DNA of 64,000 nt from Euzebya pacifica (lineage in GTDB: Bacteria > Actinomycetota > Nitriliruptoria > Euzebyales > Euzebyaceae): positions 2,299,910 to 2,363,909 of the forward strand of contig NZ_CP031165.1 of assembly GCF_003344865.1 (NCBI RefSeq), in the 5' to 3' direction. Shown here one piece after another: positions 1 to 64,000 of the stretch. The notes under the pieces were generated by a model that worked only from the letters and a program-made list of their open reading frames with translations, was not told the origin of the DNA and made no database searches. A program made the position numbers and the translations under genes. Each line of letters starts with the position of its first letter. The stretch's first letter is position 1.

Positions 1-780
1 ACGCTTGCGGGAGAACCGCAAGCAGCCTCGTCGGACAACGCGCTGTGGCCGGTGGCCGTCGTCGTGGTCCTCGTCGCGGTCGCCGTCCAGCTGATGAGCT
101 ATGCGTTTCCTCCCTATATTGTCCCCCCCGTGCCCGAGATCGTTGTCGCGCTCGGTGAGGTCTTCGCTGAGTACGGCAGCGACATGGTGGACTCGATCAT
201 CCGGTTCGTCATCGCCATTCTGGCGGCAATGTTTGGTGGCTGGATCATCGGTCTCTTGATGAGCCTCCAACGCACGATCGGCCGGCTCGGCGAGGCGTTC
301 TTCAGGCTTGTCCTGGCCACACCGGCACTCTCGATCATGGTGTTCGCGGTCCTGTGGTTCCGCGGCATCGAGCTTCGCATCTTCTTCGTGGCCTTCACGT
401 TGGCCGTGCCCTTCTACGTGATCGCGGTGTACGAGGCCGTCAAAGGCCTCGACCGCGGCCTGGTGGATGCCGTCCAGCAGTTCCGGCCCACGCGGTGGCA
501 AATGCTGCGATTGGTGCTGATCCCCTACACGGTGTCCCACCTGATCTTGACCACCAAGTCCATTGCCTCCTTCACGCTCCGGATCATCGTGTTCGCGGAG
601 GTGATCGCGGCAACGTCTGGTGTGGGCAGCGCGATCGTGGAGGCCCAGGCCAACTTCCGAACTGATCGCATCTTCGCGTGGACCGTGATCCTCGTGGCGT
701 TCAGCTTCGTCATGCTGGCCACCGTTGACCGCCTTGAACGCGCACTGCTGAAGTGGCGACCGGAGAACTCAATCGGATGA
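1..780 (+). CDS. ABC transporter permease, NitT/TauT class (5' end outside window)
   Basis: Membrane subunit of an ABC importer of the NitT/TauT (SsuC-like) type. The frame is open from base 1, so the gene begins left of the window; 259 residues are visible. They contain several hydrophobic helices and the loop RPTRWQMLRLVLIPY, which matches the EAA loop that docks on the ATPase. A GTG at 52 is in frame but lies at the start of the first visible helix, so I read it as internal. The ATPase gene follows with an ATGA overlap, making one translocator. The binding protein is not in view. Cargo is unknown; the next genes suggest an aromatic or cyclic acid (inference). Confidence 0.88.
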   Translation, partial: TLAGEPQAASSDNALWPVAVVVVLVAVAVQLMSYAFPPYIVPPVPEIVVALGEVFAEYGSDMVDSIIRFVIAILAAMFGGWIIGLLMSLQRTIGRLGEAFFRLVLATPALSIMVFAVLWFRGIELRIFFVAFTLAVPFYVIAVYEAVKGLDRGLVDAVQQFRPTRWQMLRLVLIPYTVSHLILTTKSIASFTLRIIVFAEVIAATSGVGSAIVEAQANFRTDRIFAWTVILVAFSFVMLATVDRLERALLKWRPENSIG

Positions 781-1586
781 CCAACCCTTCAAAATCAAAC
801 GCCGTCTCGCTGACTGACGTCGCGGTGCGCTTCGGCGACGTGACCGCTGTCGAGGGGTTGTCCTTTGACGTGCGAACCGGTGAACGGGTGGCCATCCTCG
901 GCAGAACCGGCGCCGGCAAGTCAACGGTCCTGAACCTCGTCGTTGGCAACTTGGCTCCGGCGTCTGGTCAGGTCCGCGTCGTAGGGCTTGACCCCGTTGG
1001 GGACGCGGACGCGATGCAGGGCCGCCTCGCAATGGCCTTCCAGAGCCCGCAACTCCTGCCGTGGCGGACCGCACTGAACAACGTCACCCTCGGCTTGGAG
1101 GTGCTCGGCATTTCCAAGAACGAACGTACCGACCGGGCCACACGATGGCTGGAGCGGGTTCATCTGGAGGACGCACTGGACCGGTACCCCGCACAACTCT
1201 CAGGGGGAATGGCGCAACGGGTCTCCCTGGCCCGGGCTTTCGCCATCGATCCGGACCTCGTCCTGCTCGACGAGAGCTTCTCTGCGCTGGACGAAGTGAC
1301 ATCGGCTGCTCTGCGCAGCGACTTCGTGGAGCTGGCTGAGCAGGCGGAGCAGAGTGCGCTGATCGTCACCCACAACATCCAGGAGGCCTTCGAGGTCGCG
1401 CACAGAGTCTTGGTCCTTGCTCGACCGGCCAAATGCGTAGGGGAGTTCATCACCGCCGAACACGACCTCGAAGACCCCAGCGTCATGTCTGCGCTCCGCG
1501 AGTCGGTGCGAGGCCTGATGGAACAGGACGCGTCGGCCCGCAACGACGAGCAGGAACGTCGGGCCAGCCCGGTTTCCCGCAACTGA
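777..1586 (+). CDS. ABC transporter ATP-binding protein, NitT/TauT class
   Basis: Cytoplasmic ATPase of the importer begun by the preceding permease (269 aa). Walker A is GRTGAGKST (residues 42-50), the Q-loop glutamine is near 89 in FQSPQLLPW, the ABC signature LSGGMAQR is at 141-148, Walker B is LVLLDES (161-167), and a switch histidine sits in VTHN. Walker B ends DES rather than the usual DEP; the catalytic Glu is kept. The ATG at 777 overlaps the permease stop (ATGA), so I prefer it to an in-frame GTG at 753. The LLPW Q-loop is typical of the nitrate/taurine/sulfonate family. Confidence 0.92.
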   Translation: MTNPSKSNAVSLTDVAVRFGDVTAVEGLSFDVRTGERVAILGRTGAGKSTVLNLVVGNLAPASGQVRVVGLDPVGDADAMQGRLAMAFQSPQLLPWRTALNNVTLGLEVLGISKNERTDRATRWLERVHLEDALDRYPAQLSGGMAQRVSLARAFAIDPDLVLLDESFSALDEVTSAALRSDFVELAEQAEQSALIVTHNIQEAFEVAHRVLVLARPAKCVGEFITAEHDLEDPSVMSALRESVRGLMEQDASARNDEQERRASPVSRN

Positions 1587-1609
1587 GAACATCGACGAAA
1601 GGACCCATC

Positions 1610-2668
1610 ATGGGCGCACTACTTGGACTCGGACTCACCCATTACCCCGGATTTGCCGTCCCGGACAAGAAGATGGCCGATCTCTTCCGCTGGACGTTGG
1701 AGGACCCTGACATGCCGCCGGAGGCCGCGGACCCGCAGTCCTGGCCGGAGGCTGCCCGCCGTGAGATGGGCGACGACGGGGGGACCGCGGCCGCTGCGGC
1801 ACACCGCGCCGCGGTCTTTGGCCACGTGGACCGGTTGCACGAACAACTTCGGGAGTTCAACCCCGACGTGGTGGTCGTGTGGGGTGACGACCAGTACGAG
1901 AACTTCACCGAAGACATCATCCCCGCCTTCTGTGTGTTGGCCTACGACAACGTACGAGCACGACCGTGGTCCCACCGTGGCGGGGAGAACATCTGGGGAG
2001 AGGACGCCGACACCGAAATTGAGGTTGCGATCGATCACAAGTTCGGCGTCGAGCTGGCGGATGCCCTTCTTGCCCGAGACATCGACGTCGCGTACTCCTA
2101 TCGGCCGGCGCACCACCCCGACCTGCCGCATGCGTTCATCAACGCGGTGCTTTTCATGGACCACCGGCGCGAAGGCTTTGCATACCCAGTGCTCCCGTTC
2201 CAGATCAACTGCTACGGGCGCCGGGTGATCTCCTACCAGGGCAGTGTGAGCCGGCTGGCCGACGTGCGAAAGGCGGTCGACCCCCGCAGCCCGAGTCCCG
2301 CGCGGTGCATGCAGATGGGGGCAGCGGTTGCCGACGCCATTCTGGCGAGTGACCGCCGGGTTGCGGTCGTGGCCTCCTCGTCTTGGTCACATGCATTCCT
2401 GGTGGACAAGACCTACCGCCGCTTCCCGGATACCGCCGCCGACCAGGAACTGTATGAAGCCATGGTGGCTGGCGACTGGGACCGCTGGCGTCAGACCACA
2501 GTGGACGACGTGGAGGACTCCGGGCAGCAGGAACTGTTGAACTGGTTCGCACTCGCCGGAGCCATGGAACGTGCCGGGGCCACCCTCGATTGGAGCGCGT
2601 TCGAGGAGACCCACATCTTCAACTCCTCCAAGGTCGTCGCGGCATTCAACGCGGTCGATGGCGAGTGA
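1610..2668 (+). CDS. Class III extradiol ring-cleavage dioxygenase, LigB-like
   Basis: Predicted Fe(II) dioxygenase of the LigB superfamily (352 aa), opening a catechol-type ring with O2. Visible signs are the N-terminal H11 in GLTHYPGF, the block WGDDQYENF (91-99), a His pair at 168-169, and the ASSSWSH segment ending at H261. The start ATG at 1610 has a GAAAGGA ribosome site just upstream; the frame is open further left but that part overlaps the ATPase gene. The next gene starts inside its last codons (11-base overlap), so dioxygenase and amidohydrolase are co-translated. The exact substrate is unknown; an oxidised cyclic acid imported by the upstream ABC system is a reasonable guess. Confidence 0.85.
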   Translation: MGALLGLGLTHYPGFAVPDKKMADLFRWTLEDPDMPPEAADPQSWPEAARREMGDDGGTAAAAAHRAAVFGHVDRLHEQLREFNPDVVVVWGDDQYENFTEDIIPAFCVLAYDNVRARPWSHRGGENIWGEDADTEIEVAIDHKFGVELADALLARDIDVAYSYRPAHHPDLPHAFINAVLFMDHRREGFAYPVLPFQINCYGRRVISYQGSVSRLADVRKAVDPRSPSPARCMQMGAAVADAILASDRRVAVVASSSWSHAFLVDKTYRRFPDTAADQELYEAMVAGDWDRWRQTTVDDVEDSGQQELLNWFALAGAMERAGATLDWSAFEETHIFNSSKVVAAFNAVDGE

Positions 2669-3647
2669 CCTGATCGACGTGCACAGTCATGTGGTCCCAC
2701 TGGGGGTGTTCCCCCGAGCCCACCGGGACGACGGAGTGCCGTGGGTCCGCCGGGTGGCTGATATCGCGGAGGTTTCGTTGGGACCTGGTGCGGCCCGCCG
2801 TCGCGTGCCCGCCACGTCATGGGATCTTGACAAGCGGTTGGTGTGGATGAACGCCAACGGTATCGATGTGCAGGTTCTGTCGCCCATGCCCATGCTGATG
2901 TCCTACGGCGCCGCTCCACGGGAAGCCGTACAGATGGCCGGGTCCGTCAACTCGTGGATCGCCGAGGCCGTGGCCACTCACCCGACCCGCTTCAAAGGGT
3001 TCGGCACGGTCCCGCTACAGGACCTCGATCAGGCACTGGCGATGCTCCGCGGCTTCGCCGAGACCGGACTGCACGGCGTGCAACTGGGCACCAATGTGGC
3101 GGGGACCCCCATCACCGATGAGTCCTTCCGAACGCTGTGGGAGACGGTCGCGGATCTGAACATCCCGGTTCTCCTCCACCCTGTGAGCCCGCTCGCGGCC
3201 CGTTGGTTTCCGCCCGGTGAGCTGACCTCGCACTCCGCGTTCCCCCTGGAGGTCGGCGCGGCCGCAACCGCCCTCATCACGTCGGGAACGTTGGCCCGAC
3301 ATCCCGGCCTGCGGGTGTGCGCCACTCATGGTGGTGGATCGGTGTGGACCAGCCTCAACCGGCTGGACCACTTCTATCGCAAACGCGAATCCGTCCGGAA
3401 CAGCCTCGCTGAACCACCGATGCGGACTGCCTCTCGCCTCTTCGTGGACTGCCTCACCTTCTCGGCGAGAGCGGTGGCGGCGCACTGCGATTCTGTTGGG
3501 GCGCAAACGATGATGATTGGCACCGACGCCCCATTCGTACACGACCGCCCCGGATGGACGGTTGAGGAGGCCGGGATCAGCTCCGCCGAAGAGCGGGCAA
3601 TCCGACATGAGACTGCGGAGACATTTCTGGCACTGGAGGCGGCATGA
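2658..3647 (+). CDS. Amidohydrolase 2 family protein, ACMSD-like decarboxylase/hydrolase
   Basis: TIM-barrel metal enzyme (329 aa) related to aminocarboxymuconate semialdehyde decarboxylase and other amidohydrolase-2 proteins. The metal site looks complete: HxH at H9 and H11, LLHP with H174, CATHGGG with H224, and IGTDAPF with D290. ATG 2658 lies inside the end of the LigB-like gene and puts the HxH motif next to the N-terminus as usual. Family members decarboxylate or hydrolyse ring-cleavage products, which fits its place directly after an extradiol dioxygenase. It could also act before ring opening (for example decarboxylating an aromatic acid). Confidence 0.85.
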   Translation: MASDLIDVHSHVVPLGVFPRAHRDDGVPWVRRVADIAEVSLGPGAARRRVPATSWDLDKRLVWMNANGIDVQVLSPMPMLMSYGAAPREAVQMAGSVNSWIAEAVATHPTRFKGFGTVPLQDLDQALAMLRGFAETGLHGVQLGTNVAGTPITDESFRTLWETVADLNIPVLLHPVSPLAARWFPPGELTSHSAFPLEVGAAATALITSGTLARHPGLRVCATHGGGSVWTSLNRLDHFYRKRESVRNSLAEPPMRTASRLFVDCLTFSARAVAAHCDSVGAQTMMIGTDAPFVHDRPGWTVEEAGISSAEERAIRHETAETFLALEAA

Positions 3648-4756
3648 CCGCAGCAAACTACCGAGTCGCGGTCTTCGACGGGCCGGGGGAGGTCGTCATG
3701 CGGACGCTGAGGCGGCCCGACATCAACGAGGACGAGGTGCTGCTGGAGACGACCGCCTGCGGCGTGTGCGGCAGTGACCTCGCCCTGTTCGCGGGGGAGA
3801 AGCGAACCGCAGTCTTCCCGCTGGTTGCGGGGCACGAAATTGTCGGCCGGGTCATCGAGATCGGTGAGGCCGCGGCGATCCGCCGTGGCCTCACCGTCGG
3901 CGACAGGGTGGTGCTGGAGGAATCCATACCGTGTGGAACGTGCGCGTCGTGTCAGGATGGTCGCCACCGGCTGTGCGGCAACGGCCGTCGGTTCGGAGGG
4001 ACCGCGCTCAGTCAAGGGGGGGCCCACCTCGGCGGATACGCCGAGCTGGTTCTTGTGCCCTCGCGCGCGATGACCCATCAGGTCCCTGCCACCTTGGGCG
4101 ACGATCGTGCGACCTGGTTCATCCCACTGTCCAACGGCCTTTCTTGGCTACGGTCCCGAGCGGCGATCCGTCCGGGGGAGCGCGTGGTTGTGATGGGTCC
4201 TGGCCAGCACGGTCTGGGCACCGCTCTCGCGGCGATGGAGCTCGGCGCCGGACAGGTGATCGTCTGTGGTCTTCCCGGCGACGAGGGGCGACTGGAGCTG
4301 GCGGAGCGGTTGGGGGCACAGTCGGTGGTGATCGACGGCGAAGGCCCGTGGCGTGACGGTGTGCTGCAGATGACCGACGGTGGAGCGGACATCGTGGTTG
4401 ACGTGACGCCCAGGTCCACCCGAGCGGTACGGGACGCCGTGGCACTAGCCGCTGAAGGGGGGAGGGTCGTGCTTGCCGGGGTCAAGCGGGGGCGCCGAGC
4501 CGATGGCCTTGACATCGATGCAATCGTGTTCGGGGAACGATCGTTGCTCGGGGTCAACGCGCGAGAGTCGTGGGCCGTGCCAGCAGCTCTCCAGGTGCTT
4601 GCGCGAGGTGGACCGGGGCACGAGGTCCTCAGCGGGCCGGTGCTCCCGCTGGAGGACCTCCAGACCGCCTTGGAGTCGCTGGCCGGAGAACACGGTCCAC
4701 CTCCGGTGCACGCGGTGATCAGACCGGGGGATCGTCGCCGCACGGTCACAGGGTAA
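3644..4756 (+). CDS. Zinc-dependent alcohol dehydrogenase (MDR family)
   Basis: Medium-chain NAD(P)-dependent alcohol dehydrogenase, 370 aa. The catalytic zinc motif GVCGSD (C39 or C42) and GHE (H64, E65) are present; the structural zinc cluster has cysteines near 97, 100, 103 and 111 (CGTCASCQDGRHRLC). The Rossmann glycines are GPGQHGLG. The ATG overlaps the amidohydrolase stop (ATGA), giving a four-gene chain from the ABC ATPase on. It probably oxidises an alcohol or dihydrodiol intermediate of the same pathway. A paralogue with the same architecture is at 26759-27859, also in a catabolic operon. Confidence 0.9.
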   Translation: MTAANYRVAVFDGPGEVVMRTLRRPDINEDEVLLETTACGVCGSDLALFAGEKRTAVFPLVAGHEIVGRVIEIGEAAAIRRGLTVGDRVVLEESIPCGTCASCQDGRHRLCGNGRRFGGTALSQGGAHLGGYAELVLVPSRAMTHQVPATLGDDRATWFIPLSNGLSWLRSRAAIRPGERVVVMGPGQHGLGTALAAMELGAGQVIVCGLPGDEGRLELAERLGAQSVVIDGEGPWRDGVLQMTDGGADIVVDVTPRSTRAVRDAVALAAEGGRVVLAGVKRGRRADGLDIDAIVFGERSLLGVNARESWAVPAALQVLARGGPGHEVLSGPVLPLEDLQTALESLAGEHGPPPVHAVIRPGDRRRTVTG

Positions 4757-4770
4757 GGCGCAGAACCGAG

Positions 4771-4794
4771 GCCCGACGATCCCTAGAATCGGGC
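4771..4794 (+). terminator. Possible hairpin after the first operon
   Basis: GCCCGA (4771-4776) and TCGGGC (4789-4794) form a 6-bp stem with a 12-nt loop, 15 bases after the alcohol dehydrogenase stop. There is no T tract, so it may be a weak terminator or a processing hairpin. Confidence 0.35.
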
Positions 4795-4819
4795 TGGCGA
4801 AACTCGCGACTGGAGTGAC

Positions 4820-5284
4820 ATGCGGGTCAGGAAGGTGCTCACTCAGGCCTCAAGGGCACTGCGGCGTCGGTCGGCGCTGAGGCTGCCACCGCTCGAGCAG
4901 GACCAGTTCGTGCAGGTCACCAGCGCGAAGGAGCGAGTGCTCCCCTATCTCGATGACGCCAACGTGGGGAGCTGGTTCCGTGTCGTGCGCCAGCCGCTGG
5001 ATGACGGTGTCGTGGCACTCTCGCTTCCCGGCCTGACCCGCCGGCTGTACGGCAACGAGCGTTGGACGCCCACCCGGGACGCATTGCTGTTCAGCGGGAT
5101 CTCGCCAGAGCTCGACGCCTTCCTGTCCGTCCGCTCAGTGATTCTCCCGCGGGGTCGCCTCGGGACCGAGGTCTGGGTCCACGTCGAGGTGCCCCGCGAA
5201 CGGGAGGGGGCGCGGTTGATGACCGTCCTCAACGGTGTCGTCGGCCGGGGACTGGCGCTGATCCAGGCGGAGCTCGGAAGCTGA
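4820..5284 (+). CDS. Hypothetical protein, 154 aa
   Basis: I do not recognise a family. The product is arginine-rich at its N-terminus (RKVLTQASRALRRRS), then mixed alpha/beta in character without membrane segments or a signal peptide, and ends in a hydrophobic stretch LNGVVGRGLALIQAELG. The frame shows the codon bias of its neighbours and the ATG at 4820 follows TGGAGTG. It lies 63 bases after the alcohol dehydrogenase with a possible hairpin between, so it may be a separate unit. It converges on the minus-strand esterase, with a strong bidirectional hairpin beyond its stop. Confidence 0.55.
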   Translation: MRVRKVLTQASRALRRRSALRLPPLEQDQFVQVTSAKERVLPYLDDANVGSWFRVVRQPLDDGVVALSLPGLTRRLYGNERWTPTRDALLFSGISPELDAFLSVRSVILPRGRLGTEVWVHVEVPREREGARLMTVLNGVVGRGLALIQAELGS

Positions 5285-5342
5285 GGCCCTGCCACTTCTC
5301 GACGAGAGTGCGAGAGTTTCTGTGGGGGTGGCAGCTATGGCC

Positions 5343-5377
5343 ACGCGTTGCTGGCGGCCGGGCTGCCAGCAACGCGT
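5343..5377. terminator. Bidirectional hairpin between convergent genes
   Basis: Perfect 13-bp inverted repeat: ACGCGTTGCTGGC (5343-5355) and GCCAGCAACGCGT (5365-5377) with a 9-nt GC-rich loop. It sits between the convergent stops at 5284 and 5388 and is the obvious candidate to end both transcripts. No T tract follows, as is common in actinobacteria. Confidence 0.7.
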
Positions 5378-5387
5378 TGTCGGTTGG

Positions 5388-6746
5388 TTACAGGAGATGG
5401 GACACGGGTTGCAACGAGACCTCGGCCCGCCGCAGACCCCGGCCCACAAGGTCCGCCGCTGCGGTGTGCTGCTGGAGGAGGTGCGGCGCACCGAGGTCGA
5501 TGGCGAGGTTCAGTCGGCCGCTGCTGTCGCTGCGGCGTCTGGTGACGACGTTCCCGTCGACGGTGACGTCGTAGGGGGTTCCCGGTTCCAGCACGGGCGC
5601 CGTGGTGACGTAGGCGGTGCCGGACCCTTCCACGGCGAACGACGTCGGGCCGTGGACCTGCAGGCGGCTGAACTCCAGCGCGACGCGGTCCATCGACACG
5701 CGGTAGTCGAATATGTCGTAGCTGCGGTCGATGGTCGTGTGGCTGAACGCCTCGGGGGTCGGTGGGTTGGCGTTGGCGTGGGCCAGCTGCTGCGGCAGCG
5801 TCTGGTGGAGGTCGCGTTCCCACATCTCCCAGGTGTGGCCGCCGGGTCCGTAGTCCTCCCAGTGGTGGTCGACGCCGAGCTCGGTCATCCGTTCGTGGAC
5901 CGAGACCGCCATGGCGTGGACGCCGTACTCGACGACGTCGACGACGTTGCCGTTCTCGTCCCTGCCGTTGCCGGTGATCAACCACGTGTCGACGGTGCCG
6001 AGGTTCTCCGCGAGGTCCCAAGGGTTGTGTCCACGCCACCGCACCTCCTCCGTCGCGCGCACGCCCCACGTCGCGTACAGCATCTCGCGATCGAGGAAGC
6101 CGAGGTCGATCCCGACCGGGTCGAGGAAGTTGGTGTCGACCCACGGGGAGTAGGCCGCGGTGGAGACGAACAGGTCGGGATGGCGGGCGGCGTAGCTGAA
6201 GGAGCCGAATCCGCCCATCGACAGGCCGGCCAGCATCCGGCCGTTGCGCTCGGCCCTGACGTCATAGGTCCGCTCGACCCACGGGATCAGCTCCTCGATG
6301 TGGTAGCTGTGCCACTTCGTGCCACCCGGGAGCCCGTGGTTGTAGTGGTCGGAGTAGAACCCCGCCTGGCCCGCGTCCGGCATGACGACGACCACGTCCA
6401 TGCCGTCGGTGAACGCTTCGGTGTCGGCCTTGTCGGTCCACGACACGTAGGTGTCGATGCCGCCGTGCAGCAGGTACAGGACCGGATAGCTGACCTCGGG
6501 GGACCGGGAGTCGTAGCCGCGCGGCAGCAGGACGCGCATCGTCGTCTCCCGTCCGAGCGCCGGGGAGTACACGGTGATCTCGTGGAGCCGCTCGGAGAGC
6601 CGCTCCTCCTCCACCACGGTGAGCCCCGCCGCCGCGACGGCTGGTGCCGGCGCGACCGCGGTCGAGGCGAGCGTCGCCATCACCAGCGCGAGCAGGGCAA
6701 GCACCGACGCCACACGCGATCGGATCGTGAGGGGTGTTCGCTTCAT
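5388..6746 (-). CDS. Secreted esterase, esterase D/antigen 85-like fold with C-terminal beta domain
   Basis: Exported alpha/beta hydrolase of 452 aa. Residues 1-40 form a Sec signal peptide (R-rich start, then VLALLALVMATLASTA). The nucleophile is S176 in AGLSMGGFG, after the oxyanion region YLLHGG near 91-96; the likely catalytic His is in GPGGHTWEMW. About 120 C-terminal residues look like an Ig-like beta domain. A second, diverged copy of the same architecture lies two genes upstream (8350-9717). ATG 6746 has AAGGA at good spacing; ATG 6755 is an alternative, directly after the sulfatase stop. Likely substrates are extracellular esters, perhaps the same compound the sulfatase desulfates. 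Confidence 0.85.
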   Translation of the reverse strand: MKRTPLTIRSRVASVLALLALVMATLASTAVAPAPAVAAAGLTVVEEERLSERLHEITVYSPALGRETTMRVLLPRGYDSRSPEVSYPVLYLLHGGIDTYVSWTDKADTEAFTDGMDVVVVMPDAGQAGFYSDHYNHGLPGGTKWHSYHIEELIPWVERTYDVRAERNGRMLAGLSMGGFGSFSYAARHPDLFVSTAAYSPWVDTNFLDPVGIDLGFLDREMLYATWGVRATEEVRWRGHNPWDLAENLGTVDTWLITGNGRDENGNVVDVVEYGVHAMAVSVHERMTELGVDHHWEDYGPGGHTWEMWERDLHQTLPQQLAHANANPPTPEAFSHTTIDRSYDIFDYRVSMDRVALEFSRLQVHGPTSFAVEGSGTAYVTTAPVLEPGTPYDVTVDGNVVTRRRSDSSGRLNLAIDLGAPHLLQQHTAAADLVGRGLRRAEVSLQPVSHLL

Positions 6747-6757
6747 GGTTGTCATCC

Positions 6758-8353
6758 TTAGCGGGTGGCCGCGGGTGGTTGGTGGGCGTGGTCCATGTGC
6801 GCGGTCAACTCCTGGACCAGGGACAGGTTGGCGGGGGCGCGGTTCACGGTCTCGCCGGGGTCCCGCTCGAGGTCGAACAGCTCCACTTCCCAGGCGTCCT
6901 TTGGTACCCGGGCCACGGGTACGACCAGCTGCGGGTTGGTGCCGCCGATGGTGATGTCGATCGATCCGTCCCTGGCGACGCCCGGTGCCCAGCGGAGGCA
7001 CTTCCACTTGCCCTTGCGGACGGCCTGCACGAACTTGCCGTGTCGGCCGCGGTCGTTGAGGTAGTACTGGGGTGTGGGCGCGCCGGCCTTGAACCGCTCC
7101 CAGTACAGGTACTCGTGGGCCTGCTGCTGGCCGCCCGTGAGCAGCGGCTTGACGCTGATGCCGTCACCGGCCCCGGCAGACACGCCGGCGACGTCGGCGA
7201 TCGTGGCCAGGATGTCGTACCCGGCCCACTGGTGCGCGCTGACGGCGCCCTGCTGCTCGGGAGCGAGCAGTCCCGGGCCCCAGGCGATCATCGGCACGCG
7301 GATCCCTCCTTCGTACAGGTTCTGCTTCACCCCTCTGAACGGGCCGTTGGCGTTGAAGTAGATGTCGTCTCCCGCGCTGAAGATGTTCGGCCCGGGAATC
7401 GGATCGGTCCCCCCGTAGACGGTCGTCTCGTTGTGGGGTCCGTTGTCGGAGGTGAACAGCACCAGCGTGTTGTCGGCCACGCCCAGCTCGGCCAGCTGGT
7501 CTAGGACCATGCCGACGTGGGTGTCGAGGAGGGTCACCATGGCGGCGTGCTTCTTGGTGTCGTTGGCCATCGGCAGGTCGTCGTACTCGGAGAAGTCGGG
7601 GACGTGGTTGGGCGTGTGGGGGAGCTGGCTGGACAGCATGAGGAAGAACGGCTGGTCCGCCTCGGCGTTGACGCGCATGAAGTCCAGTGCCCGTCCGACG
7701 TAGTCGTCGGGTGTGTACCGGCCCCGCGCCCCGTTGGCGTTCTCGGGGATGTCGACCCGTTCGTTGCCCTCCCACCAGTAGTCGGCCCAGTAGCCGTTGG
7801 TCGCGTGGTGGTGGTAGATGAATCCGGTGAACTCGTCGAAGCCGCGTTGCAGGGGATGCGACGGGTCTCCTTCGTCGCCGGGGTGCGCGAAGTAGCGGTC
7901 GTCGGGCCCGAACCCCCATTTGCCGTACAGGGCGGTGGCGTATCCGGCGTCGGACAGCAGCTCGGCGATCGTGACGTCGTCAGCGCTGAAACTCTCCTGC
8001 TCGAGGCCCTCGTTGAAGCTGTTGTGCCGGATCGTGGCGTGGCCCTGGTGCGTCCCGGTGAGCAGGGAGCACCGTGACGGCGCGCAGATCGGCGCGGCCG
8101 TGTAGTAGTCGGTGAAGCGGATGCCCTCCTCGGCCATCCGGTCCAGCCGTGGGGTGCGGATGATGTCTTGGCCGTACGCCCCGATCTCGCCGTAGCCGAG
8201 GTCGTCGGCGAGGATCAGCACGATGTTTGGCCGTCCCGAGCCCGTCGGGGTCGTGGCCCGGGCGGCCGTGGTGCGCTGGAGCACGCCAGCGGCGAGACCG
8301 GCCGCGGAGGCGTGGAGGAAGCGGCGGCGGCTGAGGGATGAGGGGTGCGTCAT
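6758..8353 (-). CDS. Tat-exported arylsulfatase-type sulfatase
   Basis: Type I sulfatase, 531 aa, hydrolysing sulfate esters outside the cytoplasm. The N-terminus has a twin-arginine signal (SRRRFLHASAAGLAAG). Metal-binding D50-D51 occur in LILADDLGYG. The maturation motif CAPSR (C90-R94) would be converted to formylglycine by a generating enzyme not present here, and FTSDNGPH supplies further active-site residues. The ATG overlaps the stop of the upstream esterase (ATGA, 8350-8353). In the trio esterase-sulfatase-esterase this enzyme is the middle gene, so sulfated, esterified material is the likely substrate (inference). Confidence 0.92.
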   Translation of the reverse strand: MTHPSSLSRRRFLHASAAGLAAGVLQRTTAARATTPTGSGRPNIVLILADDLGYGEIGAYGQDIIRTPRLDRMAEEGIRFTDYYTAAPICAPSRCSLLTGTHQGHATIRHNSFNEGLEQESFSADDVTIAELLSDAGYATALYGKWGFGPDDRYFAHPGDEGDPSHPLQRGFDEFTGFIYHHHATNGYWADYWWEGNERVDIPENANGARGRYTPDDYVGRALDFMRVNAEADQPFFLMLSSQLPHTPNHVPDFSEYDDLPMANDTKKHAAMVTLLDTHVGMVLDQLAELGVADNTLVLFTSDNGPHNETTVYGGTDPIPGPNIFSAGDDIYFNANGPFRGVKQNLYEGGIRVPMIAWGPGLLAPEQQGAVSAHQWAGYDILATIADVAGVSAGAGDGISVKPLLTGGQQQAHEYLYWERFKAGAPTPQYYLNDRGRHGKFVQAVRKGKWKCLRWAPGVARDGSIDITIGGTNPQLVVPVARVPKDAWEVELFDLERDPGETVNRAPANLSLVQELTAHMDHAHQPPAATR

Positions 8354-9717
8354 GGGGTGACTCCGGTGGCGTTCCACGACAGGGAGGCGCTGCCCCCGTC
8401 GGCGAGCTCGACGTTCAGGTGGAGACGGCCGTTGTCGTCCGTCGTGGTGGTGATGGTGTCGGTGGTTTGTGCGGCGGGCGGTCCCAGCGGGCCGTCGATG
8501 GTGGTTGTGATGGTGACCTCGTGCGGTTCGCTGGCCGTCAGGCCGTCGGGGGGAGTGGTGATGGTCACCGTGCCGCTGCCCTCCACGGCCAGGCCGCTGG
8601 TGCGGTCGACGTCGGCCAGCTGGAGGAACTCCACGTCCGTCCGGTCCACCGAGACGTCCCACCCGAACACGTCGAACGCCGGTTCGGTGGAGCGGTACTG
8701 GAACGGCTCGACCTGCTCGGCAACCGCCGTCCCGTCGAACACGGCCTGCATCTGTGGCCACGCGTGCTCCTGGAAGCTCTCGTGCCAAACGTAGAAGTTG
8801 TGCGCCCGTTGCGGCTCGCGCAGGTAGGTGTGGGGCACCCCGGCGGCGGTGAGCGCCTGGTCGTACTCCTCGTTGGTGAGCCAGACGGCCTCCTCGACGA
8901 GGAGGTCCCCAGGGTCGTTGTCCCTCGTTCCCGGACCGCCGGGAATTCCCATGCCGGTGCGGAACCACACCCGGGTGTTGTGCAGGTTGTCGATCAGCGC
9001 CATGGGGTTGTGGCCTTGGATCCGGGCCGGCTCCCTGACCGGGTCGCCCCAGATGTTGGGGAAGGCCCCCGAGATCGGTCGGCTGTCGAGCAGGCCGGAG
9101 AAGGCGAACGCGCCGGCGAACAGGTCGGGGTGGCGGGCGGCGTAGCTCATCGTGCCGAAGCCACCCATGGACTGCCCGGCCACGACCCGGCCGTTGCGGT
9201 CGGTCCGCACCCGCAGGTTGGCCTCGACCCAGGGGAGCAGCTGGGCGATGTGGAAGGTCTCCCACCGCGGTGAGCCGTACTCGCCGCCGTTGTACCAGTC
9301 GGAGTACCACCCGGGGTTGGCCTCGCTGCCCCCGTCCGGCATGACGATGATCACGTCCTTGTCGCGGGCCCAGTCCTCCAGCGACGTGGGCCAGCCGTGC
9401 TCGCGGTCGGTCCACACGAAGTGCCGGCCACCCGCGCCGTGGATCAGGAGCACCATCGGGTACACGACGTCGCCGTCGGGGTCGTAGTCCTCGGGGACAA
9501 GCACGCGGACGTGCTGTTGGGGCAGGACCGTGGACACCTCGTCGCTGTCGAAGACGAACTCCACCAGCGTGTCGCTCAGCCACGTTTCCGACACCGCCTC
9601 CAGGGGCGGCGCGTCCGCATCCGGCGCGACGGGATCCACACGCGCGGCAACCGCCGACGAGCCCCCCTGTAGCAGGCCGAGGCAGAGAAGGATGGCTAAC
9701 CAGGCCCTGTTGCGCAT
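8350..9717 (-). CDS. Secreted esterase, paralogue of the 5388-6746 product
   Basis: First gene of the esterase-sulfatase-esterase operon, 455 aa. Signal peptide at residues 1-25 (RNRAWLAILLCLGLLQGG). Nucleophile S183 lies in AGQSMGGFG; the oxyanion region is LLIHGAGG. The tail has a beta-rich, Thr-rich domain that aligns by eye with the tail of its paralogue (both contain AVEGSGT). ATG 9717 is preceded by GGGAG. In-frame upstream starts would place sequence before the signal peptide and cross the likely promoter, so I exclude them. Confidence 0.85.
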   Translation of the reverse strand: MRNRAWLAILLCLGLLQGGSSAVAARVDPVAPDADAPPLEAVSETWLSDTLVEFVFDSDEVSTVLPQQHVRVLVPEDYDPDGDVVYPMVLLIHGAGGRHFVWTDREHGWPTSLEDWARDKDVIIVMPDGGSEANPGWYSDWYNGGEYGSPRWETFHIAQLLPWVEANLRVRTDRNGRVVAGQSMGGFGTMSYAARHPDLFAGAFAFSGLLDSRPISGAFPNIWGDPVREPARIQGHNPMALIDNLHNTRVWFRTGMGIPGGPGTRDNDPGDLLVEEAVWLTNEEYDQALTAAGVPHTYLREPQRAHNFYVWHESFQEHAWPQMQAVFDGTAVAEQVEPFQYRSTEPAFDVFGWDVSVDRTDVEFLQLADVDRTSGLAVEGSGTVTITTPPDGLTASEPHEVTITTTIDGPLGPPAAQTTDTITTTTDDNGRLHLNVELADGGSASLSWNATGVTP

Positions 9718-9737
9718 TCGAGTCTCCCAGCTGTTGT

Positions 9738-9761
9738 TTACACTATCTGGTCGTTGTGTAA
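9738..9761. promoter_or_regulatory. Palindromic operator candidate TTACAC-N12-GTGTAA
   Basis: Perfect inverted repeat TTACAC (9738-9743) and GTGTAA (9756-9761) with a 12-bp spacer, in the 164-bp region between the secreted-enzyme operon and the divergent TetR gene. Position and symmetry fit autoregulation by the 9882-10463 product plus control of the esterase-sulfatase operon. I cannot assign -35/-10 boxes with confidence. Confidence 0.55.
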
Positions 9762-9881
9762 GCTTTCGGCGCCGGTGGCGGATCTCCTGCATCCTCGACA
9801 CAAAAAGTTTTCTGAGGGCACAAAAGGGGTGGCCGCGGCAGCGCGCATTGCCAGTCCGGGCGTCCCCGTAGGATCAACGGG

Positions 9882-10463
9882 GTGACGGACATACGGCGAG
9901 AGCTGTTAGCGGCGGCGGGACGACAGGTGGGCGTCACCGGCCTGCGGGGCTTGACGGTGGCCGGCGTCGCCACCGAAGCCGGGGTGTCGCGGCCGACCGT
10001 CTACAAGCACCTGGGGGACAGCGACGCGATCGCCGGCGCCCTGATCGCGTGGGAAGCCGACCGCTTCTTCGCCGCCATCCGCCCCCTGATGGAAACCGAG
10101 GAGCCCCTCGCGACACGCCTCACCGCGGCATTGACGTTCACCGCCGACTACGCCAGGGACAACACCGTCTTCCAAGGGCTGCTCCAGCGCGAGCCGGGCG
10201 CCACCCTCCCTCTCCTGACGACCCATGCCGAGCCGTTGATCCGACGCGCCATGTCACGTCTGCTGCCATTCCTGGTCGATCTCCACGCGACGGCGGCCGA
10301 CCGCGCCGACATCATGGCCGAATGGGCGGTTCGGGCCGGCCTGTCGCTGGCACTTACTCCCCCCCTTCACGACAACGCGGCCACCCGGGCGGTCCTGCAG
10401 GGGATCGCGGACTCACTCGTCAAAGGGCTCACGATCGCCGCCGACGGGACCGGGCCGCCCTAA
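9882..10463 (+). CDS. TetR family transcriptional regulator
   Basis: One-component repressor-type regulator, 193 aa. The helix-turn-helix lies at about residues 24-46 (LTVAGVATEAGVSRPTVYKH), typical of TetR proteins; the rest is the helical ligand domain. The GTG start at 9882 is preceded by TAGGA. It is divergent from the esterase-sulfatase-esterase operon, and the shared intergenic region carries a clean inverted repeat, so local control of that operon is likely. The inducer is unknown. Confidence 0.88.
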   Translation: MTDIRRELLAAAGRQVGVTGLRGLTVAGVATEAGVSRPTVYKHLGDSDAIAGALIAWEADRFFAAIRPLMETEEPLATRLTAALTFTADYARDNTVFQGLLQREPGATLPLLTTHAEPLIRRAMSRLLPFLVDLHATAADRADIMAEWAVRAGLSLALTPPLHDNAATRAVLQGIADSLVKGLTIAADGTGPP

Positions 10464-10471
10464 GCCTGAAT

Positions 10472-10510
10472 CCACCGACGGGTGATCTGGCGGCGGGATT
10501 GTGTCGGTGG
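10472..10510 (+). terminator. Possible hairpin after the TetR gene
   Basis: CCACCGAC (10472-10479) and GTCGGTGG (10503-10510) form an 8-bp perfect stem with a 23-nt loop, 9 bases after the TetR stop. The long loop and absent T tract make this only a candidate. Confidence 0.35.
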
Positions 10511-10667
10511 CCACCCGGGCATGGCGTGAGCGCGGCGTTCAGCCGGTCTCGCCAGGCATGCGACTGGGTCCCCCGCACGACCACCATTTCACTGGACGGA
10601 ATCCCGCCGTTGATCGCTGATGGCGAAGAACCGAATCTGGGTCTGCCACCCGACCAAGGAGACCTGA

Positions 10668-11543
10668 ATGCCGAAGACCGCGACGCTCTGGAACGAGACC
10701 GTTGGATGCGAGGTTCGCTATCGTGACGCCGGCGGTGTCCGGACGCGCACTCTGGAGACCGGTGACGGTCCGGTGCTGTTTCTTCTTCATGGGACGGGTG
10801 GACATGTGGAGGCCTTCGCCCGCAACATGCATCGACTCGGCCAGCACTTCCACGTCGTCTCTGTCGACATGATCGGGCACGGACTGACCGCCAAGCCCGA
10901 CATCCCGTATGTCATCACTGACTACACCACGCACCTCCGAAACCTGATGGACGGTATGGGCGTCCAGACTGCGCACTTCCTGGGCGAATCACTTGGGGGT
11001 TGGGTGGCGTCATGGCTGGCACTGGAGTCCCCGGAGCGGATCGACAAGCTGATCAACTGCACCGGTGGCGTCTTCCGCTGGCCCGAGGGGGAGGACCCTC
11101 AAGAGGCAGAGGAGCGGCGCAACATGGTCAGCAAGAGCCAATCGTTGAAGGAGTTGACGCGGGAGAACGTCCGCAAGCGGCTCGAACTGCTGTTCCACGA
11201 TCCCAACGACTGCACCGACGAGCTCGTCGACCTCCGGCTATGGCTGTACGAGCGCCCTGAGATGAAGGAGGTCGTGGCACGACTGCACCACATGCTCCCC
11301 TACGATTCACCAGCGCGTGCGGAGTACAGCCTCACCGAGGAACGTCTCAAGGCGATCAGCGTGCCCACGTTGTACCTGTGGGGCGAGTACAACCCAGGGT
11401 CCTCGGTTCGGAGCGCGGCCAGAGCGGCCGAGCTGACTCCTGACGCCAGCCTCGTCGTGATCGATGACACAGCCCACTGGCCGCAGTGGGAGGACCCGGA
11501 GCCGTTCGATCAGGCGGTGCTTGACTTCTTGATTCCGGGCTAA
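10668..11543 (+). CDS. Alpha/beta hydrolase, meta-cleavage-product hydrolase-like
   Basis: Soluble alpha/beta hydrolase of 291 aa resembling C-C hydrolases of aromatic catabolism (BphD/MhpC/HsaD group). The oxyanion HGTGG is at 41-45, the nucleophile S108 in LGESLGGW, and the catalytic His near 270 in DTAHWPQWE. At the usual acid position the sequence reads WGEYNP where relatives have WGxDD, so the Asp appears replaced. ATG 10668 follows AAGGAGACCTGA. It is a single gene between the TetR unit and the IS481 element, with a hairpin after it. A partner for one of the extradiol dioxygenases in the window is plausible, but a simple esterase is possible. Confidence 0.78.
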   Translation: MPKTATLWNETVGCEVRYRDAGGVRTRTLETGDGPVLFLLHGTGGHVEAFARNMHRLGQHFHVVSVDMIGHGLTAKPDIPYVITDYTTHLRNLMDGMGVQTAHFLGESLGGWVASWLALESPERIDKLINCTGGVFRWPEGEDPQEAEERRNMVSKSQSLKELTRENVRKRLELLFHDPNDCTDELVDLRLWLYERPEMKEVVARLHHMLPYDSPARAEYSLTEERLKAISVPTLYLWGEYNPGSSVRSAARAAELTPDASLVVIDDTAHWPQWEDPEPFDQAVLDFLIPG

Positions 11544-11564
11544 CGCGTCCGGGGGCTGCAACCG

Positions 11565-11587
11565 CGCAGGTGTCCACGCCACCTGCG
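11565..11587 (+). terminator. Hairpin after the hydrolase gene
   Basis: CGCAGGTG (11565-11572) and CACCTGCG (11580-11587) form a perfect 8-bp stem with a 7-nt loop, followed by TATTCTCC. Likely terminator for the 10668-11543 gene. Confidence 0.55.
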
Positions 11588-11686
11588 TATTCTCCTCGAT
11601 ACCTAGGTGTAGTTCCCCGACAGGTTGTAGACAGCATGAGAGCCTCCCCAACTGTCAGGTTCTAAGTAACGGTAAGGGAGGCCCTC

Positions 11687-12049
11687 GTGCAACATCGTAG
11701 TCATCGTCGAGCCCGTTTGACCATTGAGGGCCGTCGCTTGCTGGTCCATCGGGTCGAGGAGCTGGGCTGGCCAGCCGCCAGGGCTGCCGAAGCGATGGGT
11801 GTTTCGCGGGCTACCGCCTACAAATGGCTGCGGCGATTCCGGGAGGAAGGCGATGCCGGTCTTGCCGATCGGTCCTCGCGTCCCCACCACCTGGCCAACC
11901 GCATCGATGTGGGCCGCGAGATCGCCATCGTCCGGTGCCGCCGGCAGACCCTGCAGGGCCCCCATCGCATCGGCTGGGAACTGGGAGAGGCCCCATCGAC
12001 GGTCAACCGGGTCCTGCGCCGCAACGACCAGCCCCGACTGGCCGATATC
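11687..12049 (+). pseudogene. IS481-family transposase, 5' fragment
   Basis: Encodes the N-terminal helix-turn-helix half of an IS481 transposase (for example GWPAARAAEAMGVSRATAY, then LADRSSRPH). The GTG start at 11687 has AAGGGAG upstream. The frame runs into the ISL3-type insertion after codons for LADI. Removing the insertion together with one GATATC copy joins this frame exactly to the 13473 fragment (LADI-DRATRTVVRYQ), which proves the two were one gene. Confidence 0.85.
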
Positions 12050-13472
12050 GGGCTCTTCGCCATGAAGCGTGGTTCGGCCGGTGATGGTTCACCCGTGACG
12101 GGCTGAAGCCTCCCGAGACTTGCAGCTGTTCGACGGCAGCAAGTTCAACAGGAGGCTTCAGGTGACGCAGGCTAACGCTGCCGCGGCCGCGATGCTGGGG
12201 ATGCCCGGCTTCGTGGTGCTCGCGGTGACCGAGATCCACGGGGAGATCGAGACCACGGTGCAGACCGACCCTGGCCTGGTGGGTTGCGGCGACTGTGGGG
12301 TGCGAGCGATCGGGCACGGCCGCCGCGAGGTCGTGGTGCGTGACGTGCCGGTGTGTGGCCGCCGCGGCCGCGTCCGCTGGTCCAAGCGGATCTGGGGCGG
12401 TGCCCCGAGGCGGCCTGCCCGACCGCGACCTGGACCGAAGCGCACGGTGCGATCCCGTCGCGGGCGTCGATGACGGTCCGGGCGGCGGTGTGGGCCTGCC
12501 GACGGGTCGGCCGGGACAACGAGACGGTCGCGGCGGTCGCCCGTGATCTGGGGTGTGGCTGGCACACCGTCATGCGGGCCGTCCGCGAGCATGGCCAACC
12601 GCTGGTCGACGACCCCGCCCGGCTGGACGGTGTCCGCCAGCTGGGGGTGGATGAGACCGCGTTCCTGCGGGCCCGTCGGGTGCGGCACACCAGCTACGTC
12701 TCCGGCATGGTCGACACCGCCACCGGCCGGCTGCTGGACGTGGTGCAGGGCCGCACCGCCGCCGCGCTGGGCGACTGGCTCGAGGAGCGGCCCGACGACT
12801 GGAAGGCCGCGATCGGCGTGGTCGCGCTGGACCCCCACCGCGGCTACGCCAACGCCATCGGGCAGCACCTCGGGCACGCCACGTTGGTGGTGGACCGCTT
12901 CCACGCCATCCGGCTGGCCAACCGTGCCGTGGACGACGTCCGCCGCCGGGTCCAGCAGGAGACCACCGGCCACCGTGGCCGCAAGCACGATCCGCTGTAC
13001 CGGATCCGCCGCACCCTGCTGCAGATCGCTGACACCCTCGTGGATCTGCAGTGGACCCGGCTGGAAGCCGCCTGGGACTTCGCCGATCCCGACGGGAGGT
13101 CTATGACGCCTGGGCGGTCAAGGAACTGGCCCATGACGTCTACAACGCCCCGACGTTGCATGACGCCCGCGAGGCGCTGGCCGACCGTACCAGTGGGCCG
13201 CCGACAGTGGTGTGCCCGAAGCCGTCCGACTGGCCGGCACCTACTGCCGCTGGGAGGGCCGAGATCTTGGCGTTCCACACCACCGGCGGCGCCTCCAACG
13301 GCCCCACCGAGGCCTGCAACCTGATCATCAAGAAGGTCCTCCGCGTCGGCCATGGGTTCCGAAACTTCGACAACTACAGGCTGCGCCTGCTGTTGCACTG
13401 CGGCGTGGACTGGCACGATGACCCGGCTGCACGCCTCAGGAAGCGTCAACCACGCTTAGCGGCGTAGACCCC
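12050..13472 (+). mobile_element. ISL3-family insertion sequence inside the IS481 transposase
   Basis: A 1423-bp element with imperfect 25-bp terminal inverted repeats. The left end (12050-12074) starts GGGCTCTTCGCC and ends AAGCGTGGTT; the right end (13448-13472), read inward, starts GGGGTCTACGCC and ends AAGCGTGGTT. GATATC flanks both sides (12044-12049, 13473-13478). ISL3 elements usually make 8-bp duplications; only 6 bp match here, so the exact edge is uncertain by a base or two. Confidence 0.8.
12162..13467 (+). pseudogene. ISL3-family transposase, frameshifted
   Basis: Starts at GTG 12162 after AGGAGG with a zinc-finger-like region (GCGDCGVRA), then moves to another frame near 12400 (CPEAACPTATWTE), carries the DDE-domain core (LGVDETAFLRAR, VALDPHRGYANAI, VVDRFHAIRLAN), shifts again near 13100, and twice more between about 13190 and 13260 before the conserved end (ASNGPTEACN, KKVLRVGHGFRNFDNYRLR). 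At least four frame changes mean no full-length enzyme can be made. Confidence 0.85.
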
Positions 13473-14111
13473 GATATCGACCGGGCCACCCGAACCGTGG
13501 TGCGCTACCAGCGAGACGAACCGGGCGAGCTGATCCATGTCGATGCCAAGAAGCAGGGTCGCATCCCCGACGGGGGCGGCTGGCGGATCCACGGCAGAGC
13601 AGCCGGCACCCCGCGGCTGCGTGATCAACGGCCCGACGGACCGCGCGATGGCCGGCCGCGGTTGGGCTATGACTACCTGCACATCGCCGTGGACGACCGC
13701 TCACGGATCGCCTACGCCGAGGCCCACCGCGACGAACGCAAGGAGACCGCTGCGGCCTTCATCACCCGTGCGATCGCCTGGTTCGCCGAGCACGGCATCC
13801 ACACCCAGCGGGTGATGACCGACAACGGGTCCTGCTACCGCTCCCACATCTTGCCAACGCCCTCGCCGAGGCCGGGGTCGCCCACAAGCGGACACGGCCC
13901 TACCGGCCCCAGACCAACGGCAAGGTCGAGCGATTCAACCGAACCCTCAAAGAGGAGTGGGCCTACGCCCGCGACTACCTGTCAAACCAGGCACGCCTGG
14001 ACGACCTCGCCCGCTTCGTCCACGACTACAACCACCACCGCGGCCACTACGCTCACAACGGAGGCACACCCATGTCACTTGTCAACAACGTCCCGAGCAA
14101 AGCACACCTAG
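13473..14111 (+). pseudogene. IS481-family transposase, 3' fragment
   Basis: Catalytic half of the interrupted IS481 transposase. It contains the DDE residues in HVDAKKQGRIPDGGGW, MTDNGSCYRSH and, in another frame, NGKVERFNRTLKEEWAYA. A one-base loss near 13851 shifts the frame; an extra base near 14101 restores it just before TAG, which is formed with the flanking CTAG. It joins the 11687-12049 fragment when the ISL3-type element is removed. Confidence 0.85.
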
Positions 14112-14142
14112 GGCGCCGGCCGTCTCAGATCTTATTTCGGCC

Positions 14143-14766
14143 TCAGCCCTTGTGCATCATATCGCGAACGGCGAAGGACCGAAACGCCGACGCCGATACG
14201 ATGTCAGCGACGCGGTCGGGATCGGCTTGATGCATCGACGGGTACCACTGCGCGATCCAGTTGGCCTGCCCCAGCATGCAGTACACCGCCAGCACCGGGT
14301 CCTCGTCGACCAACTCACCCGTTTGGATGCCTTCGCGGTAGAGTTCGACGAGTCGATCGGTATATGCCCGCATGCGGCTGCGGATTTGCTTGGCGTAGCC
14401 GGGGCGCGCCCTGGCAATCTCATTGAATAGCACCGAGGCCGCCGCGGCGTTGTTGGCGATCACTAGTGCGTGGGCCCGCAGAACCGCGGCGACGCGCTGT
14501 CCTGACGACATGTCGCTGGACATGACGGCGTCGAACCTGTCCTCCACCCGGGCCAATGCGTGGTCGAGGATCGCCTCGAGCACGTCCTCCTTCTTGTCGT
14601 AGTAGTAGTAGTAGGCCGCCCCGCTGACCCCCAGGGCCCCCATGATGTCATCCAGGGTCGTTTCCCGGAACCCCTTGCGGCTGAACAGCTCCGCTGCCGC
14701 GCTGATGATCGCGTCGCGTCGAGCGTCCAGGTCGCGGCGTGCAGGTTTCGTTCGATTGGTCGCCAC
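14143..14766 (-). CDS. TetR family transcriptional regulator, candidate master repressor of regions 15.6-42.6 kb
   Basis: TetR regulator, 207 aa, with helix-turn-helix at about 34-58 (TTLDDIMGALGVSGAAYYYY) followed by a run of five Tyr encoded by repeated TAC codons. The family includes repressors of fatty-acid and steroid catabolism whose effectors are acyl-CoAs. The GTG start at 14766 follows AAGGATTATGA. It lies 0.8 kb from two tandem palindromes in front of the ligase gene at 15604; the same palindrome occurs before 24239 and 42579. It is the nearest regulator to all of them, so it is the best candidate to bind them. No such site lies in its own upstream region. Confidence 0.88.
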   Translation of the reverse strand: MATNRTKPARRDLDARRDAIISAAAELFSRKGFRETTLDDIMGALGVSGAAYYYYYDKKEDVLEAILDHALARVEDRFDAVMSSDMSSGQRVAAVLRAHALVIANNAAAASVLFNEIARARPGYAKQIRSRMRAYTDRLVELYREGIQTGELVDEDPVLAVYCMLGQANWIAQWYPSMHQADPDRVADIVSASAFRSFAVRDMMHKG

Positions 14767-14939
14767 TCATAATCCTTGAGCCAGAATCCCGTGTGGGGCT
14801 ACTGCACCGAGGTGTCATCGTATCGGCTGTCTTGTCATTTGCGAGCCGACACGCACTCCCGTGCTGTCAATGTCCACCAGAAGCGCCCTGTGGGCGGTCA
14901 AGAGCTCTCCCCGCTGGTGGCCAGAAGATTTCTGGGTCA

Positions 14940-15330
14940 TCAAGAGGATTCGTGGGTGCTGACGTGACGGCCGGGTAGGGGCGGGCACAGTCCGCCGAGG
15001 GTGAGCATGGCGATCGCGATCATCGCCTCGGGGGTGCGGAACCCGAACGCGCGGCGGTGGATCACGCGCAGCTTGGTGTTGGTGCTCTCCACGATTGCGT
15101 TGGAGAGCTTCAGGCGGCGGGCGTTCCGGATCTCGGCGCACGGTGTCGCTTGATCTTTGGCCCAGCTTGACGAACGCCTCGATGCGGCAGCGCTGCGCCC
15201 ACGCCAGCCACTTGTCCAGCATCCGCGACCTTGATCTGACCTGCACGTTCGTCACCAAGGCATCGAAGAACGCCTCCACGGTCGCCTCCGATCGGCCTGC
15301 CTTGGCCCACACCAGCCGGCCGGGCACCGC
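14940..15330 (-). pseudogene. ISL3-family transposase remnant (C-terminal part)
   Basis: Decayed, frameshifted C-terminal part of an ISL3 transposase on the minus strand: MLDKWLAWAQRCRIEAF in one frame, then in another frame SNAIVESTNTKLRVIHRRAF, FGFRTPEAMIAIAMLTLGG and the stop at 14940-14942. The N-terminal two thirds are missing. It differs from the ISL3-type copy at 12050-13472. The flanks 14767-14939 and 15331-15500 hold no gene that I can recognise. Confidence 0.75.
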
Positions 15331-15508
15331 CGGACACTCCCGAGCCAAACCCTGCGGCCGGCTCAACAAGAAGGTAAGGGGGCGACCCGCGGAACGGTTC
15401 GTGCTCAACGCCATGAGCCGTGCGGATGCCACGGGATCATTCGACGCCCGCCCACAGCCTGGGATCGGCCGGTCACGGCCAGTAATCGCTCTCCACGACA
15501 ACGCGACC

Positions 15509-15536
15509 TTGACAGTGGGCAGAAGATTGCTAGGTT
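15509..15536 (+). promoter_or_regulatory. Promoter candidate for the 15604 operon
   Basis: A perfect -35 box TTGACA (15509-15514) is followed after 16 bp by TAGGTT (15531-15536), which keeps the TA and final T of the -10 consensus. Transcription would start near 15543, inside the first palindrome, so a bound repressor would block initiation. Confidence 0.5.
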
Positions 15537-15551
15537 GTTTGTTGACAAGCA
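15536..15551. promoter_or_regulatory. Operator A, TGTTTGTTGACAAGCA
   Basis: 16-bp imperfect palindrome (TGTTTG-TTGA-CAAGCA) just downstream of the -10 candidate. Same sequence class as sites at 15556, 24157 and 42588. Its centre is exactly 20 bp from operator B, about two helical turns, so two dimers could bind one face of DNA. Confidence 0.7.
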
Positions 15552-15555
15552 AATT

Positions 15556-15571
15556 TGTTTGTTGGCAAACA
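15556..15571. promoter_or_regulatory. Operator B, TGTTTGTTGGCAAACA
   Basis: Perfect inverted repeat TGTTTG-TTGG-CAAACA, the most symmetric member of the four-site family. It lies between operator A and the GTG start at 15604. Confidence 0.7.
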
Positions 15572-15603
15572 GAAGATCACCGATTGAGGGAGGGCCTGGA
15601 ATC

Positions 15604-17187
15604 GTGAGACGCGCAGGCGGAACGGCGGCGCTGATCGACCGAGGAGACCCAGAGATCCGCTCGGTCGCGCCAGCGGTGTCCTTCGATGACCAAACCCTCA
15701 CCTATGCCCAGCTGCGGGAGCGGGTATCGGCGATGGCGGCGAGGCTGGCGGGCGTCGGCGTGGAGTCAGGTCACGCCGTGGGGCTGGTCCTTCCCAATGG
15801 GCTGAACATGATCGTGGCGCTGTACGCGTGCTGGTGGCGCGGCGCCACGGCGGTCCCGATGAACCACACCCAAACGGCTCGTGAACTGCGCTTCGCCATT
15901 GAGGACGCGCAGGTCTCCCTGGTGTTGGTGCACCCTGACCAGTACGAGGTCGCGCGGGAAGCCGGACCCGAGGGTCGGACCTTCGCCTACGGTCCTGGTA
16001 TGCCGCCCACTGGGGCGGAGGCGCTCCCACCGGCCGGCGGCATGGTCGAGCCGGAGCCGGTTGCCCCCGAGGATCCCGCGGTGGTCATATTCACCTCCGG
16101 GACGACCGGCCGTCCCAAGGGGGCGGTCCTCAGCCATGGGTCCCTCGACAAGGCGAACGCGGCGATCGGTGCCGCCCTGAAGGGGCGGCCGGGTCCCTAC
16201 GACATCAAGGCCGGTGACAGGCCTCCGACGTTGGTCGCCCTCCCGCTCTCCCACACGGGCGGACTCTGTTCGCTGATCTTCGCGCACTACGCCGGACGAC
16301 ACGCCGTCGTGCTGCGCAAGTTCCGTCTGGACGACTTCCTCATGGCGGTTGAACGCCACGGGGTGGACACTGTGGTCGCCACGCCCACGATGCTGCAGAT
16401 GCTGCTGCACGCCCCCGAGATCGAGCTCCCCGGCGTGCGCATGGTGCAGTCCTCCGGCGCTCCGCTGCCGCCCTCGGTGAAGAGCCGTTTCGAGGCGCGG
16501 TTCGGGATCCCCATCATTCAGAACTATGGGCAGACCGAGGCGCTGCACGTCGCCGGGTGGACACGCGAGGAGTTGACCAGCGGCACATGGCGGCCCGGAT
16601 CCGTCGGGCGGCCCTATGCCGGGGTCGAGCTTCGGATCCTCAGCGACGACGGCGTGGCGCAGGCCCCGGACGAAATCGGGGAGATCGTGGTGCGCTCGGA
16701 CCACACAATGTCGATGTACATCGGTGCGGAAGCTCGGGATGGGGGCGCGGTCGACCCCGACGGTTGGCTGTTCACCGGCGACCTCGGCTACCTCGACGCC
16801 GATGGGTACCTCTTCGTCGTCGATCGGAAGCGGGAAATGCTGCTGGTTGGCGGCTTCAATGTCTATCCGGCTGAGATCGAGAATGTTTTGCTGGACCACC
16901 CGGATGTGTCCGAGGTGGTCGTGGTCGGGATCCCCGACGAACGACTTGGCGAAGTGCCCCACGCCTTTGTGGTCCCTCTGGAGGGCCGCAGCGTCTCCGC
17001 GGAGGCCTTGGTGGCCTATACCCGGGAGAACTTGGCCCACTACAAGGCGGTCCGAGGCGTGACCGTGGTTGAGGGTCTTCCCCAGACCCATTCACAGAAG
17101 ATCAAGCGGAAGAGCGTCCGAGATATGGCGCTCTCGTCGGCAGCGAACAAAAGTTCGGATGTTCCAAACCAGGAGGACAATCAATGA
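15604..17187 (+). CDS. AMP-forming acyl-CoA ligase (ANL superfamily)
   Basis: Activates a carboxylic acid to its CoA thioester via an acyl-adenylate; 527 aa. The P-loop TSGTTGRPKG lies near 164-173, an A5-like motif reads NYGQTEAL, the hinge region is GDLGYLDADGYLFVVDRKRE, and the C-terminal catalytic Lys is in HSQKIKRKS. I choose GTG 15604 with GGAGGG upstream; the in-frame TTG at 15535 would translate through both operators. It is the first gene of a long plus-strand operon, and so probably performs the committing activation step. Relatives include cyclohexanecarboxylate, long-chain and FadD3-type ligases; the acid is unknown. Confidence 0.88.
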   Translation: MRRAGGTAALIDRGDPEIRSVAPAVSFDDQTLTYAQLRERVSAMAARLAGVGVESGHAVGLVLPNGLNMIVALYACWWRGATAVPMNHTQTARELRFAIEDAQVSLVLVHPDQYEVAREAGPEGRTFAYGPGMPPTGAEALPPAGGMVEPEPVAPEDPAVVIFTSGTTGRPKGAVLSHGSLDKANAAIGAALKGRPGPYDIKAGDRPPTLVALPLSHTGGLCSLIFAHYAGRHAVVLRKFRLDDFLMAVERHGVDTVVATPTMLQMLLHAPEIELPGVRMVQSSGAPLPPSVKSRFEARFGIPIIQNYGQTEALHVAGWTREELTSGTWRPGSVGRPYAGVELRILSDDGVAQAPDEIGEIVVRSDHTMSMYIGAEARDGGAVDPDGWLFTGDLGYLDADGYLFVVDRKREMLLVGGFNVYPAEIENVLLDHPDVSEVVVVGIPDERLGEVPHAFVVPLEGRSVSAEALVAYTRENLAHYKAVRGVTVVEGLPQTHSQKIKRKSVRDMALSSAANKSSDVPNQEDNQ

Positions 17188-17936
17188 AGCTCGATGGCAA
17201 AGTCGCATTCGTGACCGGGGCGGGGCGGGGGATCGGGGAGGCCATAGCAATGCGTTTGGCCCAAGACGGTGCCACGGTGTACGCCGCAGACATGGATGAG
17301 GCCACGGCGAAGCAGACGGCCAAGCACATCCTGGCCGACGGACTCAAGGCCAAGGCCGTGACCCTGGACGTCACCGATCTGGAGGCGGTCAAGGACGCGA
17401 TCGCGACAGTGGCGGAGGCCGAGGGCGGGCTCGACGTACTGGTCAACAACGCCGGTTGGGATCAACTCGAGCCATTCGTGCGCTCGGAACCGGCGACGTG
17501 GCAGAAGGTCATCGCCATCAATTACCTCGGGGTCATCCACACCACACACAGCGCCCTTCCGGGGATGCTGGAGAGGGGCTCGGGTCGGATCGTGAACGTC
17601 GGTTCCGACGCTGGTCGCGTGGGATCGAAGGGCGAGGCGGTGTACTCGGGGGCAAAGGGTGCCGTGATCGCGTTCAGCAAGACCGTCGCCCGAGAGGTCG
17701 CGCGAGATGGCGTTGGGGTCAACGTGGTCTGCCCGGGGCCGACCGAGACCCCGTTGGTTATGGAGCAGGTGGCTGACAACGAGCGACTGCTCAAGGCGTT
17801 GGAGCGGTCGATTCCGTTGGGTCGCATGGGTCGTCCCGAAGAGGTCGCGCACGCCGTCGCCTTCCTCGCCTCGGAGGAGGCCGGGTTCATTACCGGCCAG
17901 ACGCTGAGTGTCTCTGGTGGGCTGACGATGTCGTGA
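17184..17936 (+). CDS. Short-chain dehydrogenase/reductase, hydroxyacyl-CoA dehydrogenase-like
   Basis: NAD(P)-dependent SDR of 250 aa with a complete classical set: TGAGRGIG (11-18), NNAG (88-91), S141, and YSGAK with Y154 and K158. The C-terminus VSGGLTMS is also typical. It overlaps the ligase stop by ATGA. Between a ligase and two crotonases it most likely oxidises or reduces a ring or side-chain hydroxyacyl-CoA, as BadH does for 2-hydroxycyclohexanecarboxyl-CoA or IpdF does in steroid catabolism. By-eye similarity does not decide which. Confidence 0.87.
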   Translation: MKLDGKVAFVTGAGRGIGEAIAMRLAQDGATVYAADMDEATAKQTAKHILADGLKAKAVTLDVTDLEAVKDAIATVAEAEGGLDVLVNNAGWDQLEPFVRSEPATWQKVIAINYLGVIHTTHSALPGMLERGSGRIVNVGSDAGRVGSKGEAVYSGAKGAVIAFSKTVAREVARDGVGVNVVCPGPTETPLVMEQVADNERLLKALERSIPLGRMGRPEEVAHAVAFLASEEAGFITGQTLSVSGGLTMS

Positions 17937-18003
17937 GGCCCCGCACCACGTTCTCGCCAGAGTGGCCCGCCTGTTGGCGGCCATGTGAATGTCAGGTATC
18001 TCA

Positions 18004-18789
18004 ATGACCGCCGTGACGATCAGCCTCGAGCGACAAGGGTCCACCGCGGTGGTGTGGCTGAACCGTCCCGAGGTGCACAATGCGATCAGCTACCAGCTTG
18101 CCGACGATCTCGTCGAGGCCATGGAGGATCTCGCCGCGGACGACACGACTCATGCAGTCGTATTGGCCGGCAAGGGGCGCTCATTCTGCGCGGGCGCAGA
18201 TCTCGCGGAGGCCCGTCAAGTGGACGGAGTCGCGGCCGCGGTCGAGTTCCTGCGGCGAATGCGCCGGGTCTTCGACGCGGTCGCGGGATCGCCGTTGCCC
18301 ACGGTTGCGGCGGTGCACGGCATAGCGCTTGGCGGGGGTTGTGAGCTGGCAGCGGCCTGTGACTTCCGACTCATGGACCAGGATGCCAAGATCGGACTCC
18401 CCGAGCTGAAGGTTGGCGCACTCCCGGCCGGGGGTGGGATGTCACGGCTCGTGTCGTTGATCGGCCTCCCACATGCGAAACAAATGGTGCTCACCGCCGA
18501 ACCCGTTTCGGCCGTGAGGGCCAAGGAGATGGGGCTCGCCACCGACGTCATCGATTCCGGGGTGGGGGTGGCCGCCGCGGCGGTGGCGTTCTCCGAGAGG
18601 TTTGCGTCGCTGCCTCCCGCCATCGTCCGAATGGCAAAGAGCGCCCTGAACACCAACGCTCGCACGGATGCCATGGCCGCGGCCGAGATCGAGTTGATGT
18701 CGACCGCTGCGGCCTTCGGCACCAAGGACCGCGCGGAGGGCATGAGCGCCTTCCTCGAGAAGCGCCGCCCATTGTTCAACGGAAACTGA
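18004..18789 (+). CDS. Enoyl-CoA hydratase/isomerase (crotonase family) 1
   Basis: Crotonase-fold protein, 261 aa. Oxyanion-hole segments are GKGRSFCAGADLAEA and HGIALGGGCELAAACD; the segment GLPELKVGALPAGGGM carries a Glu at the position used by hydratases. ATG 18004 fits the usual N-terminus; ATG 17989 is an alternative start. A small hairpin (CCGCC-TGTT-GGCGG, 17967-17980) lies between the SDR stop and this gene. Expected role is hydration or isomerisation of an enoyl-CoA, or hydrolytic ring opening as in other crotonases of cyclic-acid pathways. Confidence 0.88.
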   Translation: MTAVTISLERQGSTAVVWLNRPEVHNAISYQLADDLVEAMEDLAADDTTHAVVLAGKGRSFCAGADLAEARQVDGVAAAVEFLRRMRRVFDAVAGSPLPTVAAVHGIALGGGCELAAACDFRLMDQDAKIGLPELKVGALPAGGGMSRLVSLIGLPHAKQMVLTAEPVSAVRAKEMGLATDVIDSGVGVAAAAVAFSERFASLPPAIVRMAKSALNTNARTDAMAAAEIELMSTAAAFGTKDRAEGMSAFLEKRRPLFNGN

Positions 18790-18801
18790 CCTGGAGGAGC
18801 C

Positions 18802-19776
18802 ATGAAGGACGACAGAGCCGAAATCCACACCTGGGAGTATCAGGAGTTCCGAAGCGTAGTGCGCGAGGGCGAGATCCTGTACGGGGTTGACGAAGAGCGT
18901 CATATTGCGACCATCACGTTCAACGCCCCGGAGCGCCTGAATGCGGTCTCGATCGCTGGCTTCGATTACGTCAGCACCTTGATCAAGCGGGCCGAGCGGG
19001 ACGAACGCGTCCGGGTCATCGTCCTGCGAGGGGAGGGGCCGTGCTTCGGAACCGGGGGAGATGCCTCGGAGCTTGGGTACTACATCGGCTACGGCACGGG
19101 AAAGGACGGGTCGCCGCGTCGTCCCAGTCAGCGACGCCGTATGGTCCCCGACCGAGATGTGTTGTTCGGCAACCTCGGGGTCGAGCAGGTCATCGGCCGG
19201 TGCTTGAAGCCGACCGTCGCCAGCGTTCATGGGTACTGCTACGGCGGGCACCTTCAGATGGCGTTGTCGTGCGATGTGCTCATCGCCGCCGATGACGCAT
19301 TCTTCGTGCATCCCGCGTGGCGCTACCTCGGTCCGATCTTCAACATGAACCTCTTGGTGGAGAAGGTCGGTGTGACCAAGGCCAAGGACATGCTGTTGAC
19401 CGCTCGCCCCGTGGGGGCCGACGAAGCAGAGGCCTGTGGCTTGGCGACCAAGACCGTGCCCGTTGACGAACTGGAGCAATGGACCGCGGACTACTGCACC
19501 GCCATAACCACCCTGCCCAGCGACGGCCTGTCCATGGGCAAGGCGATGATGGAGATGGTTCTGGACGCGCGCGGCGCTCCAGAGGGTTCGCTCGCGGGTT
19601 GGATCGGTCACGGGTGGATCAGCAACCTGCAGTTCGCTGAGGACGAGTGGAACTTCTTGAAGGCCCGTCGTGACGAGGGGCTCACTCAAGCCCTCCAGCG
19701 ACGCGACGAGATGGTGCCCGAGTACTTCCGAATGGCCCGACACCGCGGTCGGTCGCGTGGGAAGGACAACGGGTGA
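18802..19776 (+). CDS. Enoyl-CoA hydratase/hydrolase (crotonase family) 2, extended form
   Basis: Second crotonase, 324 aa, longer than the usual 250-270. An N-terminal extension (about 35 residues before VDEERHIATITFN) and a basic, Arg-rich C-terminus (MARHRGRSRGKDNG) flank the fold. Oxyanion segments are GEGPCFGTGGDASELG and HGYCYGGHLQMALSCD. The usual hydratase Glu segment reads FVHPAWRYLGP, lacking the PEL motif, so it may be a ring-opening C-C hydrolase rather than a hydratase (inference). GGAGGAG precedes ATG 18802; the next gene overlaps by GTGA. Confidence 0.85.
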   Translation: MKDDRAEIHTWEYQEFRSVVREGEILYGVDEERHIATITFNAPERLNAVSIAGFDYVSTLIKRAERDERVRVIVLRGEGPCFGTGGDASELGYYIGYGTGKDGSPRRPSQRRRMVPDRDVLFGNLGVEQVIGRCLKPTVASVHGYCYGGHLQMALSCDVLIAADDAFFVHPAWRYLGPIFNMNLLVEKVGVTKAKDMLLTARPVGADEAEACGLATKTVPVDELEQWTADYCTAITTLPSDGLSMGKAMMEMVLDARGAPEGSLAGWIGHGWISNLQFAEDEWNFLKARRDEGLTQALQRRDEMVPEYFRMARHRGRSRGKDNG

Positions 19777-20786
19777 GCGTCAAGGTCGGGGTGTCCATCT
19801 TCGGACACTTGTTCCCCATGTCCGCCCTGGTGGACCTGGGCGTGTCGGCCGAGGCAGCGGGCGCCGAATCCGTGTGGGTGGGTGAGTACCACCGCAATCC
19901 TTGGGTGCTTGGTTCGCTGATCGCGAGTCGAACGCAGCGGGTCACCATCGGCACCTCCATCGCGCTGGCATTCGTGAGGTCCCCACTGGTGACCGCCTTG
20001 GCGGCCCTCGACCTTGACGAGGCGGCCGAGCAGCGGTTCGTGCTCGGACTGGGGCCACAAGTCCGGCGAGGGATCGAGAACTGGCACGGTATGGCCTACC
20101 CGGACAAACCAGCCCGTCGCATGGCCGAGTTCGTCGAAGCGACCAGGACATCGATGCGCACGCACCTGCCGGATCCGCAGACGTACGTGGGTGACTACCA
20201 CCGCATTGACCTCACCGGTTTCAACCGTCACCCCGCACCGGCGCGCGAGGTCCCAGTGCACGTTGCGGCGGTTAGGGAGGGAATGATCAGGATGGCGCAG
20301 CAGGTCGCCGATGGCGTGATCGGCCACATCTTCTGGTCCCGTCGGTACGTGCAGGACGTCGTCACGCCGTTGCTGGAGGGCGTCCGGGACGACTTCGAGA
20401 GGTCCGTTACCGTGCTGTGCTCGGTGCAGGAGGACCCCGGCCTCGCCAGAATCGATGCCAAGCGGACCCTGGCGCACTACGCCAGCACGCGCACCTATCG
20501 CGACATCCTCGCAGCAGACGGATTTGGCTCGGCGGCCGATGACTGCAGGGACGCCGTACGCGCCGCTGATCACGAGGCGATGGTCCGGGCCGTCCCCGAT
20601 GCAATGCTTGACACCTACGCGATCGCGGGTCCACCAGACGAACTCCACGATCGTCTGGCGGCGGTCGCGGGACACATGGATCGCGCGATTCTCGTCCCCG
20701 CCTACATCGGGACGCCGATGGCGCGGGCTGAACAGGCCTACACCACGATGTTCGCGGCGCTGCGATCACGAGGTGGCACGACATGA
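19773..20786 (+). CDS. LLM-class (luciferase-like) F420- or FMN-dependent oxidoreductase
   Basis: Bacterial-luciferase-fold protein, 337 aa. It has the N-terminal strand KVGVSIFGHLFPM, the ESVWVGEYH segment, TIGTSIALAF and the VLGLGPQVRRG loop typical of the family. Actinobacterial members often use F420H2; others are FMN monooxygenases. The GTG at 19773 overlaps the preceding stop (GTGA) and the next gene overlaps this one by ATGA, so it belongs to the ligase-crotonase operon. Its step in the pathway, reduction of a C=C bond or an oxygenation, cannot be told. A second LLM protein is encoded at 33917-34864 in the co-regulated minus operon. Confidence 0.87.
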   Translation: MSVKVGVSIFGHLFPMSALVDLGVSAEAAGAESVWVGEYHRNPWVLGSLIASRTQRVTIGTSIALAFVRSPLVTALAALDLDEAAEQRFVLGLGPQVRRGIENWHGMAYPDKPARRMAEFVEATRTSMRTHLPDPQTYVGDYHRIDLTGFNRHPAPAREVPVHVAAVREGMIRMAQQVADGVIGHIFWSRRYVQDVVTPLLEGVRDDFERSVTVLCSVQEDPGLARIDAKRTLAHYASTRTYRDILAADGFGSAADDCRDAVRAADHEAMVRAVPDAMLDTYAIAGPPDELHDRLAAVAGHMDRAILVPAYIGTPMARAEQAYTTMFAALRSRGGTT

Positions 20787-21916
20787 GCTCCTCAACTCAC
20801 GCGCGTCTGCGCCAGGAGGCCATCGCGTTCTTTGAGGCCGAAGTCTCGGCCAGCGTCCGGTCGGAACTGGCCGAGCTCGGCGCGGAGTTCGTTCCCCGCT
20901 TCCACCGCAAGATGGGCGAGGCGGGATGGATCGGCCTCCAGTGGCCCGAGGCCTACGGTGGCCGGGCGCAAGGGCATGTGGCTGGAGCGATTCTGCAGGA
21001 GGAGGCCGCCCTGGCCGGGGCTCCGGTACTGGCCTCCAACATCAATGCGATCATCGGTAGCACGCTGATCGTCCACGCGGCTGAGGAACTCAAGCGCCGA
21101 GTCCTCCCCCGACTGATCAGCGGCGAGACCGTGCTTTGCCTGGGCTACAGCGAACCCGAAGCCGGTAGTGACTTGGCGTCGCTGCGAAGCCGCGCTGAGC
21201 GCTCTGGTGACGGCTGGGTGATCAATGGGGCAAAGACTTGGACCAGCTTGGCTCACGTGGCTGATCACATGTTCTGTCTCGCCCGAACCAATCCTGATGC
21301 GCCACGACACCGTGGTCTCACCATGTTCTTGGTCCCGATGGCCGACGTCGCCGTGGAGCCCATCTGGACCCTCGGTGATTTCCGGACCAACGCCACGTTC
21401 CTCGACGGCATCGAGGTGGACGACCGGGACCGGGTCGGGCCAGTCGATCACGGGTGGGACGTGGTGATGACGGCCCTGGACTTCGAGCGGGCGGGCACCG
21501 CCCGAGTCGGGGAGGCCAAGCGGTTGCTTTCGCAGTGCTTCCTGGCCGCGCGTTCACGCGGCGGGTTCTCCGCCGTCGAGCGGGACCGGACTGCCGAGCT
21601 GTGGTCCCAAGTGCTGGTGGTGGAGTCGTTGGCCTATGAAGTCGCGCGTCGACAAGAGGCGGGAGAACCCGTGACAAAGATGTCATCCATTGCCAAGGTC
21701 GCCGGCACCGAGTTGGTCCAGCGCGTGGCGCTCGCCGTCATGGAAATGTTGGGTTCGGACGCGCTGCTGTCACGGGGCGCACCGGGGGCCGTCGCGGACG
21801 GTGAGGTGGAGGTCGCGTACCGAAACGCCGTGCGGTACACGGTCACCGCGGGCACCAACGAGATCCAGCGCAACATCATCGCCCAACGGGGCCTCGGTCT
21901 GCCGAGGTCGTCATGA
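20783..21916 (+). CDS. Acyl-CoA dehydrogenase, candidate subunit of a heteromeric pair (1)
   Basis: FAD acyl-CoA dehydrogenase of 377 aa. Family marks include GYSEPEAGSDLASLRSRA, WTSLAHVADHMFCLARTN, and the C-terminal TAGTNEIQRNIIAQRGLGLP. It overlaps both neighbours by ATGA. The next gene is a shorter dehydrogenase-like protein, an arrangement known in actinobacterial steroid catabolism where adjacent FadE genes make alpha2beta2 enzymes. I propose the same here; the longer, GTNEIQR-containing chain would be one half. Confidence 0.9.
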   Translation: MSSSTHARLRQEAIAFFEAEVSASVRSELAELGAEFVPRFHRKMGEAGWIGLQWPEAYGGRAQGHVAGAILQEEAALAGAPVLASNINAIIGSTLIVHAAEELKRRVLPRLISGETVLCLGYSEPEAGSDLASLRSRAERSGDGWVINGAKTWTSLAHVADHMFCLARTNPDAPRHRGLTMFLVPMADVAVEPIWTLGDFRTNATFLDGIEVDDRDRVGPVDHGWDVVMTALDFERAGTARVGEAKRLLSQCFLAARSRGGFSAVERDRTAELWSQVLVVESLAYEVARRQEAGEPVTKMSSIAKVAGTELVQRVALAVMEMLGSDALLSRGAPGAVADGEVEVAYRNAVRYTVTAGTNEIQRNIIAQRGLGLPRSS

Positions 21917-22929
21917 CGGAGGATCATCGGTCCCCGGACCGCCAGATGCTGGTGGGCACGGTGGCGAGGCTGGTCGATGACGAGACCGACGAGACCGCCC
22001 TGCGCGCCGCTGAGACAAGCGGAACGGGGTGGATGCCCGCCCTCTGGCAGTCACTCGCGACTGCGGGATTCGTGGGCCTTGGCAGCAACGATGGGGCAGG
22101 TGGCGACCTGCTCGACGACGTCTTGGTGGCCACGGAAGTGGGTCGCTCGATGGCGCCGCTGCCGGCGGCGGAGTCCGGGGCCGCGCTCACGGTGATGACC
22201 GCGACTGGCCTCGCGCCGGGGCTGGTCGACGACGTCCGCGACGGGACCCGCCTCGTGGTGCCGCTCGTGGTCCCTGATCCCGAGTCCGCGGTGCTGGCTT
22301 CCCACGTGGTGCGCTTCGCAACCGCCGCCGACGCGATGCTATTGCTGTCGACCTCCACTAGTGAGGTGGCCGTGGTCGAACCGGACATGGTGGACACGGT
22401 GCAGGTGCAATCCATGGACCCGTTTCCCGTGGCTCGGGTGCGCCTGCGGGGGTTGCCGAGCATGGTGCGGGCCCCACAAGCGGTCGCACAGGGGACGGAG
22501 TTCCTGTGGTTGTTGCGAAGCGCCATTGCCGTAGGGGGCATGCGAGCGGCCCTCGACTACGCGGTTGAGTACGTGTCGGAGCGTCGCCAGTTCGGACGGT
22601 CCGTCGGATCGTTTCAAGCGGTGCAACACCGACTGGCCGATGCCGCCATTGACGCCGAGCTCGGGACGCATTCGGTCATGGACGCGGCAACTCGTCCCGC
22701 CGATGATCGTCGGCCGCAATCCGTCGCCGCCGTGCGGCACTGCTTACCCGCCTATCAGCGTGTCGCGGCAGCTACCTGCCAGGTTCTTGGCGGCTACGGG
22801 TTCAGCATGGAATACGCCGCGCAGCGCCACTTTCGCCTCGCGACCGCCCTGCGCTTGGGCACACCCCCCGCCGAGCCATCGCTGCTCATGGCTGATCTTC
22901 GGCGGCAAGCGACCAACCTCATTCGCTGA
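21913..22929 (+). CDS. Acyl-CoA dehydrogenase, candidate partner subunit of the pair (2)
   Basis: Acyl-CoA dehydrogenase fold, 338 aa, shorter than the usual about 380. The C-terminal LGGYGFSMEYAAQRHFR block and YVSERRQFGRSVGSFQAVQH are clear, but the GGTSEIQR tail motif is missing and the N-terminal region is diverged. Such lean members commonly pair with an adjacent canonical subunit. It begins with an ATGA overlap on the 20783 gene, consistent with co-translation and 1:1 assembly. Confidence 0.88.
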   Translation: MTEDHRSPDRQMLVGTVARLVDDETDETALRAAETSGTGWMPALWQSLATAGFVGLGSNDGAGGDLLDDVLVATEVGRSMAPLPAAESGAALTVMTATGLAPGLVDDVRDGTRLVVPLVVPDPESAVLASHVVRFATAADAMLLLSTSTSEVAVVEPDMVDTVQVQSMDPFPVARVRLRGLPSMVRAPQAVAQGTEFLWLLRSAIAVGGMRAALDYAVEYVSERRQFGRSVGSFQAVQHRLADAAIDAELGTHSVMDAATRPADDRRPQSVAAVRHCLPAYQRVAAATCQVLGGYGFSMEYAAQRHFRLATALRLGTPPAEPSLLMADLRRQATNLIR

Positions 22930-23004
22930 ACGGCTCCTCCACCGCCCGGCTCGGTCCCCGGACGCATCCATATCTCACTTGACACGACAACGAAGGACAT
23001 ATCA

Positions 23005-23907
23005 ATGGGTGATATTGCAGCACTCGACATAATGAACCACCCGACCGAGGCGGATCGCAGCCTCTGGGCGGACAAGTTCGACTACAAGGAGTTCCAGATC
23101 ATGACGCGGACGACGTTCCGTACGGTCTTCAAGGGCGTGGTCCCGGACCAGGAGACGTTGCGGAACTCGCCGGCCCTGCAAGGGCACGACTCGGTCCAAG
23201 ACCTTTTGTCGGAGATGGACCGCCTGGGCTACGACAAGGTCGTTATAACGGCGACGAAGATGTGGTCCCCCTACCACCACCGCGACTTCATCCTGAACTA
23301 CCCGGTGAGCTTGGTCGCCAAGATGGTGGAGGAGGGGAAGGGCCGCATCATCGGTGCCGCCAGCTACGATCCGTTTCGGATCAGTGACAGCCTCGCCGAA
23401 ATTGAGACGGCGGTCAGGGAGCACGACTTCCGCTACGTGTGGTTCCACCCCTTGTCATTCGGCTTGGAGCCCAACGACCGGCGCTTCTATCCGCTGTACG
23501 CCAAGTGTCAGGAGTTGGGGATTCCCGTTGGTCTGCAGGTCGGCCACTCCGCGGAAGTGCTGCCGAGCAACGGCGGGCGGCCGATGCTCGTTGACGACGT
23601 CGCGATCGAGTTCCCTGACCTCAAGATCAACCTTTCTCACACCGGTTGGCCGTGGGTGGACGAATGGTGCTCAATGCTGTGGCGCCACCCGAACGTCTAT
23701 GGGGACATTTCCGCGTACTTCCCGAGTAGCTTGGATCAGAACCTCGTGCGGTTCATGGACAGCTCTCGCGGGCGGCACAAAGTGCTCTTCGGCACCAACG
23801 GCCTCGGGCTGGAGCGTTGCAAGTCTGACTTCTTGGCCTTGGACATCAAGGACTCCACCAAGCAAATGGTTCTGCACGACAACGTCGCAGAGTTCCTCGG
23901 CCTCTAG
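23005..23907 (+). CDS. Amidohydrolase 2-like protein with incomplete metal site
   Basis: TIM-barrel amidohydrolase-2 relative of 300 aa. The usual N-terminal HxH is absent (the start reads LDIMNHPTEADRS) and the usual GTD near the end is GTNGLGLERCK. Two barrel histidines are kept (LQVGHSAEV, NLSHTGWPW), as is FHPLSFG. Some family members work with fewer metal ligands, but a changed chemistry or a non-metal hydratase/decarboxylase is possible. GAAGGA precedes ATG 23005, which follows the dehydrogenase pair after 75 bases with no obvious terminator, so it is likely in the same operon. Confidence 0.8.
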   Translation: MGDIAALDIMNHPTEADRSLWADKFDYKEFQIMTRTTFRTVFKGVVPDQETLRNSPALQGHDSVQDLLSEMDRLGYDKVVITATKMWSPYHHRDFILNYPVSLVAKMVEEGKGRIIGAASYDPFRISDSLAEIETAVREHDFRYVWFHPLSFGLEPNDRRFYPLYAKCQELGIPVGLQVGHSAEVLPSNGGRPMLVDDVAIEFPDLKINLSHTGWPWVDEWCSMLWRHPNVYGDISAYFPSSLDQNLVRFMDSSRGRHKVLFGTNGLGLERCKSDFLALDIKDSTKQMVLHDNVAEFLGL

Positions 23908-23928
23908 CTCCGCGCCCCTGCCTTTCCA

Positions 23929-24150
23929 TTGACCCCGACCTTCAGCGCAGACATCCGGCCCTTGTTCCGGGCCAAGGACGTTTCGGCAATGTCGGCGTTC
24001 TTCGACCTGCACTCCTATACCGACGTCGTAATGCACGCCGATTCCATTCTCCAGCGCATCGAGGACGGCAGCATGCCGTGCGACCTGATGTGGTCGGATC
24101 AACAGGTGGCGCTGTTCGCGGACTGGCTGGCCGCTGGAATGCCGGAATAG
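23929..24150 (+). CDS. Small conserved-looking protein, 73 aa
   Basis: Short gene with a TTG start at 23929 (TTTCC just upstream, no strong Shine-Dalgarno) ending at 24150. The product begins TFSADIRPLFRAKDVSAM, has LHSYTDVVMHADSILQRI in the middle, and one Cys in GSMPCDLMW, ending DWLAAGMPE. This layout (FxxDIRPLFR ... GSMPCD ... WxxAGMP) looks like a recurring family of small cytosolic proteins that I cannot name with certainty. It closes the operon that starts at 15604; operator C follows 7 bases after the stop. Confidence 0.6.
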   Translation: MTPTFSADIRPLFRAKDVSAMSAFFDLHSYTDVVMHADSILQRIEDGSMPCDLMWSDQQVALFADWLAAGMPE

Positions 24151-24156
24151 TCCACT

Positions 24157-24172
24157 TATTTGTTGACAAGCA
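24157..24172. promoter_or_regulatory. Operator C, TATTTGTTGACAAGCA
   Basis: Differs from operator A in one base (A for G at position 2). It lies in the 88-bp gap before the binding-protein gene at 24239. No convincing -10 box can be assigned. Confidence 0.65.
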
Positions 24173-24238
24173 AACAGGGTGGATGTTGACTCACTCTTGA
24201 GCGCCGCCGTTCGGCGGAGATGGCATAAGGAGCCGAAA

Positions 24239-25465
24239 ATGCAGACGTGCGAGAAGACGTACAAACGACTGCCAGCTGCGCTGCTGGTCCTAGCAATGTT
24301 GCTGTCAGCCTGTGGCAATGCGGAGGAGTCCGTCGCCAGTGACGACGAGTCCGACGATCCGGCCATCGAGGCCCCGGCCCCGTCGGAGGACGAGGCGGAC
24401 GCTGACGCGGCAGCTGAGGAGCCGGTGGCGGAGGAACCCGAGGCGGAACCGGTCGAGCTGATCTACGCCAACTGCGGGACGATGCAGGCGGCCAACACCG
24501 CGCAGACCGCCATTCCGGAGATACTCGGGTTCTGGGAGGACGAGAACTTGGCCGTCGAGGAGGTCATCCTGGCAGGGTCCGGTGAATGCGTCCAGGCCCT
24601 GGACGCGGGCAACATCGACGTCACCATTACGGCCACCCCGTCACTTGCGTCGCCGATTGCCCAGGGGGCCGACAACTTGGTTGCCATCGGCGCATACGTG
24701 GTCGGCAACATCTACACGCCGTTCGTTCCGGCAGAAAGCCCGATTGAGGAGCCGGCCGACTTCGATGGCTCGACGATCGGCGTTGGCTCGCTCGAGGCGA
24801 GTTCGGTACCGATGTTCGTGGCGTTGCTCAACTCGGTCGGATTGGACCGTGACTCCGTTGACTTCGTGCCGGTGGGATTCAGTCCCGGGGAGGTATCGGA
24901 GTTCCTTCGTGCCGGCCGCATCGACGCGTACGCGCAGCATGACGGCGCCCAGGCCGCGCTGCAAGAAGTGATGGACATGCGAGCAGTGACCAACGAGACG
25001 TTCGAGAACGTGGGCTTCCACGTGATCTTCGCGACCAGGCGCGACGTGCTGGAGGAGAAGCGCGAGGCCCTCGTCGGTCTCATGCGAGGCATCGCCAAGG
25101 GCGTGGTTGTTGCTCGTGAGAACCCCGAGGCAGGGGTGGCCATGCTGTACCAGCAGTGGCCGGAGAACCGTCCGACCGGAGTCGCGGACGAGGACTTGAT
25201 CTCCAGTGGGCTGTCTGGCCTAGTGGCCCGCCTAGAAAACATTCAGCCCGTCGACGGTCTGCTCTTCAATGGCACCCGGGAACAGATGAGCAGCCACTTC
25301 GAGGTGCTGATCGCCGCGGAGACCATGCCTGCCCTGGAGGAGCCGATGGACTCCTTCATCGATCGCTTCTGGGATGGTTCCTTGTTGGAGGACACCAACG
25401 ACTTCGACGCCGATCAAATTGCCGAGCAGGCCCGTAGCCTTGTCGTGGACGACTTCCTGCAGTGA
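24239..25465 (+). CDS. ABC transporter substrate-binding lipoprotein, NitT/TauT family (1)
   Basis: Extracellular lipid-anchored binding protein, 408 aa. Signal peptide with lipobox LLSAC, Cys25, then an acidic linker (about residues 30-80, rich in Asp, Glu, Ala). The mature part shows TMQAANTAQTAIPEILGFW and LDAGNIDVTIT, typical of SsuA/NitT proteins. ATG 24239 has AAGGAG upstream. It is paralogous to the 29610 product (both share LMRG and VVARENPEAGVAMLYQ). No ABC core adjoins it; the only one nearby is 30758-32505, so two binding proteins probably feed one translocator. Confidence 0.9.
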   Translation: MQTCEKTYKRLPAALLVLAMLLSACGNAEESVASDDESDDPAIEAPAPSEDEADADAAAEEPVAEEPEAEPVELIYANCGTMQAANTAQTAIPEILGFWEDENLAVEEVILAGSGECVQALDAGNIDVTITATPSLASPIAQGADNLVAIGAYVVGNIYTPFVPAESPIEEPADFDGSTIGVGSLEASSVPMFVALLNSVGLDRDSVDFVPVGFSPGEVSEFLRAGRIDAYAQHDGAQAALQEVMDMRAVTNETFENVGFHVIFATRRDVLEEKREALVGLMRGIAKGVVVARENPEAGVAMLYQQWPENRPTGVADEDLISSGLSGLVARLENIQPVDGLLFNGTREQMSSHFEVLIAAETMPALEEPMDSFIDRFWDGSLLEDTNDFDADQIAEQARSLVVDDFLQ

Positions 25466-25493
25466 CCGCCGCGAAGCGCAGAGAGGTGCAGGG

Positions 25494-26762
25494 ATGAGTA
25501 CCACGCCCCGATCGACTGGATCGGTGGACTTCGGCGCTGTTCTGTCCACGACTCAGGGAATCAACGACCCCTACCCCGTGTACCACCAGATGCGGGAGCG
25601 CCACCCCGTGGTGTGGAGCGAGGAGCTTCAGACCTGGTTGGTCACCAGTCACGAGTTGGTCCGTGAGGTCTACCGCGACCATGAGGCCTTTGGCACGGTC
25701 GGGACCACAGCCGGCTCGAGCATGGACGCCCTCAGCGCCGACGTCCGGGCCCAAGTGCCGACGCTCGTCGCGGTGGAAGAAGCTGAGGTCCTGAACGTCG
25801 CGCCTCCCGAGGTTCACGCAACGCACCGCGCGCTGGTCAGTAGGCCGCTGTCAGTCCGGCGCCTGGAGGAGCGTCGGGACTGGGTGGAGCAAATGTGTGC
25901 AGCGGCGACGGATCGCGTGGTGGGGAGAACGTCCATCGACGTGGTCGCCGACTACGCCACCCCAGTGGCCTATGAGGCCATTCTGGAGATCTTTGGTTCC
26001 CCCCGTGAGCACCTCCCGGTGTATCAACGAACCAGCGACGCGTTCTTCACCTTCATCTCCCACGGGGGTGGAACGCGTGAGCACGCCCTGGCGTACGACG
26101 CGGCGTTGCAGGCGTTCCGTGACGCCCTCGAGGACGTGTACGCCGACCAGCGTCAAAGGGCCGGCGACGACACGCTCATTGCCTCGCTCCTGGAGGAGGT
26201 GGGATCGGATGGCGGGTTCGGGGACTTCGAGCTATTCGTGCTGCTGCGGAAGTTCTTCTCGGCCGGGCATGAGAATTTGATCCACACCGTCGCAGTGGCG
26301 GTGATGGAGCTGCTGCGAAGCCCTGACCAGCTCGCCGAGGTTCGCGACTCCCCGAACCTTGCCGCCGATGCCTACGCGGAGGCGGTGCGGTTCGAGGCAC
26401 CCAACCAGGGGAACGCGCGCATCGTGACCCGGGACATGGACTTTCACGGATGCCACCTTCGAGCGGGCGACCGGGTCATGAACATCAAAGCGGCCGCGGA
26501 CCGCGACCCAGTTGTGTGGACCGAACCTGACAAATTCGACCTGCACCGCGACCAGCACGAACCCGATGGCGGCAGTGTGGCATTCGGTCAGGGAATCCAC
26601 TTCTGCGTCGGTGCGGGCCTGGCACGACTGGTCGGCCCAACCGCCATCAACGCCCTGCTCCGGGCACTCCCCGATCTGGAGTTGCCGGAGGACTTCGAGC
26701 CGAACTGGCAGCAGGTCCCCCTGCGCCGGAAGCTGGCCGACCTGAAGCTCCCCGCTGCATGA
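25494..26762 (+). CDS. Cytochrome P450
   Basis: Soluble bacterial P450, 422 aa. The heme loop FGQGIHFCVGAGLAR has its Cys ligand near 371; the ExxR motif is EAVR; the I-helix shows SAGHENLIHT, where the usual AGxxT has E-N in place of E/D-T. ATG 25494 lies 28 bases after the binding-protein stop. The next gene, an alcohol dehydrogenase, overlaps by ATGA, which suggests hydroxylation followed by oxidation of the new alcohol. No ferredoxin gene is adjacent. Confidence 0.93.
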   Translation: MSTTPRSTGSVDFGAVLSTTQGINDPYPVYHQMRERHPVVWSEELQTWLVTSHELVREVYRDHEAFGTVGTTAGSSMDALSADVRAQVPTLVAVEEAEVLNVAPPEVHATHRALVSRPLSVRRLEERRDWVEQMCAAATDRVVGRTSIDVVADYATPVAYEAILEIFGSPREHLPVYQRTSDAFFTFISHGGGTREHALAYDAALQAFRDALEDVYADQRQRAGDDTLIASLLEEVGSDGGFGDFELFVLLRKFFSAGHENLIHTVAVAVMELLRSPDQLAEVRDSPNLAADAYAEAVRFEAPNQGNARIVTRDMDFHGCHLRAGDRVMNIKAAADRDPVVWTEPDKFDLHRDQHEPDGGSVAFGQGIHFCVGAGLARLVGPTAINALLRALPDLELPEDFEPNWQQVPLRRKLADLKLPAA

Positions 26763-27859
26763 GTGACATGAACACACGGGCAACCGTCATGATCCAGGTG
26801 GGCCCTGGACGCCTTGAACGGCGGGATGTCGATGTCCCGCCGCTGGACGTCGGGGGGCTCCTCCGGATCGAGGCCAGCGGGCTGTGCGGCACCGACCTCG
26901 AGCAGTTCCTTGACGAGGCGGGGACCAGGCGCTACCCGCTGGTGCCCGGTCATGAGGCCGTTGGATCCGTCGTGGCACTGGCCGAGGAGGCAGCGATGAC
27001 CTGGCCCGTGGCTCTCGGCGATCGAGTTGTTGTTGAGCCGTTGCTGCAATGCGGTCGCTGCCGCACCTGTTGCGGTGGCGACGGGAGAATGTGTGTGAAG
27101 CGGTCCGAACTGGGGGCCTACTCGACGATCCCGTGGTCACGTTCGCCGGGACTGTGGGGGAGTTGGGGGACCCATATGTATCTCGATCCGTCGTGTGTGA
27201 TGCACCCGATTCCGGACGACCTTCCCGTCGAGCTGGCCGTAATGACGAACTCATTGGCCAACGCCGTCGAGTGGTCGGTCCAGACTCCAGGGACACGTCT
27301 GGGCGACCATGTCGTGCTGCTCGGCTGTGGCCAACGCGGATTGATGTCGGTTGTGGCGGCCAAGGCTGCCGGGGCCAAGACCGTGGTGGTCACGGGACTC
27401 AGCCACGACCAGCACAAACTGAAGCTCGCCCGCCAACTGGGGGCCGATGCCGCAGTCGATGTCCAGAACGAGGCGCTGCGACCGATCGTGGCGGATGTCA
27501 CTGGCGGGGACATGGCCGATGTGGTCGTGGACCTCACCCCAATGGACGTGGGTTCATTGGGGGTCGCTGTCGAGGTCGCGGCCGATGGTGGGTGCCTTGT
27601 GATCGCGGGACTCAAGAGCGGACGGCCAACCCAGGTTGATACCGACGTTCTCGTGCGGCGGGGACTGAGCCTGCGCACCGGGCTTTCGGCGAGATCCGCG
27701 GCGTTCACCCAAGCGGTGTCGCTCCTGGACGGCCGACGCGAAGCGTTCTCCCGCTTGCACACCCACCGATTCCCGCTGGACAACGTGGTTGGTGCGCTCG
27801 ACGCCCTGCGCGGCAACGCTCCCACGCCGGCCATCAGCGTCGTGGTGGACACCAAGTGA
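26759..27859 (+). CDS. Zinc-dependent alcohol dehydrogenase (MDR family), paralogue of the 3644 gene
   Basis: Medium-chain dehydrogenase of 366 aa. Catalytic zinc motif SGLCGTDLEQF, then GHEAVGSVV; structural zinc cysteines in CGRCRTCCGGDGRMC; Rossmann motif LGCGQRGLM. ATG 26759 overlaps the P450 stop. It likely oxidises the alcohol made by the P450 to an aldehyde or ketone before the ThDP enzyme downstream. The same gene type closes the first operon (3644-4756). Confidence 0.9.
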   Translation: MSDMNTRATVMIQVGPGRLERRDVDVPPLDVGGLLRIEASGLCGTDLEQFLDEAGTRRYPLVPGHEAVGSVVALAEEAAMTWPVALGDRVVVEPLLQCGRCRTCCGGDGRMCVKRSELGAYSTIPWSRSPGLWGSWGTHMYLDPSCVMHPIPDDLPVELAVMTNSLANAVEWSVQTPGTRLGDHVVLLGCGQRGLMSVVAAKAAGAKTVVVTGLSHDQHKLKLARQLGADAAVDVQNEALRPIVADVTGGDMADVVVDLTPMDVGSLGVAVEVAADGGCLVIAGLKSGRPTQVDTDVLVRRGLSLRTGLSARSAAFTQAVSLLDGRREAFSRLHTHRFPLDNVVGALDALRGNAPTPAISVVVDTK

Positions 27860-27890
27860 GAAGCATGTCAACGACGAGGAGAGGTTCAGA

Positions 27891-29519
27891 ATGTTAGGGC
27901 ACGCACTCATCGCCGAAGTCCTGTTCCAGCAGGGAGTGGACACGGTCTTCGGGGTCGTCGGCCACGGCAACATGGCGATGCTGTCGGAGCTGGTGGCCAC
28001 GCACGGGGTGCACTTCGTTGCCGCCGCCCGGGAGGATGGGGCCGTGTCGATGGCCGACGGGTACGGCAGGGCGACGGGTCGCGTCGCATGCACGACGACC
28101 ACGTTCGGGCCGGGGCTCACCAACACGTTGACGGGGTTAACGGAGGCGACGCGGAACGGTACGCCGATGGTTGTCCTGACCGGCGCCACTCCACCTGGTG
28201 CCTGGCACCGCCAGTCACTGAACGAGACGCTGGTCGCCCGGGCCAGTGGTGCGGGCCACCAACTCGTTCATGGGTTGGACACGATCCGACGCGATGTGAC
28301 CGAAGCGGTGCATCGCGCCAAGGAGGAGTGCCGACCGATCATCCTCGCCGCGAGCGAGGAGGTGCAGCACGGCCGCACAGAGGGATTGGAACAAGTTCCA
28401 GCCCGCGTCATGGCCCGCCACGGACACACGACCCGGCCCGACGCGGACTCGTTGGATCGCGCCCTTGGGATCATCGCCACTGCTCGTCGTCCGCTCCTGC
28501 TGGCCGGGCGGGGTGCGGTGCGGTCTGATGCCGGTTCCGCCCTGCGGTCGCTCGCGGAACGATTGGGTGCGCCCACGGCGACCACGCTCCTCAGCCGAGG
28601 CTTCCTCGCTGACGATCCATGTCATGTCGGCACGATGGGCTCGATGTCGTCGCAGGCGGGCGCGGCGGTGATTGCCGAGGCCGACTGCATCGTGGGTTTC
28701 GGAGCCAGCCTGAACCCCGACACGACGTCGAGAGGAACAATGGTGGATGGCAAGCGGGTGGTGCAGATCGAGTTGGACCCCTCACGTGTTTCGCGCCACC
28801 ATGATCCAGATGCCGTGGTCATCGGCGATGCTCGGTTGGTCGCTGAGGAGATGGTGGCCTTGCTCACTGATCTCGGTGCCGAGCCGGCCACGTTCCGCTC
28901 CGACGGCCTAGCGGCACGCTTGCGGGATCATCGATTCGAGGATGAGTTCACCGATTGCAGCGACGGGGAGCACGTTGATCTGCGCACCGCTGTGCTGGCG
29001 TTGGACCGGGCACTTCCGGATCAACGGAGCGTCAGCATCGACGCGGGTCGGTTCATGGTCGCCCCCTCGACGTACATGAGGGTGCAGGACCCGTCGCATC
29101 TGCTGTATCCACTCGCGTTCGGTTCCGTCGGTCTCGGCATGGCGGCGGCGATCGGGGCAGCGGTGGCCGCCCCTGACCGTCCTTCCGTTGCGATCATGGG
29201 TGACGGGGGCTTCATGATGAGCCTGCAGGAGTTCCACACGGCGGTCCGCAACGACTTGGACCTGATCGTGATGGTCCTCAATGACTCGACCTACGGGGCG
29301 GAGTACCACACGCTGAAACGGCAGGGCCATGAGGTGTCCATTTCCACCAATGACTGGCCCGATTTCGTGTCCACCGCAAAGGCATTGGGCGGTACAGGTC
29401 ATCACGTGAGGAACCTCGATGACCTCGCGTCGTTGGCCACGGTGCTGGACGCTCGAACCGGACCGGTGCTCATTGATGTCACGGTTGACCCCGAAGTGCT
29501 CGTCGGGTACGCGGAGTAG
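27891..29519 (+). CDS. Thiamine diphosphate-dependent enzyme, acetolactate synthase/benzoylformate decarboxylase-like
   Basis: ThDP enzyme of 542 aa with three domains: N-terminal PYR domain with the activating Glu E48 in AAREDGAVSMADGYGR, a central Rossmann-like domain, and a C-terminal PP domain with GDGG (437-440) through N464 (VMVLNDSTYG). The family cleaves or forms C-C bonds next to a carbonyl: 2-oxoacid decarboxylation, carboligation, or 1,2-dione hydrolysis. Its place after P450 and alcohol dehydrogenase suggests it acts on a newly formed ketone or 2-oxoacid. ATG 27891 follows GAGGAGAGG; the frame further left overlaps the dehydrogenase. Confidence 0.88.
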   Translation: MLGHALIAEVLFQQGVDTVFGVVGHGNMAMLSELVATHGVHFVAAAREDGAVSMADGYGRATGRVACTTTTFGPGLTNTLTGLTEATRNGTPMVVLTGATPPGAWHRQSLNETLVARASGAGHQLVHGLDTIRRDVTEAVHRAKEECRPIILAASEEVQHGRTEGLEQVPARVMARHGHTTRPDADSLDRALGIIATARRPLLLAGRGAVRSDAGSALRSLAERLGAPTATTLLSRGFLADDPCHVGTMGSMSSQAGAAVIAEADCIVGFGASLNPDTTSRGTMVDGKRVVQIELDPSRVSRHHDPDAVVIGDARLVAEEMVALLTDLGAEPATFRSDGLAARLRDHRFEDEFTDCSDGEHVDLRTAVLALDRALPDQRSVSIDAGRFMVAPSTYMRVQDPSHLLYPLAFGSVGLGMAAAIGAAVAAPDRPSVAIMGDGGFMMSLQEFHTAVRNDLDLIVMVLNDSTYGAEYHTLKRQGHEVSISTNDWPDFVSTAKALGGTGHHVRNLDDLASLATVLDARTGPVLIDVTVDPEVLVGYAE

Positions 29520-29609
29520 CCCCACCGCGAACTCTTCCAATCTTGCTATTTGACAACTAATCCTGGCCTCCGGAGATCCGGGGCCAAGCTGAAAGGACGC
29601 GTGAGTCGA

Positions 29610-30746
29610 ATGAAGTCCAAGTGGATCTGGTGTGGAATGTTGGTATTCGCGCTACTGGCGGGGGCCTGCGGTGACGGTTCCGGCGACGAGGTGGATGACG
29701 GTGCGTCCTCCGATGGCGGCACCGATGAGTCCCTAGTCGAGGAGGTGACCTTGCGTTATGCCCAGGCCGGGACCATGACGCCGACCAACACCGCACAAGT
29801 CGCCATCCCAGAGGTACTTGGCTACTGGGCAGAGGAAGGCGTCGTCGCTGATCAATCGGTGATGCAGGGTTCTGGTGAGGTGGTGCAGGCACTGGACGCC
29901 GGCAACATCGACGTCACGATCACCACCACCGCACAAGCCGCTTCCGCCATCGCGCAGGGTTCACCACTGAGGATCATTGCGTCCTACGTCAACGGCAACA
30001 TCTGGACGCCATTCGTCCCCGAGGACAGCCCGATTCAGGAGGTGGAGGACCTCGCCGGCACCACCGTGGGTGTGCCGAACCTGGAATCCGGAGCGGTGCC
30101 GACCTTCGGGGCACTCCTGGGTACCGTCGGCCTGGGTCTGGACGACGTCGACCTGGTGGCCGCTGGCACGGGCCCCGAGGTCGTGGCGCTGCTCGAATCC
30201 GGCCAGATCGACGTCTACGCGGCCTCAGACGGGCACCAGGCTCTCGTGCAGCGCGAGAAGGACATGCGCGGCATCACCAACGACGCCTTCGGGGAAATCG
30301 GCTTCCATGTCGTGATGGTGGCTCGAGACGACGTCGTCGAGGAACACCGCACCGCCCTCGTTGGCCTGATGAGAGGGCTGTTCAAGGGCATCGTCGTCGC
30401 GCGTGAGAACCCAGAAGCGGGGGTGGCCATGCTGTACCAGGTCTTCCCGGACAACCAGCCGACCGGAATGTCTGACGAGGAGGTCATTGAGGCAGGTCTC
30501 CCAGGGCTACTGGCGAGGCTGGCCAACATTCAGCCGGTGGACGGCCTGGAGGGCAATACGACTGATGAACAGATCAGGGCCCACTTGGAGTTCCTGATCG
30601 CGAACGGGGATCTCGAGACCGATGATCTCGACGGCCTCGTCGCGCAGATGTGGGACCCGAGCTTGCTGGAGGAGGCGAACGATTTCGATCGTGACGCCAT
30701 CGTGGAGCAGGCAGCCACCCTTGAATGGCAGGCCTACCTGCCGTAG
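29610..30746 (+). CDS. ABC transporter substrate-binding lipoprotein, NitT/TauT family (2)
   Basis: Lipid-anchored binding protein, 378 aa, lipobox LLAGAC with Cys20, a short acidic linker, then TMTPTNTAQVAIPEVLGYW and LDAGNIDVTIT. Closely related to the 24239 product along its length. ATG 29610 has GAAAGGA 12 bases upstream; GTG 29601 in frame is an alternative. The ATPase and permease follow directly, so this is the cognate binding protein of that importer. Confidence 0.9.
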   Translation: MKSKWIWCGMLVFALLAGACGDGSGDEVDDGASSDGGTDESLVEEVTLRYAQAGTMTPTNTAQVAIPEVLGYWAEEGVVADQSVMQGSGEVVQALDAGNIDVTITTTAQAASAIAQGSPLRIIASYVNGNIWTPFVPEDSPIQEVEDLAGTTVGVPNLESGAVPTFGALLGTVGLGLDDVDLVAAGTGPEVVALLESGQIDVYAASDGHQALVQREKDMRGITNDAFGEIGFHVVMVARDDVVEEHRTALVGLMRGLFKGIVVARENPEAGVAMLYQVFPDNQPTGMSDEEVIEAGLPGLLARLANIQPVDGLEGNTTDEQIRAHLEFLIANGDLETDDLDGLVAQMWDPSLLEEANDFDRDAIVEQAATLEWQAYLP

Positions 30747-30757
30747 GAAGTCGTGCG

Positions 30758-31627
30758 ATGAATGACGTGCTGACGCAGGACCATGAGCCCACTCGCCGAG
30801 TGAGAAGGGACCCGATGACCGGCCAGACATCACCGACAGGACAGGACGCGCTGGTGCGCGTCAGCGGTCTTGGCAAGACGTACCGCAGCACCACAGGTGT
30901 GGAGACAACCGCATTGACTGGGGTTGATTTTGGAGTCGCCGCCGGCGAGTTCGTGAGTATCGTCGGCCCGAGTGGATGCGGTAAGACCACGCTGATGAAA
31001 ATCACCGCTGGGCTGATCTCCCCAACCGTGGGGACCGTGGACTACCGCGGGACGGGAGGCCCGGTGCGGCCGGGCACGTACGGAATGGTGTTCCAGGGGC
31101 CGGCGCTCCTTCCTTGGCACACCGTGGAGGAGAACATCATGTTGCCGGCCCGGATCCTCGGACTCGACATGGCGTGGGCGCGGGACAGGGTTCCCGACCT
31201 GCTGGAATTGGTTCGGTTGGGGGGGCAGGGCACCAAGTATCCCCGCGAGTTGAGCGGGGGGATGCAACAACGCGTCGCCATCGCGCGTGCGCTGCTGCCG
31301 GACCCGGAGGTGTTGTTCATGGACGAACCCTTCGGTGCCCTGGACGCGATGACCCGCGAGGAGCTCAACATGAGCCTTCAGGCGGTCCACCTCGCCGAGC
31401 GGAAGACGGTGGTGTTCGTGACGCATTCGATCTCCGAGGCCGTCCTGTTGTCAGATCGCGTCATCGTGATGTCGGCCCGTCCGGGAGCAGTCATCGACCA
31501 GGTAGCCATACCTTCGGACCGACCCAGGGATATGGTCAATCTTGGTGAACCACGTTTCCATGAGGCACAGGTGAGGATCCGTGAGGGACTCTCCGGGGCG
31601 GTCGACAGCCAGAGGAGCAACCCATGA
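30758..31627 (+). CDS. ABC transporter ATP-binding protein, NitT/TauT class
   Basis: ATPase of the importer, 289 aa. Walker A GPSGCGKTT, Q-loop FQGPALLPW, signature LSGGMQQRV, Walker B VLFMDEPFGALD, and switch His in VTHS. ATG 30758 follows TAGGAAG; a start at 30815 (after AGAAGGGA) would drop an unconserved N-terminal tail and is possible. It overlaps the permease by ATGA and follows binding protein 29610 by 11 bases. Confidence 0.92.
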   Translation: MNDVLTQDHEPTRRVRRDPMTGQTSPTGQDALVRVSGLGKTYRSTTGVETTALTGVDFGVAAGEFVSIVGPSGCGKTTLMKITAGLISPTVGTVDYRGTGGPVRPGTYGMVFQGPALLPWHTVEENIMLPARILGLDMAWARDRVPDLLELVRLGGQGTKYPRELSGGMQQRVAIARALLPDPEVLFMDEPFGALDAMTREELNMSLQAVHLAERKTVVFVTHSISEAVLLSDRVIVMSARPGAVIDQVAIPSDRPRDMVNLGEPRFHEAQVRIREGLSGAVDSQRSNP

Positions 31628-32505
31628 CGACCGACTCACAGGTCACGACGGCCTCCGCGACCACGGACGCGTCGAATGGGCCCGCCACTTCTGTGGCCCC
31701 GACCAACGCTCCAGGCACGGTCCGAGGGGTCTGGCTTCGCTACGGGGACCAACTCATCCTTGCCTTGGTGATCATTGGCTCCCTGGTAATGGCCCAGATC
31801 GCGGCCACCAACGGGTGGGTGTCGCAGTTCATCCTCCCCAAGCCGACCGACGTCTGGGCCTCCCTGGTGGACGGCTTCACTTCCGGCGTCTACTGGCCCC
31901 ACATCTCCTCGACACTGCTCGGGACGGGACTTGGCTTCGCGTTTGCGGCGGTCGGGGCGATGGCCCTCGCCGCCCTGATGGTCACGATGGAACGGGTCGA
32001 GAACGTGGTGCTCCCCCTCGTCGTGGGATTCCAGTCGCTCCCAAAGATTGCGGTGGCCCCCATCGTCATCCTGTGGCTTGGTTTCGACCTCTCGGGCAAG
32101 GTGGTGATCGTCGGCTTCGTCTGCTTCTTCCCGATTCTGCTCAACACGCTGGCGGGACTGAAGATCCGGGACCGGGAACAGCTGGAGCTGCTGCAGTCGT
32201 TGGGCGCCACCAAACTGCAGATGTTTCGCTACCTCCGGTTGCCGGGAGCGGTCCCCTACCTCTTCGCCGGTTTCCACGTGGGGATCATCTTCGCCCTGCT
32301 CGGGGCCGTGGTCGCGGAGTTCGTGGGCAGTCGTGACGGACTGGGACGCTTCCTGCTGTCGCAGCGAGCCGCCTTCAACGTCGGTGGCGTCTATGCCGTC
32401 CTCGTCATTCTGATGGTCATGGGTCTGGTGTTCCGTTGGATCATGCTGTTGATCGAGCGACGGTTCGCCTTCTGGGCCGAGGATGTCTCGCACCGGAACG
32501 TGTGA
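31624..32505 (+). CDS. ABC transporter permease, NitT/TauT class
   Basis: Membrane subunit, 293 aa. A hydrophilic N-terminal tail of about 40 residues precedes the membrane helices; the ATPase-docking loop is LGATKLQMFRYLRLPGAVPY. It completes the importer with 30758 and binding protein 29610, and probably also serves binding protein 24239. Last gene of the plus-strand block; it converges on the membrane transporter at 32539. Confidence 0.92.
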   Translation: MTTDSQVTTASATTDASNGPATSVAPTNAPGTVRGVWLRYGDQLILALVIIGSLVMAQIAATNGWVSQFILPKPTDVWASLVDGFTSGVYWPHISSTLLGTGLGFAFAAVGAMALAALMVTMERVENVVLPLVVGFQSLPKIAVAPIVILWLGFDLSGKVVIVGFVCFFPILLNTLAGLKIRDREQLELLQSLGATKLQMFRYLRLPGAVPYLFAGFHVGIIFALLGAVVAEFVGSRDGLGRFLLSQRAAFNVGGVYAVLVILMVMGLVFRWIMLLIERRFAFWAEDVSHRNV

Positions 32506-32512
32506 GGTGGCT

Positions 32513-32539
32513 ATCCCTTGAGTCAAGGTGGTCAGGGAT
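32513..32539. terminator. Hairpin between convergent operons
   Basis: ATCCCT (32513-32518) and AGGGAT (32534-32539) enclose the smaller palindrome CTTGAGTCAAG (32517-32527). It fills the 33-bp gap between two convergent stops and touches the minus-strand stop codon. Alternative foldings are possible. Confidence 0.45.
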
Positions 32540-33915
32540 CAGCTGCCAATCCAGCCGCTCGCCAGGGCAAGGACGCTGACGAGCAGCCATGAGCGAATGC
32601 CGAAACCAAGATTTCCGACAGCGACCGACGCGGGGGTCACTCCGCAGAGGCGCGCCGAGAGGTTCACCACCCCGCTGAAGGGGGAGGCGGCGGTCGCCCC
32701 GGTCGCCCCTCCCAGCAGGGCGACTCCCAACCAGGTCGGATCGATCCCGATCGCGCCGGGGTCGATCACCTTCAATAGCAGCACGACCACGATCAATGGA
32801 TGCAGCCCGGCCGGCATGCAGAGCAACGGCATCGCGGACAGGAGCAGGAGCGCGCCTGGGCCGCCAATCCCGCCGAGCAACGAACCAAGCTGTTCCAGGT
32901 AGCCGGCACTCTCGAGCGCAGCCGAGAAGAATCCAACGGCCAGCAGCATGGCCATCTGGGAATCCACGCTCAACAGCTCTTGGTGCAACAGCCGGAGGGT
33001 GGTTCCCGCGGCCGCTCGAACTCGGTGGGTCAGCGCCGACCAGATGGCCACGAAGGGGAGGACGAGCACGATGATCGCGTCGATGATGGTCAGCCCGCCC
33101 ACTCTCCAAGCCACCAGGATCGCGGCGACGAAGCTGAACATCGTGAGACTGACCTGCCACAGGCCTGTGGACGGCTCAGCTCCTCCGGGGTGGGGGCCGT
33201 CAGCCGGCGGGACACAGTGGCCAGCCGCGGCGGATCGGCGAGACGCCGCGGACGCGACCCAGTCCACGCACCAGATACCCAGGACCACGAGGAAGCTGGT
33301 CGCGATCATCGTCGGAGGAGCGGCGCCGACCTCGGTGAGCACGACGGTGAACATGGCGCTGACGGGTGACCATTGCATGGCGAGCACGAACCCCCGCGTC
33401 AGTGCCTGGGCCTCGTGCCCCGGACGCCGTCGAAGGGCGTCGACGTTGGCGTGAACGACCGGTACGGCGCCGATGTTGACGAGGGAGGCGAGCGCCAGGG
33501 TGCTCCCCGACATGGCGGCATATGTTCGCCGAGGACTGCTGGTACTCCCGGTGAGTACGGACCCAAGGCCCTGACTGTCCGCAACCAGGCGGAAGGGGAC
33601 GCTGATCGTCGGGGCGAGCACCAGCAGAACCACGATGTCCAAGAGGTCCCCGAAGCCCAGGAGGGCAGCGGTACCTGTCGACGGGTTGAACGCGATCACC
33701 GCCACGCCCGTGACGGTGAGGACCGTCGCCAAGGCACGGTAGAGGCGTTCGCTGAACGGCAGTGTGGCCGCAACGCCAAGCACCGCGGCCACGGCGCGCA
33801 GCGTGGCCGCGGGGCCCGGCGGCATCACAATCGATACGACATACGCCGCCAAAATGGTGGCTTTGACACCTGTGAGAAGATGCTGAAGGCGGACCCGACG
33901 GGCACCCAGCGGCAC
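32539..33915 (-). CDS. Multi-pass membrane protein, putative transporter
   Basis: Polytopic membrane protein of 458 aa with roughly ten to twelve hydrophobic helices and short Pro/Gly-rich re-entrant-like segments (LLGGATGATAASPFSG, QWSPVSAMFTVVL). The symmetry of two halves is reminiscent of ion-transporter (IT) superfamily carriers such as DctM or ArsB types, but I cannot name the family. GTG 33915 begins one base after the LLM stop and has GGGGA upstream; the annotated frame could start at TTG 33951. Last gene of the minus operon, so it may import the substrate or export an intermediate. Confidence 0.75.
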   Translation of the reverse strand: MPLGARRVRLQHLLTGVKATILAAYVVSIVMPPGPAATLRAVAAVLGVAATLPFSERLYRALATVLTVTGVAVIAFNPSTGTAALLGFGDLLDIVVLLVLAPTISVPFRLVADSQGLGSVLTGSTSSPRRTYAAMSGSTLALASLVNIGAVPVVHANVDALRRRPGHEAQALTRGFVLAMQWSPVSAMFTVVLTEVGAAPPTMIATSFLVVLGIWCVDWVASAASRRSAAAGHCVPPADGPHPGGAEPSTGLWQVSLTMFSFVAAILVAWRVGGLTIIDAIIVLVLPFVAIWSALTHRVRAAAGTTLRLLHQELLSVDSQMAMLLAVGFFSAALESAGYLEQLGSLLGGIGGPGALLLLSAMPLLCMPAGLHPLIVVVLLLKVIDPGAIGIDPTWLGVALLGGATGATAASPFSGVVNLSARLCGVTPASVAVGNLGFGIRSWLLVSVLALASGWIGS

Positions 33916-33916
33916 C

Positions 33917-34864
33917 TCAGTCCCCGTCGCGCCCGGTCCTCGACTCAGCAAGCACCGGCAGAACGTCTCGCATGAACCAGTGCGCCTGGGCGAGTTGATT
34001 GTCGCCGGCGAACGTCACGTTCAGACGATCAACACCGACGTCGTAGTAGGCGAGTAGCTGAGGGATGACGGCGTCCGGAGGTCCACACACCGTGTGCCGC
34101 CGGAAGGGTTCGGGGTCCACACCGTAGTGGCGCTGGAGGAACGGTCCCGCTTCACCCCAAGCCGCATCCACCGTCTTGCCGAGTACGACGCGCGTATGGG
34201 CCTCCACCCGTGGTGTGCCGGCACGGCCTGCGGCCTTCCAGAGCTCACGGAGTTCGTCGGCCCGAGAGCGGACTTGGCTGGGGGTGCACCACGCCGACGT
34301 CCACCCATCCCCGTAGCGCACCACCCGCTCCAGCGCGACGCGGCTCCGGCCGCCGATCAACAGCGGCATGGCCATCAGCGGGTCCAGATGGGCCTGGTTC
34401 ACCGCATAGAACGGACCGTCGTGATCCACGACCTCGCCACTCAGGAGTCGGGTGATGATCCCGAGCTGTTCATCGGTGCGCGGGCCCCGTTCGGACGGGT
34501 CCAGTCCGGCTGCGGCGAACTCGCGGGCGTGTTCGCCACCCACACCGACACCGCAGCTGACCCCACCCACGCTGAGATGGTGGATCGTCGTCAACATCTT
34601 CATGGTGGCGAACGGTTGTCGCAGCGGAAGAACCAACACATTGGGCATCAACGGCAGGGCCGTTCGGGCCGCGATGAAGGCCATCGTGCTGAGACACTCC
34701 AAGCTAGTGGTGTACCAGTTGAGGTGGTCACCGACAGTGATGGCCCCCGCCCCTCCCTCTTCCACGACATCGAGAAGCTCGATGAGCGACGAACGGTCGA
34801 AGTGGCGTCCCGCGAAGAGTGTGGGAATGCCGATTCCGAGTGAATCCAGTGGCGCGGTACTCAT
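33917..34864 (-). CDS. LLM-class (luciferase-like) oxidoreductase 2
   Basis: Luciferase-fold flavin or F420 oxidoreductase, 315 aa. Conserved-looking blocks are ITVGDHLNWYTTSLECL, LSVGGVSCGVGVGGEHAREF and MPLLIGGRSRVALERVVRYG. ATG 34864 overlaps the stop of the CoA-transferase beta gene (ATGA); the frame extends four codons further to 34876. It is embedded in the acyl-CoA operon and, like the LLM protein at 19773, its exact reaction is open: double-bond reduction with F420H2 or monooxygenation. Confidence 0.85.
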   Translation of the reverse strand: MSTAPLDSLGIGIPTLFAGRHFDRSSLIELLDVVEEGGAGAITVGDHLNWYTTSLECLSTMAFIAARTALPLMPNVLVLPLRQPFATMKMLTTIHHLSVGGVSCGVGVGGEHAREFAAAGLDPSERGPRTDEQLGIITRLLSGEVVDHDGPFYAVNQAHLDPLMAMPLLIGGRSRVALERVVRYGDGWTSAWCTPSQVRSRADELRELWKAAGRAGTPRVEAHTRVVLGKTVDAAWGEAGPFLQRHYGVDPEPFRRHTVCGPPDAVIPQLLAYYDVGVDRLNVTFAGDNQLAQAHWFMRDVLPVLAESRTGRDGD

Positions 34865-35652
34865 CGTGACAACCATCCAGTAGGGTCGACCCGGCGACGC
34901 AAGACGTCCAGGATCTCTGGGGAAGGGGTGGGCGTGGGTTCTCCGGCGTCATGGATGGCTAGGGGAAAACCGGTTCGTTCGCGAACCTCCTCGGGGGCGA
35001 CCCCCGGGTGCACCGACGCCACACGCATCTGGTCGCGCTCATCAAAATCAAGCACAGCCAAGGGCGTGATGCAAAGTGAGGGGCCCCCGCCCTTGCGAGC
35101 CGGATAGGGCGTCCCATCGGGCCTGCGTCGCCCCGCGCCGCTGGCGAAGTCCACCGAGGGGACCATCGTCCGGGTGCGATGTTCGGTGACGCAGAGCATG
35201 GTCCGTCCAACCGTCATGGTGATGCCAACGTTGACGAGGCCCGGCCCCCGAACGAGTCCTCGTGACGGACCGGCGTCGACGACGGTCAGGTTGATGTTTC
35301 CATAGCGATCGACCTGCATCCCGCCCAGGCAGATGACGTCGAAGGTTCCCTTCTCGGTGTGGTCAAAGACGTCTTGAATGTCGATCAGCGCTTCGGCCGT
35401 TGAGAGGTAAGCCTCGTCAGCACCTGAGGGCACGAGCGCCTTTGGGCGTGGATTCACCGCGCCAGAACCGGTGACCAGTGTGAGGTTGGGCGCGTGGGTC
35501 TGCTGAGCGAGAAGGCCGGCAGCCATGGGGATCAACGAGACACCACCGACGACCATCACCTCCCCGTCAGCCAGCTCCGCGGCAAGGCGGCACGCCATCA
35601 GCTCCTGCACCCCGGCACTGGTTGGTCGCTCCTCCGCAAATGGGTGAGTCAT
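34861..35652 (-). CDS. CoA-transferase type I beta subunit, IpdB/glutaconate CoA-transferase-like
   Basis: 263-aa protein of the CoA-transferase I superfamily, second half of a two-gene enzyme with 35649-36545. It has the ELADGEVMVVGGVSLIPMAA start and CLGGMQVDRYGNINLT block found in glutaconate CoA-transferase and IpdB subunits. In steroid degraders the IpdAB pair is not a transferase but hydrolytically opens the last ring. Which activity applies here cannot be decided without the active-site alignment. ATGA overlaps link it on both sides. Confidence 0.85.
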   Translation of the reverse strand: MTHPFAEERPTSAGVQELMACRLAAELADGEVMVVGGVSLIPMAAGLLAQQTHAPNLTLVTGSGAVNPRPKALVPSGADEAYLSTAEALIDIQDVFDHTEKGTFDVICLGGMQVDRYGNINLTVVDAGPSRGLVRGPGLVNVGITMTVGRTMLCVTEHRTRTMVPSVDFASGAGRRRPDGTPYPARKGGGPSLCITPLAVLDFDERDQMRVASVHPGVAPEEVRERTGFPLAIHDAGEPTPTPSPEILDVLRRRVDPTGWLSR

Positions 35653-36545
35653 GGCTGGACCCCCAACCGCGAAGCCAGCTGGTCGAGACCGCCGACCGCG
35701 GACAGATACTCGCGTTCGCCGCCGTCGATGTAGCGCGAGACGTACTGACGCCAGCCGTCCCCGACCGCGTCATGGTCCTTCGCCGCGTCGAGGTAGGTGC
35801 GCAGGTGGTCTTCATCGGCGAGGTAGGCCCCGTGGGTGGCCGCCGGATGAGCGGCGAACGGTGACACCACGACGTGGGACACCATGTAGCTGGGCACCGT
35901 GACGCGAGCCGGGGCCGACCTGATGTCATCGTGCTCGACGAGTCGATCGACCGACACCACCACGGTGCGCGAGGCTTTTGCGATCAGGCGATCCGCGAAG
36001 GTGGATGCCAGGTGTCGCACGTTCCCGAACTGATCGGCTTCATGGGCGTGGAGGAACGCGACGTCGGGGCTTAGCGGCGGCGCGGCGAGGGCTTCGACGG
36101 TGCCGTCTCGTCCGACCGGGATCAGCCAGTCCGCGCCATCGGCCAACGCCGTCCCCTGCAACGACACCACCGGTTGAAAAGGGAGCCCGGCGGCGGCCGC
36201 CCGGTACCCACCGATCAGCGACGCCTCATCGCACTCCACCAGCGTCACCCGCTCGTCCTCTATCGCGCGGCGCACGTGCGGCGCGGTGCCGAGGTGTTCG
36301 AAGGTGACGTTGGGGAGGTAGGCCTTGCGGACGAGCCCCGCGGCGAACAAATGGTCCGGGCCCACCCCGCTGGCTGGTGAGGACGACAGGGTCAGGTTGC
36401 CGACGCCTCGGCGCACCAGTGCCCGGACGAGTGCCATCGGCACGTTGTGGTTCCAGATACCACCAATCGCGAGATAGTCCCCCTCCTGGACCAGGGCGGC
36501 GGCCTGGTCAACGGTGAGGAGCTTGCCGGCGCGTGGACTCCTCAC
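35649..36545 (-). CDS. CoA-transferase type I alpha subunit, IpdA/glutaconate CoA-transferase-like
   Basis: 298-aa partner of the preceding subunit. It begins GKLLTVDQAAALVQEGDYLAIGG and carries LTLSSSPASGVGPDHLFAAG and HAHEADQFGNVRH, typical of the alpha chain. GTG 36545 overlaps the stop of the flavin-binding gene (GTGA). The gene order A then B and the lack of spacer imply one heteromeric enzyme, either moving CoA between acids or hydrolysing a cyclic acyl-CoA. Confidence 0.85.
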   Translation of the reverse strand: MRSPRAGKLLTVDQAAALVQEGDYLAIGGIWNHNVPMALVRALVRRGVGNLTLSSSPASGVGPDHLFAAGLVRKAYLPNVTFEHLGTAPHVRRAIEDERVTLVECDEASLIGGYRAAAAGLPFQPVVSLQGTALADGADWLIPVGRDGTVEALAAPPLSPDVAFLHAHEADQFGNVRHLASTFADRLIAKASRTVVVSVDRLVEHDDIRSAPARVTVPSYMVSHVVVSPFAAHPAATHGAYLADEDHLRTYLDAAKDHDAVGDGWRQYVSRYIDGGEREYLSAVGGLDQLASRLGVQP

Positions 36546-37042
36546 TCGGCGGCGCCTGCAGCCGGCTCCGATGGGGCGGGCGGGGTGCGAAGCTCATTGA
36601 GGAGGACTGCTCGACGTTGCATGCGCTCCTCCGGGTGGCGACTGTGTCCGAAGTCGTATCGCATGCCATGGATACGGGCTCCCGGGGGGTTGTCCATCTT
36701 CACGTGCAGGACGTCGATCTGGACCATCGCGTAGTGGTGTGGAGGATAGGCGGACGCGTCCATGGGTTCTTTGACAATCGCCGCGAGACCCCGGATGCCA
36801 ACGACGAGGTCGTCGCCCAGCGTTTCCAGGAACACGCGTCCATCACGGCGGATGTTGGCCAGCGTGCGTCCGTTCGAGAACGCCGCGAATCGGAGGGTTC
36901 GCTCGTCCAAGGCGATACACGATCCCGCGGCGCTGAGATAGGGGTGTCCGTCAGCGTCCGTGGTCCCGACGATGACCGGATTCCCGCCGACGAGGTGTTG
37001 GATGACATTGGTTGGAAGGGTTTGGCCCAGGGGTTGGCTCAT
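36542..37042 (-). CDS. Pyridoxamine 5'-phosphate oxidase-like flavin/F420-binding protein
   Basis: Small split-barrel protein of 166 aa, PNPOx-like. Visible features: VIVGTTDADGHPYLSAAGS, the strand LRFAAFSNGRTLANIRRDGR, and the late HYAMVQIDVLHV. Such proteins bind FMN or F420 and act as small oxidoreductases. ATG 37042 is taken because the frame to the left overlaps the dehydrogenase stop. The C-terminal 35 residues are Ala/Pro-rich. Its partner could be the LLM oxidoreductase in the same operon (inference). Confidence 0.78.
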   Translation of the reverse strand: MSQPLGQTLPTNVIQHLVGGNPVIVGTTDADGHPYLSAAGSCIALDERTLRFAAFSNGRTLANIRRDGRVFLETLGDDLVVGIRGLAAIVKEPMDASAYPPHHYAMVQIDVLHVKMDNPPGARIHGMRYDFGHSRHPEERMQRRAVLLNELRTPPAPSEPAAGAAE

Positions 37043-37058
37043 GGTGGACGCACCCGGG

Positions 37059-38204
37059 CTAGAGCCCGAGCTCCTTGGCGATGATGAGACGCTGGATCTC
37101 GGAGGTTCCGCCACCGATGGTGTACAGCCGGGCGTCGCGATATTGACGTTGCAGTTCCGACTCCATCATGTAGCTCCAGCCGCCGCAGGCCTGCATGGCC
37201 TCGTACACGACGTCGTTCCACATCTCGGAGGCGACCATCTTCACCATTGAGCTCTCCTTCCTGGCGGGCAGGCCCTGGTCCACCAGCCACGCCGCGTGCT
37301 GCGTCATCAGACGAGCACCCTGGATCGATGCAGCCATGTCGGCGAACTTCTGCTTGATCATCTGGAAGGACGTGATTGGCCGGCCGAACTGCTCGCGGGA
37401 CACCGCGTAGTCCCGGGCCACGTCGAACGCGCGTTGGGCGCTGCCGGTGCAGTGGGAACCGATGATGAGCCGCTCGGCATCGAGACCCGAGGACAGGGTG
37501 GACTGCCACGCACCGTTGAGATCGCCCAGCAGATTCTCGGCAGGGACGGCCACGTCGTCGAAGTAGACCTCGCACGTGCTGACCATCCAGTTGCCCAGCT
37601 TGTCCATACGGCGGATCTCGAGGCCGTCGAGATCGGTGGGGACGATGAAGGTTGAGATGCCCTCCCGAGCCGGTGCGGACGGGTCGGTTCTGACTGCGAC
37701 GATGAGCCAGTCCGCTTGATCGGCTCCGCTGGTGTAGACCTTCTGTCCGTTGATCAGGTAGTGGTCACCGTCGCGGGTGGCGCGGGTCTGCAGGGCCGCG
37801 GCGTCGGAACCGGCGCCGGGTTCGGTCAGCGCCACGGCCACCATTGACTCCCCGCTGGCGATGGGTGGGAGATATGTCTCCTTCTGCTCCTGGGTACCGA
37901 CGCGGCTGATGACGGTTCCGCCGTAGCATGCGGACCGCTGGAACGCCGCGGAGAGCCCGGTCGCGCAGTAGCTGAGCTGCTCGGAAAACAACACGGTGTC
38001 GAGCACGCTCGCGCCAGTGCCGCCGAACTCCTCCGGGATGGTCAGTCCCAGCCACCCCTGCGCACCCAGCTTGCGCCAGACCTCATCGGGGAACTCATGG
38101 GCCTGGTCCCACTCCCGAATCTTCTCGGGCGGGGCCTCCCGAGCCATGAGGGCACGGACGCTCTCTTGCATCATTCGTTGTTCGTCAGTGAGTGCGAAGT
38201 CCAC
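37059..38204 (-). CDS. Acyl-CoA dehydrogenase
   Basis: FAD acyl-CoA dehydrogenase, 381 aa, canonical length. Marks: MVAVALTEPGAGSDAAALQTRAT, RDYAVSREQFGRPITSFQMI, and the C-terminal IGGGTSEIQRLIIAKELGL. GTG 38204 has AAAGGGATGATTC upstream. It lies between the ligase at 38208 and the flavin-binding gene, within one minus-strand transcription unit that starts at 42579. Likely introduces an alpha,beta double bond into the CoA ester made by the neighbouring ligases. Confidence 0.92.
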   Translation of the reverse strand: MDFALTDEQRMMQESVRALMAREAPPEKIREWDQAHEFPDEVWRKLGAQGWLGLTIPEEFGGTGASVLDTVLFSEQLSYCATGLSAAFQRSACYGGTVISRVGTQEQKETYLPPIASGESMVAVALTEPGAGSDAAALQTRATRDGDHYLINGQKVYTSGADQADWLIVAVRTDPSAPAREGISTFIVPTDLDGLEIRRMDKLGNWMVSTCEVYFDDVAVPAENLLGDLNGAWQSTLSSGLDAERLIIGSHCTGSAQRAFDVARDYAVSREQFGRPITSFQMIKQKFADMAASIQGARLMTQHAAWLVDQGLPARKESSMVKMVASEMWNDVVYEAMQACGGWSYMMESELQRQYRDARLYTIGGGTSEIQRLIIAKELGL

Positions 38205-38207
38205 GAA

Positions 38208-39833
38208 TCATCCCTTTCGTGTCGGTGAAGCAGCGGACTGGTCGACCACGAGCCTGAGCGCGCGCTTGTCGACCTTTCCGCCAGGTGAGCTTGGGAACTC
38301 GTCCAGAACGTGCAGGAATTCGGGCCAAACGGACTTGCTGACGCCCTCGGCCTCGAGGTGGTTGAGAAGGCTCGGCAGGTCGAGGACCGCGTCCGGCTTG
38401 AGACGGACCACGGCCGCGATGCGCTCGCCCAGCACTGGGTCCCGCCGACCGACGACCGCCACCTCCCGAACTAACGGGTGGGTTCGGACCGCCGTCTCGA
38501 CCTGCTGCGGGCTGATGTTGGCACCGCCGCGGATGATCAGGTCCTTCGTCCGGCCGACGATGACCAGGTAGCCATCCGCGTCGAGGAAACCAAGGTCGCC
38601 GCTCCGCACCAGCGTCTCGGGTCGTGCGTCGGCCGGGTCCTCAGGGTAGTAGCAGGTGATCATGTCCGGCCCCCGAAGCGCCACTTCACCCACCACCCCT
38701 TCGGCACAGTCACTGCCGTCCTCGTTCAGCACGGCCACATCGGTCCAGGGCATCGCTGTTCCGGCCGTCTCGCGCCTCTTGTTGACCGGGTCGTCGGGGC
38801 TGATTGCGCAGGCGGCCCCCACATCGGACAGGCCGTAGTCGCTGATCACCGGAATCCTGAGGGTGTCCTCAAAATCGTGACGGGCGGCAACCGGGAAGGC
38901 GTCACCGCCCGACTGGAACATCCGGACCGACGACAGGTCAGAGGTTCGCTCACGGGCAGCGTCCAGGAGCCGCATCGCGTGTGTCGGCACACCCAGGAGA
39001 ATGGTCGGCCGGTGACGCTCCGCGAGGTCTAGGGCGAAGTCGGCGTCGAACCGGGGAACCATGAGGCGCCGGAGACCGGGGACCAGCAGTGGCAGCACGA
39101 ACCCATGCAGGTACCCGATTCCCTGGACCAGGGGTGACAGCACCAGCACCGCGTCGCGGTTGGAGAGCTCGAGGCTTCCCAGGGTCTTGAGCTTCTTGCG
39201 CGCCATCGCGATCCACGCCCGGTGGGTCCGAAGGGCAATCTTTGGGTGCCCGGTGGTGCCGGCGGTCGGCATCATGATGTAGTCGCGAGCGGAGGCCTCC
39301 ACTTCCCAGGGAGCGGTCTCCGGGGACCGTCCGGAGCGGATGACGTCAAGGGAGCCAAGCTCCCTGCCGTCCCCGGTGTCGGGATAGGACAGGAACCGCA
39401 TGCTGGCCGGAAGATGAGTGGCGATCCGGGGAGCGGAGCCGGTGGGTGCCACCAGGGCATCTGCGTCCGCCTGCTCCAGCAGGGCGGCAACGTCGGCGCT
39501 CGGGAGGCGACTTGGGAGAGTCAGCGTGACCGCTCCCAACGACGAGAGGGCCGTGTGCAGGATCACAAACTCCACGTGATTCCCGGTGTGCAGCCCCACC
39601 ACCGACCGGGGGCCGACGCCGGCGGCCAGCAATGAATCGCAGGCACGGGCGATCCCCGTTTCGAGTTCGCGCCCGCTGACTGTCCAGCGGCTGTCGGTCA
39701 TGAGCAGGCCGTCCCCGGTTGCGGCCGCGGAGGCCAGCATCAGGCCGTGAATGGTGTCGTCGGTCCACGCCCCTGACCGGACATAGCCATCGACTTCGTC
39801 GGACCGAAGGCGGGAGGTCACCTCACGCAGCAT
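38208..39833 (-). CDS. AMP-forming acyl-CoA ligase (ANL superfamily)
   Basis: 541-aa adenylate-forming ligase. P-loop TAGTTGHPKIA, motif SDYGLSDVGAAC in place of the usual YG(M/Q)TE, hinge GDLGFLDADGYLVIVGRTKD, and C-terminal PGGKVDKRA with the catalytic Lys. ATG 39833 shares its first base with the upstream stop (TGATG). It is next to a second ligase with a weaker P-loop, so one may activate the starting acid and the other a later fragment. Confidence 0.88.
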   Translation of the reverse strand: MLREVTSRLRSDEVDGYVRSGAWTDDTIHGLMLASAAATGDGLLMTDSRWTVSGRELETGIARACDSLLAAGVGPRSVVGLHTGNHVEFVILHTALSSLGAVTLTLPSRLPSADVAALLEQADADALVAPTGSAPRIATHLPASMRFLSYPDTGDGRELGSLDVIRSGRSPETAPWEVEASARDYIMMPTAGTTGHPKIALRTHRAWIAMARKKLKTLGSLELSNRDAVLVLSPLVQGIGYLHGFVLPLLVPGLRRLMVPRFDADFALDLAERHRPTILLGVPTHAMRLLDAARERTSDLSSVRMFQSGGDAFPVAARHDFEDTLRIPVISDYGLSDVGAACAISPDDPVNKRRETAGTAMPWTDVAVLNEDGSDCAEGVVGEVALRGPDMITCYYPEDPADARPETLVRSGDLGFLDADGYLVIVGRTKDLIIRGGANISPQQVETAVRTHPLVREVAVVGRRDPVLGERIAAVVRLKPDAVLDLPSLLNHLEAEGVSKSVWPEFLHVLDEFPSSPGGKVDKRALRLVVDQSAASPTRKG

Positions 39834-41386
39834 CAGCTTCCGACCTCCTCACGCAGACGCTGACGCAACACGGCCTTCTGCACCTTTCCCGATGAGTTTC
39901 TTGGCAGACCGGGAAGGACATCGAGGCGCTCGGGCCAGCGATAACGCGCCACACCACGATCCTCTAGAACTTGCAGGACGTCCTCGAAGGTGGGAGCGAC
40001 CGCACCGCTGCGGGCGACCACGAAGGCGGCGATCCGCTCGCCGAGGCGGTCGTCTGGCGCCGCCACCACCGCCACTTCGGCGATGTCGGGGTGGGCCAGA
40101 AGGTCGTTCTCAACGTCCTTGGAGCTGATGTTGGTCCCGCCCCGGATGATGATGTCGGAGATGCGATCGATGACGCGCAGGTAGCCGTCCTTGTCCAAGC
40201 GGCCGACGTCTCCCGTGCGATACCAGCCACCGGCGAGCGCCTGAGCCGTTCGTTCCGGCTGGCCGAGGTATCCTTGGAACAGGGTTGGGCCGCCAACCAG
40301 GATTTGGCCGGCCTCGCCAGGACCCAGGATGGCGCCGTCGGGGCCGGCGATGGCGATGTCAACCCCCAACAAGGCCGGTCCGTCGCTCCCCGACAGCAGT
40401 TCCGGGGGGTCATCTGGGTGCCCGTTGGTTGCGGCCAGACACTCAGTGGACCCGTACATCGGGCTGACGACCAGGCTCAGCTCATCCGCGGCGTGCTCGA
40501 CGACTTCGCTGGGGATCGGCGAACCCCCGCAGGTGAACACGCGCAGGCTGTCCAGCTGGTCGTGGCTGACCGCGGGGTCATTGAGCAGGTCGAACAGCAT
40601 CGTTGTCGGGGCGATGCTGTATGTGCAGCGGTGCTCGGCCACCAGCGCCGCGGCTGTTCTGGGGTCCCAGGCCGGCATCATCACTAGAGTGGCGCCGACC
40701 ACGAGGGCGCAGTGAACCATGCCGTGGGTGCCCGTCCCTGTCGTGATGGGGACCGCGACCAGGAATCGATCCGCCGGGGTTAGGTGGTTGCGTTCGGCCA
40801 CCGCGGTCGTGCAGTGCATCAGCGATCGCTCGGTGTGAAGGGGCAGCTTCGGAAGCCCCTCAGTGCCAGAGGAGTGGAGGGCCACGGCTGGCTCATCAAG
40901 GCCGACTCCGGCGCGGAGGTCCGCTCCCGGTCCGTCCAGGTCCACCAGGGGCAGCTCCCCGCTCCGCGCCGGACGGCCCCCCGCCACGACACGGAGGAGG
41001 TCGGGGCGGTCAGCGGCGATGGCCTCGGCGACCGCGGAGTTGTCGTCACGGTTGTACACCAGCACACGGCTGGCGGACCGGCTGACTACGTGGCCCACCT
41101 CTGGGAGGCCGAAGCGGGGCGACAGCGGGCCCAGCACCATGCCACCATGCGCGGCGGCCACCGCCATGACGACGAAGTCGGCGGTGTTTGGCAGCTGGAC
41201 CGACACCACGTCGCCCCGAGCCACCCCCTGTGCGCGGAGCCCCGCAGCCACCGCCCGCGCCCGGCGGTCCAGCTCGCCGTAGCTCAGCGTCAGCTTCCCG
41301 TCCACGACGGCCGGATGGTTTGGTCGGTACTTCGCGTGCCACGCAACCTTGGTGGACAGGGTCGCGGAGGAGGCTGCGGACGTCAC
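39833..41386 (-). CDS. AMP-forming acyl-CoA ligase with altered P-loop
   Basis: 517-aa ANL protein. Motifs SPMYGSTECLAATN, GDVGRLDKDGYLRVIDRIS and the C-terminal NSSGKVQKAVLR are normal, but the P-loop reads SSGTEGLPKLPLH instead of TSGTTGxPKG, with T to E and the final G lost. That may reduce or alter adenylation. GTG 41386 overlaps the upstream dehydrogenase stop (GTGA). Two ligases side by side in one operon are unusual and suggest different acids or a regulatory duplicate. Confidence 0.85.
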   Translation of the reverse strand: MTSAASSATLSTKVAWHAKYRPNHPAVVDGKLTLSYGELDRRARAVAAGLRAQGVARGDVVSVQLPNTADFVVMAVAAAHGGMVLGPLSPRFGLPEVGHVVSRSASRVLVYNRDDNSAVAEAIAADRPDLLRVVAGGRPARSGELPLVDLDGPGADLRAGVGLDEPAVALHSSGTEGLPKLPLHTERSLMHCTTAVAERNHLTPADRFLVAVPITTGTGTHGMVHCALVVGATLVMMPAWDPRTAAALVAEHRCTYSIAPTTMLFDLLNDPAVSHDQLDSLRVFTCGGSPIPSEVVEHAADELSLVVSPMYGSTECLAATNGHPDDPPELLSGSDGPALLGVDIAIAGPDGAILGPGEAGQILVGGPTLFQGYLGQPERTAQALAGGWYRTGDVGRLDKDGYLRVIDRISDIIIRGGTNISSKDVENDLLAHPDIAEVAVVAAPDDRLGERIAAFVVARSGAVAPTFEDVLQVLEDRGVARYRWPERLDVLPGLPRNSSGKVQKAVLRQRLREEVGS

Positions 41387-42579
41387 CGGCGTGACCGCCC
41401 GCGGACCTGTTCGGAGAGCAGGATCCGTAGGATTTCACTGGTGCCTCCGGTGACCTCGGAGACCTTCGCGTCCCTGAAGTGCCGGTTCACTTCATACTCC
41501 TCTGACATGCCGTAGGCGCCGAAGAGTTGGACCGCATCGCGTGACACGTCCATGTAGGCCTCCTGGGCGAACAGCTTTGCCGTCAACACGGCGCGACTCG
41601 CGGGAAGGCCCCGGTCCTTCAACATCGCGGCCCGAAAGGTCAACGTCCTCGCACACTCCAGGGCCACGACCATGTCGGCCACCTTGGCCTGCGTCATCTG
41701 GAAGTCCCCCAGCTTCCGCCCAAAGAGTTCGCGCTCCTCGATGTAGGCGGCCACCGCTCGCAGGACGCCGGCGATTCCTCCGCTGATCCGGGCGGCGACC
41801 ATTAGCCGGGCCTCCTCCAGGGCCGACATGGCCACCGCGAAGCCGCGTCCGGGCTCTCCGACCAGGTTTTCGGCGGCGACCTCGCATTCGTCCATGACCA
41901 GCTCGCCAACGCTCAACGCCCGCATCCCGAGCTTTCCTCGCATGATGGTTGTGGTCAGACCCGGGGCGTCGTGCGGAACGATGAAGGCGGAGATTCCCTT
42001 GGCGCCCACCGAGCCGGGTTCGGTACGGGCGAACGTCAGAAAGAAGTCACCGTCATTGGCCCAGTCGATCCAAGTCTTTGCCCCGGTCAGCACGTAACCG
42101 GCGTCGGTCCGCTCGGCACGGGTGCGCATGGCCGACGCGTCCGACCCGGAGTCGGGTTCGGTGAGTGCGTAGCCGGCCAGAGCGGTGCCTTCGGCCAGTG
42201 GCCGCAACCACCGTTCCCGCTGGGCATCGGTGCCGTGTGTCAGGAGGCCGCGTCCCACAGGGCCGCTGGCCATGGCCACGAGCGAGCCGAGGACCTGCCA
42301 CCGCGACGAGACCTCCTCGACCACCAGCGCGTGACTGACGTGGTCCAACCCTGCCCCACCCCATTCGACAGGAATGGTGCCACCAAGCAGACCCGCCTCG
42401 CGCAGGGGGGCCACCACCTGCGGTGGGAACTGCTCGTCGCGTTCCGCGTCGGCCATGTGCGTCAAGACCTTGGACTCAACCACGGCCCGCGCGGTTTCGC
42501 GCAGCATTGCCTGCTCAGATGTCAACGGAGTCCCCGCGACGTCATTGAGAAGTGCTTCGTCGGTTCGAATGGCCCTCAA
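41383..42579 (-). CDS. Acyl-CoA dehydrogenase, first gene of the minus-strand operon
   Basis: Acyl-CoA dehydrogenase of 398 aa with YALTEPDSGSDASAMRTRAE, ERELFGRKLGDFQMTQAKVA, YGMSEEYEVNRHFRDAK and VTGGTSEILRILLSEQ. The start is unclear: TTG 42579 is the longest but the GGAG ribosome site ends directly before it; an ATT three codons in (42570) would have good spacing. Operator D and a promoter candidate lie just upstream, and six further catabolic genes follow, mostly overlapped. Confidence 0.88.
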   Translation of the reverse strand: MRAIRTDEALLNDVAGTPLTSEQAMLRETARAVVESKVLTHMADAERDEQFPPQVVAPLREAGLLGGTIPVEWGGAGLDHVSHALVVEEVSSRWQVLGSLVAMASGPVGRGLLTHGTDAQRERWLRPLAEGTALAGYALTEPDSGSDASAMRTRAERTDAGYVLTGAKTWIDWANDGDFFLTFARTEPGSVGAKGISAFIVPHDAPGLTTTIMRGKLGMRALSVGELVMDECEVAAENLVGEPGRGFAVAMSALEEARLMVAARISGGIAGVLRAVAAYIEERELFGRKLGDFQMTQAKVADMVVALECARTLTFRAAMLKDRGLPASRAVLTAKLFAQEAYMDVSRDAVQLFGAYGMSEEYEVNRHFRDAKVSEVTGGTSEILRILLSEQVRGRSRR

Positions 42580-42587
42580 CTCCTATT

Positions 42588-42603
42588 TGCTTGTCCACAA
42601 ACA
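42588..42603. promoter_or_regulatory. Operator D, TGCTTGTCCACAAACA (reverse orientation of the family)
   Basis: Reverse complement is TGTTTGTGGACAAGCA, one base from operator A. It sits between the -10 candidate and the start of the minus-strand operon, the same geometry as operators A/B, so it should also act by blocking initiation. Confidence 0.68.
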
Positions 42604-42615
42604 AACGCGTTTGGC

Positions 42616-42645
42616 AATGTAGACGGGTCGCGTCCGGACAGTCAA
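42616..42645 (-). promoter_or_regulatory. Promoter candidate for the 42579 minus operon
   Basis: On the minus strand, TTGACT (42645-42640) is followed after 18 bp by TACATT (42621-42616). Initiation near 42609 would place operator D at the start of the transcript. Confidence 0.5.
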
Positions 42646-42734
42646 GGACTAGCCGTCAGCGGATGGTGTCGGGCGGATTGGAGTGATCCCGGTTCTGTGG
42701 ACACTGCCCCTCTTGTGAGGAGGATGGAGCCACG

Positions 42735-43043
42735 ATGTCGAGGAGCCGCCCGCCATACGCGCCTGACCTGCGTGAGCAGCTGATCGCCTTGGTGAAGGCC
42801 GGTCGCACGCCGGAAGAGCTGTCACGCGACTACGAGCCGACTGCCCAGACGATCCGCAACTGGATCGCTGCCGATGCGGCCGAGGACGACCCGGATCGGC
42901 TCGGCCGGGCTGAGCGTGATGAGCTCGTCCAGCTCCGCCGGGAGAACCGGATTCTGCGCGAGGAACGCGAGATCCTGCGAAAAGCCGCGGCCTGGTTCGC
43001 TGCGGAGACCGACGCGACGCCCCGGAGGCGTTCGCGTTCATGA
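42735..43043 (+). CDS. IS3-family transposase OrfA
   Basis: 102-aa DNA-binding subunit. N-terminal helix-turn-helix (APDLREQLIALVKAGRTPEE) followed by a leucine-zipper-like coil (ELVQLRRENRILREEREIL) that mediates multimerisation in the family. ATG 42735 has AGGATGGAG upstream. OrfB begins with an ATGA overlap at its stop; in IS3 elements a frameshift in the overlap normally makes an OrfAB fusion transposase. Confidence 0.9.
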   Translation: MSRSRPPYAPDLREQLIALVKAGRTPEELSRDYEPTAQTIRNWIAADAAEDDPDRLGRAERDELVQLRRENRILREEREILRKAAAWFAAETDATPRRRSRS

Positions 43044-43888
43044 AGGCGCATCAGGCCGAGCACGCCGTCGCGACGATGGCCCGACTGCTGGAGGTCTCCA
43101 CCAGCGGCTACTACGCGTGGCTGTCCCGCCCCGACAGCCAGCGCACGATCGAGGACCGCGAGCTGACCGACCGGATCCGCCACCACCACGCCGAGTCGCG
43201 CGGCACCTACGGCGCCGGACGCATCCACGCCGACCTGCGCGCCGAAGGCTGCGAGGTGGGTGTGAAGCGTGTCGCACGGCTGATGGCAAACGCTGGACTT
43301 GCCGGGATCTCGCGCCGCCCCAAAGGCAAGACCACCCGACAGGACCGCGCCTCAGCTGCCGCCCCGGACCTGCTCGAGCGCGACTTCACCGCCACCGGGC
43401 CGGACCAGAAGTGGGTGGCCGACATCACGTATGTCCCGACGTGGCAGGGCTTCTCCTACCTCGCGATCGTGCTGGACGTGTGGTCCCGTCGGATCGTGGG
43501 CTGGGCGACCGCGCCCACCCTGCACACCCAGGTTGTGCTCGACGCGTTGAACATGGCGATCTTCCGCCGGCCTGAGGCGGTGATCCATCACAGCGACAAG
43601 GGCTGCCAATACACATCGATCGCCTTCGGGCAGCGTTGCAAGGAGACCGGCATCACCCCGTCGACCGGGTCGACCGGCGACTGCTTCGATAACAGCATGG
43701 CCGAGAGCTTCTTTGCGTCGCTGGAGTGCGAGCTGATCGACCGCACCCGGTTCGCCACCCGACACGAGGCCGACCTGGCCGTCATCGACTACATCGAGGG
43801 CTTCTACAACACCCGCCGGCGCCACTCCGCGCTGGACTACCGTTCACCCATCAACTACGAGAACGACGCCGCCCCCGAGGCGGCCTGA
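43040..43888 (+). CDS. IS3-family transposase OrfB (DDE integrase domain)
   Basis: 282-aa catalytic part. An HTH_21-like region (SRGTYGAGRIHADLRAEG) precedes the rve domain with the DDE residues in WVADITYVPT, HHSDKGCQYTS and DNSMAESFFASLECE, and the late FYNTRRRHSALDY. All three acidic residues are present and the frame is uninterrupted, so the element may still be active. Confidence 0.92.
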   Translation: MKAHQAEHAVATMARLLEVSTSGYYAWLSRPDSQRTIEDRELTDRIRHHHAESRGTYGAGRIHADLRAEGCEVGVKRVARLMANAGLAGISRRPKGKTTRQDRASAAAPDLLERDFTATGPDQKWVADITYVPTWQGFSYLAIVLDVWSRRIVGWATAPTLHTQVVLDALNMAIFRRPEAVIHHSDKGCQYTSIAFGQRCKETGITPSTGSTGDCFDNSMAESFFASLECELIDRTRFATRHEADLAVIDYIEGFYNTRRRHSALDYRSPINYENDAAPEAA

Positions 43889-43927
43889 CCCAAACCCGCC
43901 CCCGTCCACGAAACAGGGGTCACTCCA

Positions 43928-44037
43928 GATCGCAGGAGGAGCGGAGTTCCGTTTGGTGGAACGGTGGGGTGTTGGTCTGGGGGTGGGGTTGGTTGGGTGG
44001 TGGTGTTCGTGGGGGTGGAGCCGATTTGGAGGATTTG
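43928..44037 (+). promoter_or_regulatory. G/T-rich leader before the first Rieske gene
   Basis: After the IS3 end there is a small inverted repeat GTTCC-GTTTGGT-GGAAC (43946-43962), then a stretch (about 43964-44019) almost free of A and C, with several G runs of 3-5, which could form a G-quadruplex in DNA or mRNA. GGAGGA (44028-44033) is the ribosome site for ATG 44038. No promoter boxes are evident. Confidence 0.5.
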
Positions 44038-45339
44038 ATGGTGGAAGCTGGTGGGCTGGTTGTGGATGACCCGTCGCGGGGCCTGTTTCGTGTCGATCGG
44101 ACGGTGATGACGTCGGCTGCGGTGCTGGATGCGGAGATGCAGCGGGTCTTTGATCGCTGTTGGTTGTATGTGGGTCACGAGTCGGAGGTGGCCGAGCCGG
44201 GGGAGTACCGCCGTCGGGTGGTGGCGGGCCGGTCGGTGATCTTCGTGCGTGGTGCCGACGACGAGGTGCGGGTGTTGCACAACAGTTGTCCGCACCGGGG
44301 TGCGATCGTGTGCCGCACCGATGAGGGGGTGGCGACGTCGTTTCAGTGCTTCTATCACGCGTGGACGTTCGCCACTGACGGGGCGCTTCGGGGGGTGCCG
44401 GGGGTCCAGTCCTATCCGGAGGGGTTCGACCAGGCGGAGCGGTCGTTGGTGCCGGTGGCGCGGGTGGAGTCCTACCGAGGGTTCTGGTTCATGTGCCTGG
44501 ATGCCGACGCCGAACCGTTGCGGGACTACCTGGCTGACGCCTGCGAGCTGTTGGACGTCATCGTGGACCAGTCGCCGTCTGGTCGGTTGCGGGTGGTGCC
44601 GGGCCGGCAGTCCTACAGCATCCGGGCCAACTGGAAGCTGTTGGCGGAGAACAGTTATGACTCCTATCACGGCACGCCGACCCACCAGACCTACTTCTCG
44701 TATCTGCAGGCCACCGGTGGGACGTCGGATCAGGGCGACCTGAAGCGGCGGGGCGCCGCGCGGCCGTTGGGCAACGGGCATGCCTGCATCGAGTACTCCG
44801 CTCCGTGGGGCAAGCCGGTGGCCCGCTGGGTGCCCACCTTCGGGGAGCAGGCCCGGGAGGAGATGGCTGTGGTCCGCGCGCAGCTGCACGACCAGCACGG
44901 CCCCGAACGGGGTGCACGGATCACCGACACGATGCGCAACATGGTCATCTTCCCCAACCTGGTCGTCAACGACATCACGGCATTGACGGTGCGGACCTTC
45001 CAGCCAACCGGCCCCGACACGATGTCGGTGGACGCCTACGCGCTGGCCCCGGTGGAGGAGGAGGGCGAGGCGCTGCACCGACGGCTGCAGAGCTTCCTCG
45101 AGATCCTCGGACCGGCCGGGTTCGCGACCCCTGATGACGCCGAGGCGCTGGAGTCCTGCCAGATCGGGTTCGCCTCCGGTGGGGTGACCCACAACGACAT
45201 CTCCAAGGGCTACGGCACCACCGAGCGCGACGGCGAGCTGCAGATGCGCTCGTGGTGGCGCGAGTGGAACCACCGGATGACCGGCCAACCACGACAAACC
45301 GCTGGCGTCGAGTCCGCCGCGGCGGCAGAAGGAAGCTGA
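44038..45339 (+). CDS. Rieske non-heme iron oxygenase, alpha subunit (1)
   Basis: Aromatic ring-hydroxylating oxygenase large subunit, 433 aa. Rieske cluster ligands C84, H86, C104 and H107 (SCPHRGA, CFYHAWT). Mononuclear iron ligands D208, H211 and H216 in SYDSYHGTPTHQ, with the bridging D208. It incorporates O2 into an aromatic ring using electrons from a ferredoxin system not in the window. No beta subunit adjoins it: the next gene is a second alpha, so it may be a homomeric enzyme or share beta 46598. TGATG couples it to the next gene. Confidence 0.92.
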   Translation: MVEAGGLVVDDPSRGLFRVDRTVMTSAAVLDAEMQRVFDRCWLYVGHESEVAEPGEYRRRVVAGRSVIFVRGADDEVRVLHNSCPHRGAIVCRTDEGVATSFQCFYHAWTFATDGALRGVPGVQSYPEGFDQAERSLVPVARVESYRGFWFMCLDADAEPLRDYLADACELLDVIVDQSPSGRLRVVPGRQSYSIRANWKLLAENSYDSYHGTPTHQTYFSYLQATGGTSDQGDLKRRGAARPLGNGHACIEYSAPWGKPVARWVPTFGEQAREEMAVVRAQLHDQHGPERGARITDTMRNMVIFPNLVVNDITALTVRTFQPTGPDTMSVDAYALAPVEEEGEALHRRLQSFLEILGPAGFATPDDAEALESCQIGFASGGVTHNDISKGYGTTERDGELQMRSWWREWNHRMTGQPRQTAGVESAAAAEGS

Positions 45340-46601
45340 TGCAGCACATTGACTTTGACCCGCTCGTGGAGCCCACGAGGATCCACGGCAGCCTCTACAC
45401 CTCCCCGGCGGTGCACGACGCGGAGATGACCCGCATCTTCCACCGGGGCTGGGTGTTCCTCGCCCATGACTCCGAAATCGCCAATCCGGGTGACTACGTG
45501 ACCCGGACGGTCGGCGGCCAGCCATTGATCGTGGCCCGTGGCCGCGACAACGTCGTGCGGGCGTTCTTCAACCGTTGCACCCACCGGGCGAATCTGGTGT
45601 GTCGGGCCGATCAGGGGACCGCCTCGTCGTTCCGCTGCCCGTACCACGGCTGGACCTTCGCCAACGACGGGACCCTGACCGGTGTCCCGATGCGTGAGGG
45701 GTACGGCTCCGCCCACGAGGACACGCAGGCCCGGCTGGGCCTCGCCGAGATCGCGGACCTCGACACCTACCGAGGTTTCGTGTTCGGCCGGCTGACGGGC
45801 ACCGGCCCGCCGCTCATCCAACACTTGGGACGCGCCACCACCGCCATCGACCGGGTGGTCGACCTGTCGCCGACCGGGAAGCTGGACCTGGGCAACGGGT
45901 GGATCCGCCACCAGAACAGGGCGAACTGGAAGACGCTGCTGGAGAACCAGGTCGACGGGTACCACGCACTGTTCGTCCACCAGTCGGTGTATCGGGCCGT
46001 GTCCCCCCGTCGCGCCGAGTACGGGTCCGGAGACACCAGGATCGCAGTGCGGGACCTTGGCAACGGGCACTGCGAGATCGACTACACCGACGAGTGGCGC
46101 CGGCTGGACCAGGAGTTCGCATGGTTCGGCAATATCGATCGTGACCGCGTCCCCCGCTACATCGAGGCGATGACGTCGGCGCGGGGCGACCGTCTGCGGC
46201 AGCTCCTCGTTGACGGACCGCCCCACACCGTGATCTTCCCGAACCTTTTCCTCGCCGAACTCAACGTGATGATGTTCGAACCGGTCGCTCCTGGCGAGAC
46301 CGTCGTGCACACCGCCCCCGCGCGCTTGGATGGTGGCGAGGAGATGAACGAGCGGATACTGCGACGCGCCGAGGGCGCCATGGGACCAGCGGGCTTTCTC
46401 ATCGCCGACGACGCAGACATGAGCGAACGCAACCAGATCGGGTTGAAGGCAGGCACACCCGAGTGGGTGGAGCTGAGCCGGGGCCTTGAGTCGGAGGAGA
46501 CCGACACCCGCGGGACCCACAGCTTCGACGAGTCCGCCGAAACGACCCAGCGGGCGATCTGGCATCACTACCGCACGGTCATGCAGGGGAACGTCGCATG
46601 A
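45339..46601 (+). CDS. Rieske non-heme iron oxygenase, alpha subunit (2)
   Basis: 420-aa large subunit. Rieske ligands C80, H82, C100, H103 (RCTHRANL, CPYHGWT); iron ligands D206, H209, H214 (QVDGYHALFVHQ). GAAGGAAG precedes ATG 45339. The beta subunit follows with an ATGA overlap, so 45339 and 46598 form one alpha-beta oxygenase. By eye it is closer to the alpha at 59253 (shared RIHGSLYT/RVHGSLYT start and MGPAG...IADD end) than to 44038. Confidence 0.93.
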   Translation: MQHIDFDPLVEPTRIHGSLYTSPAVHDAEMTRIFHRGWVFLAHDSEIANPGDYVTRTVGGQPLIVARGRDNVVRAFFNRCTHRANLVCRADQGTASSFRCPYHGWTFANDGTLTGVPMREGYGSAHEDTQARLGLAEIADLDTYRGFVFGRLTGTGPPLIQHLGRATTAIDRVVDLSPTGKLDLGNGWIRHQNRANWKTLLENQVDGYHALFVHQSVYRAVSPRRAEYGSGDTRIAVRDLGNGHCEIDYTDEWRRLDQEFAWFGNIDRDRVPRYIEAMTSARGDRLRQLLVDGPPHTVIFPNLFLAELNVMMFEPVAPGETVVHTAPARLDGGEEMNERILRRAEGAMGPAGFLIADDADMSERNQIGLKAGTPEWVELSRGLESEETDTRGTHSFDESAETTQRAIWHHYRTVMQGNVA

Positions 46602-47101
46602 CCGCGGCCCACGACCAGGCCGACCCGGCTGCCCCGTGGGGCGTACCCGCCGACGCCCTTGCCTTCCTGATCAAGGAGGCCCGTCTGGCCGACGAGCACG
46701 CGTACGAAGCGTGGGAGTCCCTGTGGGACGACGAGGCCCTGTACTGGGTGCCACGCGACCCTGAGCGCCCCTGGGACACACAGTTCTCCTACATCGCGGA
46801 CAACCGTGCACGGCTGCACAGCCGGATCGCGCAGCTGTGCACCGGCCACCGCTACTCCCAGGTCCCCCAGTCCCGGATGCGTCGAATGCTGTCCAACTTC
46901 GAGGTCACCTCCCAGGACGCCGAGCTGACCCAGGTGGCCTGCAACTTCGTCCTTCACGAATACCGGCTGGGGGCAACCGTGTGGGCGGGGCGCTACCGCT
47001 ACACAATTGCTCACCGCACGGATGGCCTGCGGCTTCGAAAGAAGGTCGTGGAGCTCGTCAACGCGGCTGGCCCAATTCCGACTCTGGGATTCTTGATCTG
47101 A
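46598..47101 (+). CDS. Ring-hydroxylating dioxygenase beta subunit (1)
   Basis: 167-aa small subunit of the alpha-beta oxygenase, SnoaL/NTF2-like cone fold, structural role. Typical blocks: ESLWDDEALYWVPRDPE, YIADNRARLHSRIAQL, SQVPQSRMRRMLSNFE and the end LRKKVVELVN. ATGA overlap with alpha 45339 and one-base spacing to the ligase 47103 place it in one operon. Confidence 0.92.
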   Translation: MTAAHDQADPAAPWGVPADALAFLIKEARLADEHAYEAWESLWDDEALYWVPRDPERPWDTQFSYIADNRARLHSRIAQLCTGHRYSQVPQSRMRRMLSNFEVTSQDAELTQVACNFVLHEYRLGATVWAGRYRYTIAHRTDGLRLRKKVVELVNAAGPIPTLGFLI

Positions 47102-47102
47102 G

Positions 47103-48644
47103 ATGACGTCCTTGATCGTCGGCGACATTCCGCGCCGGAATGCCCGCCGCTTCCCCCACAAGTCCGCGGTGGTCTGTGAGGACCGCACCCTGTCGTGGGC
47201 GGCGGTTGATGAGCGGGCGAACCGGCTGGCCACCGCATTGCTCGAGAGTGGCCTACGGGCGGGTGACCGGGTCGTGGTCTGCGCCCGCAACTGCTTGGAG
47301 TGGCCGGAGATCGTCTTCGGGTTGGCCAAGGCAGGGCTTGTCCTCGTTCCGATCAACACCCGGTTGGCCGTGGACGAGGTCGCCCACGCGTTGGCGACCG
47401 TCGAACCAGGTGCCGCGATCGTGCACCGGGACCAGTCGGCCGACCTGGGCGAGGCCTTCGCCGATCCCTTGCTTCCGGCCCTGGTGATCGGGGGCAGCGA
47501 GCTGGGCCGCTCCTACGACACGGCCCTCACCCACGGTCGGGCCACTGACCCGACACCGACCGACCTCCGGGGGGCCGATCCGAGAACCCTCCTGTTCACC
47601 AGCGGCACAACTGGACGGCCGAAGGCCGCGATCCACTCCCACGAGGGGATGATGCTGGCAGCGCTGGACCACTTGGTCCTCACCGGAGGCACGCACGATG
47701 ACGTGTGCTTGGCGGCCACGCCGTTCTTCACCGCCGGCGGGATGATGCGGACACTGAACTGGACCCACCTCGGCCAAACGATGGTCGTGATGCCACGGTT
47801 CGACGAGGCCGCCGCACTCGACCTCGTCCAGCGCCATCAGATCACCACCACAATCATGGTGCCGACCATGCTGGCCAGGGTGCTCGATGCCCTCACCCCG
47901 GACCACGACACCTCGTCGCTGCGGTTGCTCGGCTACGGGTCGGCCCCTGTCCCAACCGCGCTCGCCGAGGAAGCCACGGAACGGTTTGGCGTCCCGCTGT
48001 TCCAGCAGTACGGCTCGACCGAGACGGGGGGCTTGGTGACCTTCCTGTCCCCCGATCACCACCGCCGGGCACTGCACGGGGAGGACCATCTCCTCACGTC
48101 GTGTGGAGTGGAGACCCCGCTTGCGGAGATCCGGATCATGGCCGAGCCCGGGGTGGAGGCAGAGGCGGGGGCGCTCGGGGAGATCGCCGTCCGTGCACCG
48201 TCGGTGGCCCATGGCTACTGGGGCAATCCACAGGCCTGGGAAGCCAGCACCGACGACGGATGGCTCCTGACTGGCGATGTCGGACGACGGGACGAAGAGG
48301 GCCTCATCTACTTGGTCGACCGCAAGAACGACATGATCGTCAGCGGGGCATTCAACGTGTACCCGGCCGAGATCGAGCGCGTGCTCACCAGCGACCCCCG
48401 CGTGCGCCTCGCCGCGGTCATCGGGGTGGAAGATCACGATTGGGGCGAGCGTCCCGTCGCCTATGTCGTGCCGCGACAGGGCGCCGACGTGGACGGGCTG
48501 GCGGAGGAGCTGCGGCTGCTCTGCCGGGTACAGCTCGCCGGGTACAAGCAGCCCCGCGAAGTGCATCTGCGCAACGACTTGCCCATCACGGCGGCCGGAA
48601 AGATTCTCCGCCGCGCCCTGCGTGAGCCCACCCAAGTCCACTGA
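47103..48644 (+). CDS. AMP-forming acyl-CoA ligase (ANL superfamily)
   Basis: 513-aa ligase with P-loop TSGTTGRPKAA, QQYGSTETGG, GDVGRRDEEGLIYLVDRKND and C-terminal TAAGKILRR (catalytic Lys). ATG 47103 is one base beyond the beta-subunit stop. Within a Rieske operon it may form the CoA ester of the hydroxylated acid or of a side-chain acid; it could also act first, making the aryl-CoA. Confidence 0.9.
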   Translation: MTSLIVGDIPRRNARRFPHKSAVVCEDRTLSWAAVDERANRLATALLESGLRAGDRVVVCARNCLEWPEIVFGLAKAGLVLVPINTRLAVDEVAHALATVEPGAAIVHRDQSADLGEAFADPLLPALVIGGSELGRSYDTALTHGRATDPTPTDLRGADPRTLLFTSGTTGRPKAAIHSHEGMMLAALDHLVLTGGTHDDVCLAATPFFTAGGMMRTLNWTHLGQTMVVMPRFDEAAALDLVQRHQITTTIMVPTMLARVLDALTPDHDTSSLRLLGYGSAPVPTALAEEATERFGVPLFQQYGSTETGGLVTFLSPDHHRRALHGEDHLLTSCGVETPLAEIRIMAEPGVEAEAGALGEIAVRAPSVAHGYWGNPQAWEASTDDGWLLTGDVGRRDEEGLIYLVDRKNDMIVSGAFNVYPAEIERVLTSDPRVRLAAVIGVEDHDWGERPVAYVVPRQGADVDGLAEELRLLCRVQLAGYKQPREVHLRNDLPITAAGKILRRALREPTQVH

Positions 48645-48718
48645 GTGGAACGCGGTTCGCGCGTTCATTGTCCAAAGGTCAGATAATCACCGTCCCTACG
48701 TGAGAGGAGCCGAGGTAG

Positions 48719-49576
48719 ATGCCTGGACCCAGAATGGTTTTATGCGTGTCCCACAGCCCGCTAATGGACGGCGCCAACGGCGGCTTGGCAGGCAGCCGAT
48801 TCAGCGAGGCTCTCGATCTGGCGGCGGCGGAGGTGGCGCGCTTCAGTCCTGAGCTCGTCGTCTTCTTCGGCCCGGATCATGTGCGGGCGTTCGTGGACGT
48901 CGTGCCCAGCGTCGCCGTGGTTCGCAGCGCCGTCGGGTACGGCGACTGGGGCACCCCGGACGGTGACTACGACGTTGATCGGGAGACGGCCGACAGCGTC
49001 GCGGTTGCCCTTCTCGAGTCCGGCGTTGATGTCACCGTGGGGGACGGCGTGAGGCTTGACCACGGCTTCGGGCAGAGCTGGATGCAACTCATCGGGGAGC
49101 TCGACGCCGTGCCGATGGTTCCGATCGTGCTCAACTGCGCCCGACCACCCCTGGCACCGCTCTCACGGGCGCTCGGTGTCGGGCGCCGTGTCGGTGAGCA
49201 CCTGGCGCAGGACCCCCGTCGCATCATGTTCCTTGGCAGTGGTGGCCTCTCCCACTCCCCGCCGGCGCTGGAGACCGACACCAGCCACTTGTCGGAGGAC
49301 GAACGGCGCCAGTTCAACCTGGACCGGGTCAAGGCTGCCGGTGAGCGCGTCGACCCCGAGTGGGACGACCGGGTGCTGACCGCCCTTTGCGCCGGCGAGC
49401 TCGACCAGCTCGCGTCGATGACCGCCGAGGAGGTGGTCGTGGCGGGAGTTGGCGCCAATGAGCTCCGGACTTGGATCGCGGCCTGCGCCGCCAGCCCAGT
49501 CCTTCCGCGCCGCGTGGCCTATGAGCCGGTTCCGCAATGGATCACTGGGATGGGCCTGATCGCGAGCCCCGCATGA
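48719..49576 (+). CDS. Class III extradiol dioxygenase, MhpB-like
   Basis: 285-aa LigB-superfamily enzyme that resembles 2,3-dihydroxyphenylpropionate 1,2-dioxygenase (MhpB, about 314 aa): SHSPLMDG with H12, FFGPDH with H54, LDHGFGQSW with H115, FLGSGGLSHSPP with H179, and the end PVPQWITGMG. It would cleave a catechol-type ring next to a hydroxyl. ATG 48719 has GAGAGGAG and GAGGTAG upstream after a 74-bp gap that may hold an internal promoter. The alpha subunit 49573 overlaps by ATGA, pairing ring hydroxylation with ring cleavage. Confidence 0.88.
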   Translation: MPGPRMVLCVSHSPLMDGANGGLAGSRFSEALDLAAAEVARFSPELVVFFGPDHVRAFVDVVPSVAVVRSAVGYGDWGTPDGDYDVDRETADSVAVALLESGVDVTVGDGVRLDHGFGQSWMQLIGELDAVPMVPIVLNCARPPLAPLSRALGVGRRVGEHLAQDPRRIMFLGSGGLSHSPPALETDTSHLSEDERRQFNLDRVKAAGERVDPEWDDRVLTALCAGELDQLASMTAEEVVVAGVGANELRTWIAACAASPVLPRRVAYEPVPQWITGMGLIASPA

Positions 49577-50874
49577 GCCGGTCACTAGCCCCTGCCGAGC
49601 GCGCCCTGGAGATGGTGGACACCCAGCGGGTTCACCGCGACATTTATCGTGACCCGGAGGTCTTCATCGCCGAGATGGACCGGATCTTCGCTCGGTCCTG
49701 GGTGTATGTGGCTCATGAGTCGGAAGTCAGGGAAGCCGGCGACTACAAGACCACGCGAATTGGCACCCAGCCGGTCATCGTGAACCGAGACCGGCAGGGA
49801 GTGCTTCGGGTGATGCTCAACCGCTGCCGTCACCGCGCGGCAAGCGTGTGCCAGTTGAGGAGCGGCAACGCCACGTCCTTCCGCTGCCAGTACCACGGGT
49901 GGACCTACGACGCGTCAGGGGATCTCGTTGGGTTGCCGTTCCCCGAGGGGTACCAGCACCGCGACCGAGACGAACTCGGCCTGGTCCAGGCCGCACGGGT
50001 CGAAAGCTACCGGGGGCTCGTCTTCGCCAGTCTTGCCCCAGACGTCCCCTCGCTGGAAGACCATCTCAAGGGCGCCCGCCACTATATCGATCGCTTCATG
50101 GACCACCTGCCTGGCCACCAACTGGAGGTTGCCGACCAGGCGCACCGCATGGTCTTCAACGGCAACTGGAAGCTACAGATGGAGAACGGGGTCGATGGCT
50201 ACCACGCCAACTTCACCCACCAGTCGTTCTTCGCATTGATGCAGCAGGCAACCGGCCAGCAATCCCGGTACATCTCCAGCAAGGAGGAAGCCGAGTCGGA
50301 TGGCCCGACCTCGGCTCATCTGGGAAACGGGCACGGTCTGCTGGATCAGAGCCAGGCGGCGAGTGGCGTACTCCGCCAGCGGCTGCGCACCCTGCAGGAC
50401 GCGCCGCCCGACAACGCCGATCTTGCCGACTTCTTCGGGGTGCCCGATGGTGAGGCGCTGTACGCCGCCACGTCGGGGCCCGGGTTCAACGTCTCGGTGT
50501 TCCCCAATCTGCAACTCATCGGCATTCAGATACGGGAGATCCAGCCGGTGGCAGTGGACCGCACCGAGGTGATCATTCGCCCGATGCTCGGAACCGGTGC
50601 CCCCACCGCCATCAACCGCCTTCGACTTCGCTACCACGAGATGTTCTATGGGATCGGTGGCTTCGGGCAGCCAGATGACATGGAGATGTTTCGGCGGGTC
50701 GACGCCGGCTTGGACGCGACCGACGACGAGTGGCTGTGGCTGGATCGCGGGAGTCGACGAGAGCGTCCGGGCGCTGAGGAGGGACAGCGCGTCGGCCACA
50801 TCACCGACGAGACCCCGCAGCGAGGCCAGTACGCGCACTACCGCAAGCTGATGTCGGCTGAGGGGGGAGAGTGA
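49573..50874 (+). CDS. Rieske non-heme iron oxygenase, alpha subunit (3)
   Basis: 433-aa large subunit. Rieske ligands C85, H87, C105, H108 (RCRHRAAS, CQYHGWT); iron ligands D208, H211, H216 (GVDGYHANFTHQ). ATG 49573 overlaps the MhpB-like stop. The beta subunit 50874 follows by TGATG. Together with the preceding dioxygenase this is a compact hydroxylate-then-cleave module. Confidence 0.93.
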   Translation: MSRSLAPAERALEMVDTQRVHRDIYRDPEVFIAEMDRIFARSWVYVAHESEVREAGDYKTTRIGTQPVIVNRDRQGVLRVMLNRCRHRAASVCQLRSGNATSFRCQYHGWTYDASGDLVGLPFPEGYQHRDRDELGLVQAARVESYRGLVFASLAPDVPSLEDHLKGARHYIDRFMDHLPGHQLEVADQAHRMVFNGNWKLQMENGVDGYHANFTHQSFFALMQQATGQQSRYISSKEEAESDGPTSAHLGNGHGLLDQSQAASGVLRQRLRTLQDAPPDNADLADFFGVPDGEALYAATSGPGFNVSVFPNLQLIGIQIREIQPVAVDRTEVIIRPMLGTGAPTAINRLRLRYHEMFYGIGGFGQPDDMEMFRRVDAGLDATDDEWLWLDRGSRRERPGAEEGQRVGHITDETPQRGQYAHYRKLMSAEGGE

Positions 50875-51359
50875 TGGGTGTGTCACTCAGCGAGCTCGCG
50901 GGGGAGGACATTCAGCGCTTCCTTGCCACCGAGGCCGTGCTGCTGGATGAACGCCGTTTCACCGAATGGCTGGACCTGTGGGCGCCCGACGCGTGCTACT
51001 GGATACCGGTCGACCCGGACCTGGCCGGAGGCGACGACGCGGTCAACCACGTGTATGACGACCATGCCCGTCTTCGTACGCGCGTGGCCCGTCTGCTCGG
51101 ACCGGCGGCCCACACCGAAGAGCCGCCTCCGCGGTCCACGCGGGTCCACGGTCCGCCGGTTCTCAAGGCAACCGGCGAGCTGGCTCACGTCGTGACGCCG
51201 TTCGTCCTCACCGCACACCGTCAAGGCGCGACAGCCCTGGTGTCCGGGCGTTACCACCACCACCTCCGCACCACTGATGACGGTCTTCGTATCGTCACCA
51301 AACGGGTCGACCTCATCGACGCCGATGCGCCGCTGAACACGTTGCCGACCCTTCTCTGA
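50874..51359 (+). CDS. Ring-hydroxylating dioxygenase beta subunit (2)
   Basis: 161-aa small subunit with the SnoaL-like pattern: EWLDLWAPDACYWIPVDPD, HVYDDHARLRTRVARL and TKRVDLIDADAPLNTLP. ATG 50874 shares a base with the alpha stop; GTG 50871 directly before it is a less likely start. Forms an alpha-beta oxygenase with 49573. Confidence 0.92.
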   Translation: MGVSLSELAGEDIQRFLATEAVLLDERRFTEWLDLWAPDACYWIPVDPDLAGGDDAVNHVYDDHARLRTRVARLLGPAAHTEEPPPRSTRVHGPPVLKATGELAHVVTPFVLTAHRQGATALVSGRYHHHLRTTDDGLRIVTKRVDLIDADAPLNTLPTLL

Positions 51360-51406
51360 GCCTAGCCGAACCCCGGGCAGCTGGACCGGGACCAACCCAG
51401 ATAGGA

Positions 51407-52624
51407 ATGATCGTGAACCCCCTCTCCCAATGGCGCCGCCGTGCGCTGCCACTCACACTCTTCTTGGCGCTCAGCCTCATCGCGACCGCCTGTGGCGATG
51501 ACGGCGAAGACGGCACCTCGACCGCGGACGCCGCGGACGTAACCGAGGCCGACGCCACCGACGCCACCGAGGCCGATGGCGCCGAGGCCACCGAGGCCGA
51601 CGCCACGGAGGCCGACGCCACCGAGGACGAGGGCGCCGACGCCACCGAGGCCGACTCCGCGGACGCCACCGAGGTGTCCTGCCCCGGCACGGAACCGATG
51701 ACCCTCCGCGTGGCCGCGATCGCCGGCAGCCGAGCCATGACCACCGGTCTGTGGCTGGGCGTGGCCGAGCAGGCGGGCATCTTGGAGGAAGAAGGCCTCA
51801 CGCTGGACATCGTGGACTTCCGGGCATCAGCCGACGTGAACAACGGGCTGTTGTCCGGTGAACTCGACATGGCCGTGAACGGGTCGGGCGGCATCGTGGC
51901 CACCGCGCAGGGCGGTGACGTCATCGGCGTTGGCGGCGGCGTGGACGTGTCAGTGTGGGAACCGTTGATCAACACCGAGCGCGTCACCGGTTGGGACGAC
52001 TTGGCCGGTAAGACGGTCGCGGTGTCCAGCACCAGCGGTGTGGTCTGGGCGGTCCTGGGCGACCTTCTCGCCGAGCAGGGTCTGACGCATGACGACATCG
52101 ACCCCGTCGTGATCGGGTCAACGTTTGAGAACTACGCGGCGCTTGAGTCCGGGCAGGTCGACTGGATCCCGGGTGCGGCCCCCGTCAACTTCATTGGTGA
52201 GGACTCCGGCTTCGAGCGATTGGGATACGCGCCCCCCGGTGGCGAGGTCCCGCTGTTCACGTCTGGGTACGTGTCCACCACCAGCGGCTTCGCCGAGGAG
52301 AACCCCGAGGCCGTCGTTCGGTTCATGCGCGCGTGGATCCGGACTGGGCAATGGGCAAAGGACCCGGCCAACTTCGAGCGTGTCGTGGAGATTGCGACGG
52401 AGGTCTCAGAGGTTGAGGAGTCCGTCGCCCGTCGTTCCATGGAGCTGTACTTGCTCGGTGACGTCCACTCGCCGTACTTCCTCGCCGAGGACGGGGAGAT
52501 CAATGACGAGTCCTTGACCAACCTCGTGGACAGCATGGTCCGTCAGGAGATCCTTGAGGAGGCCCCCTCACTGGATGACCTGCGCACCCACGAATATGCA
52601 CGGCAGGCCGTCGCCTGCCTCTGA
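51407..52624 (+). CDS. ABC transporter substrate-binding lipoprotein, NitT/TauT family (3)
   Basis: 405-aa lipid-anchored binding protein. Lipobox LIATAC, Cys29, followed by a low-complexity tether (about residues 30-85) built of imperfect ATEAD/ADATE repeats. The ligand domain shows MTTGLWLGVAEQAGILEEEG, GELDMAVNGSGGIV and DDLAGKTVAVSS. It resembles the 57992 product. A strong hairpin separates it from permease 52701, which would let the binding protein be made in excess over the membrane parts. Confidence 0.9.
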   Translation: MIVNPLSQWRRRALPLTLFLALSLIATACGDDGEDGTSTADAADVTEADATDATEADGAEATEADATEADATEDEGADATEADSADATEVSCPGTEPMTLRVAAIAGSRAMTTGLWLGVAEQAGILEEEGLTLDIVDFRASADVNNGLLSGELDMAVNGSGGIVATAQGGDVIGVGGGVDVSVWEPLINTERVTGWDDLAGKTVAVSSTSGVVWAVLGDLLAEQGLTHDDIDPVVIGSTFENYAALESGQVDWIPGAAPVNFIGEDSGFERLGYAPPGGEVPLFTSGYVSTTSGFAEENPEAVVRFMRAWIRTGQWAKDPANFERVVEIATEVSEVEESVARRSMELYLLGDVHSPYFLAEDGEINDESLTNLVDSMVRQEILEEAPSLDDLRTHEYARQAVACL

Positions 52625-52635
52625 CGCCTTAGTCG

Positions 52636-52668
52636 TCCGGGCGGCCCGTCTTCGGCGGGCCGCCCGGA
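52636..52668 (+). terminator. Strong hairpin between binding protein and permease
   Basis: Perfect 13-bp arms TCCGGGCGGCCCG (52636-52648) and CGGGCCGCCCGGA (52656-52668). The loop contains TTCG closed by C-G, a very stable tetraloop. No T tract. It likely gives partial termination or protects the upstream mRNA rather than ending the operon. Confidence 0.65.
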
Positions 52669-52700
52669 ACCTGACACCCACTCTCGGCTAGCGAGGCATT

Positions 52701-53522
52701 GTGACCGACATCATTGACAGGACCTCCACGTCCACGGCCCTCAAGAAGTCCGGGTCCACCGCCACGGGGGGGCGGAAACGCCGTCGTGTGCCCCTCGCCC
52801 TGATCTCCGTGATCGGAGGCTTCCTCCTCTGGGAGGCCGCGCTCGCGGTGTTCGAGGTCAGCGAGTTCGCGCTGGTTCCACCGTCGAAGATCGTCGGGGA
52901 GTTCGTCGTCGTGATCCGGGACGGATTGATCTGGGAACACCTCCGGGTCAGCGTCCTGGCCTTCGTCCTGGGCTTCGGAGTGTCCGCGGTCCTTGCCATC
53001 CCCCTTGGGCTGTTCGCCGGCACCAGTCGACCGTTTGGCGAGATCGCCTCCCCTTGGATCGCCGGGCTCTATGCCACTCCGATGATCGCTCTCGCACCCC
53101 TGTTGATCATCTCGCTCGGCTTCGGGATCGAGGCGAAGATGGCCGTCGTCGCCTTCGCCTGCTTCTTCCCGATGGTGATCAACACGATCTCCGGCGTGAA
53201 AGCGGTGGAGAGTTCGTTACTTGATGTCAGCACCGCGTTCGGCGCCACCCGGGCCGAGACCTTCCGCAAGATTCTGCTGCCGGGTTCTGTGCCATTCATC
53301 ATGGCCGGGCTCCAGCTCGCCGTCGGGCGCGGAGTGGTGGGTCTCGTCGTCGCTGACCTCTTCGGCTCGCGGGCGGGCCTCGGTCTGTTCCTGCTCAACA
53401 GCGCACAAGCCTTCAACATCGCCCGGGTGTTCGTCGCTGCCCTGACGCTGTCCATGCTCGGCGTGCTGTTCACGGCCCTGCTGCGATTCATGGAGAGCCG
53501 GATGCTCCGGTGGCGTCCTTGA
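52701..53522 (+). CDS. ABC transporter permease, NitT/TauT class
   Basis: 273-aa membrane subunit with a basic N-terminus (GGRKRRRVPLALI), several helices and the docking loop FGATRAETFRKILLPGSVPF. The start GTG 52701 has weak ribosome-site sequence. The MFS gene begins inside its last codons. Its ATPase is three genes on (55043), with an MFS transporter and a small protein between, an unusual order for this class. Confidence 0.9.
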   Translation: MTDIIDRTSTSTALKKSGSTATGGRKRRRVPLALISVIGGFLLWEAALAVFEVSEFALVPPSKIVGEFVVVIRDGLIWEHLRVSVLAFVLGFGVSAVLAIPLGLFAGTSRPFGEIASPWIAGLYATPMIALAPLLIISLGFGIEAKMAVVAFACFFPMVINTISGVKAVESSLLDVSTAFGATRAETFRKILLPGSVPFIMAGLQLAVGRGVVGLVVADLFGSRAGLGLFLLNSAQAFNIARVFVAALTLSMLGVLFTALLRFMESRMLRWRP

Positions 53523-54766
53523 CCAGAGCGCCAAGCGACATCGAGGCCGCCCATCGGGGCGCTGGTGGGCGGGTTGACCGGGGTTTTCCCGTCCTGTTGG
53601 TCCTGGCGATGGCAGTGGGCCCGTACCTCCAGCTCGGTCTCACGTCGATCGCTCCCGTGCTGCGGGAGGAGATGGGGCTGTCCCGCACACAGGTCGGCGC
53701 GTTGCCGGCGATTCTCTCTCTCGCGGCATGCCTGACCGCATGGCGCTGGGGTCGCTGGATCGACAGATCTCCGGCGGGACGAGTCGCGACCGCGCTGTTC
53801 GTCTCGTCGGCGATCAGCTTCGTGGCCGCGGCGGTCGCACCGGGTTTCCTCGGCCTGATCCCGGCGGTGGTCCTGGCCGGGGTGGCCATGGGTGGGTCGA
53901 ACCCGGTGACCAATGATCTCATCATGTCCCGCTATGCCGTCGGGCATCGCGGCGTCATCATGGGAATCAAGCAGTCCGGCGTCAACGCGGGGATTCTGCT
54001 GGCTGGAGTCACTCTGCCACTGGCCGCAGCTGCGGGATTCTGGCGTGAAGCCCTGTTCTTGAGCGCCGCGTGGCCGGTTGCCGGTCTGCTGCTCGTGCGT
54101 CATCAAGTCGTGCGGCAACCACATCAGCCTGATCAGGCTGACCTGTCCGTGGACGACGGGCCGCGGGAGGAGGGCGCCAGGATGCCCAGCGAGGTGCGTG
54201 TGCCCTTGCGGCTCCTCCTCGCCTACACCGGGATCATGGGGGCCGCTGTCGCCTCAGGGAGCACGTACGCCCCGCTGTTCGCCTTCGAATCCCTCGACAT
54301 CGGCACGAGTTCCGCCGGGTTCGTCACGGCGATGCTTGGCGGCGTTGGATTTGCCGCGCGGTTGTCCTGGGGACGTGTGGCCGACCGTCACGCCGATCCG
54401 CGGAGACTTCTGCAGATCATGGCCCTGGGCACTGCCGGCGGCGGCGTCTTGGTTGCCATCCTCGGTACTGTTTCCTACCCCCTCCTGCTGTTGGCCCTCG
54501 CGGTGTACGCGTCGTTTTCAAGCGCTTGGGTGGTAGTGGCGATGCTCACGACGACGAGTGCCGTGCCCCCAGCTTGGTCGGGGCAGGCGACCGGCCTCGT
54601 CATGATGACGTTTTACGCCGGCTACATGATCGGCCCCGTCTCTTTCGGGTGGTTGGTCGACACCTTCAACACCTACACGCCAGCCTTCACGGCGCTCGTG
54701 GCCATGGCCTTGGTGGCGACGCTGGTTCCAACCCGCATGCACCTGAAGATCGAGGAGATTTCATGA
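53510..54766 (+). CDS. Major facilitator superfamily transporter
   Basis: 418-aa carrier with about twelve helices in two halves separated by a hydrophilic loop near 205-230 (QPHQPDQADLSVDDGPREE). The segment AWRWGRWIDRSPAGR matches the family loop between helices 2 and 3. GTG 53510 overlaps the permease end by 13 bases; TTG 53519 (TTGA overlap) is an alternative. It may import the aromatic acid with protons, in parallel with the ABC system. Confidence 0.87.
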   Translation: MASLTRAPSDIEAAHRGAGGRVDRGFPVLLVLAMAVGPYLQLGLTSIAPVLREEMGLSRTQVGALPAILSLAACLTAWRWGRWIDRSPAGRVATALFVSSAISFVAAAVAPGFLGLIPAVVLAGVAMGGSNPVTNDLIMSRYAVGHRGVIMGIKQSGVNAGILLAGVTLPLAAAAGFWREALFLSAAWPVAGLLLVRHQVVRQPHQPDQADLSVDDGPREEGARMPSEVRVPLRLLLAYTGIMGAAVASGSTYAPLFAFESLDIGTSSAGFVTAMLGGVGFAARLSWGRVADRHADPRRLLQIMALGTAGGGVLVAILGTVSYPLLLLALAVYASFSSAWVVVAMLTTTSAVPPAWSGQATGLVMMTFYAGYMIGPVSFGWLVDTFNTYTPAFTALVAMALVATLVPTRMHLKIEEIS

Positions 54767-55059
54767 CCCGCAACGCCACAGAATGGGAGAGCCAGGGAGT
54801 CGTCGTCGCCAGCGAGTTCGCCGCGGTACGCGTCAGGCTCGACACCACGGCCAACGGTCCGCGCCTGAGAGTTGAGGACTTGGACGGAGATGCCGTCACG
54901 TACTTGGAGGCACTTGAGCTGGCCAGCCTGTGTCTGGCCAGCGATTCGGACCGTCGCCGCTGGCTTGCCGTCGGGGCCTATCAAGATCCCGTTGGCGATC
55001 CAGAACCAGCCCAGATGCACGACCGTGAACAAGGAGATGCCGATGTCCGTCGCAGCTGA
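54763..55059 (+). CDS. Small protein, 98 aa, of aromatic-catabolism operons
   Basis: Begins with an ATGA overlap on the MFS gene (GAGGAG upstream). The N-terminal 60 residues (WESQGVVVASEFAAVRVRLD, then GPRLRVEDLDGD and LEALELASL) resemble a small family often labelled dihydrodiol dehydrogenase in actinobacteria, although no dehydrogenase fold is present at this size. The C-terminal 25 residues are polar and overlap the ATPase start. Function unknown; the coupling to transporter genes is clear. Confidence 0.6.
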   Translation: MTRNATEWESQGVVVASEFAAVRVRLDTTANGPRLRVEDLDGDAVTYLEALELASLCLASDSDRRRWLAVGAYQDPVGDPEPAQMHDREQGDADVRRS

Positions 55060-55870
55060 GACCGAGTCGTTGGGAACCCGCGCCGGGGTGGCGATCGCCG
55101 CCAAGTCGGTGAATCGGGTCTTCGACAGTCCGGATGGGGCCACCTTCACCGCGTTGAACGACGTGCAACTGGATGTCAAGGCGGGTGAGTTCGTCGCCGT
55201 GGTGGGCCCGTCCGGCTGTGGCAAGACCACCCTGCTGAGAATCGTCATGGGCTTGGAGAAGGCCAGCAGCGGCGACGTCACCTTTGACGCGAGTGGCGAC
55301 GAGGTCATCCGAAGCTTCGTGTTCCAGCAGTCCTCGCTGTTGCCATGGCGCACGGTGAAGGACAACATCGCCTTCGGTCTGGAGTTGCAATGCCGTCGCG
55401 ATCAGCGCGCCACCGGAACACTTCGAATGGAGGAGCTGCTCGAACTCACCGGCCTCACCAGCTTCCAGGACTACTACCCCTCCCAGCTGTCAGGCGGCAT
55501 GCAGCAGCGCGTCAACCTCGCCCGGGCGTTGGCCATCGATCCCAACGTGCTGTTGATGGACGAGCCGTTCAGCGCCCTCGACGCCATGACCAAGGAGCAT
55601 CTGCAGCGCGAGCTGACTGTGATTGCCTCCCACCTGCGGGCGACCGTGCTGTTCGTCACCCATGACATCCGCGAGGCGGTGTTCCTCGCCGACCGGGTCG
55701 TGGTGATGGCCACGGATCCAGGACGAATTGTGGAGACGGTCACCGTTGACGCCCCAGACACGCGGGACGAGGAGTTCCAGCGCTCGCCCGAACTCGCGTC
55801 GCAGGCCCGGGAGATCTGGGCGATGCTGGGGCACGCGCAGCGTTCGACCGACGACGGCCAAACGTCCTGA
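55043..55870 (+). CDS. ABC transporter ATP-binding protein, NitT/TauT class
   Basis: 275-aa ATPase: Walker A GPSGCGKTT, Q-loop FQQSSLLPW, signature LSGGMQQRV, Walker B VLLMDEPFSALD, and VTHD. ATG 55043 has AAGGAG six bases upstream; ATG 55037 lies too close to it. It overlaps the small-protein gene by 17 bases. Completes the importer with permease 52701 and binding protein 51407, and perhaps 57992. Confidence 0.92.
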   Translation: MSVAAETESLGTRAGVAIAAKSVNRVFDSPDGATFTALNDVQLDVKAGEFVAVVGPSGCGKTTLLRIVMGLEKASSGDVTFDASGDEVIRSFVFQQSSLLPWRTVKDNIAFGLELQCRRDQRATGTLRMEELLELTGLTSFQDYYPSQLSGGMQQRVNLARALAIDPNVLLMDEPFSALDAMTKEHLQRELTVIASHLRATVLFVTHDIREAVFLADRVVVMATDPGRIVETVTVDAPDTRDEEFQRSPELASQAREIWAMLGHAQRSTDDGQTS

Positions 55871-55883
55871 CCAGGGGCTCGTC

Positions 55884-56627
55884 ATGGATCTTGGACTTGC
55901 AGGAAGGACCTTCGTCACGACCGGCTCGAGTCGTGGGCTGGGACGGGCGGTCACCGACGAGCTGGTCGCGGAGGGGGCCAACGTGGTCATCGCGTCGCGT
56001 GATGCTGACCGTGCGCGCGAGGTCGCGACCGACCTTGGTGACCAGGCCCACGGGGTGCGTGTGGACCTTCGCGACCCCGCGGCCGGCGTCGAGTTGGCCG
56101 AGGAGGCCCGGAACCGGTTCGGTGCCCTCGATGGCGCCTTGGTCAATCACTGGGGCCCCCCGTCGGGCGCGGCACTCGAGGTCACTGACGAGGCGGTGGC
56201 CGCGGCGCTGGATCTGGGGGTGGCTGCCGTTGTCCGGCTTGTTCGCGACATTGGCACCCGACTTCAGGAGGGCGGCGCGATGCTGGTGGTGGGTTCGGTG
56301 ACGGTGCGTGAGCCGGCCGATGCCTTGGTTGGCTCAACCGTCTCCAGACCAGGTGCGTGGGCCTACATCAAGCAAGCCTCCCGACCGCTCGGGGAACGAG
56401 GGGTCCGGGTCAACATGCTGCTGCCCGGGGCGTTCGCCACTGAGCGACTACGCGAGCTGTCGGGAGGCGTCGCAGGGGACAGCGCATTCGTCCGGGACGT
56501 CCCGCTCGGGCGCGCTGGACGGCCAGAGGAGTTCGGACGGGTTGGCGCCTTCCTCCTGTCACCCATGTCGTCCTACGTCACGGGTGCCTCGCTGGTCATC
56601 GACGGCGGCTCGAGCCGGTCGCTGTGA
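55884..56627 (+). CDS. SDR family protein lacking the catalytic Tyr motif
   Basis: 247-aa Rossmann protein with the cofactor loop TGSSRGLG and the C-terminal SLVIDGGSSRSL, but NNAG reads VNHWGP and the YxxxK motif is replaced by SRPGAWAYIK. Other SDRs of the FabG-labelled group also carry an Arg-Pro-Gly segment there. It may be an atypical reductase or a binding protein. ATG 55884 follows the ATPase by 13 bases; the PrpD-like gene overlaps its stop by GTGA. Confidence 0.8.
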   Translation: MDLGLAGRTFVTTGSSRGLGRAVTDELVAEGANVVIASRDADRAREVATDLGDQAHGVRVDLRDPAAGVELAEEARNRFGALDGALVNHWGPPSGAALEVTDEAVAAALDLGVAAVVRLVRDIGTRLQEGGAMLVVGSVTVREPADALVGSTVSRPGAWAYIKQASRPLGERGVRVNMLLPGAFATERLRELSGGVAGDSAFVRDVPLGRAGRPEEFGRVGAFLLSPMSSYVTGASLVIDGGSSRSL

Positions 56628-57826
56628 CCGCCGTGACTCCTCAACGCGCTTGGCCCCCTCACATTGCGACGGTGCCAGCGCACGATGGCCACGACGTGGC
56701 ACTGCGCGACGCGATCGCCTGCATGGCTGGGGGCGCGGCGACGCCCCTGCGCCACTCGCCCCCTTCACTTGGCAGCGACCCGGGTCACCTGGCTCGCTGG
56801 CTCGCGACGGTCGGGCATGTCCTTGACTTCGATGACACGTTCACTCCGGGCCTCGCGCACCTCAGCAGTCCCACCGCCGCCGCCGCCCTCGCAATGGCGA
56901 GCCACTTGGACGGCGACGTCGCGGTCGTCGCCCAGGGACACCGCCGGGGGTGGGAGTTCATGGCCGCGATGACCCGGGCCCACCACCCCGCGCTGTATGA
57001 TCTTGGATGGCACCCGACGGCGGTGTGCGGGGCGCCGGCCGCGGCGGTCGCGGCTGGCACCGTCCTGGGGTTGGATGGCGAGGACCTGACCCAGGCCGTT
57101 CGCCTCGCCGCCCTGGGGACGGGTGGGCTGCAGGCGGCCTTCGGGTCCGATGGCAAGTCGTTGCAGGTGGGCTTGGCGGCACAAACCGGCGTCACGGCCG
57201 CCCACCTGGCACGCAAGGGCACCGACCTGGGTGACCGGGTCGATTACGAGTGGGGCCGAGCGCACGGCTCGGAGTCGGCCGCCGAGCCGATGCGGTTGGA
57301 CGCCGTCGTGGACAACTGGATAAAGGCGTACGCCTGTTGCCTGCAGACCCACACCTCGATCGAAGCCGCGTGGGAAGCCACTCGATCGGGAGCCACCGCA
57401 GGGGCGCCGGTGAAGGTCACGGTCCACCCCCTGTCACGGAGGGCGGCTCCGCTGGATGCCGTCTCCAGTCCCCTGGAATCGAAGTTCTCCATTCCCTACC
57501 TGACGGCGTTCGTCCTGTCCCGGGGGCGCCCGCCAACCTTCACCGACCTCCAACGGGTCGATGCCGATGCCGCCGCCCTGGTCCCGACGGTGACCGTCGT
57601 CGAGGACCCCGGTCTGCCGCAGTCCACGGCGGTCCTCCAGATTGATGGGGTCGAGGTCCGCTGTGACGCAGCACTGGGCTCCCCCGCGCGACCGATGTCG
57701 GCTCAGCAGCACGAGGACAAGGTGGACAGCTTGGGGGCCAGCCAAGTGGTGGGACTCCTGGATCGGCCCGGAACGCCGGCCATGTCGGTGGTCGCCGTCC
57801 TGATCGAACGCGTCGGGCTCGACTGA
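56624..57826 (+). CDS. MmgE/PrpD family protein (2-methylcitrate dehydratase-like)
   Basis: 400-aa protein of the MmgE/PrpD fold, which includes 2-methylcitrate dehydratase, aconitate decarboxylase and iminodisuccinate epimerase. Typical traits: DFDDTFTPGLAHLSS near the active-site Asp-Asp, the helix-rich core AVRLAALGTGGLQAAFGSDGKSLQVG, and PLESKFSIPYLTAFVL with the conserved Lys. GTG 56624 overlaps the SDR stop. In a catabolic operon it could hydrate or isomerise an unsaturated di- or tricarboxylate from ring cleavage. Confidence 0.85.
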   Translation: MTAVTPQRAWPPHIATVPAHDGHDVALRDAIACMAGGAATPLRHSPPSLGSDPGHLARWLATVGHVLDFDDTFTPGLAHLSSPTAAAALAMASHLDGDVAVVAQGHRRGWEFMAAMTRAHHPALYDLGWHPTAVCGAPAAAVAAGTVLGLDGEDLTQAVRLAALGTGGLQAAFGSDGKSLQVGLAAQTGVTAAHLARKGTDLGDRVDYEWGRAHGSESAAEPMRLDAVVDNWIKAYACCLQTHTSIEAAWEATRSGATAGAPVKVTVHPLSRRAAPLDAVSSPLESKFSIPYLTAFVLSRGRPPTFTDLQRVDADAAALVPTVTVVEDPGLPQSTAVLQIDGVEVRCDAALGSPARPMSAQQHEDKVDSLGASQVVGLLDRPGTPAMSVVAVLIERVGLD

Positions 57827-57834
57827 ATCGGACC

Positions 57835-57867
57835 GGCCGGGCGAGCCGGCCTGAGTGGCGTGCCACT
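57835..57867 (+). terminator. Two adjacent hairpins after the PrpD-like gene
   Basis: GGCCGG-GCGAG-CCGGCC (57835-57851) and AGTGGC-GT-GCCACT (57854-57867) lie just after the stop at 57826. Together they are a reasonable terminator for the 51407-57826 unit. The rest of the gap to 57992 holds no other feature I can support. Confidence 0.5.
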
Positions 57868-57991
57868 GACCGGAATCCCCCGGTGTTCCCGCTTCGCGGT
57901 CCTGACCAGAATCCCCCTGACGAGCCACCCGCCGGTCCGGTGCCTTCGTTGCACGGTCATTCAAGGATCGCCTAGAGCCAGGAGTCGCACG

Positions 57992-59209
57992 ATGTTGATC
58001 CCCTCCGAGTTCCGATTCACTTGGACAAGGGCTCTTGCCCTGACCATGGTGCTGCTGGGTGGCCTCACGGCGTGTTCGTCCAGCGACGACGACACCGCGA
58101 CGGCTGACGACGATTCGGCACGCGTCAGCGAGGCACCATCATCGACGGGCGACGACGACGGGGCGGACAGCGCGGCATCCGCGGACGACACCGCCGCCGA
58201 CGCTGAAACCGACACGGCGACCGTGGTTGAGGATCCATGTGCACCGGGTGCGTCGGAACCCACCCTTGTCACCGTCGGGCTCCAGACCGGGCGCCACGGG
58301 ATGACAACCGGCTACTGGATCGCGATGGCCGAGGAATTCGGGTACTTCGAGGAGGTCAACATCGAGATCGACGACGTTGCCGCTTCGAGCGCCACGGACC
58401 TGCTCAACGGGCTGACCGCCGGGGAACTCGAGGTCAACGTCATGGGCTCCGCGGGCATGATCTCGGCCTCCCAAGGCGCTGACATGATCGCGGTGGCCGG
58501 TGCGGTCAACTCCTCGATCTGGGAACCCATCTCCGCGTCCGAGTTCCAGACCTGGGACGACCTTCGTGGTGCGACGATCGGGGTCTCCAACGTCAATGGC
58601 GTCAACGCCCACGCGTTCCGACAAATGGCCGAGCTCGCTGGACTGGACCCGGAAACCGATCTGGAGTTCATCCAGGCAGGCGCAACAGCCGAGGCCTTCC
58701 TCGCGCTGCGCGGTGGACAGATCGATGCGCTTCCGGCCGCCCCGCCGACCAACTTCCTGGCCGCCGATGAGGGCTTCACCACCTACGGTTTCGCTCCTGA
58801 AGGGACCGACGTGCCGAAGATCTCGGCGCTGCAGATCCTCACCTCGCGTGAGTGGGCCGAGTCCAACGATGTCGTGCTGACCTGCTTCATGCGGGGGATC
58901 CTGCGGCTGATCGACTTCGTGGAAGACCCCTCCAACCGGGACGAAGTCATCGAGGTCTCGCTCCCGATCCTGCAGGGGGGTTCGTCAACGATTGAGGACG
59001 AGCACTTGATCCAGGCAATAGAGCTGTACATCGATGACCCGCTCCTGGCGCCGTACGTCTGGCACGACCTCCACCTCCCCGAGGACTCCTTCCAGGCGGC
59101 GATGGACATCTTCATCGCGGGCGGATCAATCGAGGCGGACAACGCGATCGCCTACGAGGACTTCGTCGACCACACTTACATCGACGCGGCGATCGCCGCC
59201 GAGGAGTGA
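57992..59209 (+). CDS. ABC transporter substrate-binding lipoprotein, NitT/TauT family (4)
   Basis: 405-aa binding protein. Lipobox GLTAC, Cys28, then an Asp/Ser/Ala-rich tether to about residue 85. The ligand domain has MTTGYWIAMAEEFGYFEEV and GELEVNVMGSAGMI, clearly related to the 51407 product. CCAGGAG precedes ATG 57992; the frame to the left is not a signal peptide. No ABC core follows, so it probably uses 52701/55043 or serves as an alternative receptor. Confidence 0.9.
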   Translation: MLIPSEFRFTWTRALALTMVLLGGLTACSSSDDDTATADDDSARVSEAPSSTGDDDGADSAASADDTAADAETDTATVVEDPCAPGASEPTLVTVGLQTGRHGMTTGYWIAMAEEFGYFEEVNIEIDDVAASSATDLLNGLTAGELEVNVMGSAGMISASQGADMIAVAGAVNSSIWEPISASEFQTWDDLRGATIGVSNVNGVNAHAFRQMAELAGLDPETDLEFIQAGATAEAFLALRGGQIDALPAAPPTNFLAADEGFTTYGFAPEGTDVPKISALQILTSREWAESNDVVLTCFMRGILRLIDFVEDPSNRDEVIEVSLPILQGGSSTIEDEHLIQAIELYIDDPLLAPYVWHDLHLPEDSFQAAMDIFIAGGSIEADNAIAYEDFVDHTYIDAAIAAEE

Positions 59210-59252
59210 GGACGTCTGCCCCCGGGCCCACGGACCACGAGGAGGAGCCAGC

Positions 59253-60518
59253 ATGTTGACGTTGAGTGATCGCATCACTGACGAGCGAGTCCACGGATCG
59301 CTCTACACCGACCAGGCCGTCTACCAGCAGGAGATGGATCGCATCTTCAGGATGGGGTGGCTGTTCGCCGGTCACGCGAGCGAGATCCCCCAGCCGGGGG
59401 ACTACGTGACCCGCGACATCGCCGGGGAACCCCTCATCCTGTCACGGACGGTTGAGGGGGAGATCCGGGTGCTCTTCAATCGGTGCGCCCATCGTGGGAA
59501 CCGGGTGTGCGTGCTCGACCAGGGCAACGCCACGTCCTACCGCTGCCACTATCACGGCTGGACTTACCGCAACGATGGCCAGCTGTCGGGGATTCCTTTC
59601 GCCAAGGGGTACGAGGAACCGCTGGAGGACTTGCGGAAGTCGATGAGCATGGCCCCCGTCCCCCGGAGCGAGGTTCGGCACGGCTTCGTCTTCGTGTCGC
59701 TGGCCGAGGACGGCCCCGACCTCGACACCCACATGGGCGATGGTGGGCTGGACATGCTGGCGCGGTTGTCCGGCATGTCGCCCACCGGCGAGATCAGCCT
59801 TGGAAAGGGCTGGCTGCACCACCGCCTCGGCGCCAACTGGAAGGCGGTGATGGAGAATCAAGTTGACGGCTACCACGTCCAGTTCACCCACGCTTCCCTT
59901 TTCGAAGGGGCCAGCGGACCGCGCAAGGGCATCACCTACGGACAGAAGAGTGGGGCTGCGGTTCGGGACCTCGGCAGAGGACACTCCGAGATCCTGTTCG
60001 AGGCCGAGCACCGGCGTCAGGACCAGGAGTTCCTGTGGATCGGGTCCGCAACCCGTGCCAAGCTGCCGGAGTACAGCCGCGCCATGGTGGAGGCCTACGG
60101 AGAAGAGGAGGCCCACGACCGATTCGTCGCCGGCCCGCCCCATGGCGTGATCTTCCCCAACCTCTTCCTCGCGGAGTTCAACATCTTCGTGGTCGAGCCG
60201 GTATCGGCGGGCGTGACCAACAGTTGGACGGCGGCCATCACGATCCCAGGCTGCGACGACATCTCGCTCCGCCAGCTGCGGCGGTCCGAAGCCGCCATGG
60301 GCCCCGCCGGAATGCTGATCGCTGACGATTCAGAGATCGCGGAACGCAACCAAGCCGGTTTCGGCGCGAACCAGCCGGAATGGGTCGACTTGACCCGCGG
60401 CCGCGCCGGAGTTGTCCCGGACCCCGAACTCTCCTACGCCCAGCTCGACCCCGATCTCACTGGTGAACTCCCACAGCGGGCGTTCTGGCGCCAGTACAAG
60501 TCGCTGATGGTGTCATGA
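59253..60518 (+). CDS. Rieske non-heme iron oxygenase, alpha subunit (4)
   Basis: 421-aa large subunit. Rieske ligands C78, H80, C98, H101 (RCAHRGNR, CHYHGWT); iron ligands D205, H208, H213 (QVDGYHVQFTHA). GAGGAGGAG lies before ATG 59253. Its beta subunit is not next to it but after the NDP-forming ligase (62611), all linked by stop/start overlaps. Most like the alpha at 45339. Confidence 0.93.
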   Translation: MLTLSDRITDERVHGSLYTDQAVYQQEMDRIFRMGWLFAGHASEIPQPGDYVTRDIAGEPLILSRTVEGEIRVLFNRCAHRGNRVCVLDQGNATSYRCHYHGWTYRNDGQLSGIPFAKGYEEPLEDLRKSMSMAPVPRSEVRHGFVFVSLAEDGPDLDTHMGDGGLDMLARLSGMSPTGEISLGKGWLHHRLGANWKAVMENQVDGYHVQFTHASLFEGASGPRKGITYGQKSGAAVRDLGRGHSEILFEAEHRRQDQEFLWIGSATRAKLPEYSRAMVEAYGEEEAHDRFVAGPPHGVIFPNLFLAEFNIFVVEPVSAGVTNSWTAAITIPGCDDISLRQLRRSEAAMGPAGMLIADDSEIAERNQAGFGANQPEWVDLTRGRAGVVPDPELSYAQLDPDLTGELPQRAFWRQYKSLMVS

Positions 60519-62611
60519 GTCCAACACCACCTGAGCGACGCGGGATTGACGCCCTGCTTCGCCCCTCCAGCGTGGCCGTGGTCGGGGCCACTGCCGAGGA
60601 GACCAAGTTTGGCGGGGCGGCGCTGCGCAACCTTGTGGACTTCGGCTTCTCCGGGACCATCCATCCGGTCAACCCGTCCCACTCAACCATCGCGGGACTC
60701 CCCTGCGTCGCCTCCTTGAGCGATCTCCCGCCCGGCTCGGTCGAACTGGCGGTCATGGCCGTCCCGAGCCGTTTCGTGGTGCAGGAGTGCCAGGCGGCGG
60801 TGGCGCACGGGGTCGGCGCGATCATTGTCTTTGCATCCGACCTTCCGCCAGAGGACCTTGCGGAGCTCCGCGAACTCGCGACCACGAGCGGGGTCAGGCT
60901 CTTGGGCCCGAACACCTCGGGGCTCTCAAACTTGCGCGACCGATTCGTGCCGCGGGGGGCCAAGACCCATTCTCGCAACCTGGGACCGGGGAACGTGGCG
61001 GTGTTCGCCCAGTCCGGCGGGCTGAGCGCCACCATCACCAACCTCCTGCCGCCCTACGGTGTCGGGCTGGCCTACACCGTCTCAGTCGGACAGCAACTCG
61101 ATGTCGATCTGTGGGACCTGACCGACCACGCGGCCGGCGACGACGACATCGACACCATCGTGGTCGCCGTGGAGGACGTCACCCGGCCGGACGCGATGGT
61201 CGCGGCCGTCCGGCGGGCGGTCACGACCGGCAAGCTGGTGGTCGCGTTGCGTCTGGGGCGGACGGCGTCTGGAGCCGCGGCCGTCGCCACTCACACCGGG
61301 GCGATCGTTGGTGACGCCGGTCCGAGCCTGGACCTGCTCGCCGCTGCGGGAGCGCTCGTCGTTGACGACATCGACATGATCGCCGCCCTGATCGGACTGA
61401 GGAACCTGCTCCCACCCACCGTCCGCGGTCTGGACCGGGTCGCGGTGATGACGACGTCAGGAGCCGAGGGGGCGCTCATCGCCGACGTCCTTCACGACGG
61501 CGGCTGTGCGCTCCTCCCCCTGCCCGACGAGAGTCAAGCGTGGGTCGGGGCCAACCTGCGAATGGTGCCGCCGACGAATCCCCTTGACACTGGTGGGGCG
61601 ATCGTGACCGATCAACGATCGATTGCGGAGACCTTGACCCACTTGCGGACCCTTGATCGCGACATCGATCTCGTCTTGGCGAACATCACCGCGTTCGCCG
61701 ACAACTACGAGTTCGTCTATGAGTGCGCGCATGACGGCGCGAGTGCGGACCTGCCGGTCCCGATCGTTCTGGCAGCACGGCACGTCGAGGGGCTCAATGA
61801 CAAGGGCATCGCCCACCTCCGACAGGGGGCGTTCCCGCGCTTTCGTTCGGGTCCGTTCGCTGCCCGGGTCATCGCCAGGTACAACACGTGGCTCCGCGCC
61901 TCCACGACACTACCGGGACTGCATCTCAGTGGGTCACGGCCCGGCGTCACCACCGGGGCACCCGTCACTCTGCCCTATTGGCAGTCGCGCCTCCGACTCG
62001 CCTCGGCCGGATTGGGCTTTCCCGCTGGGGACGTGGTCGACGACGCCACTCTGGCCGGCAAGGTGGCCGCCGACATCGGTGGCCCGGTGGCCCTGAAGCT
62101 GTCTTCCACCACCCTCAACCACAAAACCTTGGGTGGGGGAGTGGCCCTTGGACTGACCGATGCCGAGGCGGTCACGTCAGCGGCGGAGCGCATGCTGAGC
62201 ATGGCGCGTGACAACGGCGATGCCTCGGCGGTGGTCAGCGTCGAGGCCATGATGCCCGCGCCCGTCGAGCTGCTGCTCGGTGCCGTACGGGATCCCGCGC
62301 TGGGTCCCTGTGTCGTCCTCGGGCTGGGTGGCTCGGTGGCTGAGGCACTTGCTGAGGTGGTCACCCTTCCCATCCCCCTCGAGCGCGACGCGGCCGCCTG
62401 GATGCTGGATCACTCGGCCCTGGGGCGGATGCCTCTGGTCACGGCGCACCGCGGCGCGATTGAGGACGCGGTCGTGGCGTTGGCCTCATGGTTGGACCAC
62501 CACGACGACGTCGTCTCGGTGGACATCAATCCGCTCGCCCTTTCGTTGGACGGGACCCTGACGGCGTTGGATGCCCGGGTTGTCCTCCACGTTGTCCCTG
62601 AGGAACGCTGA
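60515..62611 (+). CDS. NDP-forming acyl-CoA ligase (acetyl-CoA synthetase alpha-beta fusion)
   Basis: 698-aa fusion of the ADP/NDP-forming acyl-CoA synthetase family. Order: CoA-binding Rossmann domain (SSVAVVGATAEETKFGG, 18-34), two succinyl-CoA-ligase-like domains with the expected phospho-His H260 in VATHTGAIVG, then a C-terminal ATP-grasp domain (LKLSSTTLNHKTLGGGVALG). It makes acyl-CoA from acid, CoA and ATP with ADP release, reversible and cheaper than AMP ligases. It is inserted between an oxygenase alpha and its beta, overlapping both (ATGA, TGATG). Confidence 0.88.
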   Translation: MSPTPPERRGIDALLRPSSVAVVGATAEETKFGGAALRNLVDFGFSGTIHPVNPSHSTIAGLPCVASLSDLPPGSVELAVMAVPSRFVVQECQAAVAHGVGAIIVFASDLPPEDLAELRELATTSGVRLLGPNTSGLSNLRDRFVPRGAKTHSRNLGPGNVAVFAQSGGLSATITNLLPPYGVGLAYTVSVGQQLDVDLWDLTDHAAGDDDIDTIVVAVEDVTRPDAMVAAVRRAVTTGKLVVALRLGRTASGAAAVATHTGAIVGDAGPSLDLLAAAGALVVDDIDMIAALIGLRNLLPPTVRGLDRVAVMTTSGAEGALIADVLHDGGCALLPLPDESQAWVGANLRMVPPTNPLDTGGAIVTDQRSIAETLTHLRTLDRDIDLVLANITAFADNYEFVYECAHDGASADLPVPIVLAARHVEGLNDKGIAHLRQGAFPRFRSGPFAARVIARYNTWLRASTTLPGLHLSGSRPGVTTGAPVTLPYWQSRLRLASAGLGFPAGDVVDDATLAGKVAADIGGPVALKLSSTTLNHKTLGGGVALGLTDAEAVTSAAERMLSMARDNGDASAVVSVEAMMPAPVELLLGAVRDPALGPCVVLGLGGSVAEALAEVVTLPIPLERDAAAWMLDHSALGRMPLVTAHRGAIEDAVVALASWLDHHDDVVSVDINPLALSLDGTLTALDARVVLHVVPEER

Positions 62612-63099
62612 TGAACGCATCCACGCTATCGGTCGAACGGCGCTTGGCCGTCCACGACTTCCTCAACCATGAGGCCGAGTTGCTCGACGCCCACGAATAC
62701 CGGTCCTGGTTGGAGATGTGGGAGGACGACGGGATCTACTGGGTCCCCGCGTCGGACCGCTCCGCTGATGATCCTGACTCGGCCATCAACATCATCTATG
62801 ACAACCGTCGCCGGATCGAACGCCGCGTGGCGCAGCTGGAGACTGGGTTGCGGCATGCCCAGATCCCCGCGTCGCGGTTGGTGCGGACGATCGGGACAAT
62901 CTCGGCAACGGCCAGTGACGAAGGCGTCGATGTCCGCATGGCGTTCGTCCTGGTGGAGTCACGGAGGGAGCAGCACGTGTGGTCCGGACGGGTCGAGTAC
63001 GCCCTGCGCGCCCGGGACGAAGGGTTCGGGATCCGTCAGAAGAAGGTGCTGCTGGTCGATCCGCGGAAGCCGCTGCGCACCCTGGCCTTCCTTCCGTGA
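62611..63099 (+). CDS. Ring-hydroxylating dioxygenase beta subunit (3)
   Basis: 162-aa small subunit: EYRSWLEMWEDDGIYWVPAS, IIYDNRRRIERRVAQLETG and the end RQKKVLLVDPRKPLRTLAFLP. The ATG shares a base with the ligase stop. By elimination its partner is alpha 59253, two genes upstream; it is nearest in pattern to the 46598 beta. Confidence 0.92.
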   Translation: MNASTLSVERRLAVHDFLNHEAELLDAHEYRSWLEMWEDDGIYWVPASDRSADDPDSAINIIYDNRRRIERRVAQLETGLRHAQIPASRLVRTIGTISATASDEGVDVRMAFVLVESRREQHVWSGRVEYALRARDEGFGIRQKKVLLVDPRKPLRTLAFLP

Positions 63100-63169
63100 T
63101 GTCGCACGGTCTGACCGGGGTCGTGCGGCCAGGGTCGCACCTGAGCCCGGCGCGGGCAGGGTCGCTGCG

Positions 63170-64000
63170 GTGAGGGCGTCAGTCGCCGGCCTCGGTCTGA
63201 CGCCGATGACCACCACCCCTGGGCCCGACGTCGTGTCCCTCGCCGTGGCCGCCTTGAGGGACGCCGTGGCTGACGCCGGGGTTGCGCTGTCCGACCTGGA
63301 TGGGCTGCTCATCAACCGCAGTGGCGTCCCAGGCGATGGCAGCCTGTCATTGGACCTGGCCCGCACCGCTGGACTCGACGGGCTCGGCGTGCTCAAGGAA
63401 GTGGAGTGTCGAGGGACGACCGCGGCGCTGATATTGGCCGACGCATTCGCGTTGGTTGAGTCCGGAGCGGCCCAGACCGTCGCGGCCGTCTTTGCTGATG
63501 CACCGATTCGTCAGGGGGGGTCTGCCGGTGCCGGCTTCGCGCAATACGTCGGGAGCGGGCACCCGCGAGCGGTCGAACGGTCCGCCGGACTGCTCGGCGC
63601 GGTCCCGGCTTATGCACTGATCGCCGCGCGATACGCGGCCCTCCACGGCCTTTCCACCGAGGCGCTTGCCACCGTCGCGCTGACGACGCGCCAATGGGCG
63701 AGTGGCAACCCCCTCGCCGTGGCACGCGAGCCGCTGACGATGGAGGCCTACACCGCGAGCCCCATGGTTGCCACGCCCCTTCGTCGGCTGGACTGTGCTC
63801 GGCCCGTCAACGGGGCCGTGGCGTTGGTCGTCACCGCGAAGGGTTCCGATCATCCCACGGTGCGCGTCGTCGGTCAGGGAGGGGCTCACCCGGTCCGTCG
63901 CCGAATGGGCCCAGCCGAGAGCTGGTTCGACGACCACGTTCTCCCCGCAGCCGACACGGCGCTCCGGCAAGCCGGGATCACACGGGAGAACATCGATGTC
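63170..64000 (+). CDS. Thiolase-superfamily protein, SCP-x/lipid-transfer-like (3' end outside window)
   Basis: An open frame from GTG 63170 runs to the window edge (277 residues). The product starts VRASVAGLGLTPMTTTPGPD and contains VSLAVAALRDAVADAGV, LKEVECRGTTAALILADAF and, later, RPVNGAVALVVTAKG, the usual layout of SCP-x thiolase-like proteins. The typical active Cys region reads VECRGTT. Such proteins normally work with a small DUF35 OB-fold partner that may lie beyond the window. Likely role is thiolytic or retro-aldol cleavage of an acyl-CoA. A GGGCAGGG sequence precedes the start. Confidence 0.8.
   Translation, partial: MRASVAGLGLTPMTTTPGPDVVSLAVAALRDAVADAGVALSDLDGLLINRSGVPGDGSLSLDLARTAGLDGLGVLKEVECRGTTAALILADAFALVESGAAQTVAAVFADAPIRQGGSAGAGFAQYVGSGHPRAVERSAGLLGAVPAYALIAARYAALHGLSTEALATVALTTRQWASGNPLAVAREPLTMEAYTASPMVATPLRRLDCARPVNGAVALVVTAKGSDHPTVRVVGQGGAHPVRRRMGPAESWFDDHVLPAADTALRQAGITRENIDV

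Follow-up and report, generated by a model that had tools for sequence, protein, structure and literature searches.

A closely packed P450, alcohol dehydrogenase and ThDP enzyme gene trio in Euzebya pacifica with a possible role in catabolic C–C bond cleavage

Three neighbouring genes in a 64,000-nucleotide stretch of Euzebya pacifica DNA (hereafter the window, meaning the whole stretch analysed) raise the question of whether a cytochrome P450, a zinc-dependent medium-chain alcohol dehydrogenase (ADH) and a ThDP-dependent enzyme act in succession on one substrate, and what bond the last of them would act upon. The original prediction had described these genes as overlapping or closely spaced, and we found that arrangement intact: the P450 gene (25494..26762, forward strand, as are all genes below; 422 aa) overlaps the ADH gene (26759..27859; 366 aa) by 4 bases, and 31 bases separate the latter from the gene for a predicted ThDP-dependent C–C lyase or decarboxylase (27891..29519). 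Each of the three frames is complete and shows the motifs and Pfam domains of its family (p450 at 70 bits; ADH_N and ADH_zinc_N; TPP_enzyme N, M and C), which argues that the trio is more than chance. The ThDP frame is open from 27789 (TTG), and because the sole ATG among the starts seen lies at 27891, preceded by a ribosome-site-like GGAGAGG, the gene probably spans 27891–29519 (542 aa); residue numbers used here (His35, Phe82, Gln118, Glu481) are counted from 27861, and subtracting 10 gives the numbering from the ATG.

The trio is bracketed by two genes for NMT1-type ABC substrate-binding lipoproteins, with starts as in the ORF call: SBP1 (24179..25465; Pfam NMT1 68 bits; a further in-frame ATG near 24239) ends 28 bases before the P450 gene, and SBP2 (29550..30746; NMT1 72.5 bits) begins, by ORF call, 30 bases after the ThDP gene. 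The two proteins are 51% identical over 409 aa (blastp) and are duplicated binding proteins of one ABC importer, whose ATPase (30725..31627; ABC_tran 106.6 bits) and permease (31624..32505; BPD_transp_1 96 bits) follow. Upstream lies an Amidohydrolase_2 family gene (23005..23907; Amidohydro_2 104.6 bits), possibly of the same pathway as the trio, and, by Pfam and NCBIfam, a run of acyl-CoA genes (15535..22929) that includes a CoA ligase, a BadH-like SDR, two enoyl-CoA hydratases, an LLM-class oxidoreductase and two acyl-CoA dehydrogenases. The predicted cyclic-acid route draws on neighbours resembling BadH, cyclohexanecarboxylate-CoA ligase and PimC, but all of these likenesses are weak and below curated cut-offs, and the prediction as a whole is partly supported. 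A scan for operon signals gave no promoter-like sites (1.2 expected) and 6 terminator-like sites (4.7 expected), and is uninformative.

The identities and order of the three enzymes fit the predicted scheme of hydroxylation, oxidation and the making or breaking of a C–C bond. The P450 possesses the heme motif FGQGIHFCVG, the ExxR motif as EAVR and an I-helix AGHEN, and scores 155 bits against its best NCBIfam model (cut-off 500); we found no close relative in the genome and plasmid searches made, and a simple motif scan of the 64-kb window gave no evident ferredoxin partner, only one implausible match. The ADH shows CGTD, GHE, CxxCxxCx7C and GxGxxG motifs, and because its relatives also adjoin ring-hydroxylating dioxygenase genes (L088, L090), its substrate may be a dihydrodiol and not the P450 product. 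In cyclohexanecarboxylate degradation by ChcA/ChcB, a cyclic acid is hydroxylated, dehydrogenated and then aromatised, a route not known to involve a ThDP enzyme; the window would share its front end of P450 hydroxylation followed by dehydrogenation, although the window ADH is of the zinc type.

For the third enzyme we compared family models, solved structures and active-site residues. The protein carries three Pfam TPP_enzyme domains (106–111 bits), and its best NCBIfam model is acetolactate synthase at 265.5 bits, about half of the cut-off of 509; its scores also lie below the cut-offs for sulfoacetaldehyde acetyltransferase (Xsc, TIGR03457; 235 bits, cut-off 676) and IolD (TIGR04377; 125 bits for the main match, cut-off 715). 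The solved protein nearest by sequence (phmmer) is CsmA at 161.5 bits, an alpha-hydroxy-beta-ketoacid (HKA) synthase and hence a carboligase, and CsmA and acetohydroxyacid synthases make up the top PDB sequence matches. Foldseek and VIA on the predicted structure (pLDDT 87) recovered the common fold only, with structural-alignment identities of about 24–28% to acetohydroxyacid and HKA synthases (CsmA, BbmA) and 22–23% to cyclohexane-1,2-dione hydrolase (CDH; 4d5g, Z 37.7), the latter ranking level with many other family members.

An ordinary acetolactate synthase active site, the outcome named beforehand as refuting the original prediction, was looked for and not found: at the position of Glu481 (471 from the ATG) the acetolactate synthases aligned (IlvI and the own-genome L004) have Val, and IlvI has GGAV in place of the window enzyme's GHGN. 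Judged on these residues and on the 265.5 of 509 bits, the window enzyme is not an acetolactate synthase. IolD was also rejected, as the window protein stands apart from four IolD proteins in the tree and reaches 125 of 715 bits, despite the common GHGN string (present in 4/4 IolD rows, which were chosen by that string). At the Glu481 position benzoylformate decarboxylase has Leu and CDH Asn, while pyruvate decarboxylase, actinobacterial 2-hydroxyacyl-CoA lyase (AcHACL) and sulfoacetaldehyde acetyltransferase all have Glu; placed through the acetolactate-synthase Val, Glu481 corresponds in the alignment to the Glu that protonates the carbanion in pyruvate decarboxylase and AcHACL (Table 1 of PMC13327070). 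For alpha-hydroxy-beta-ketoacid synthase that table likewise gives Val at the position of AcHACL Glu493; the same paper reports Leu461 and Leu110 for benzoylformate decarboxylase and Asn484 for CDH at the compared positions. Of the precedents that had been suggested, the window pair Glu481/Gln118 thus departs from benzoylformate decarboxylase (Leu461/Leu110), and Glu481 from Asn484 of CDH, a position placed via the family alignment and not on CDH itself.

This acid residue belongs to a wider group. The window protein falls in a clade of 23 (tree support 100/99) drawn from Actinomycetota and Alphaproteobacteria, whose other members are 34–46% identical to it, and which shares the motifs G-x-x-N at residues 34–37 and (N)DxxYGAE at 474–481, with Glu481 invariant in 23/23; ten near-duplicate or partial ThDP rows were left out of the tree, among them L013, L015 and L016, which also show the clade motifs. 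Gln118, of the AcHACL Gln128 type, occurs in the window enzyme and 17/22 other members (Phe in 5), and position 35 is Asp in 16 of those 22, aligning residue by residue with Asp28 of yeast pyruvate decarboxylase. Pyruvate decarboxylases are reported to conserve Asp28 and Glu477, whereas acetolactate synthases do not (PMC4701669). The likeness to pyruvate and indolepyruvate decarboxylases hence comprises an E473/E477-type Glu481, a catalytic Glu of the Glu51 type and the Asp28 of most clade members, set against Gln118 where those enzymes have His, His35 of the window enzyme at Asp28, and low overall similarity. Seven annotated plasmid records name clade members only 'thiamine pyrophosphate-binding protein', and we found no characterised member, such that a whole clade shares a pyruvate-decarboxylase-type acid residue with no reaction found for any of its proteins. 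Nothing on the clade or the trio appeared among the open-access literature matches listed (including PMC13327070, PMC3534367, PMC12655727, PMC10662689, PMC12247030 and PMC4701669).

Taken together, we interpret the genes as an operon that probably imports an organic acid, oxidises it twice and cuts a C–C bond with the ThDP enzyme, and the fuller sequence of steps below is our leading reading, held tentatively. The genes would be co-transcribed, and the NMT1-type importer with its two binding proteins would take up an organic acid, probably cyclic, which the P450 would hydroxylate and the zinc ADH would oxidise at the new hydroxyl to a carbonyl; ThDP would then add to this carbonyl and the neighbouring C–C bond would break without oxidation, with Glu481 protonating the C2alpha carbanion, an aldehyde or acid being released, and the products perhaps passing to the neighbouring acyl-CoA genes. 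For the last step, our first choice would be that a 2-oxo acid is decarboxylated, which would shorten a side chain (from CH2-COOH through CHOH-COOH and CO-COOH to CHO), and our second that an acyloin or a 1,2-dione is cleaved, the ring-opening form of which is treated below as a rival. The tight packing from SBP1 to SBP2 and the residues shared with pyruvate decarboxylase and AcHACL point this way, as do the acyl-CoA genes that accompany clade members in five or more neighbourhoods (L008, L054, L067, L095, L100); against it stand the failure to find the trio elsewhere, the His35 and Phe82 peculiar to the window enzyme (both below), the dioxygenase-associated ADH relatives, the ferredoxin scan, and a nearest solved sequence, CsmA, that is a carboligase and not a lyase. 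Catabolic ThDP enzymes that cut C–C bonds are few and useful as biocatalysts, and the operon supplies a substrate-making context (P450, dehydrogenase and importer) for one clade member.

Conservation of the trio, which the original prediction had suggested looking for, did not emerge. A P450 and related ADH beside the ThDP gene appeared in 0/17 ThDP neighbourhoods by tblastn and 0/3 more by annotation, a clade ThDP member in 0/8 ADH neighbourhoods, and in G198 an ADH relative and a clade ThDP gene occupy separate contigs. This comparison covers part of the loci found: L015–L017 lie outside it, L069 is without annotation, and the 4.6-kb loci L047–L051, L002 and L003 fall outside the 17, which do include L095–L100, wider stretches round six of those seven genes (all but L050). 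A peptide-pattern scan of genome contigs gave 39 ThDP loci, and plasmid records held 20 ThDP matches (1e-60) and one each for the P450 and ADH (1e-40). With the own genome included, the ThDP protein had matches in 5/396 sampled phylum genomes (1e-105), 6/66 class genomes (1e-95) and 2/30 order genomes (1e-100), the ADH in 7/396 phylum genomes (1e-60), and the P450 in 1/396 (1e-70), its own; because the phylum searches scored only 3 to 5 first-look candidates in each genome, relatives were possibly missed there. In favour of the catabolic operon, L091, from one other actinobacterial genome, groups on one strand two ADH relatives, an Amidohydro_2 gene, a ThDP enzyme and a similar importer (27%, 41% and 29% identical to that of the window for SBP, ATPase and permease), but its ThDP enzyme is of another subfamily (26% identity) and lacks the Glu. 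At L008 and, by annotation, L087, an Amidohydro_2 gene likewise lies in the vicinity of an ADH relative or a ThDP enzyme.

Such results fit an alternative that we consider unlikely, in which island assembly brought together chance neighbours, the P450 and ADH serving peripheral steps and the ThDP enzyme another pathway. The trio was not found conserved, GC in the region is lower than in the genome (65–68% in the window versus 70–72% in eight other stretches), and ThDP and ADH relatives sit in mixed catabolic neighbourhoods; the 4-base overlap, the short gaps and the paralogous SBP genes of one importer bracketing the trio argue against it.

Equally improbable in our estimation is a CDH-like ring opener, whereby the P450 and ADH would make a ring acyloin or 1,2-dione that the ThDP enzyme would open hydrolytically. 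Within its clade, only the window enzyme carries His35 and Phe82; at these positions the remaining 22 members show Asp, Ser or Gly and His or Gln respectively (His35 in 0/22), and because of this departure the chemistry of the clade may not carry over to it. The DNA pattern FGxxGH[G/A]N[M/L] (Leu as CTG/TTG only) was found in 1/396 phylum genomes, the window's own. The phmmer offset (query 13 to CDH 6) would place His35 on CDH His28, whereas the first residues paired in the structural match (8 to 2) would place it on residue 29. CDH and the window enzyme share fold and a Gln116-type residue, and GHGN is common to IolD, which also opens a cyclic dione; against ring opening are Glu481 for Asn484, the low and undistinguished structural identity, and the non-polar Phe82. 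A narrower version, doubtful still further, is that the His/Phe swap adapts this one member of the G-x-x-N, (N)DxxYGAE subfamily to opening a ring dione or acyloin that the P450 and dehydrogenase of its own operon would supply, in which case ThDP ring opening would be aerobic and P450-primed, bypassing Baeyer–Villiger or dioxygenase chemistry.

Slightly less probable again would be an AcHACL-type 2-hydroxyacyl-CoA lyase, which would split off one carbon as formyl-CoA from a CoA ester that the neighbouring ligase provides: the Gln118/Glu481 pair matches AcHACL Gln128/Glu493 and clade members lie near acyl-CoA genes, but the sequences are distant (phmmer 125 bits, below CsmA and the acetolactate synthases) and such a scheme leaves no step for the ADH between hydroxylation and cleavage. 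An ordinary acetolactate synthase or other carboligase, such as an HKA synthase, is very improbable despite the top PDB and NCBIfam matches, given the half-cut-off score, Glu for the Val of such synthases, GHGN for GGAV, and a separate own-genome gene, L004, that groups with E. coli IlvI in the tree.

Evaluating the three genes of the original prediction, we found them intact, head to tail on the plus strand and as closely spaced as had been proposed: a cytochrome P450 (25494-26762) and a zinc-dependent medium-chain alcohol dehydrogenase (ADH, 26759-27859), both with their family motifs present, share four bases and are followed by a ThDP enzyme gene ending at 29519. Its frame is open from 27789 and its likely start is the ATG at 27891, the sole ATG among the early start codons and preceded by the sequence GGAGAGG, leaving a gap of 31 bases after the ADH gene. 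The trio is bracketed by two NMT1-type binding-protein genes (51% mutual identity), with importer ATPase and permease genes coming after the second. Upstream on the same strand lie genes for a CoA ligase, an SDR (best model BadH), two enoyl-CoA hydratases, an LLM-class oxidoreductase, two acyl-CoA dehydrogenases and an Amidohydro_2 enzyme. Because the pathway-specific names (BadH, PimC, cyclohexanecarboxylate-CoA ligase) score under their curated cut-offs, we treat "cyclic acid" as a lead rather than a result.

We assessed the ThDP active site by alignment (residues counted from 27861; subtract 10 to count from the ATG). Actinobacterial 2-hydroxyacyl-CoA lyase (AcHACL), cyclohexane-1,2-dione hydrolase (CDH) and benzoylformate decarboxylase, themselves outside the alignment, were placed from Table 1 of PMC13327070, and Glu481 was linked to known enzymes via the acetolactate-synthase Val of E. 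coli IlvI and L004 (the own-genome gene grouping with IlvI). Glu58 is the cofactor-activating Glu, Gln118 sits at the Gln128 position of AcHACL, and Glu481 occupies the position of AcHACL E493 and pyruvate decarboxylase E473. Ordinary acetolactate synthase, whose active-site pattern the original prediction had taken as its counter-case, is ruled out by this Glu, since IlvI and L004 have Val there; going by the residues in that table, both precedents it had named, CDH and benzoylformate decarboxylase, also differ from the window protein at this position.

In a tree of 56 ThDP proteins, the window protein falls in a clade of 23 (support 100/99), separate from four IolD sequences and E. coli IlvI, PoxB and Gcl, and Glu481 is invariant across it (23/23). 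The nearest member is from Frankia (45-46% identity), and two more are paralogues in the same genome (C1:4832523 and C1:91308, loci L002 and L003; 34-38%). Position 118 is Gln in 17 and Phe in 5 of the other 22 members, while the window protein has His at residue 35 (elsewhere Asp 16, Ser 5, Gly 1) and Phe at residue 82 (His 11, Gln 11). Yeast pyruvate decarboxylase has its Asp28 at the aligned position of residue 35; by phmmer offset residue 35 would fall on CDH His28, while the structural match, which begins at 8 to 2, would place it at 29 instead. PMC4701669 describes Asp28 and Glu477 as residues that pyruvate decarboxylases conserve but acetolactate synthases do not, and PMC12247030 mentions a CDH variant, H28A/N484A. 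The DNA pattern for FGxxGH[G/A]N[M/L] (Leu codons CTG or TTG) matched 1 of 396 phylum-sample genomes, the window's own.

An AlphaFold2 model of the ThDP enzyme (15 rows; mean pLDDT 87.4, pTM 0.89) gave Foldseek and VIA matches to the general pyruvate-oxidase/acetohydroxyacid-synthase fold, with structural Z of 39.6 for glyoxylate carboligase, 38.4 for AHAS and alpha-hydroxy-beta-ketoacid (HKA) synthase and 37.7 for CDH, such that fold matches to this predicted structure fail to choose among functions. The solved protein nearest by sequence is CsmA, an HKA synthase (161.5 bits).

To find the trio elsewhere, we compared 17 clade-member neighbourhoods with the window proteins (L008-L014, L052-L055, L095-L100; L099 and L100 from the same genome), with three further ones (L066-L068) judged by their annotation, and in none did a P450 and a related ADH stand beside the ThDP gene. 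L008 has a P450 (26% identity) on the opposite strand, some 4 kb distant, and L096 a weak match to the ADH (28%) at a distance of about 2 kb. Likewise, none of eight ADH neighbourhoods (L087-L094) held a clade ThDP gene. L091 carries on one strand (8997-18348) a ThDP enzyme of another subfamily, an Amidohydro_2 enzyme, two ADHs and an importer resembling the window's; ring-hydroxylating dioxygenase genes adjoin the ADH in L088 and L090, and L090 additionally has an importer (binding protein NMT1 by Pfam). Within the neighbourhoods examined the exact trio is therefore not conserved as a module, although similar catabolic settings do contain its parts. Among these neighbourhoods, a putative cyclase gene adjoins the clade ThDP gene in L095 (PF04199) and L068 (annotated cyclase family), both ThDP genes having Ser35/Gln82 (the L095 gene being L048), and these are possibly pairs of a hydrolase and an arylglyoxylate decarboxylase. 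Upstream of its ThDP gene L009 has a large sulfatase gene, and the large gene so placed in L010 encodes a protein whose start looks the same.

The predicted sequence of hydroxylation, oxidation to a carbonyl and C-C cleavage or ligation is partly supported. The ThDP enzyme is not an ordinary acetolactate synthase but a variant within a known kind of enzyme, in a probable catabolic operon whose trio was not found conserved. The simplest interpretation has the P450 and ADH generating a carbonyl beside the scissile bond, which the ThDP enzyme would then cleave, with Glu481 protonating the carbanion. If the substrate carries a CH2-COOH side chain, the outcome would be alpha-oxidation and then decarboxylation, in the manner of the mandelate route, an option that the pyruvate-decarboxylase-type Glu481 favours; if the bond lies at a ring carbon, an acyloin or dione would be cleaved, and His35 favours this option. 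A simple motif scan showed no evident electron donors for the P450; they may be encoded elsewhere.

GC across the window (0.646-0.683) is lower than in eight other stretches of the genome (0.697-0.719; L002-L007, L099 and L100, the last two enclosing L002 and L003), which suggests that the whole window (1-64000) is an acquired catabolic island. Two ring-hydroxylating dioxygenase alpha/beta pairs surround a CoA ligase and a LigB-type extradiol dioxygenase at 45252-51359 (alpha subunits and LigB by Pfam, beta subunits by position and 36% mutual identity), with the LigB-type enzyme closely resembling 3-carboxyethylcatechol dioxygenase (270 of 286 bits). Next, at 51407-59209, comes another NMT1-type importer set (binding proteins 51407 and 57860, permease-like 52701, ATPase 54872). 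On the minus strand, a 470-aa protein that by eye appears membrane-spanning (32539-33951) lacked a Pfam match at 0.001 and an NCBIfam match at 1e-20, and a CoA-transferase-like two-subunit pair (34861-36545), scoring far under curated cut-offs, could be IpdAB-like ring hydrolases. At 42735-43888, two frames resemble, by eye from their translation starts, an IS3-type transposase pair.

Follow-up and report, generated by a model that had tools for sequence, protein, structure and literature searches.

A conserved Rieske alpha, NDP-forming ligase, Rieske beta gene order in Euzebya, probably part of an ipf-type aryl-CoA degradation operon

Introduction

Why does a gene for an NDP-forming acyl-CoA ligase stand between the genes for the alpha and beta subunits of a Rieske ring-hydroxylating oxygenase in Euzebya pacifica, and what might the three products do? 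The locus lies near the end of the window analysed here, a stretch of 64,000 nucleotides corresponding to positions 2299910-2363909 of the 6.37-Mb genome. The initial annotation proposed that all three genes are needed together, perhaps for oxygenation of an aryl-CoA or for immediate CoA trapping of the product. A relevant precedent is the ipf route, in which the substrate is first ligated to CoA, the resulting ester is dioxygenated and a retro-aldol cleavage then yields propionyl-CoA and 4-isobutylcatechol (PMC9195938; PMC6063337). Its ligase, IpfF, when purified, forms CoA esters of ibuprofen, phenylacetate and both 2- and 3-phenylpropionate (PMC9956071).

Results

The three-gene unit

Analysis of the reading frames and Pfam domains bore out the original description of the locus in every detail, including both gene starts, the length of the ligase and the overlaps. 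The alpha subunit A3 (59253..60518, plus strand, 421 aa; Pfam Rieske and Ring_hydroxyl_A), with an AGGAGG about 7 nt 5' of its ATG, is followed on the same strand by the ligase (60515..62611, 698 aa; CoA_binding_2, Succ_CoA_lig and ATP-grasp_5) and the beta subunit B3 (62611..63099, 162 aa; Ring_hydroxyl_B, 3e-28). The A3 and ligase genes overlap by 4 nt (ATGA, 60515-60518) and the ligase and B3 genes by 1 nt (TGATG). A3 carries the Rieske ligands from C78 (CxH...CxxH) and the D205-x2-H-x4-H iron motif which, with the separate beta subunit, are the features of a two-subunit Rieske oxygenase. As had also been noted, the other two Rieske pairs in the window are adjacent (45339-46601/46598-47101 and 49537-50874/50871-51359). 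The overlaps argue for matched expression of the three genes; by themselves they do not demonstrate a complex.

The ligase has the three domains of NDP-forming acyl-CoA synthetases (CoA-binding, Succ-CoA-ligase-like and ATP-grasp) and both catalytic His motifs: a THTG motif starting at residue 259, whose His lines up with that of the SHTG motif in ACD1 alpha (4xyl), and, within the ATP-grasp part, an HK motif at 536. With both motifs intact, the enzyme is predicted to be active. Outside the genus the best matches share about 32% identity with it and include no characterised close relative, and given this its substrate could be unrelated to aryl acids. The NDP-forming class can nevertheless take aryl acids, since the feruloyl-CoA synthetase FerA, which like the ligase belongs to the PF13380 domain family, was identified by that domain (PMC5863372). 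FerA-like genes on Sphingobium plasmids, about 31% identical to the ligase, have a crotonase gene as their neighbour instead of one for a Rieske oxygenase. No publication linking an NDP-forming ligase to phenylacetate or to a ring-hydroxylating dioxygenase came up in literature searches.

Conservation and distribution of the arrangement

Comparison of four genomes of the genus revealed an orthologue of the ligase, at 70% identity, in a second species (G002), which retains the order A3, ligase, B3 at 70-87% protein identity and overlaps at both junctions. In G002 each overlap is 4 nt, namely GTGA between alpha and ligase, ATGA between ligase and beta, and GTGA between beta and the following aldolase gene, and the whole cluster, from A1 of the first adjacent pair through the OB-fold gene described below, is syntenic. 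The hydratase-to-aldolase block of MhpD/F/E-like genes (window coordinates 64841-67620) is inverted in G002 relative to E. pacifica. The ligase is less conserved than its neighbours (70% versus 79-87% identity), and a simple Nei-Gojobori count gave dN/dS values of 0.10 for alpha, 0.25 for the ligase, 0.14 for beta and 0.14 for the aldolase, which for the ligase points to purifying selection.

Ligase orthologues were confined to this genus: two of 66 Acidimicrobiia and two of 396 sampled Actinomycetota genomes contained one, and the other genomes searched in these sets contained none. A scan of GTDB contigs by exact short peptides, which detects close relatives only, returned four Bradyrhizobium loci at 32-35%, and none of the plasmid matches listed (60 of 948 and 60 of 467 records) had an alpha gene adjoining this ligase. 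On the Sphingobium herbicidovorans plasmid pSHV1 (7840-11703), an NDP-forming ligase gene lies directly behind thiolase and OB-fold genes, without a Rieske oxygenase. The gene order thus occurs in more than one genome, so the condition under which the initial annotation would have allowed a chance insertion does not apply. Within the searches made, however, it is restricted to a pair of Euzebya species: a genuine arrangement kept by selection, but one of narrow distribution. Since alpha and beta are adjacent in every relative read (ipf-type, Rhodococcus, Streptomyces and a clade linked to enoyl-CoA hydratase genes), their separation by the ligase is most simply a derived state.

Downstream genes

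In the adjoining genome sequence the operon continues past the end of the window, with a plus-strand gene for a thiolase-fold protein (63170-64315; the window ends at 64000) that starts 70 nt after B3 in E. pacifica, is 42% identical to IpfD and matches the retro-aldolase Ltp2 (6ok1_A). The possibility of a true thiolase was rejected because the catalytic Cys and the GHP His are missing, as they are from IpfD in the same alignment. Instead, Y281 and Y331 align with Tyr294 and Tyr344 of Ltp2 (6ok1), the catalytic residues of TcLtp2 (PMC12329534), and the next gene (64318-64737) encodes a DUF35/OB-fold protein with an OB_ChsH2_C domain that matches ChsH2-DUF35, the partner of Ltp2. By sequence, then, the pair has the features of an Ltp2-type retro-aldolase: two catalytic Tyr residues, loss of the thiolase Cys and His, and a DUF35 partner. 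The steroid side-chain enzyme Ltp2-ChsH2 likewise combines a thiolase fold, paired catalytic Tyr residues and a DUF35 partner, but Ltp2 acts on steroid side-chain CoA esters, its DUF35 partner is part of a hydratase rather than stand-alone as here, and its YDHF motif is YDPF in the E. pacifica aldolase.

Behind the OB-fold gene lie genes of the lower meta-cleavage pathway for catechol, namely those for a 2-oxopent-4-enoate hydratase, which scores below its curated cut-off, and for an acylating acetaldehyde dehydrogenase and a 4-hydroxy-2-oxovalerate aldolase, which pass theirs. The operon contains no recognisable gene for a ferredoxin or a reductase, and no C-C hydrolase (MhpC) gene was identified nearby; a short Rieske ORF (120 aa) is present elsewhere in the genome.

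Upstream genes

The first alpha gene of the cluster is directly preceded by an IS3-like transposase (about 42740-43830; OrfA/OrfB in two frames, identified by eye). This fourth alpha gene (about 44056-45339), which lacks an adjoining beta and scores 254 bits against the BenA model, is followed by the plus-strand genes A1 (45339..46601), the alpha of a canonical second set, which is 52-54% identical to ipf-like alphas of Rhodococcus and Streptomyces and 40.5% to IpfA; B1 (46598..47101), which adjoins A1, matches NCBIfam beta-subunit models and is 44% identical to IpfB; and an AMP-forming acyl-CoA ligase (47103..48644; Pfam AMP-binding), which is 48-50% identical to the ligase adjoining the Rhodococcus alpha and beta genes and 33% to IpfF. 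Next on this strand are a LigB-type, MhpB-like extradiol dioxygenase (48719..49576; Pfam LigB), which at 270 bits just misses the cut-off of 286 for the NCBIfam 3-carboxyethylcatechol 2,3-dioxygenase subfamily, and the Rieske pair A2/B2 (49537..51359; NCBIfam/Pfam), whose alpha has the benzoate dioxygenase model as its top-scoring match and falls outside the group of A1, A3 and IpfA in our tree. Between A2/B2 and A3 (51407..59209, plus strand; Pfam) are uptake genes (two NMT1-type binding proteins, a permease, an ATPase and an MFS transporter), an SDR and an MmgE/PrpD gene, all syntenic in G002. A genome-wide Pfam scan also revealed a Rieske-domain ORF (492 aa open frame) at genome position 2296125, about 3.8 kb before the window start.

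Relationship to ipf and related clusters

Comparison with ipfABDEF of Rhizorhabdus wittichii MPO218 (pIBU218), Sphingomonas Ibu-2 and Sphingopyxis granuli RW412 revealed the same cluster content, namely alpha, beta, aldolase, OB-fold protein and CoA ligase, with meta-cleavage of the catechol afterwards, and the same five kinds of gene occur together on pIBU218 and in Paraburkholderia BN5, Chelativorans, Variovorax WDL1 and Rhodococcus plasmids. Both the IpfD-like aldolase and the IpfE-like OB-fold partner are present in the E. pacifica cluster. In contrast to the ipf order, in which adjacent alpha and beta genes precede IpfD, IpfE and the AMP-binding IpfF, an NDP-forming ligase takes the place of IpfF at A3/B3 and lies between alpha and beta; the AMP-forming ligase adjoins A1/B1, and together with these genes makes up a second alpha/beta/AMP-ligase set that the ipf clusters lack. 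A3 is 36% identical to IpfA, B3 is 38-39% identical to IpfB and 41% to B1, and no NCBIfam equivalog cut-off was reached.

A3 forms a clade with A1 and actinobacterial (Rhodococcus/Streptomyces) alphas that are linked to thiolase and OB-fold genes (support 95/97, then 85/96 after one row was corrected); how this A3/A1 group joins the IpfA clade or the enoyl-CoA-hydratase-linked clade is not resolved in the tree. The closest plasmid alphas, from Rhodococcus and Streptomyces, come immediately after thiolase-family and OB-fold genes and precede beta: Rhodococcus GD02 and 7B have thiolase, OB-fold, alpha and beta genes followed by AMP-binding ligases, and a Streptomyces NBC_00564 plasmid has thiolase, OB-fold, alpha and beta. 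These clusters are closest to A1 (52-54%), with A3 at 47-49% and the aldolase at 49-52%; their alpha and beta genes are adjacent, and the stretches read contain no NDP-forming ligase. The hydratase-linked clade, a distinct one, comprises Rieske alpha/beta pairs among enoyl-CoA hydratase genes on plasmids of Rhodococcus, Pseudonocardia, Mycobacterium avium, Sulfitobacter and Variovorax, which suggests another CoA-ester Rieske pathway.

Discussion

Taking together the observed gene identities, junctions, conservation, catalytic residues, synteny and clade membership, we propose that the three genes probably belong to an ipf-type aryl-CoA degradation operon in which the NDP-forming ligase feeds A3B3. 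The ligase would form the CoA thioester of an arylacetic or a 2-arylpropionic acid; A3B3 would dioxygenate the ring of this ester at its ipso and ortho positions, placing the ipso hydroxyl beta to the thioester; the thiolase-fold protein and its DUF35/OB-fold partner would then catalyse retro-aldol cleavage to acetyl- or propionyl-CoA and a catechol; and the MhpB-like, MhpD, MhpE and MhpF enzymes would convert the catechol to pyruvate and acetyl-CoA. The substrate class, the order of the steps and the supply of A3B3 by this ligase are the predicted elements of the scheme. Because the genome contains no second close copy of the aldolase (the next best is 34%), both oxygenase sets may share one, and A1/B1, together with its AMP-forming ligase, probably relies on the aldolase pair as well.

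Of the two functions first suggested for the locus, oxygenation of an aryl-CoA is thus the most likely reading, based on the Ltp2-like aldolase with DUF35, the ipf-like gene set and the CoA-linked clade, although a pathway of this kind was already known. The suggestion that all three genes are needed together agrees with a single conserved, translationally overlapping unit, but since the ligase lies elsewhere in the ipf and Rhodococcus clusters, its position between alpha and beta is unnecessary for the chemistry. Counting against the ipf-type reading are the complete AMP-forming ligase already in the cluster, the low identities of A3 to IpfA (36%) and B3 to IpfB (39%), and the absence of a recognised ferredoxin/reductase and MhpC.

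The main rival is an unrelated short-acid role for the ligase, as a co-regulated side enzyme that recycles a short acid or CoA ester (an ADP-forming acetyl/propionyl-CoA synthetase) while aryl-CoA for both oxygenases comes from the AMP-forming ligase (47103-48644), which of the two is closer to the ipf-like ligase of Rhodococcus. The best curated models for the ligase are indeed acetate-, 3-hydroxypropionate- and 4-hydroxybutyrate-CoA ligases, but the ligase falls well short of every cut-off (at best 224 of the 567 bits required) and in both species its gene stays between A3 and B3 instead of flanking them, making such a role unlikely. CoA trapping, in which the free aromatic acid is the oxygenase substrate and CoA is attached by the ligase to a later product such as a ring-cleavage or dihydrodiol acid, draws on the many acids that NDP-forming ligases accept and on the free-acid dioxygenases in the wider family of A3 (NCBIfam benzoate/anthranilate models). 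This proposal fits less well because ipf logic puts CoA ligation ahead of oxygenation; moreover, the downstream Ltp2-type aldolase requires a beta-hydroxyacyl-CoA, which suits the same order, and the A3 clade is tied to thiolase/OB-fold genes in every neighbourhood read, so we regard CoA trapping as quite unlikely.

A neutral event that placed an unrelated gene between the two subunit genes would suit the restriction to one genus and the faster divergence of the ligase relative to its neighbours, but is highly improbable given the intact catalytic His residues and the dN/dS of 0.25, and the conservation of the order and of the overlaps at both junctions in the second species led us to reject chance insertion. 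A more speculative proposal, which we consider a long shot, is that the ligase is co-translated between alpha and beta so as to assemble with the nascent oxygenase; in such a channelling complex, aryl-CoA would pass directly from the reversible ADP-forming ligase to the Rieske oxygenase.

Under the favoured ipf-type reading, the chemistry, which we infer from the gene set, is already known, and what is new is the exchange of the ligase class and the placement of the ligase between alpha and beta. These results suggest that the route of CoA activation, dioxygenation and retro-aldol cleavage reaches into Acidimicrobiia, where a different class of ligase has been substituted, and a single cluster appears to contain two oxygenase sets, with ligases of different superfamilies, converging on one aldolase pair. 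AMP-binding IpfF alone would therefore be an unsafe marker for such pathways, and the cluster offers a model for the natural breakdown of arylacetates or arylpropionates and possibly for what becomes of profen drugs.
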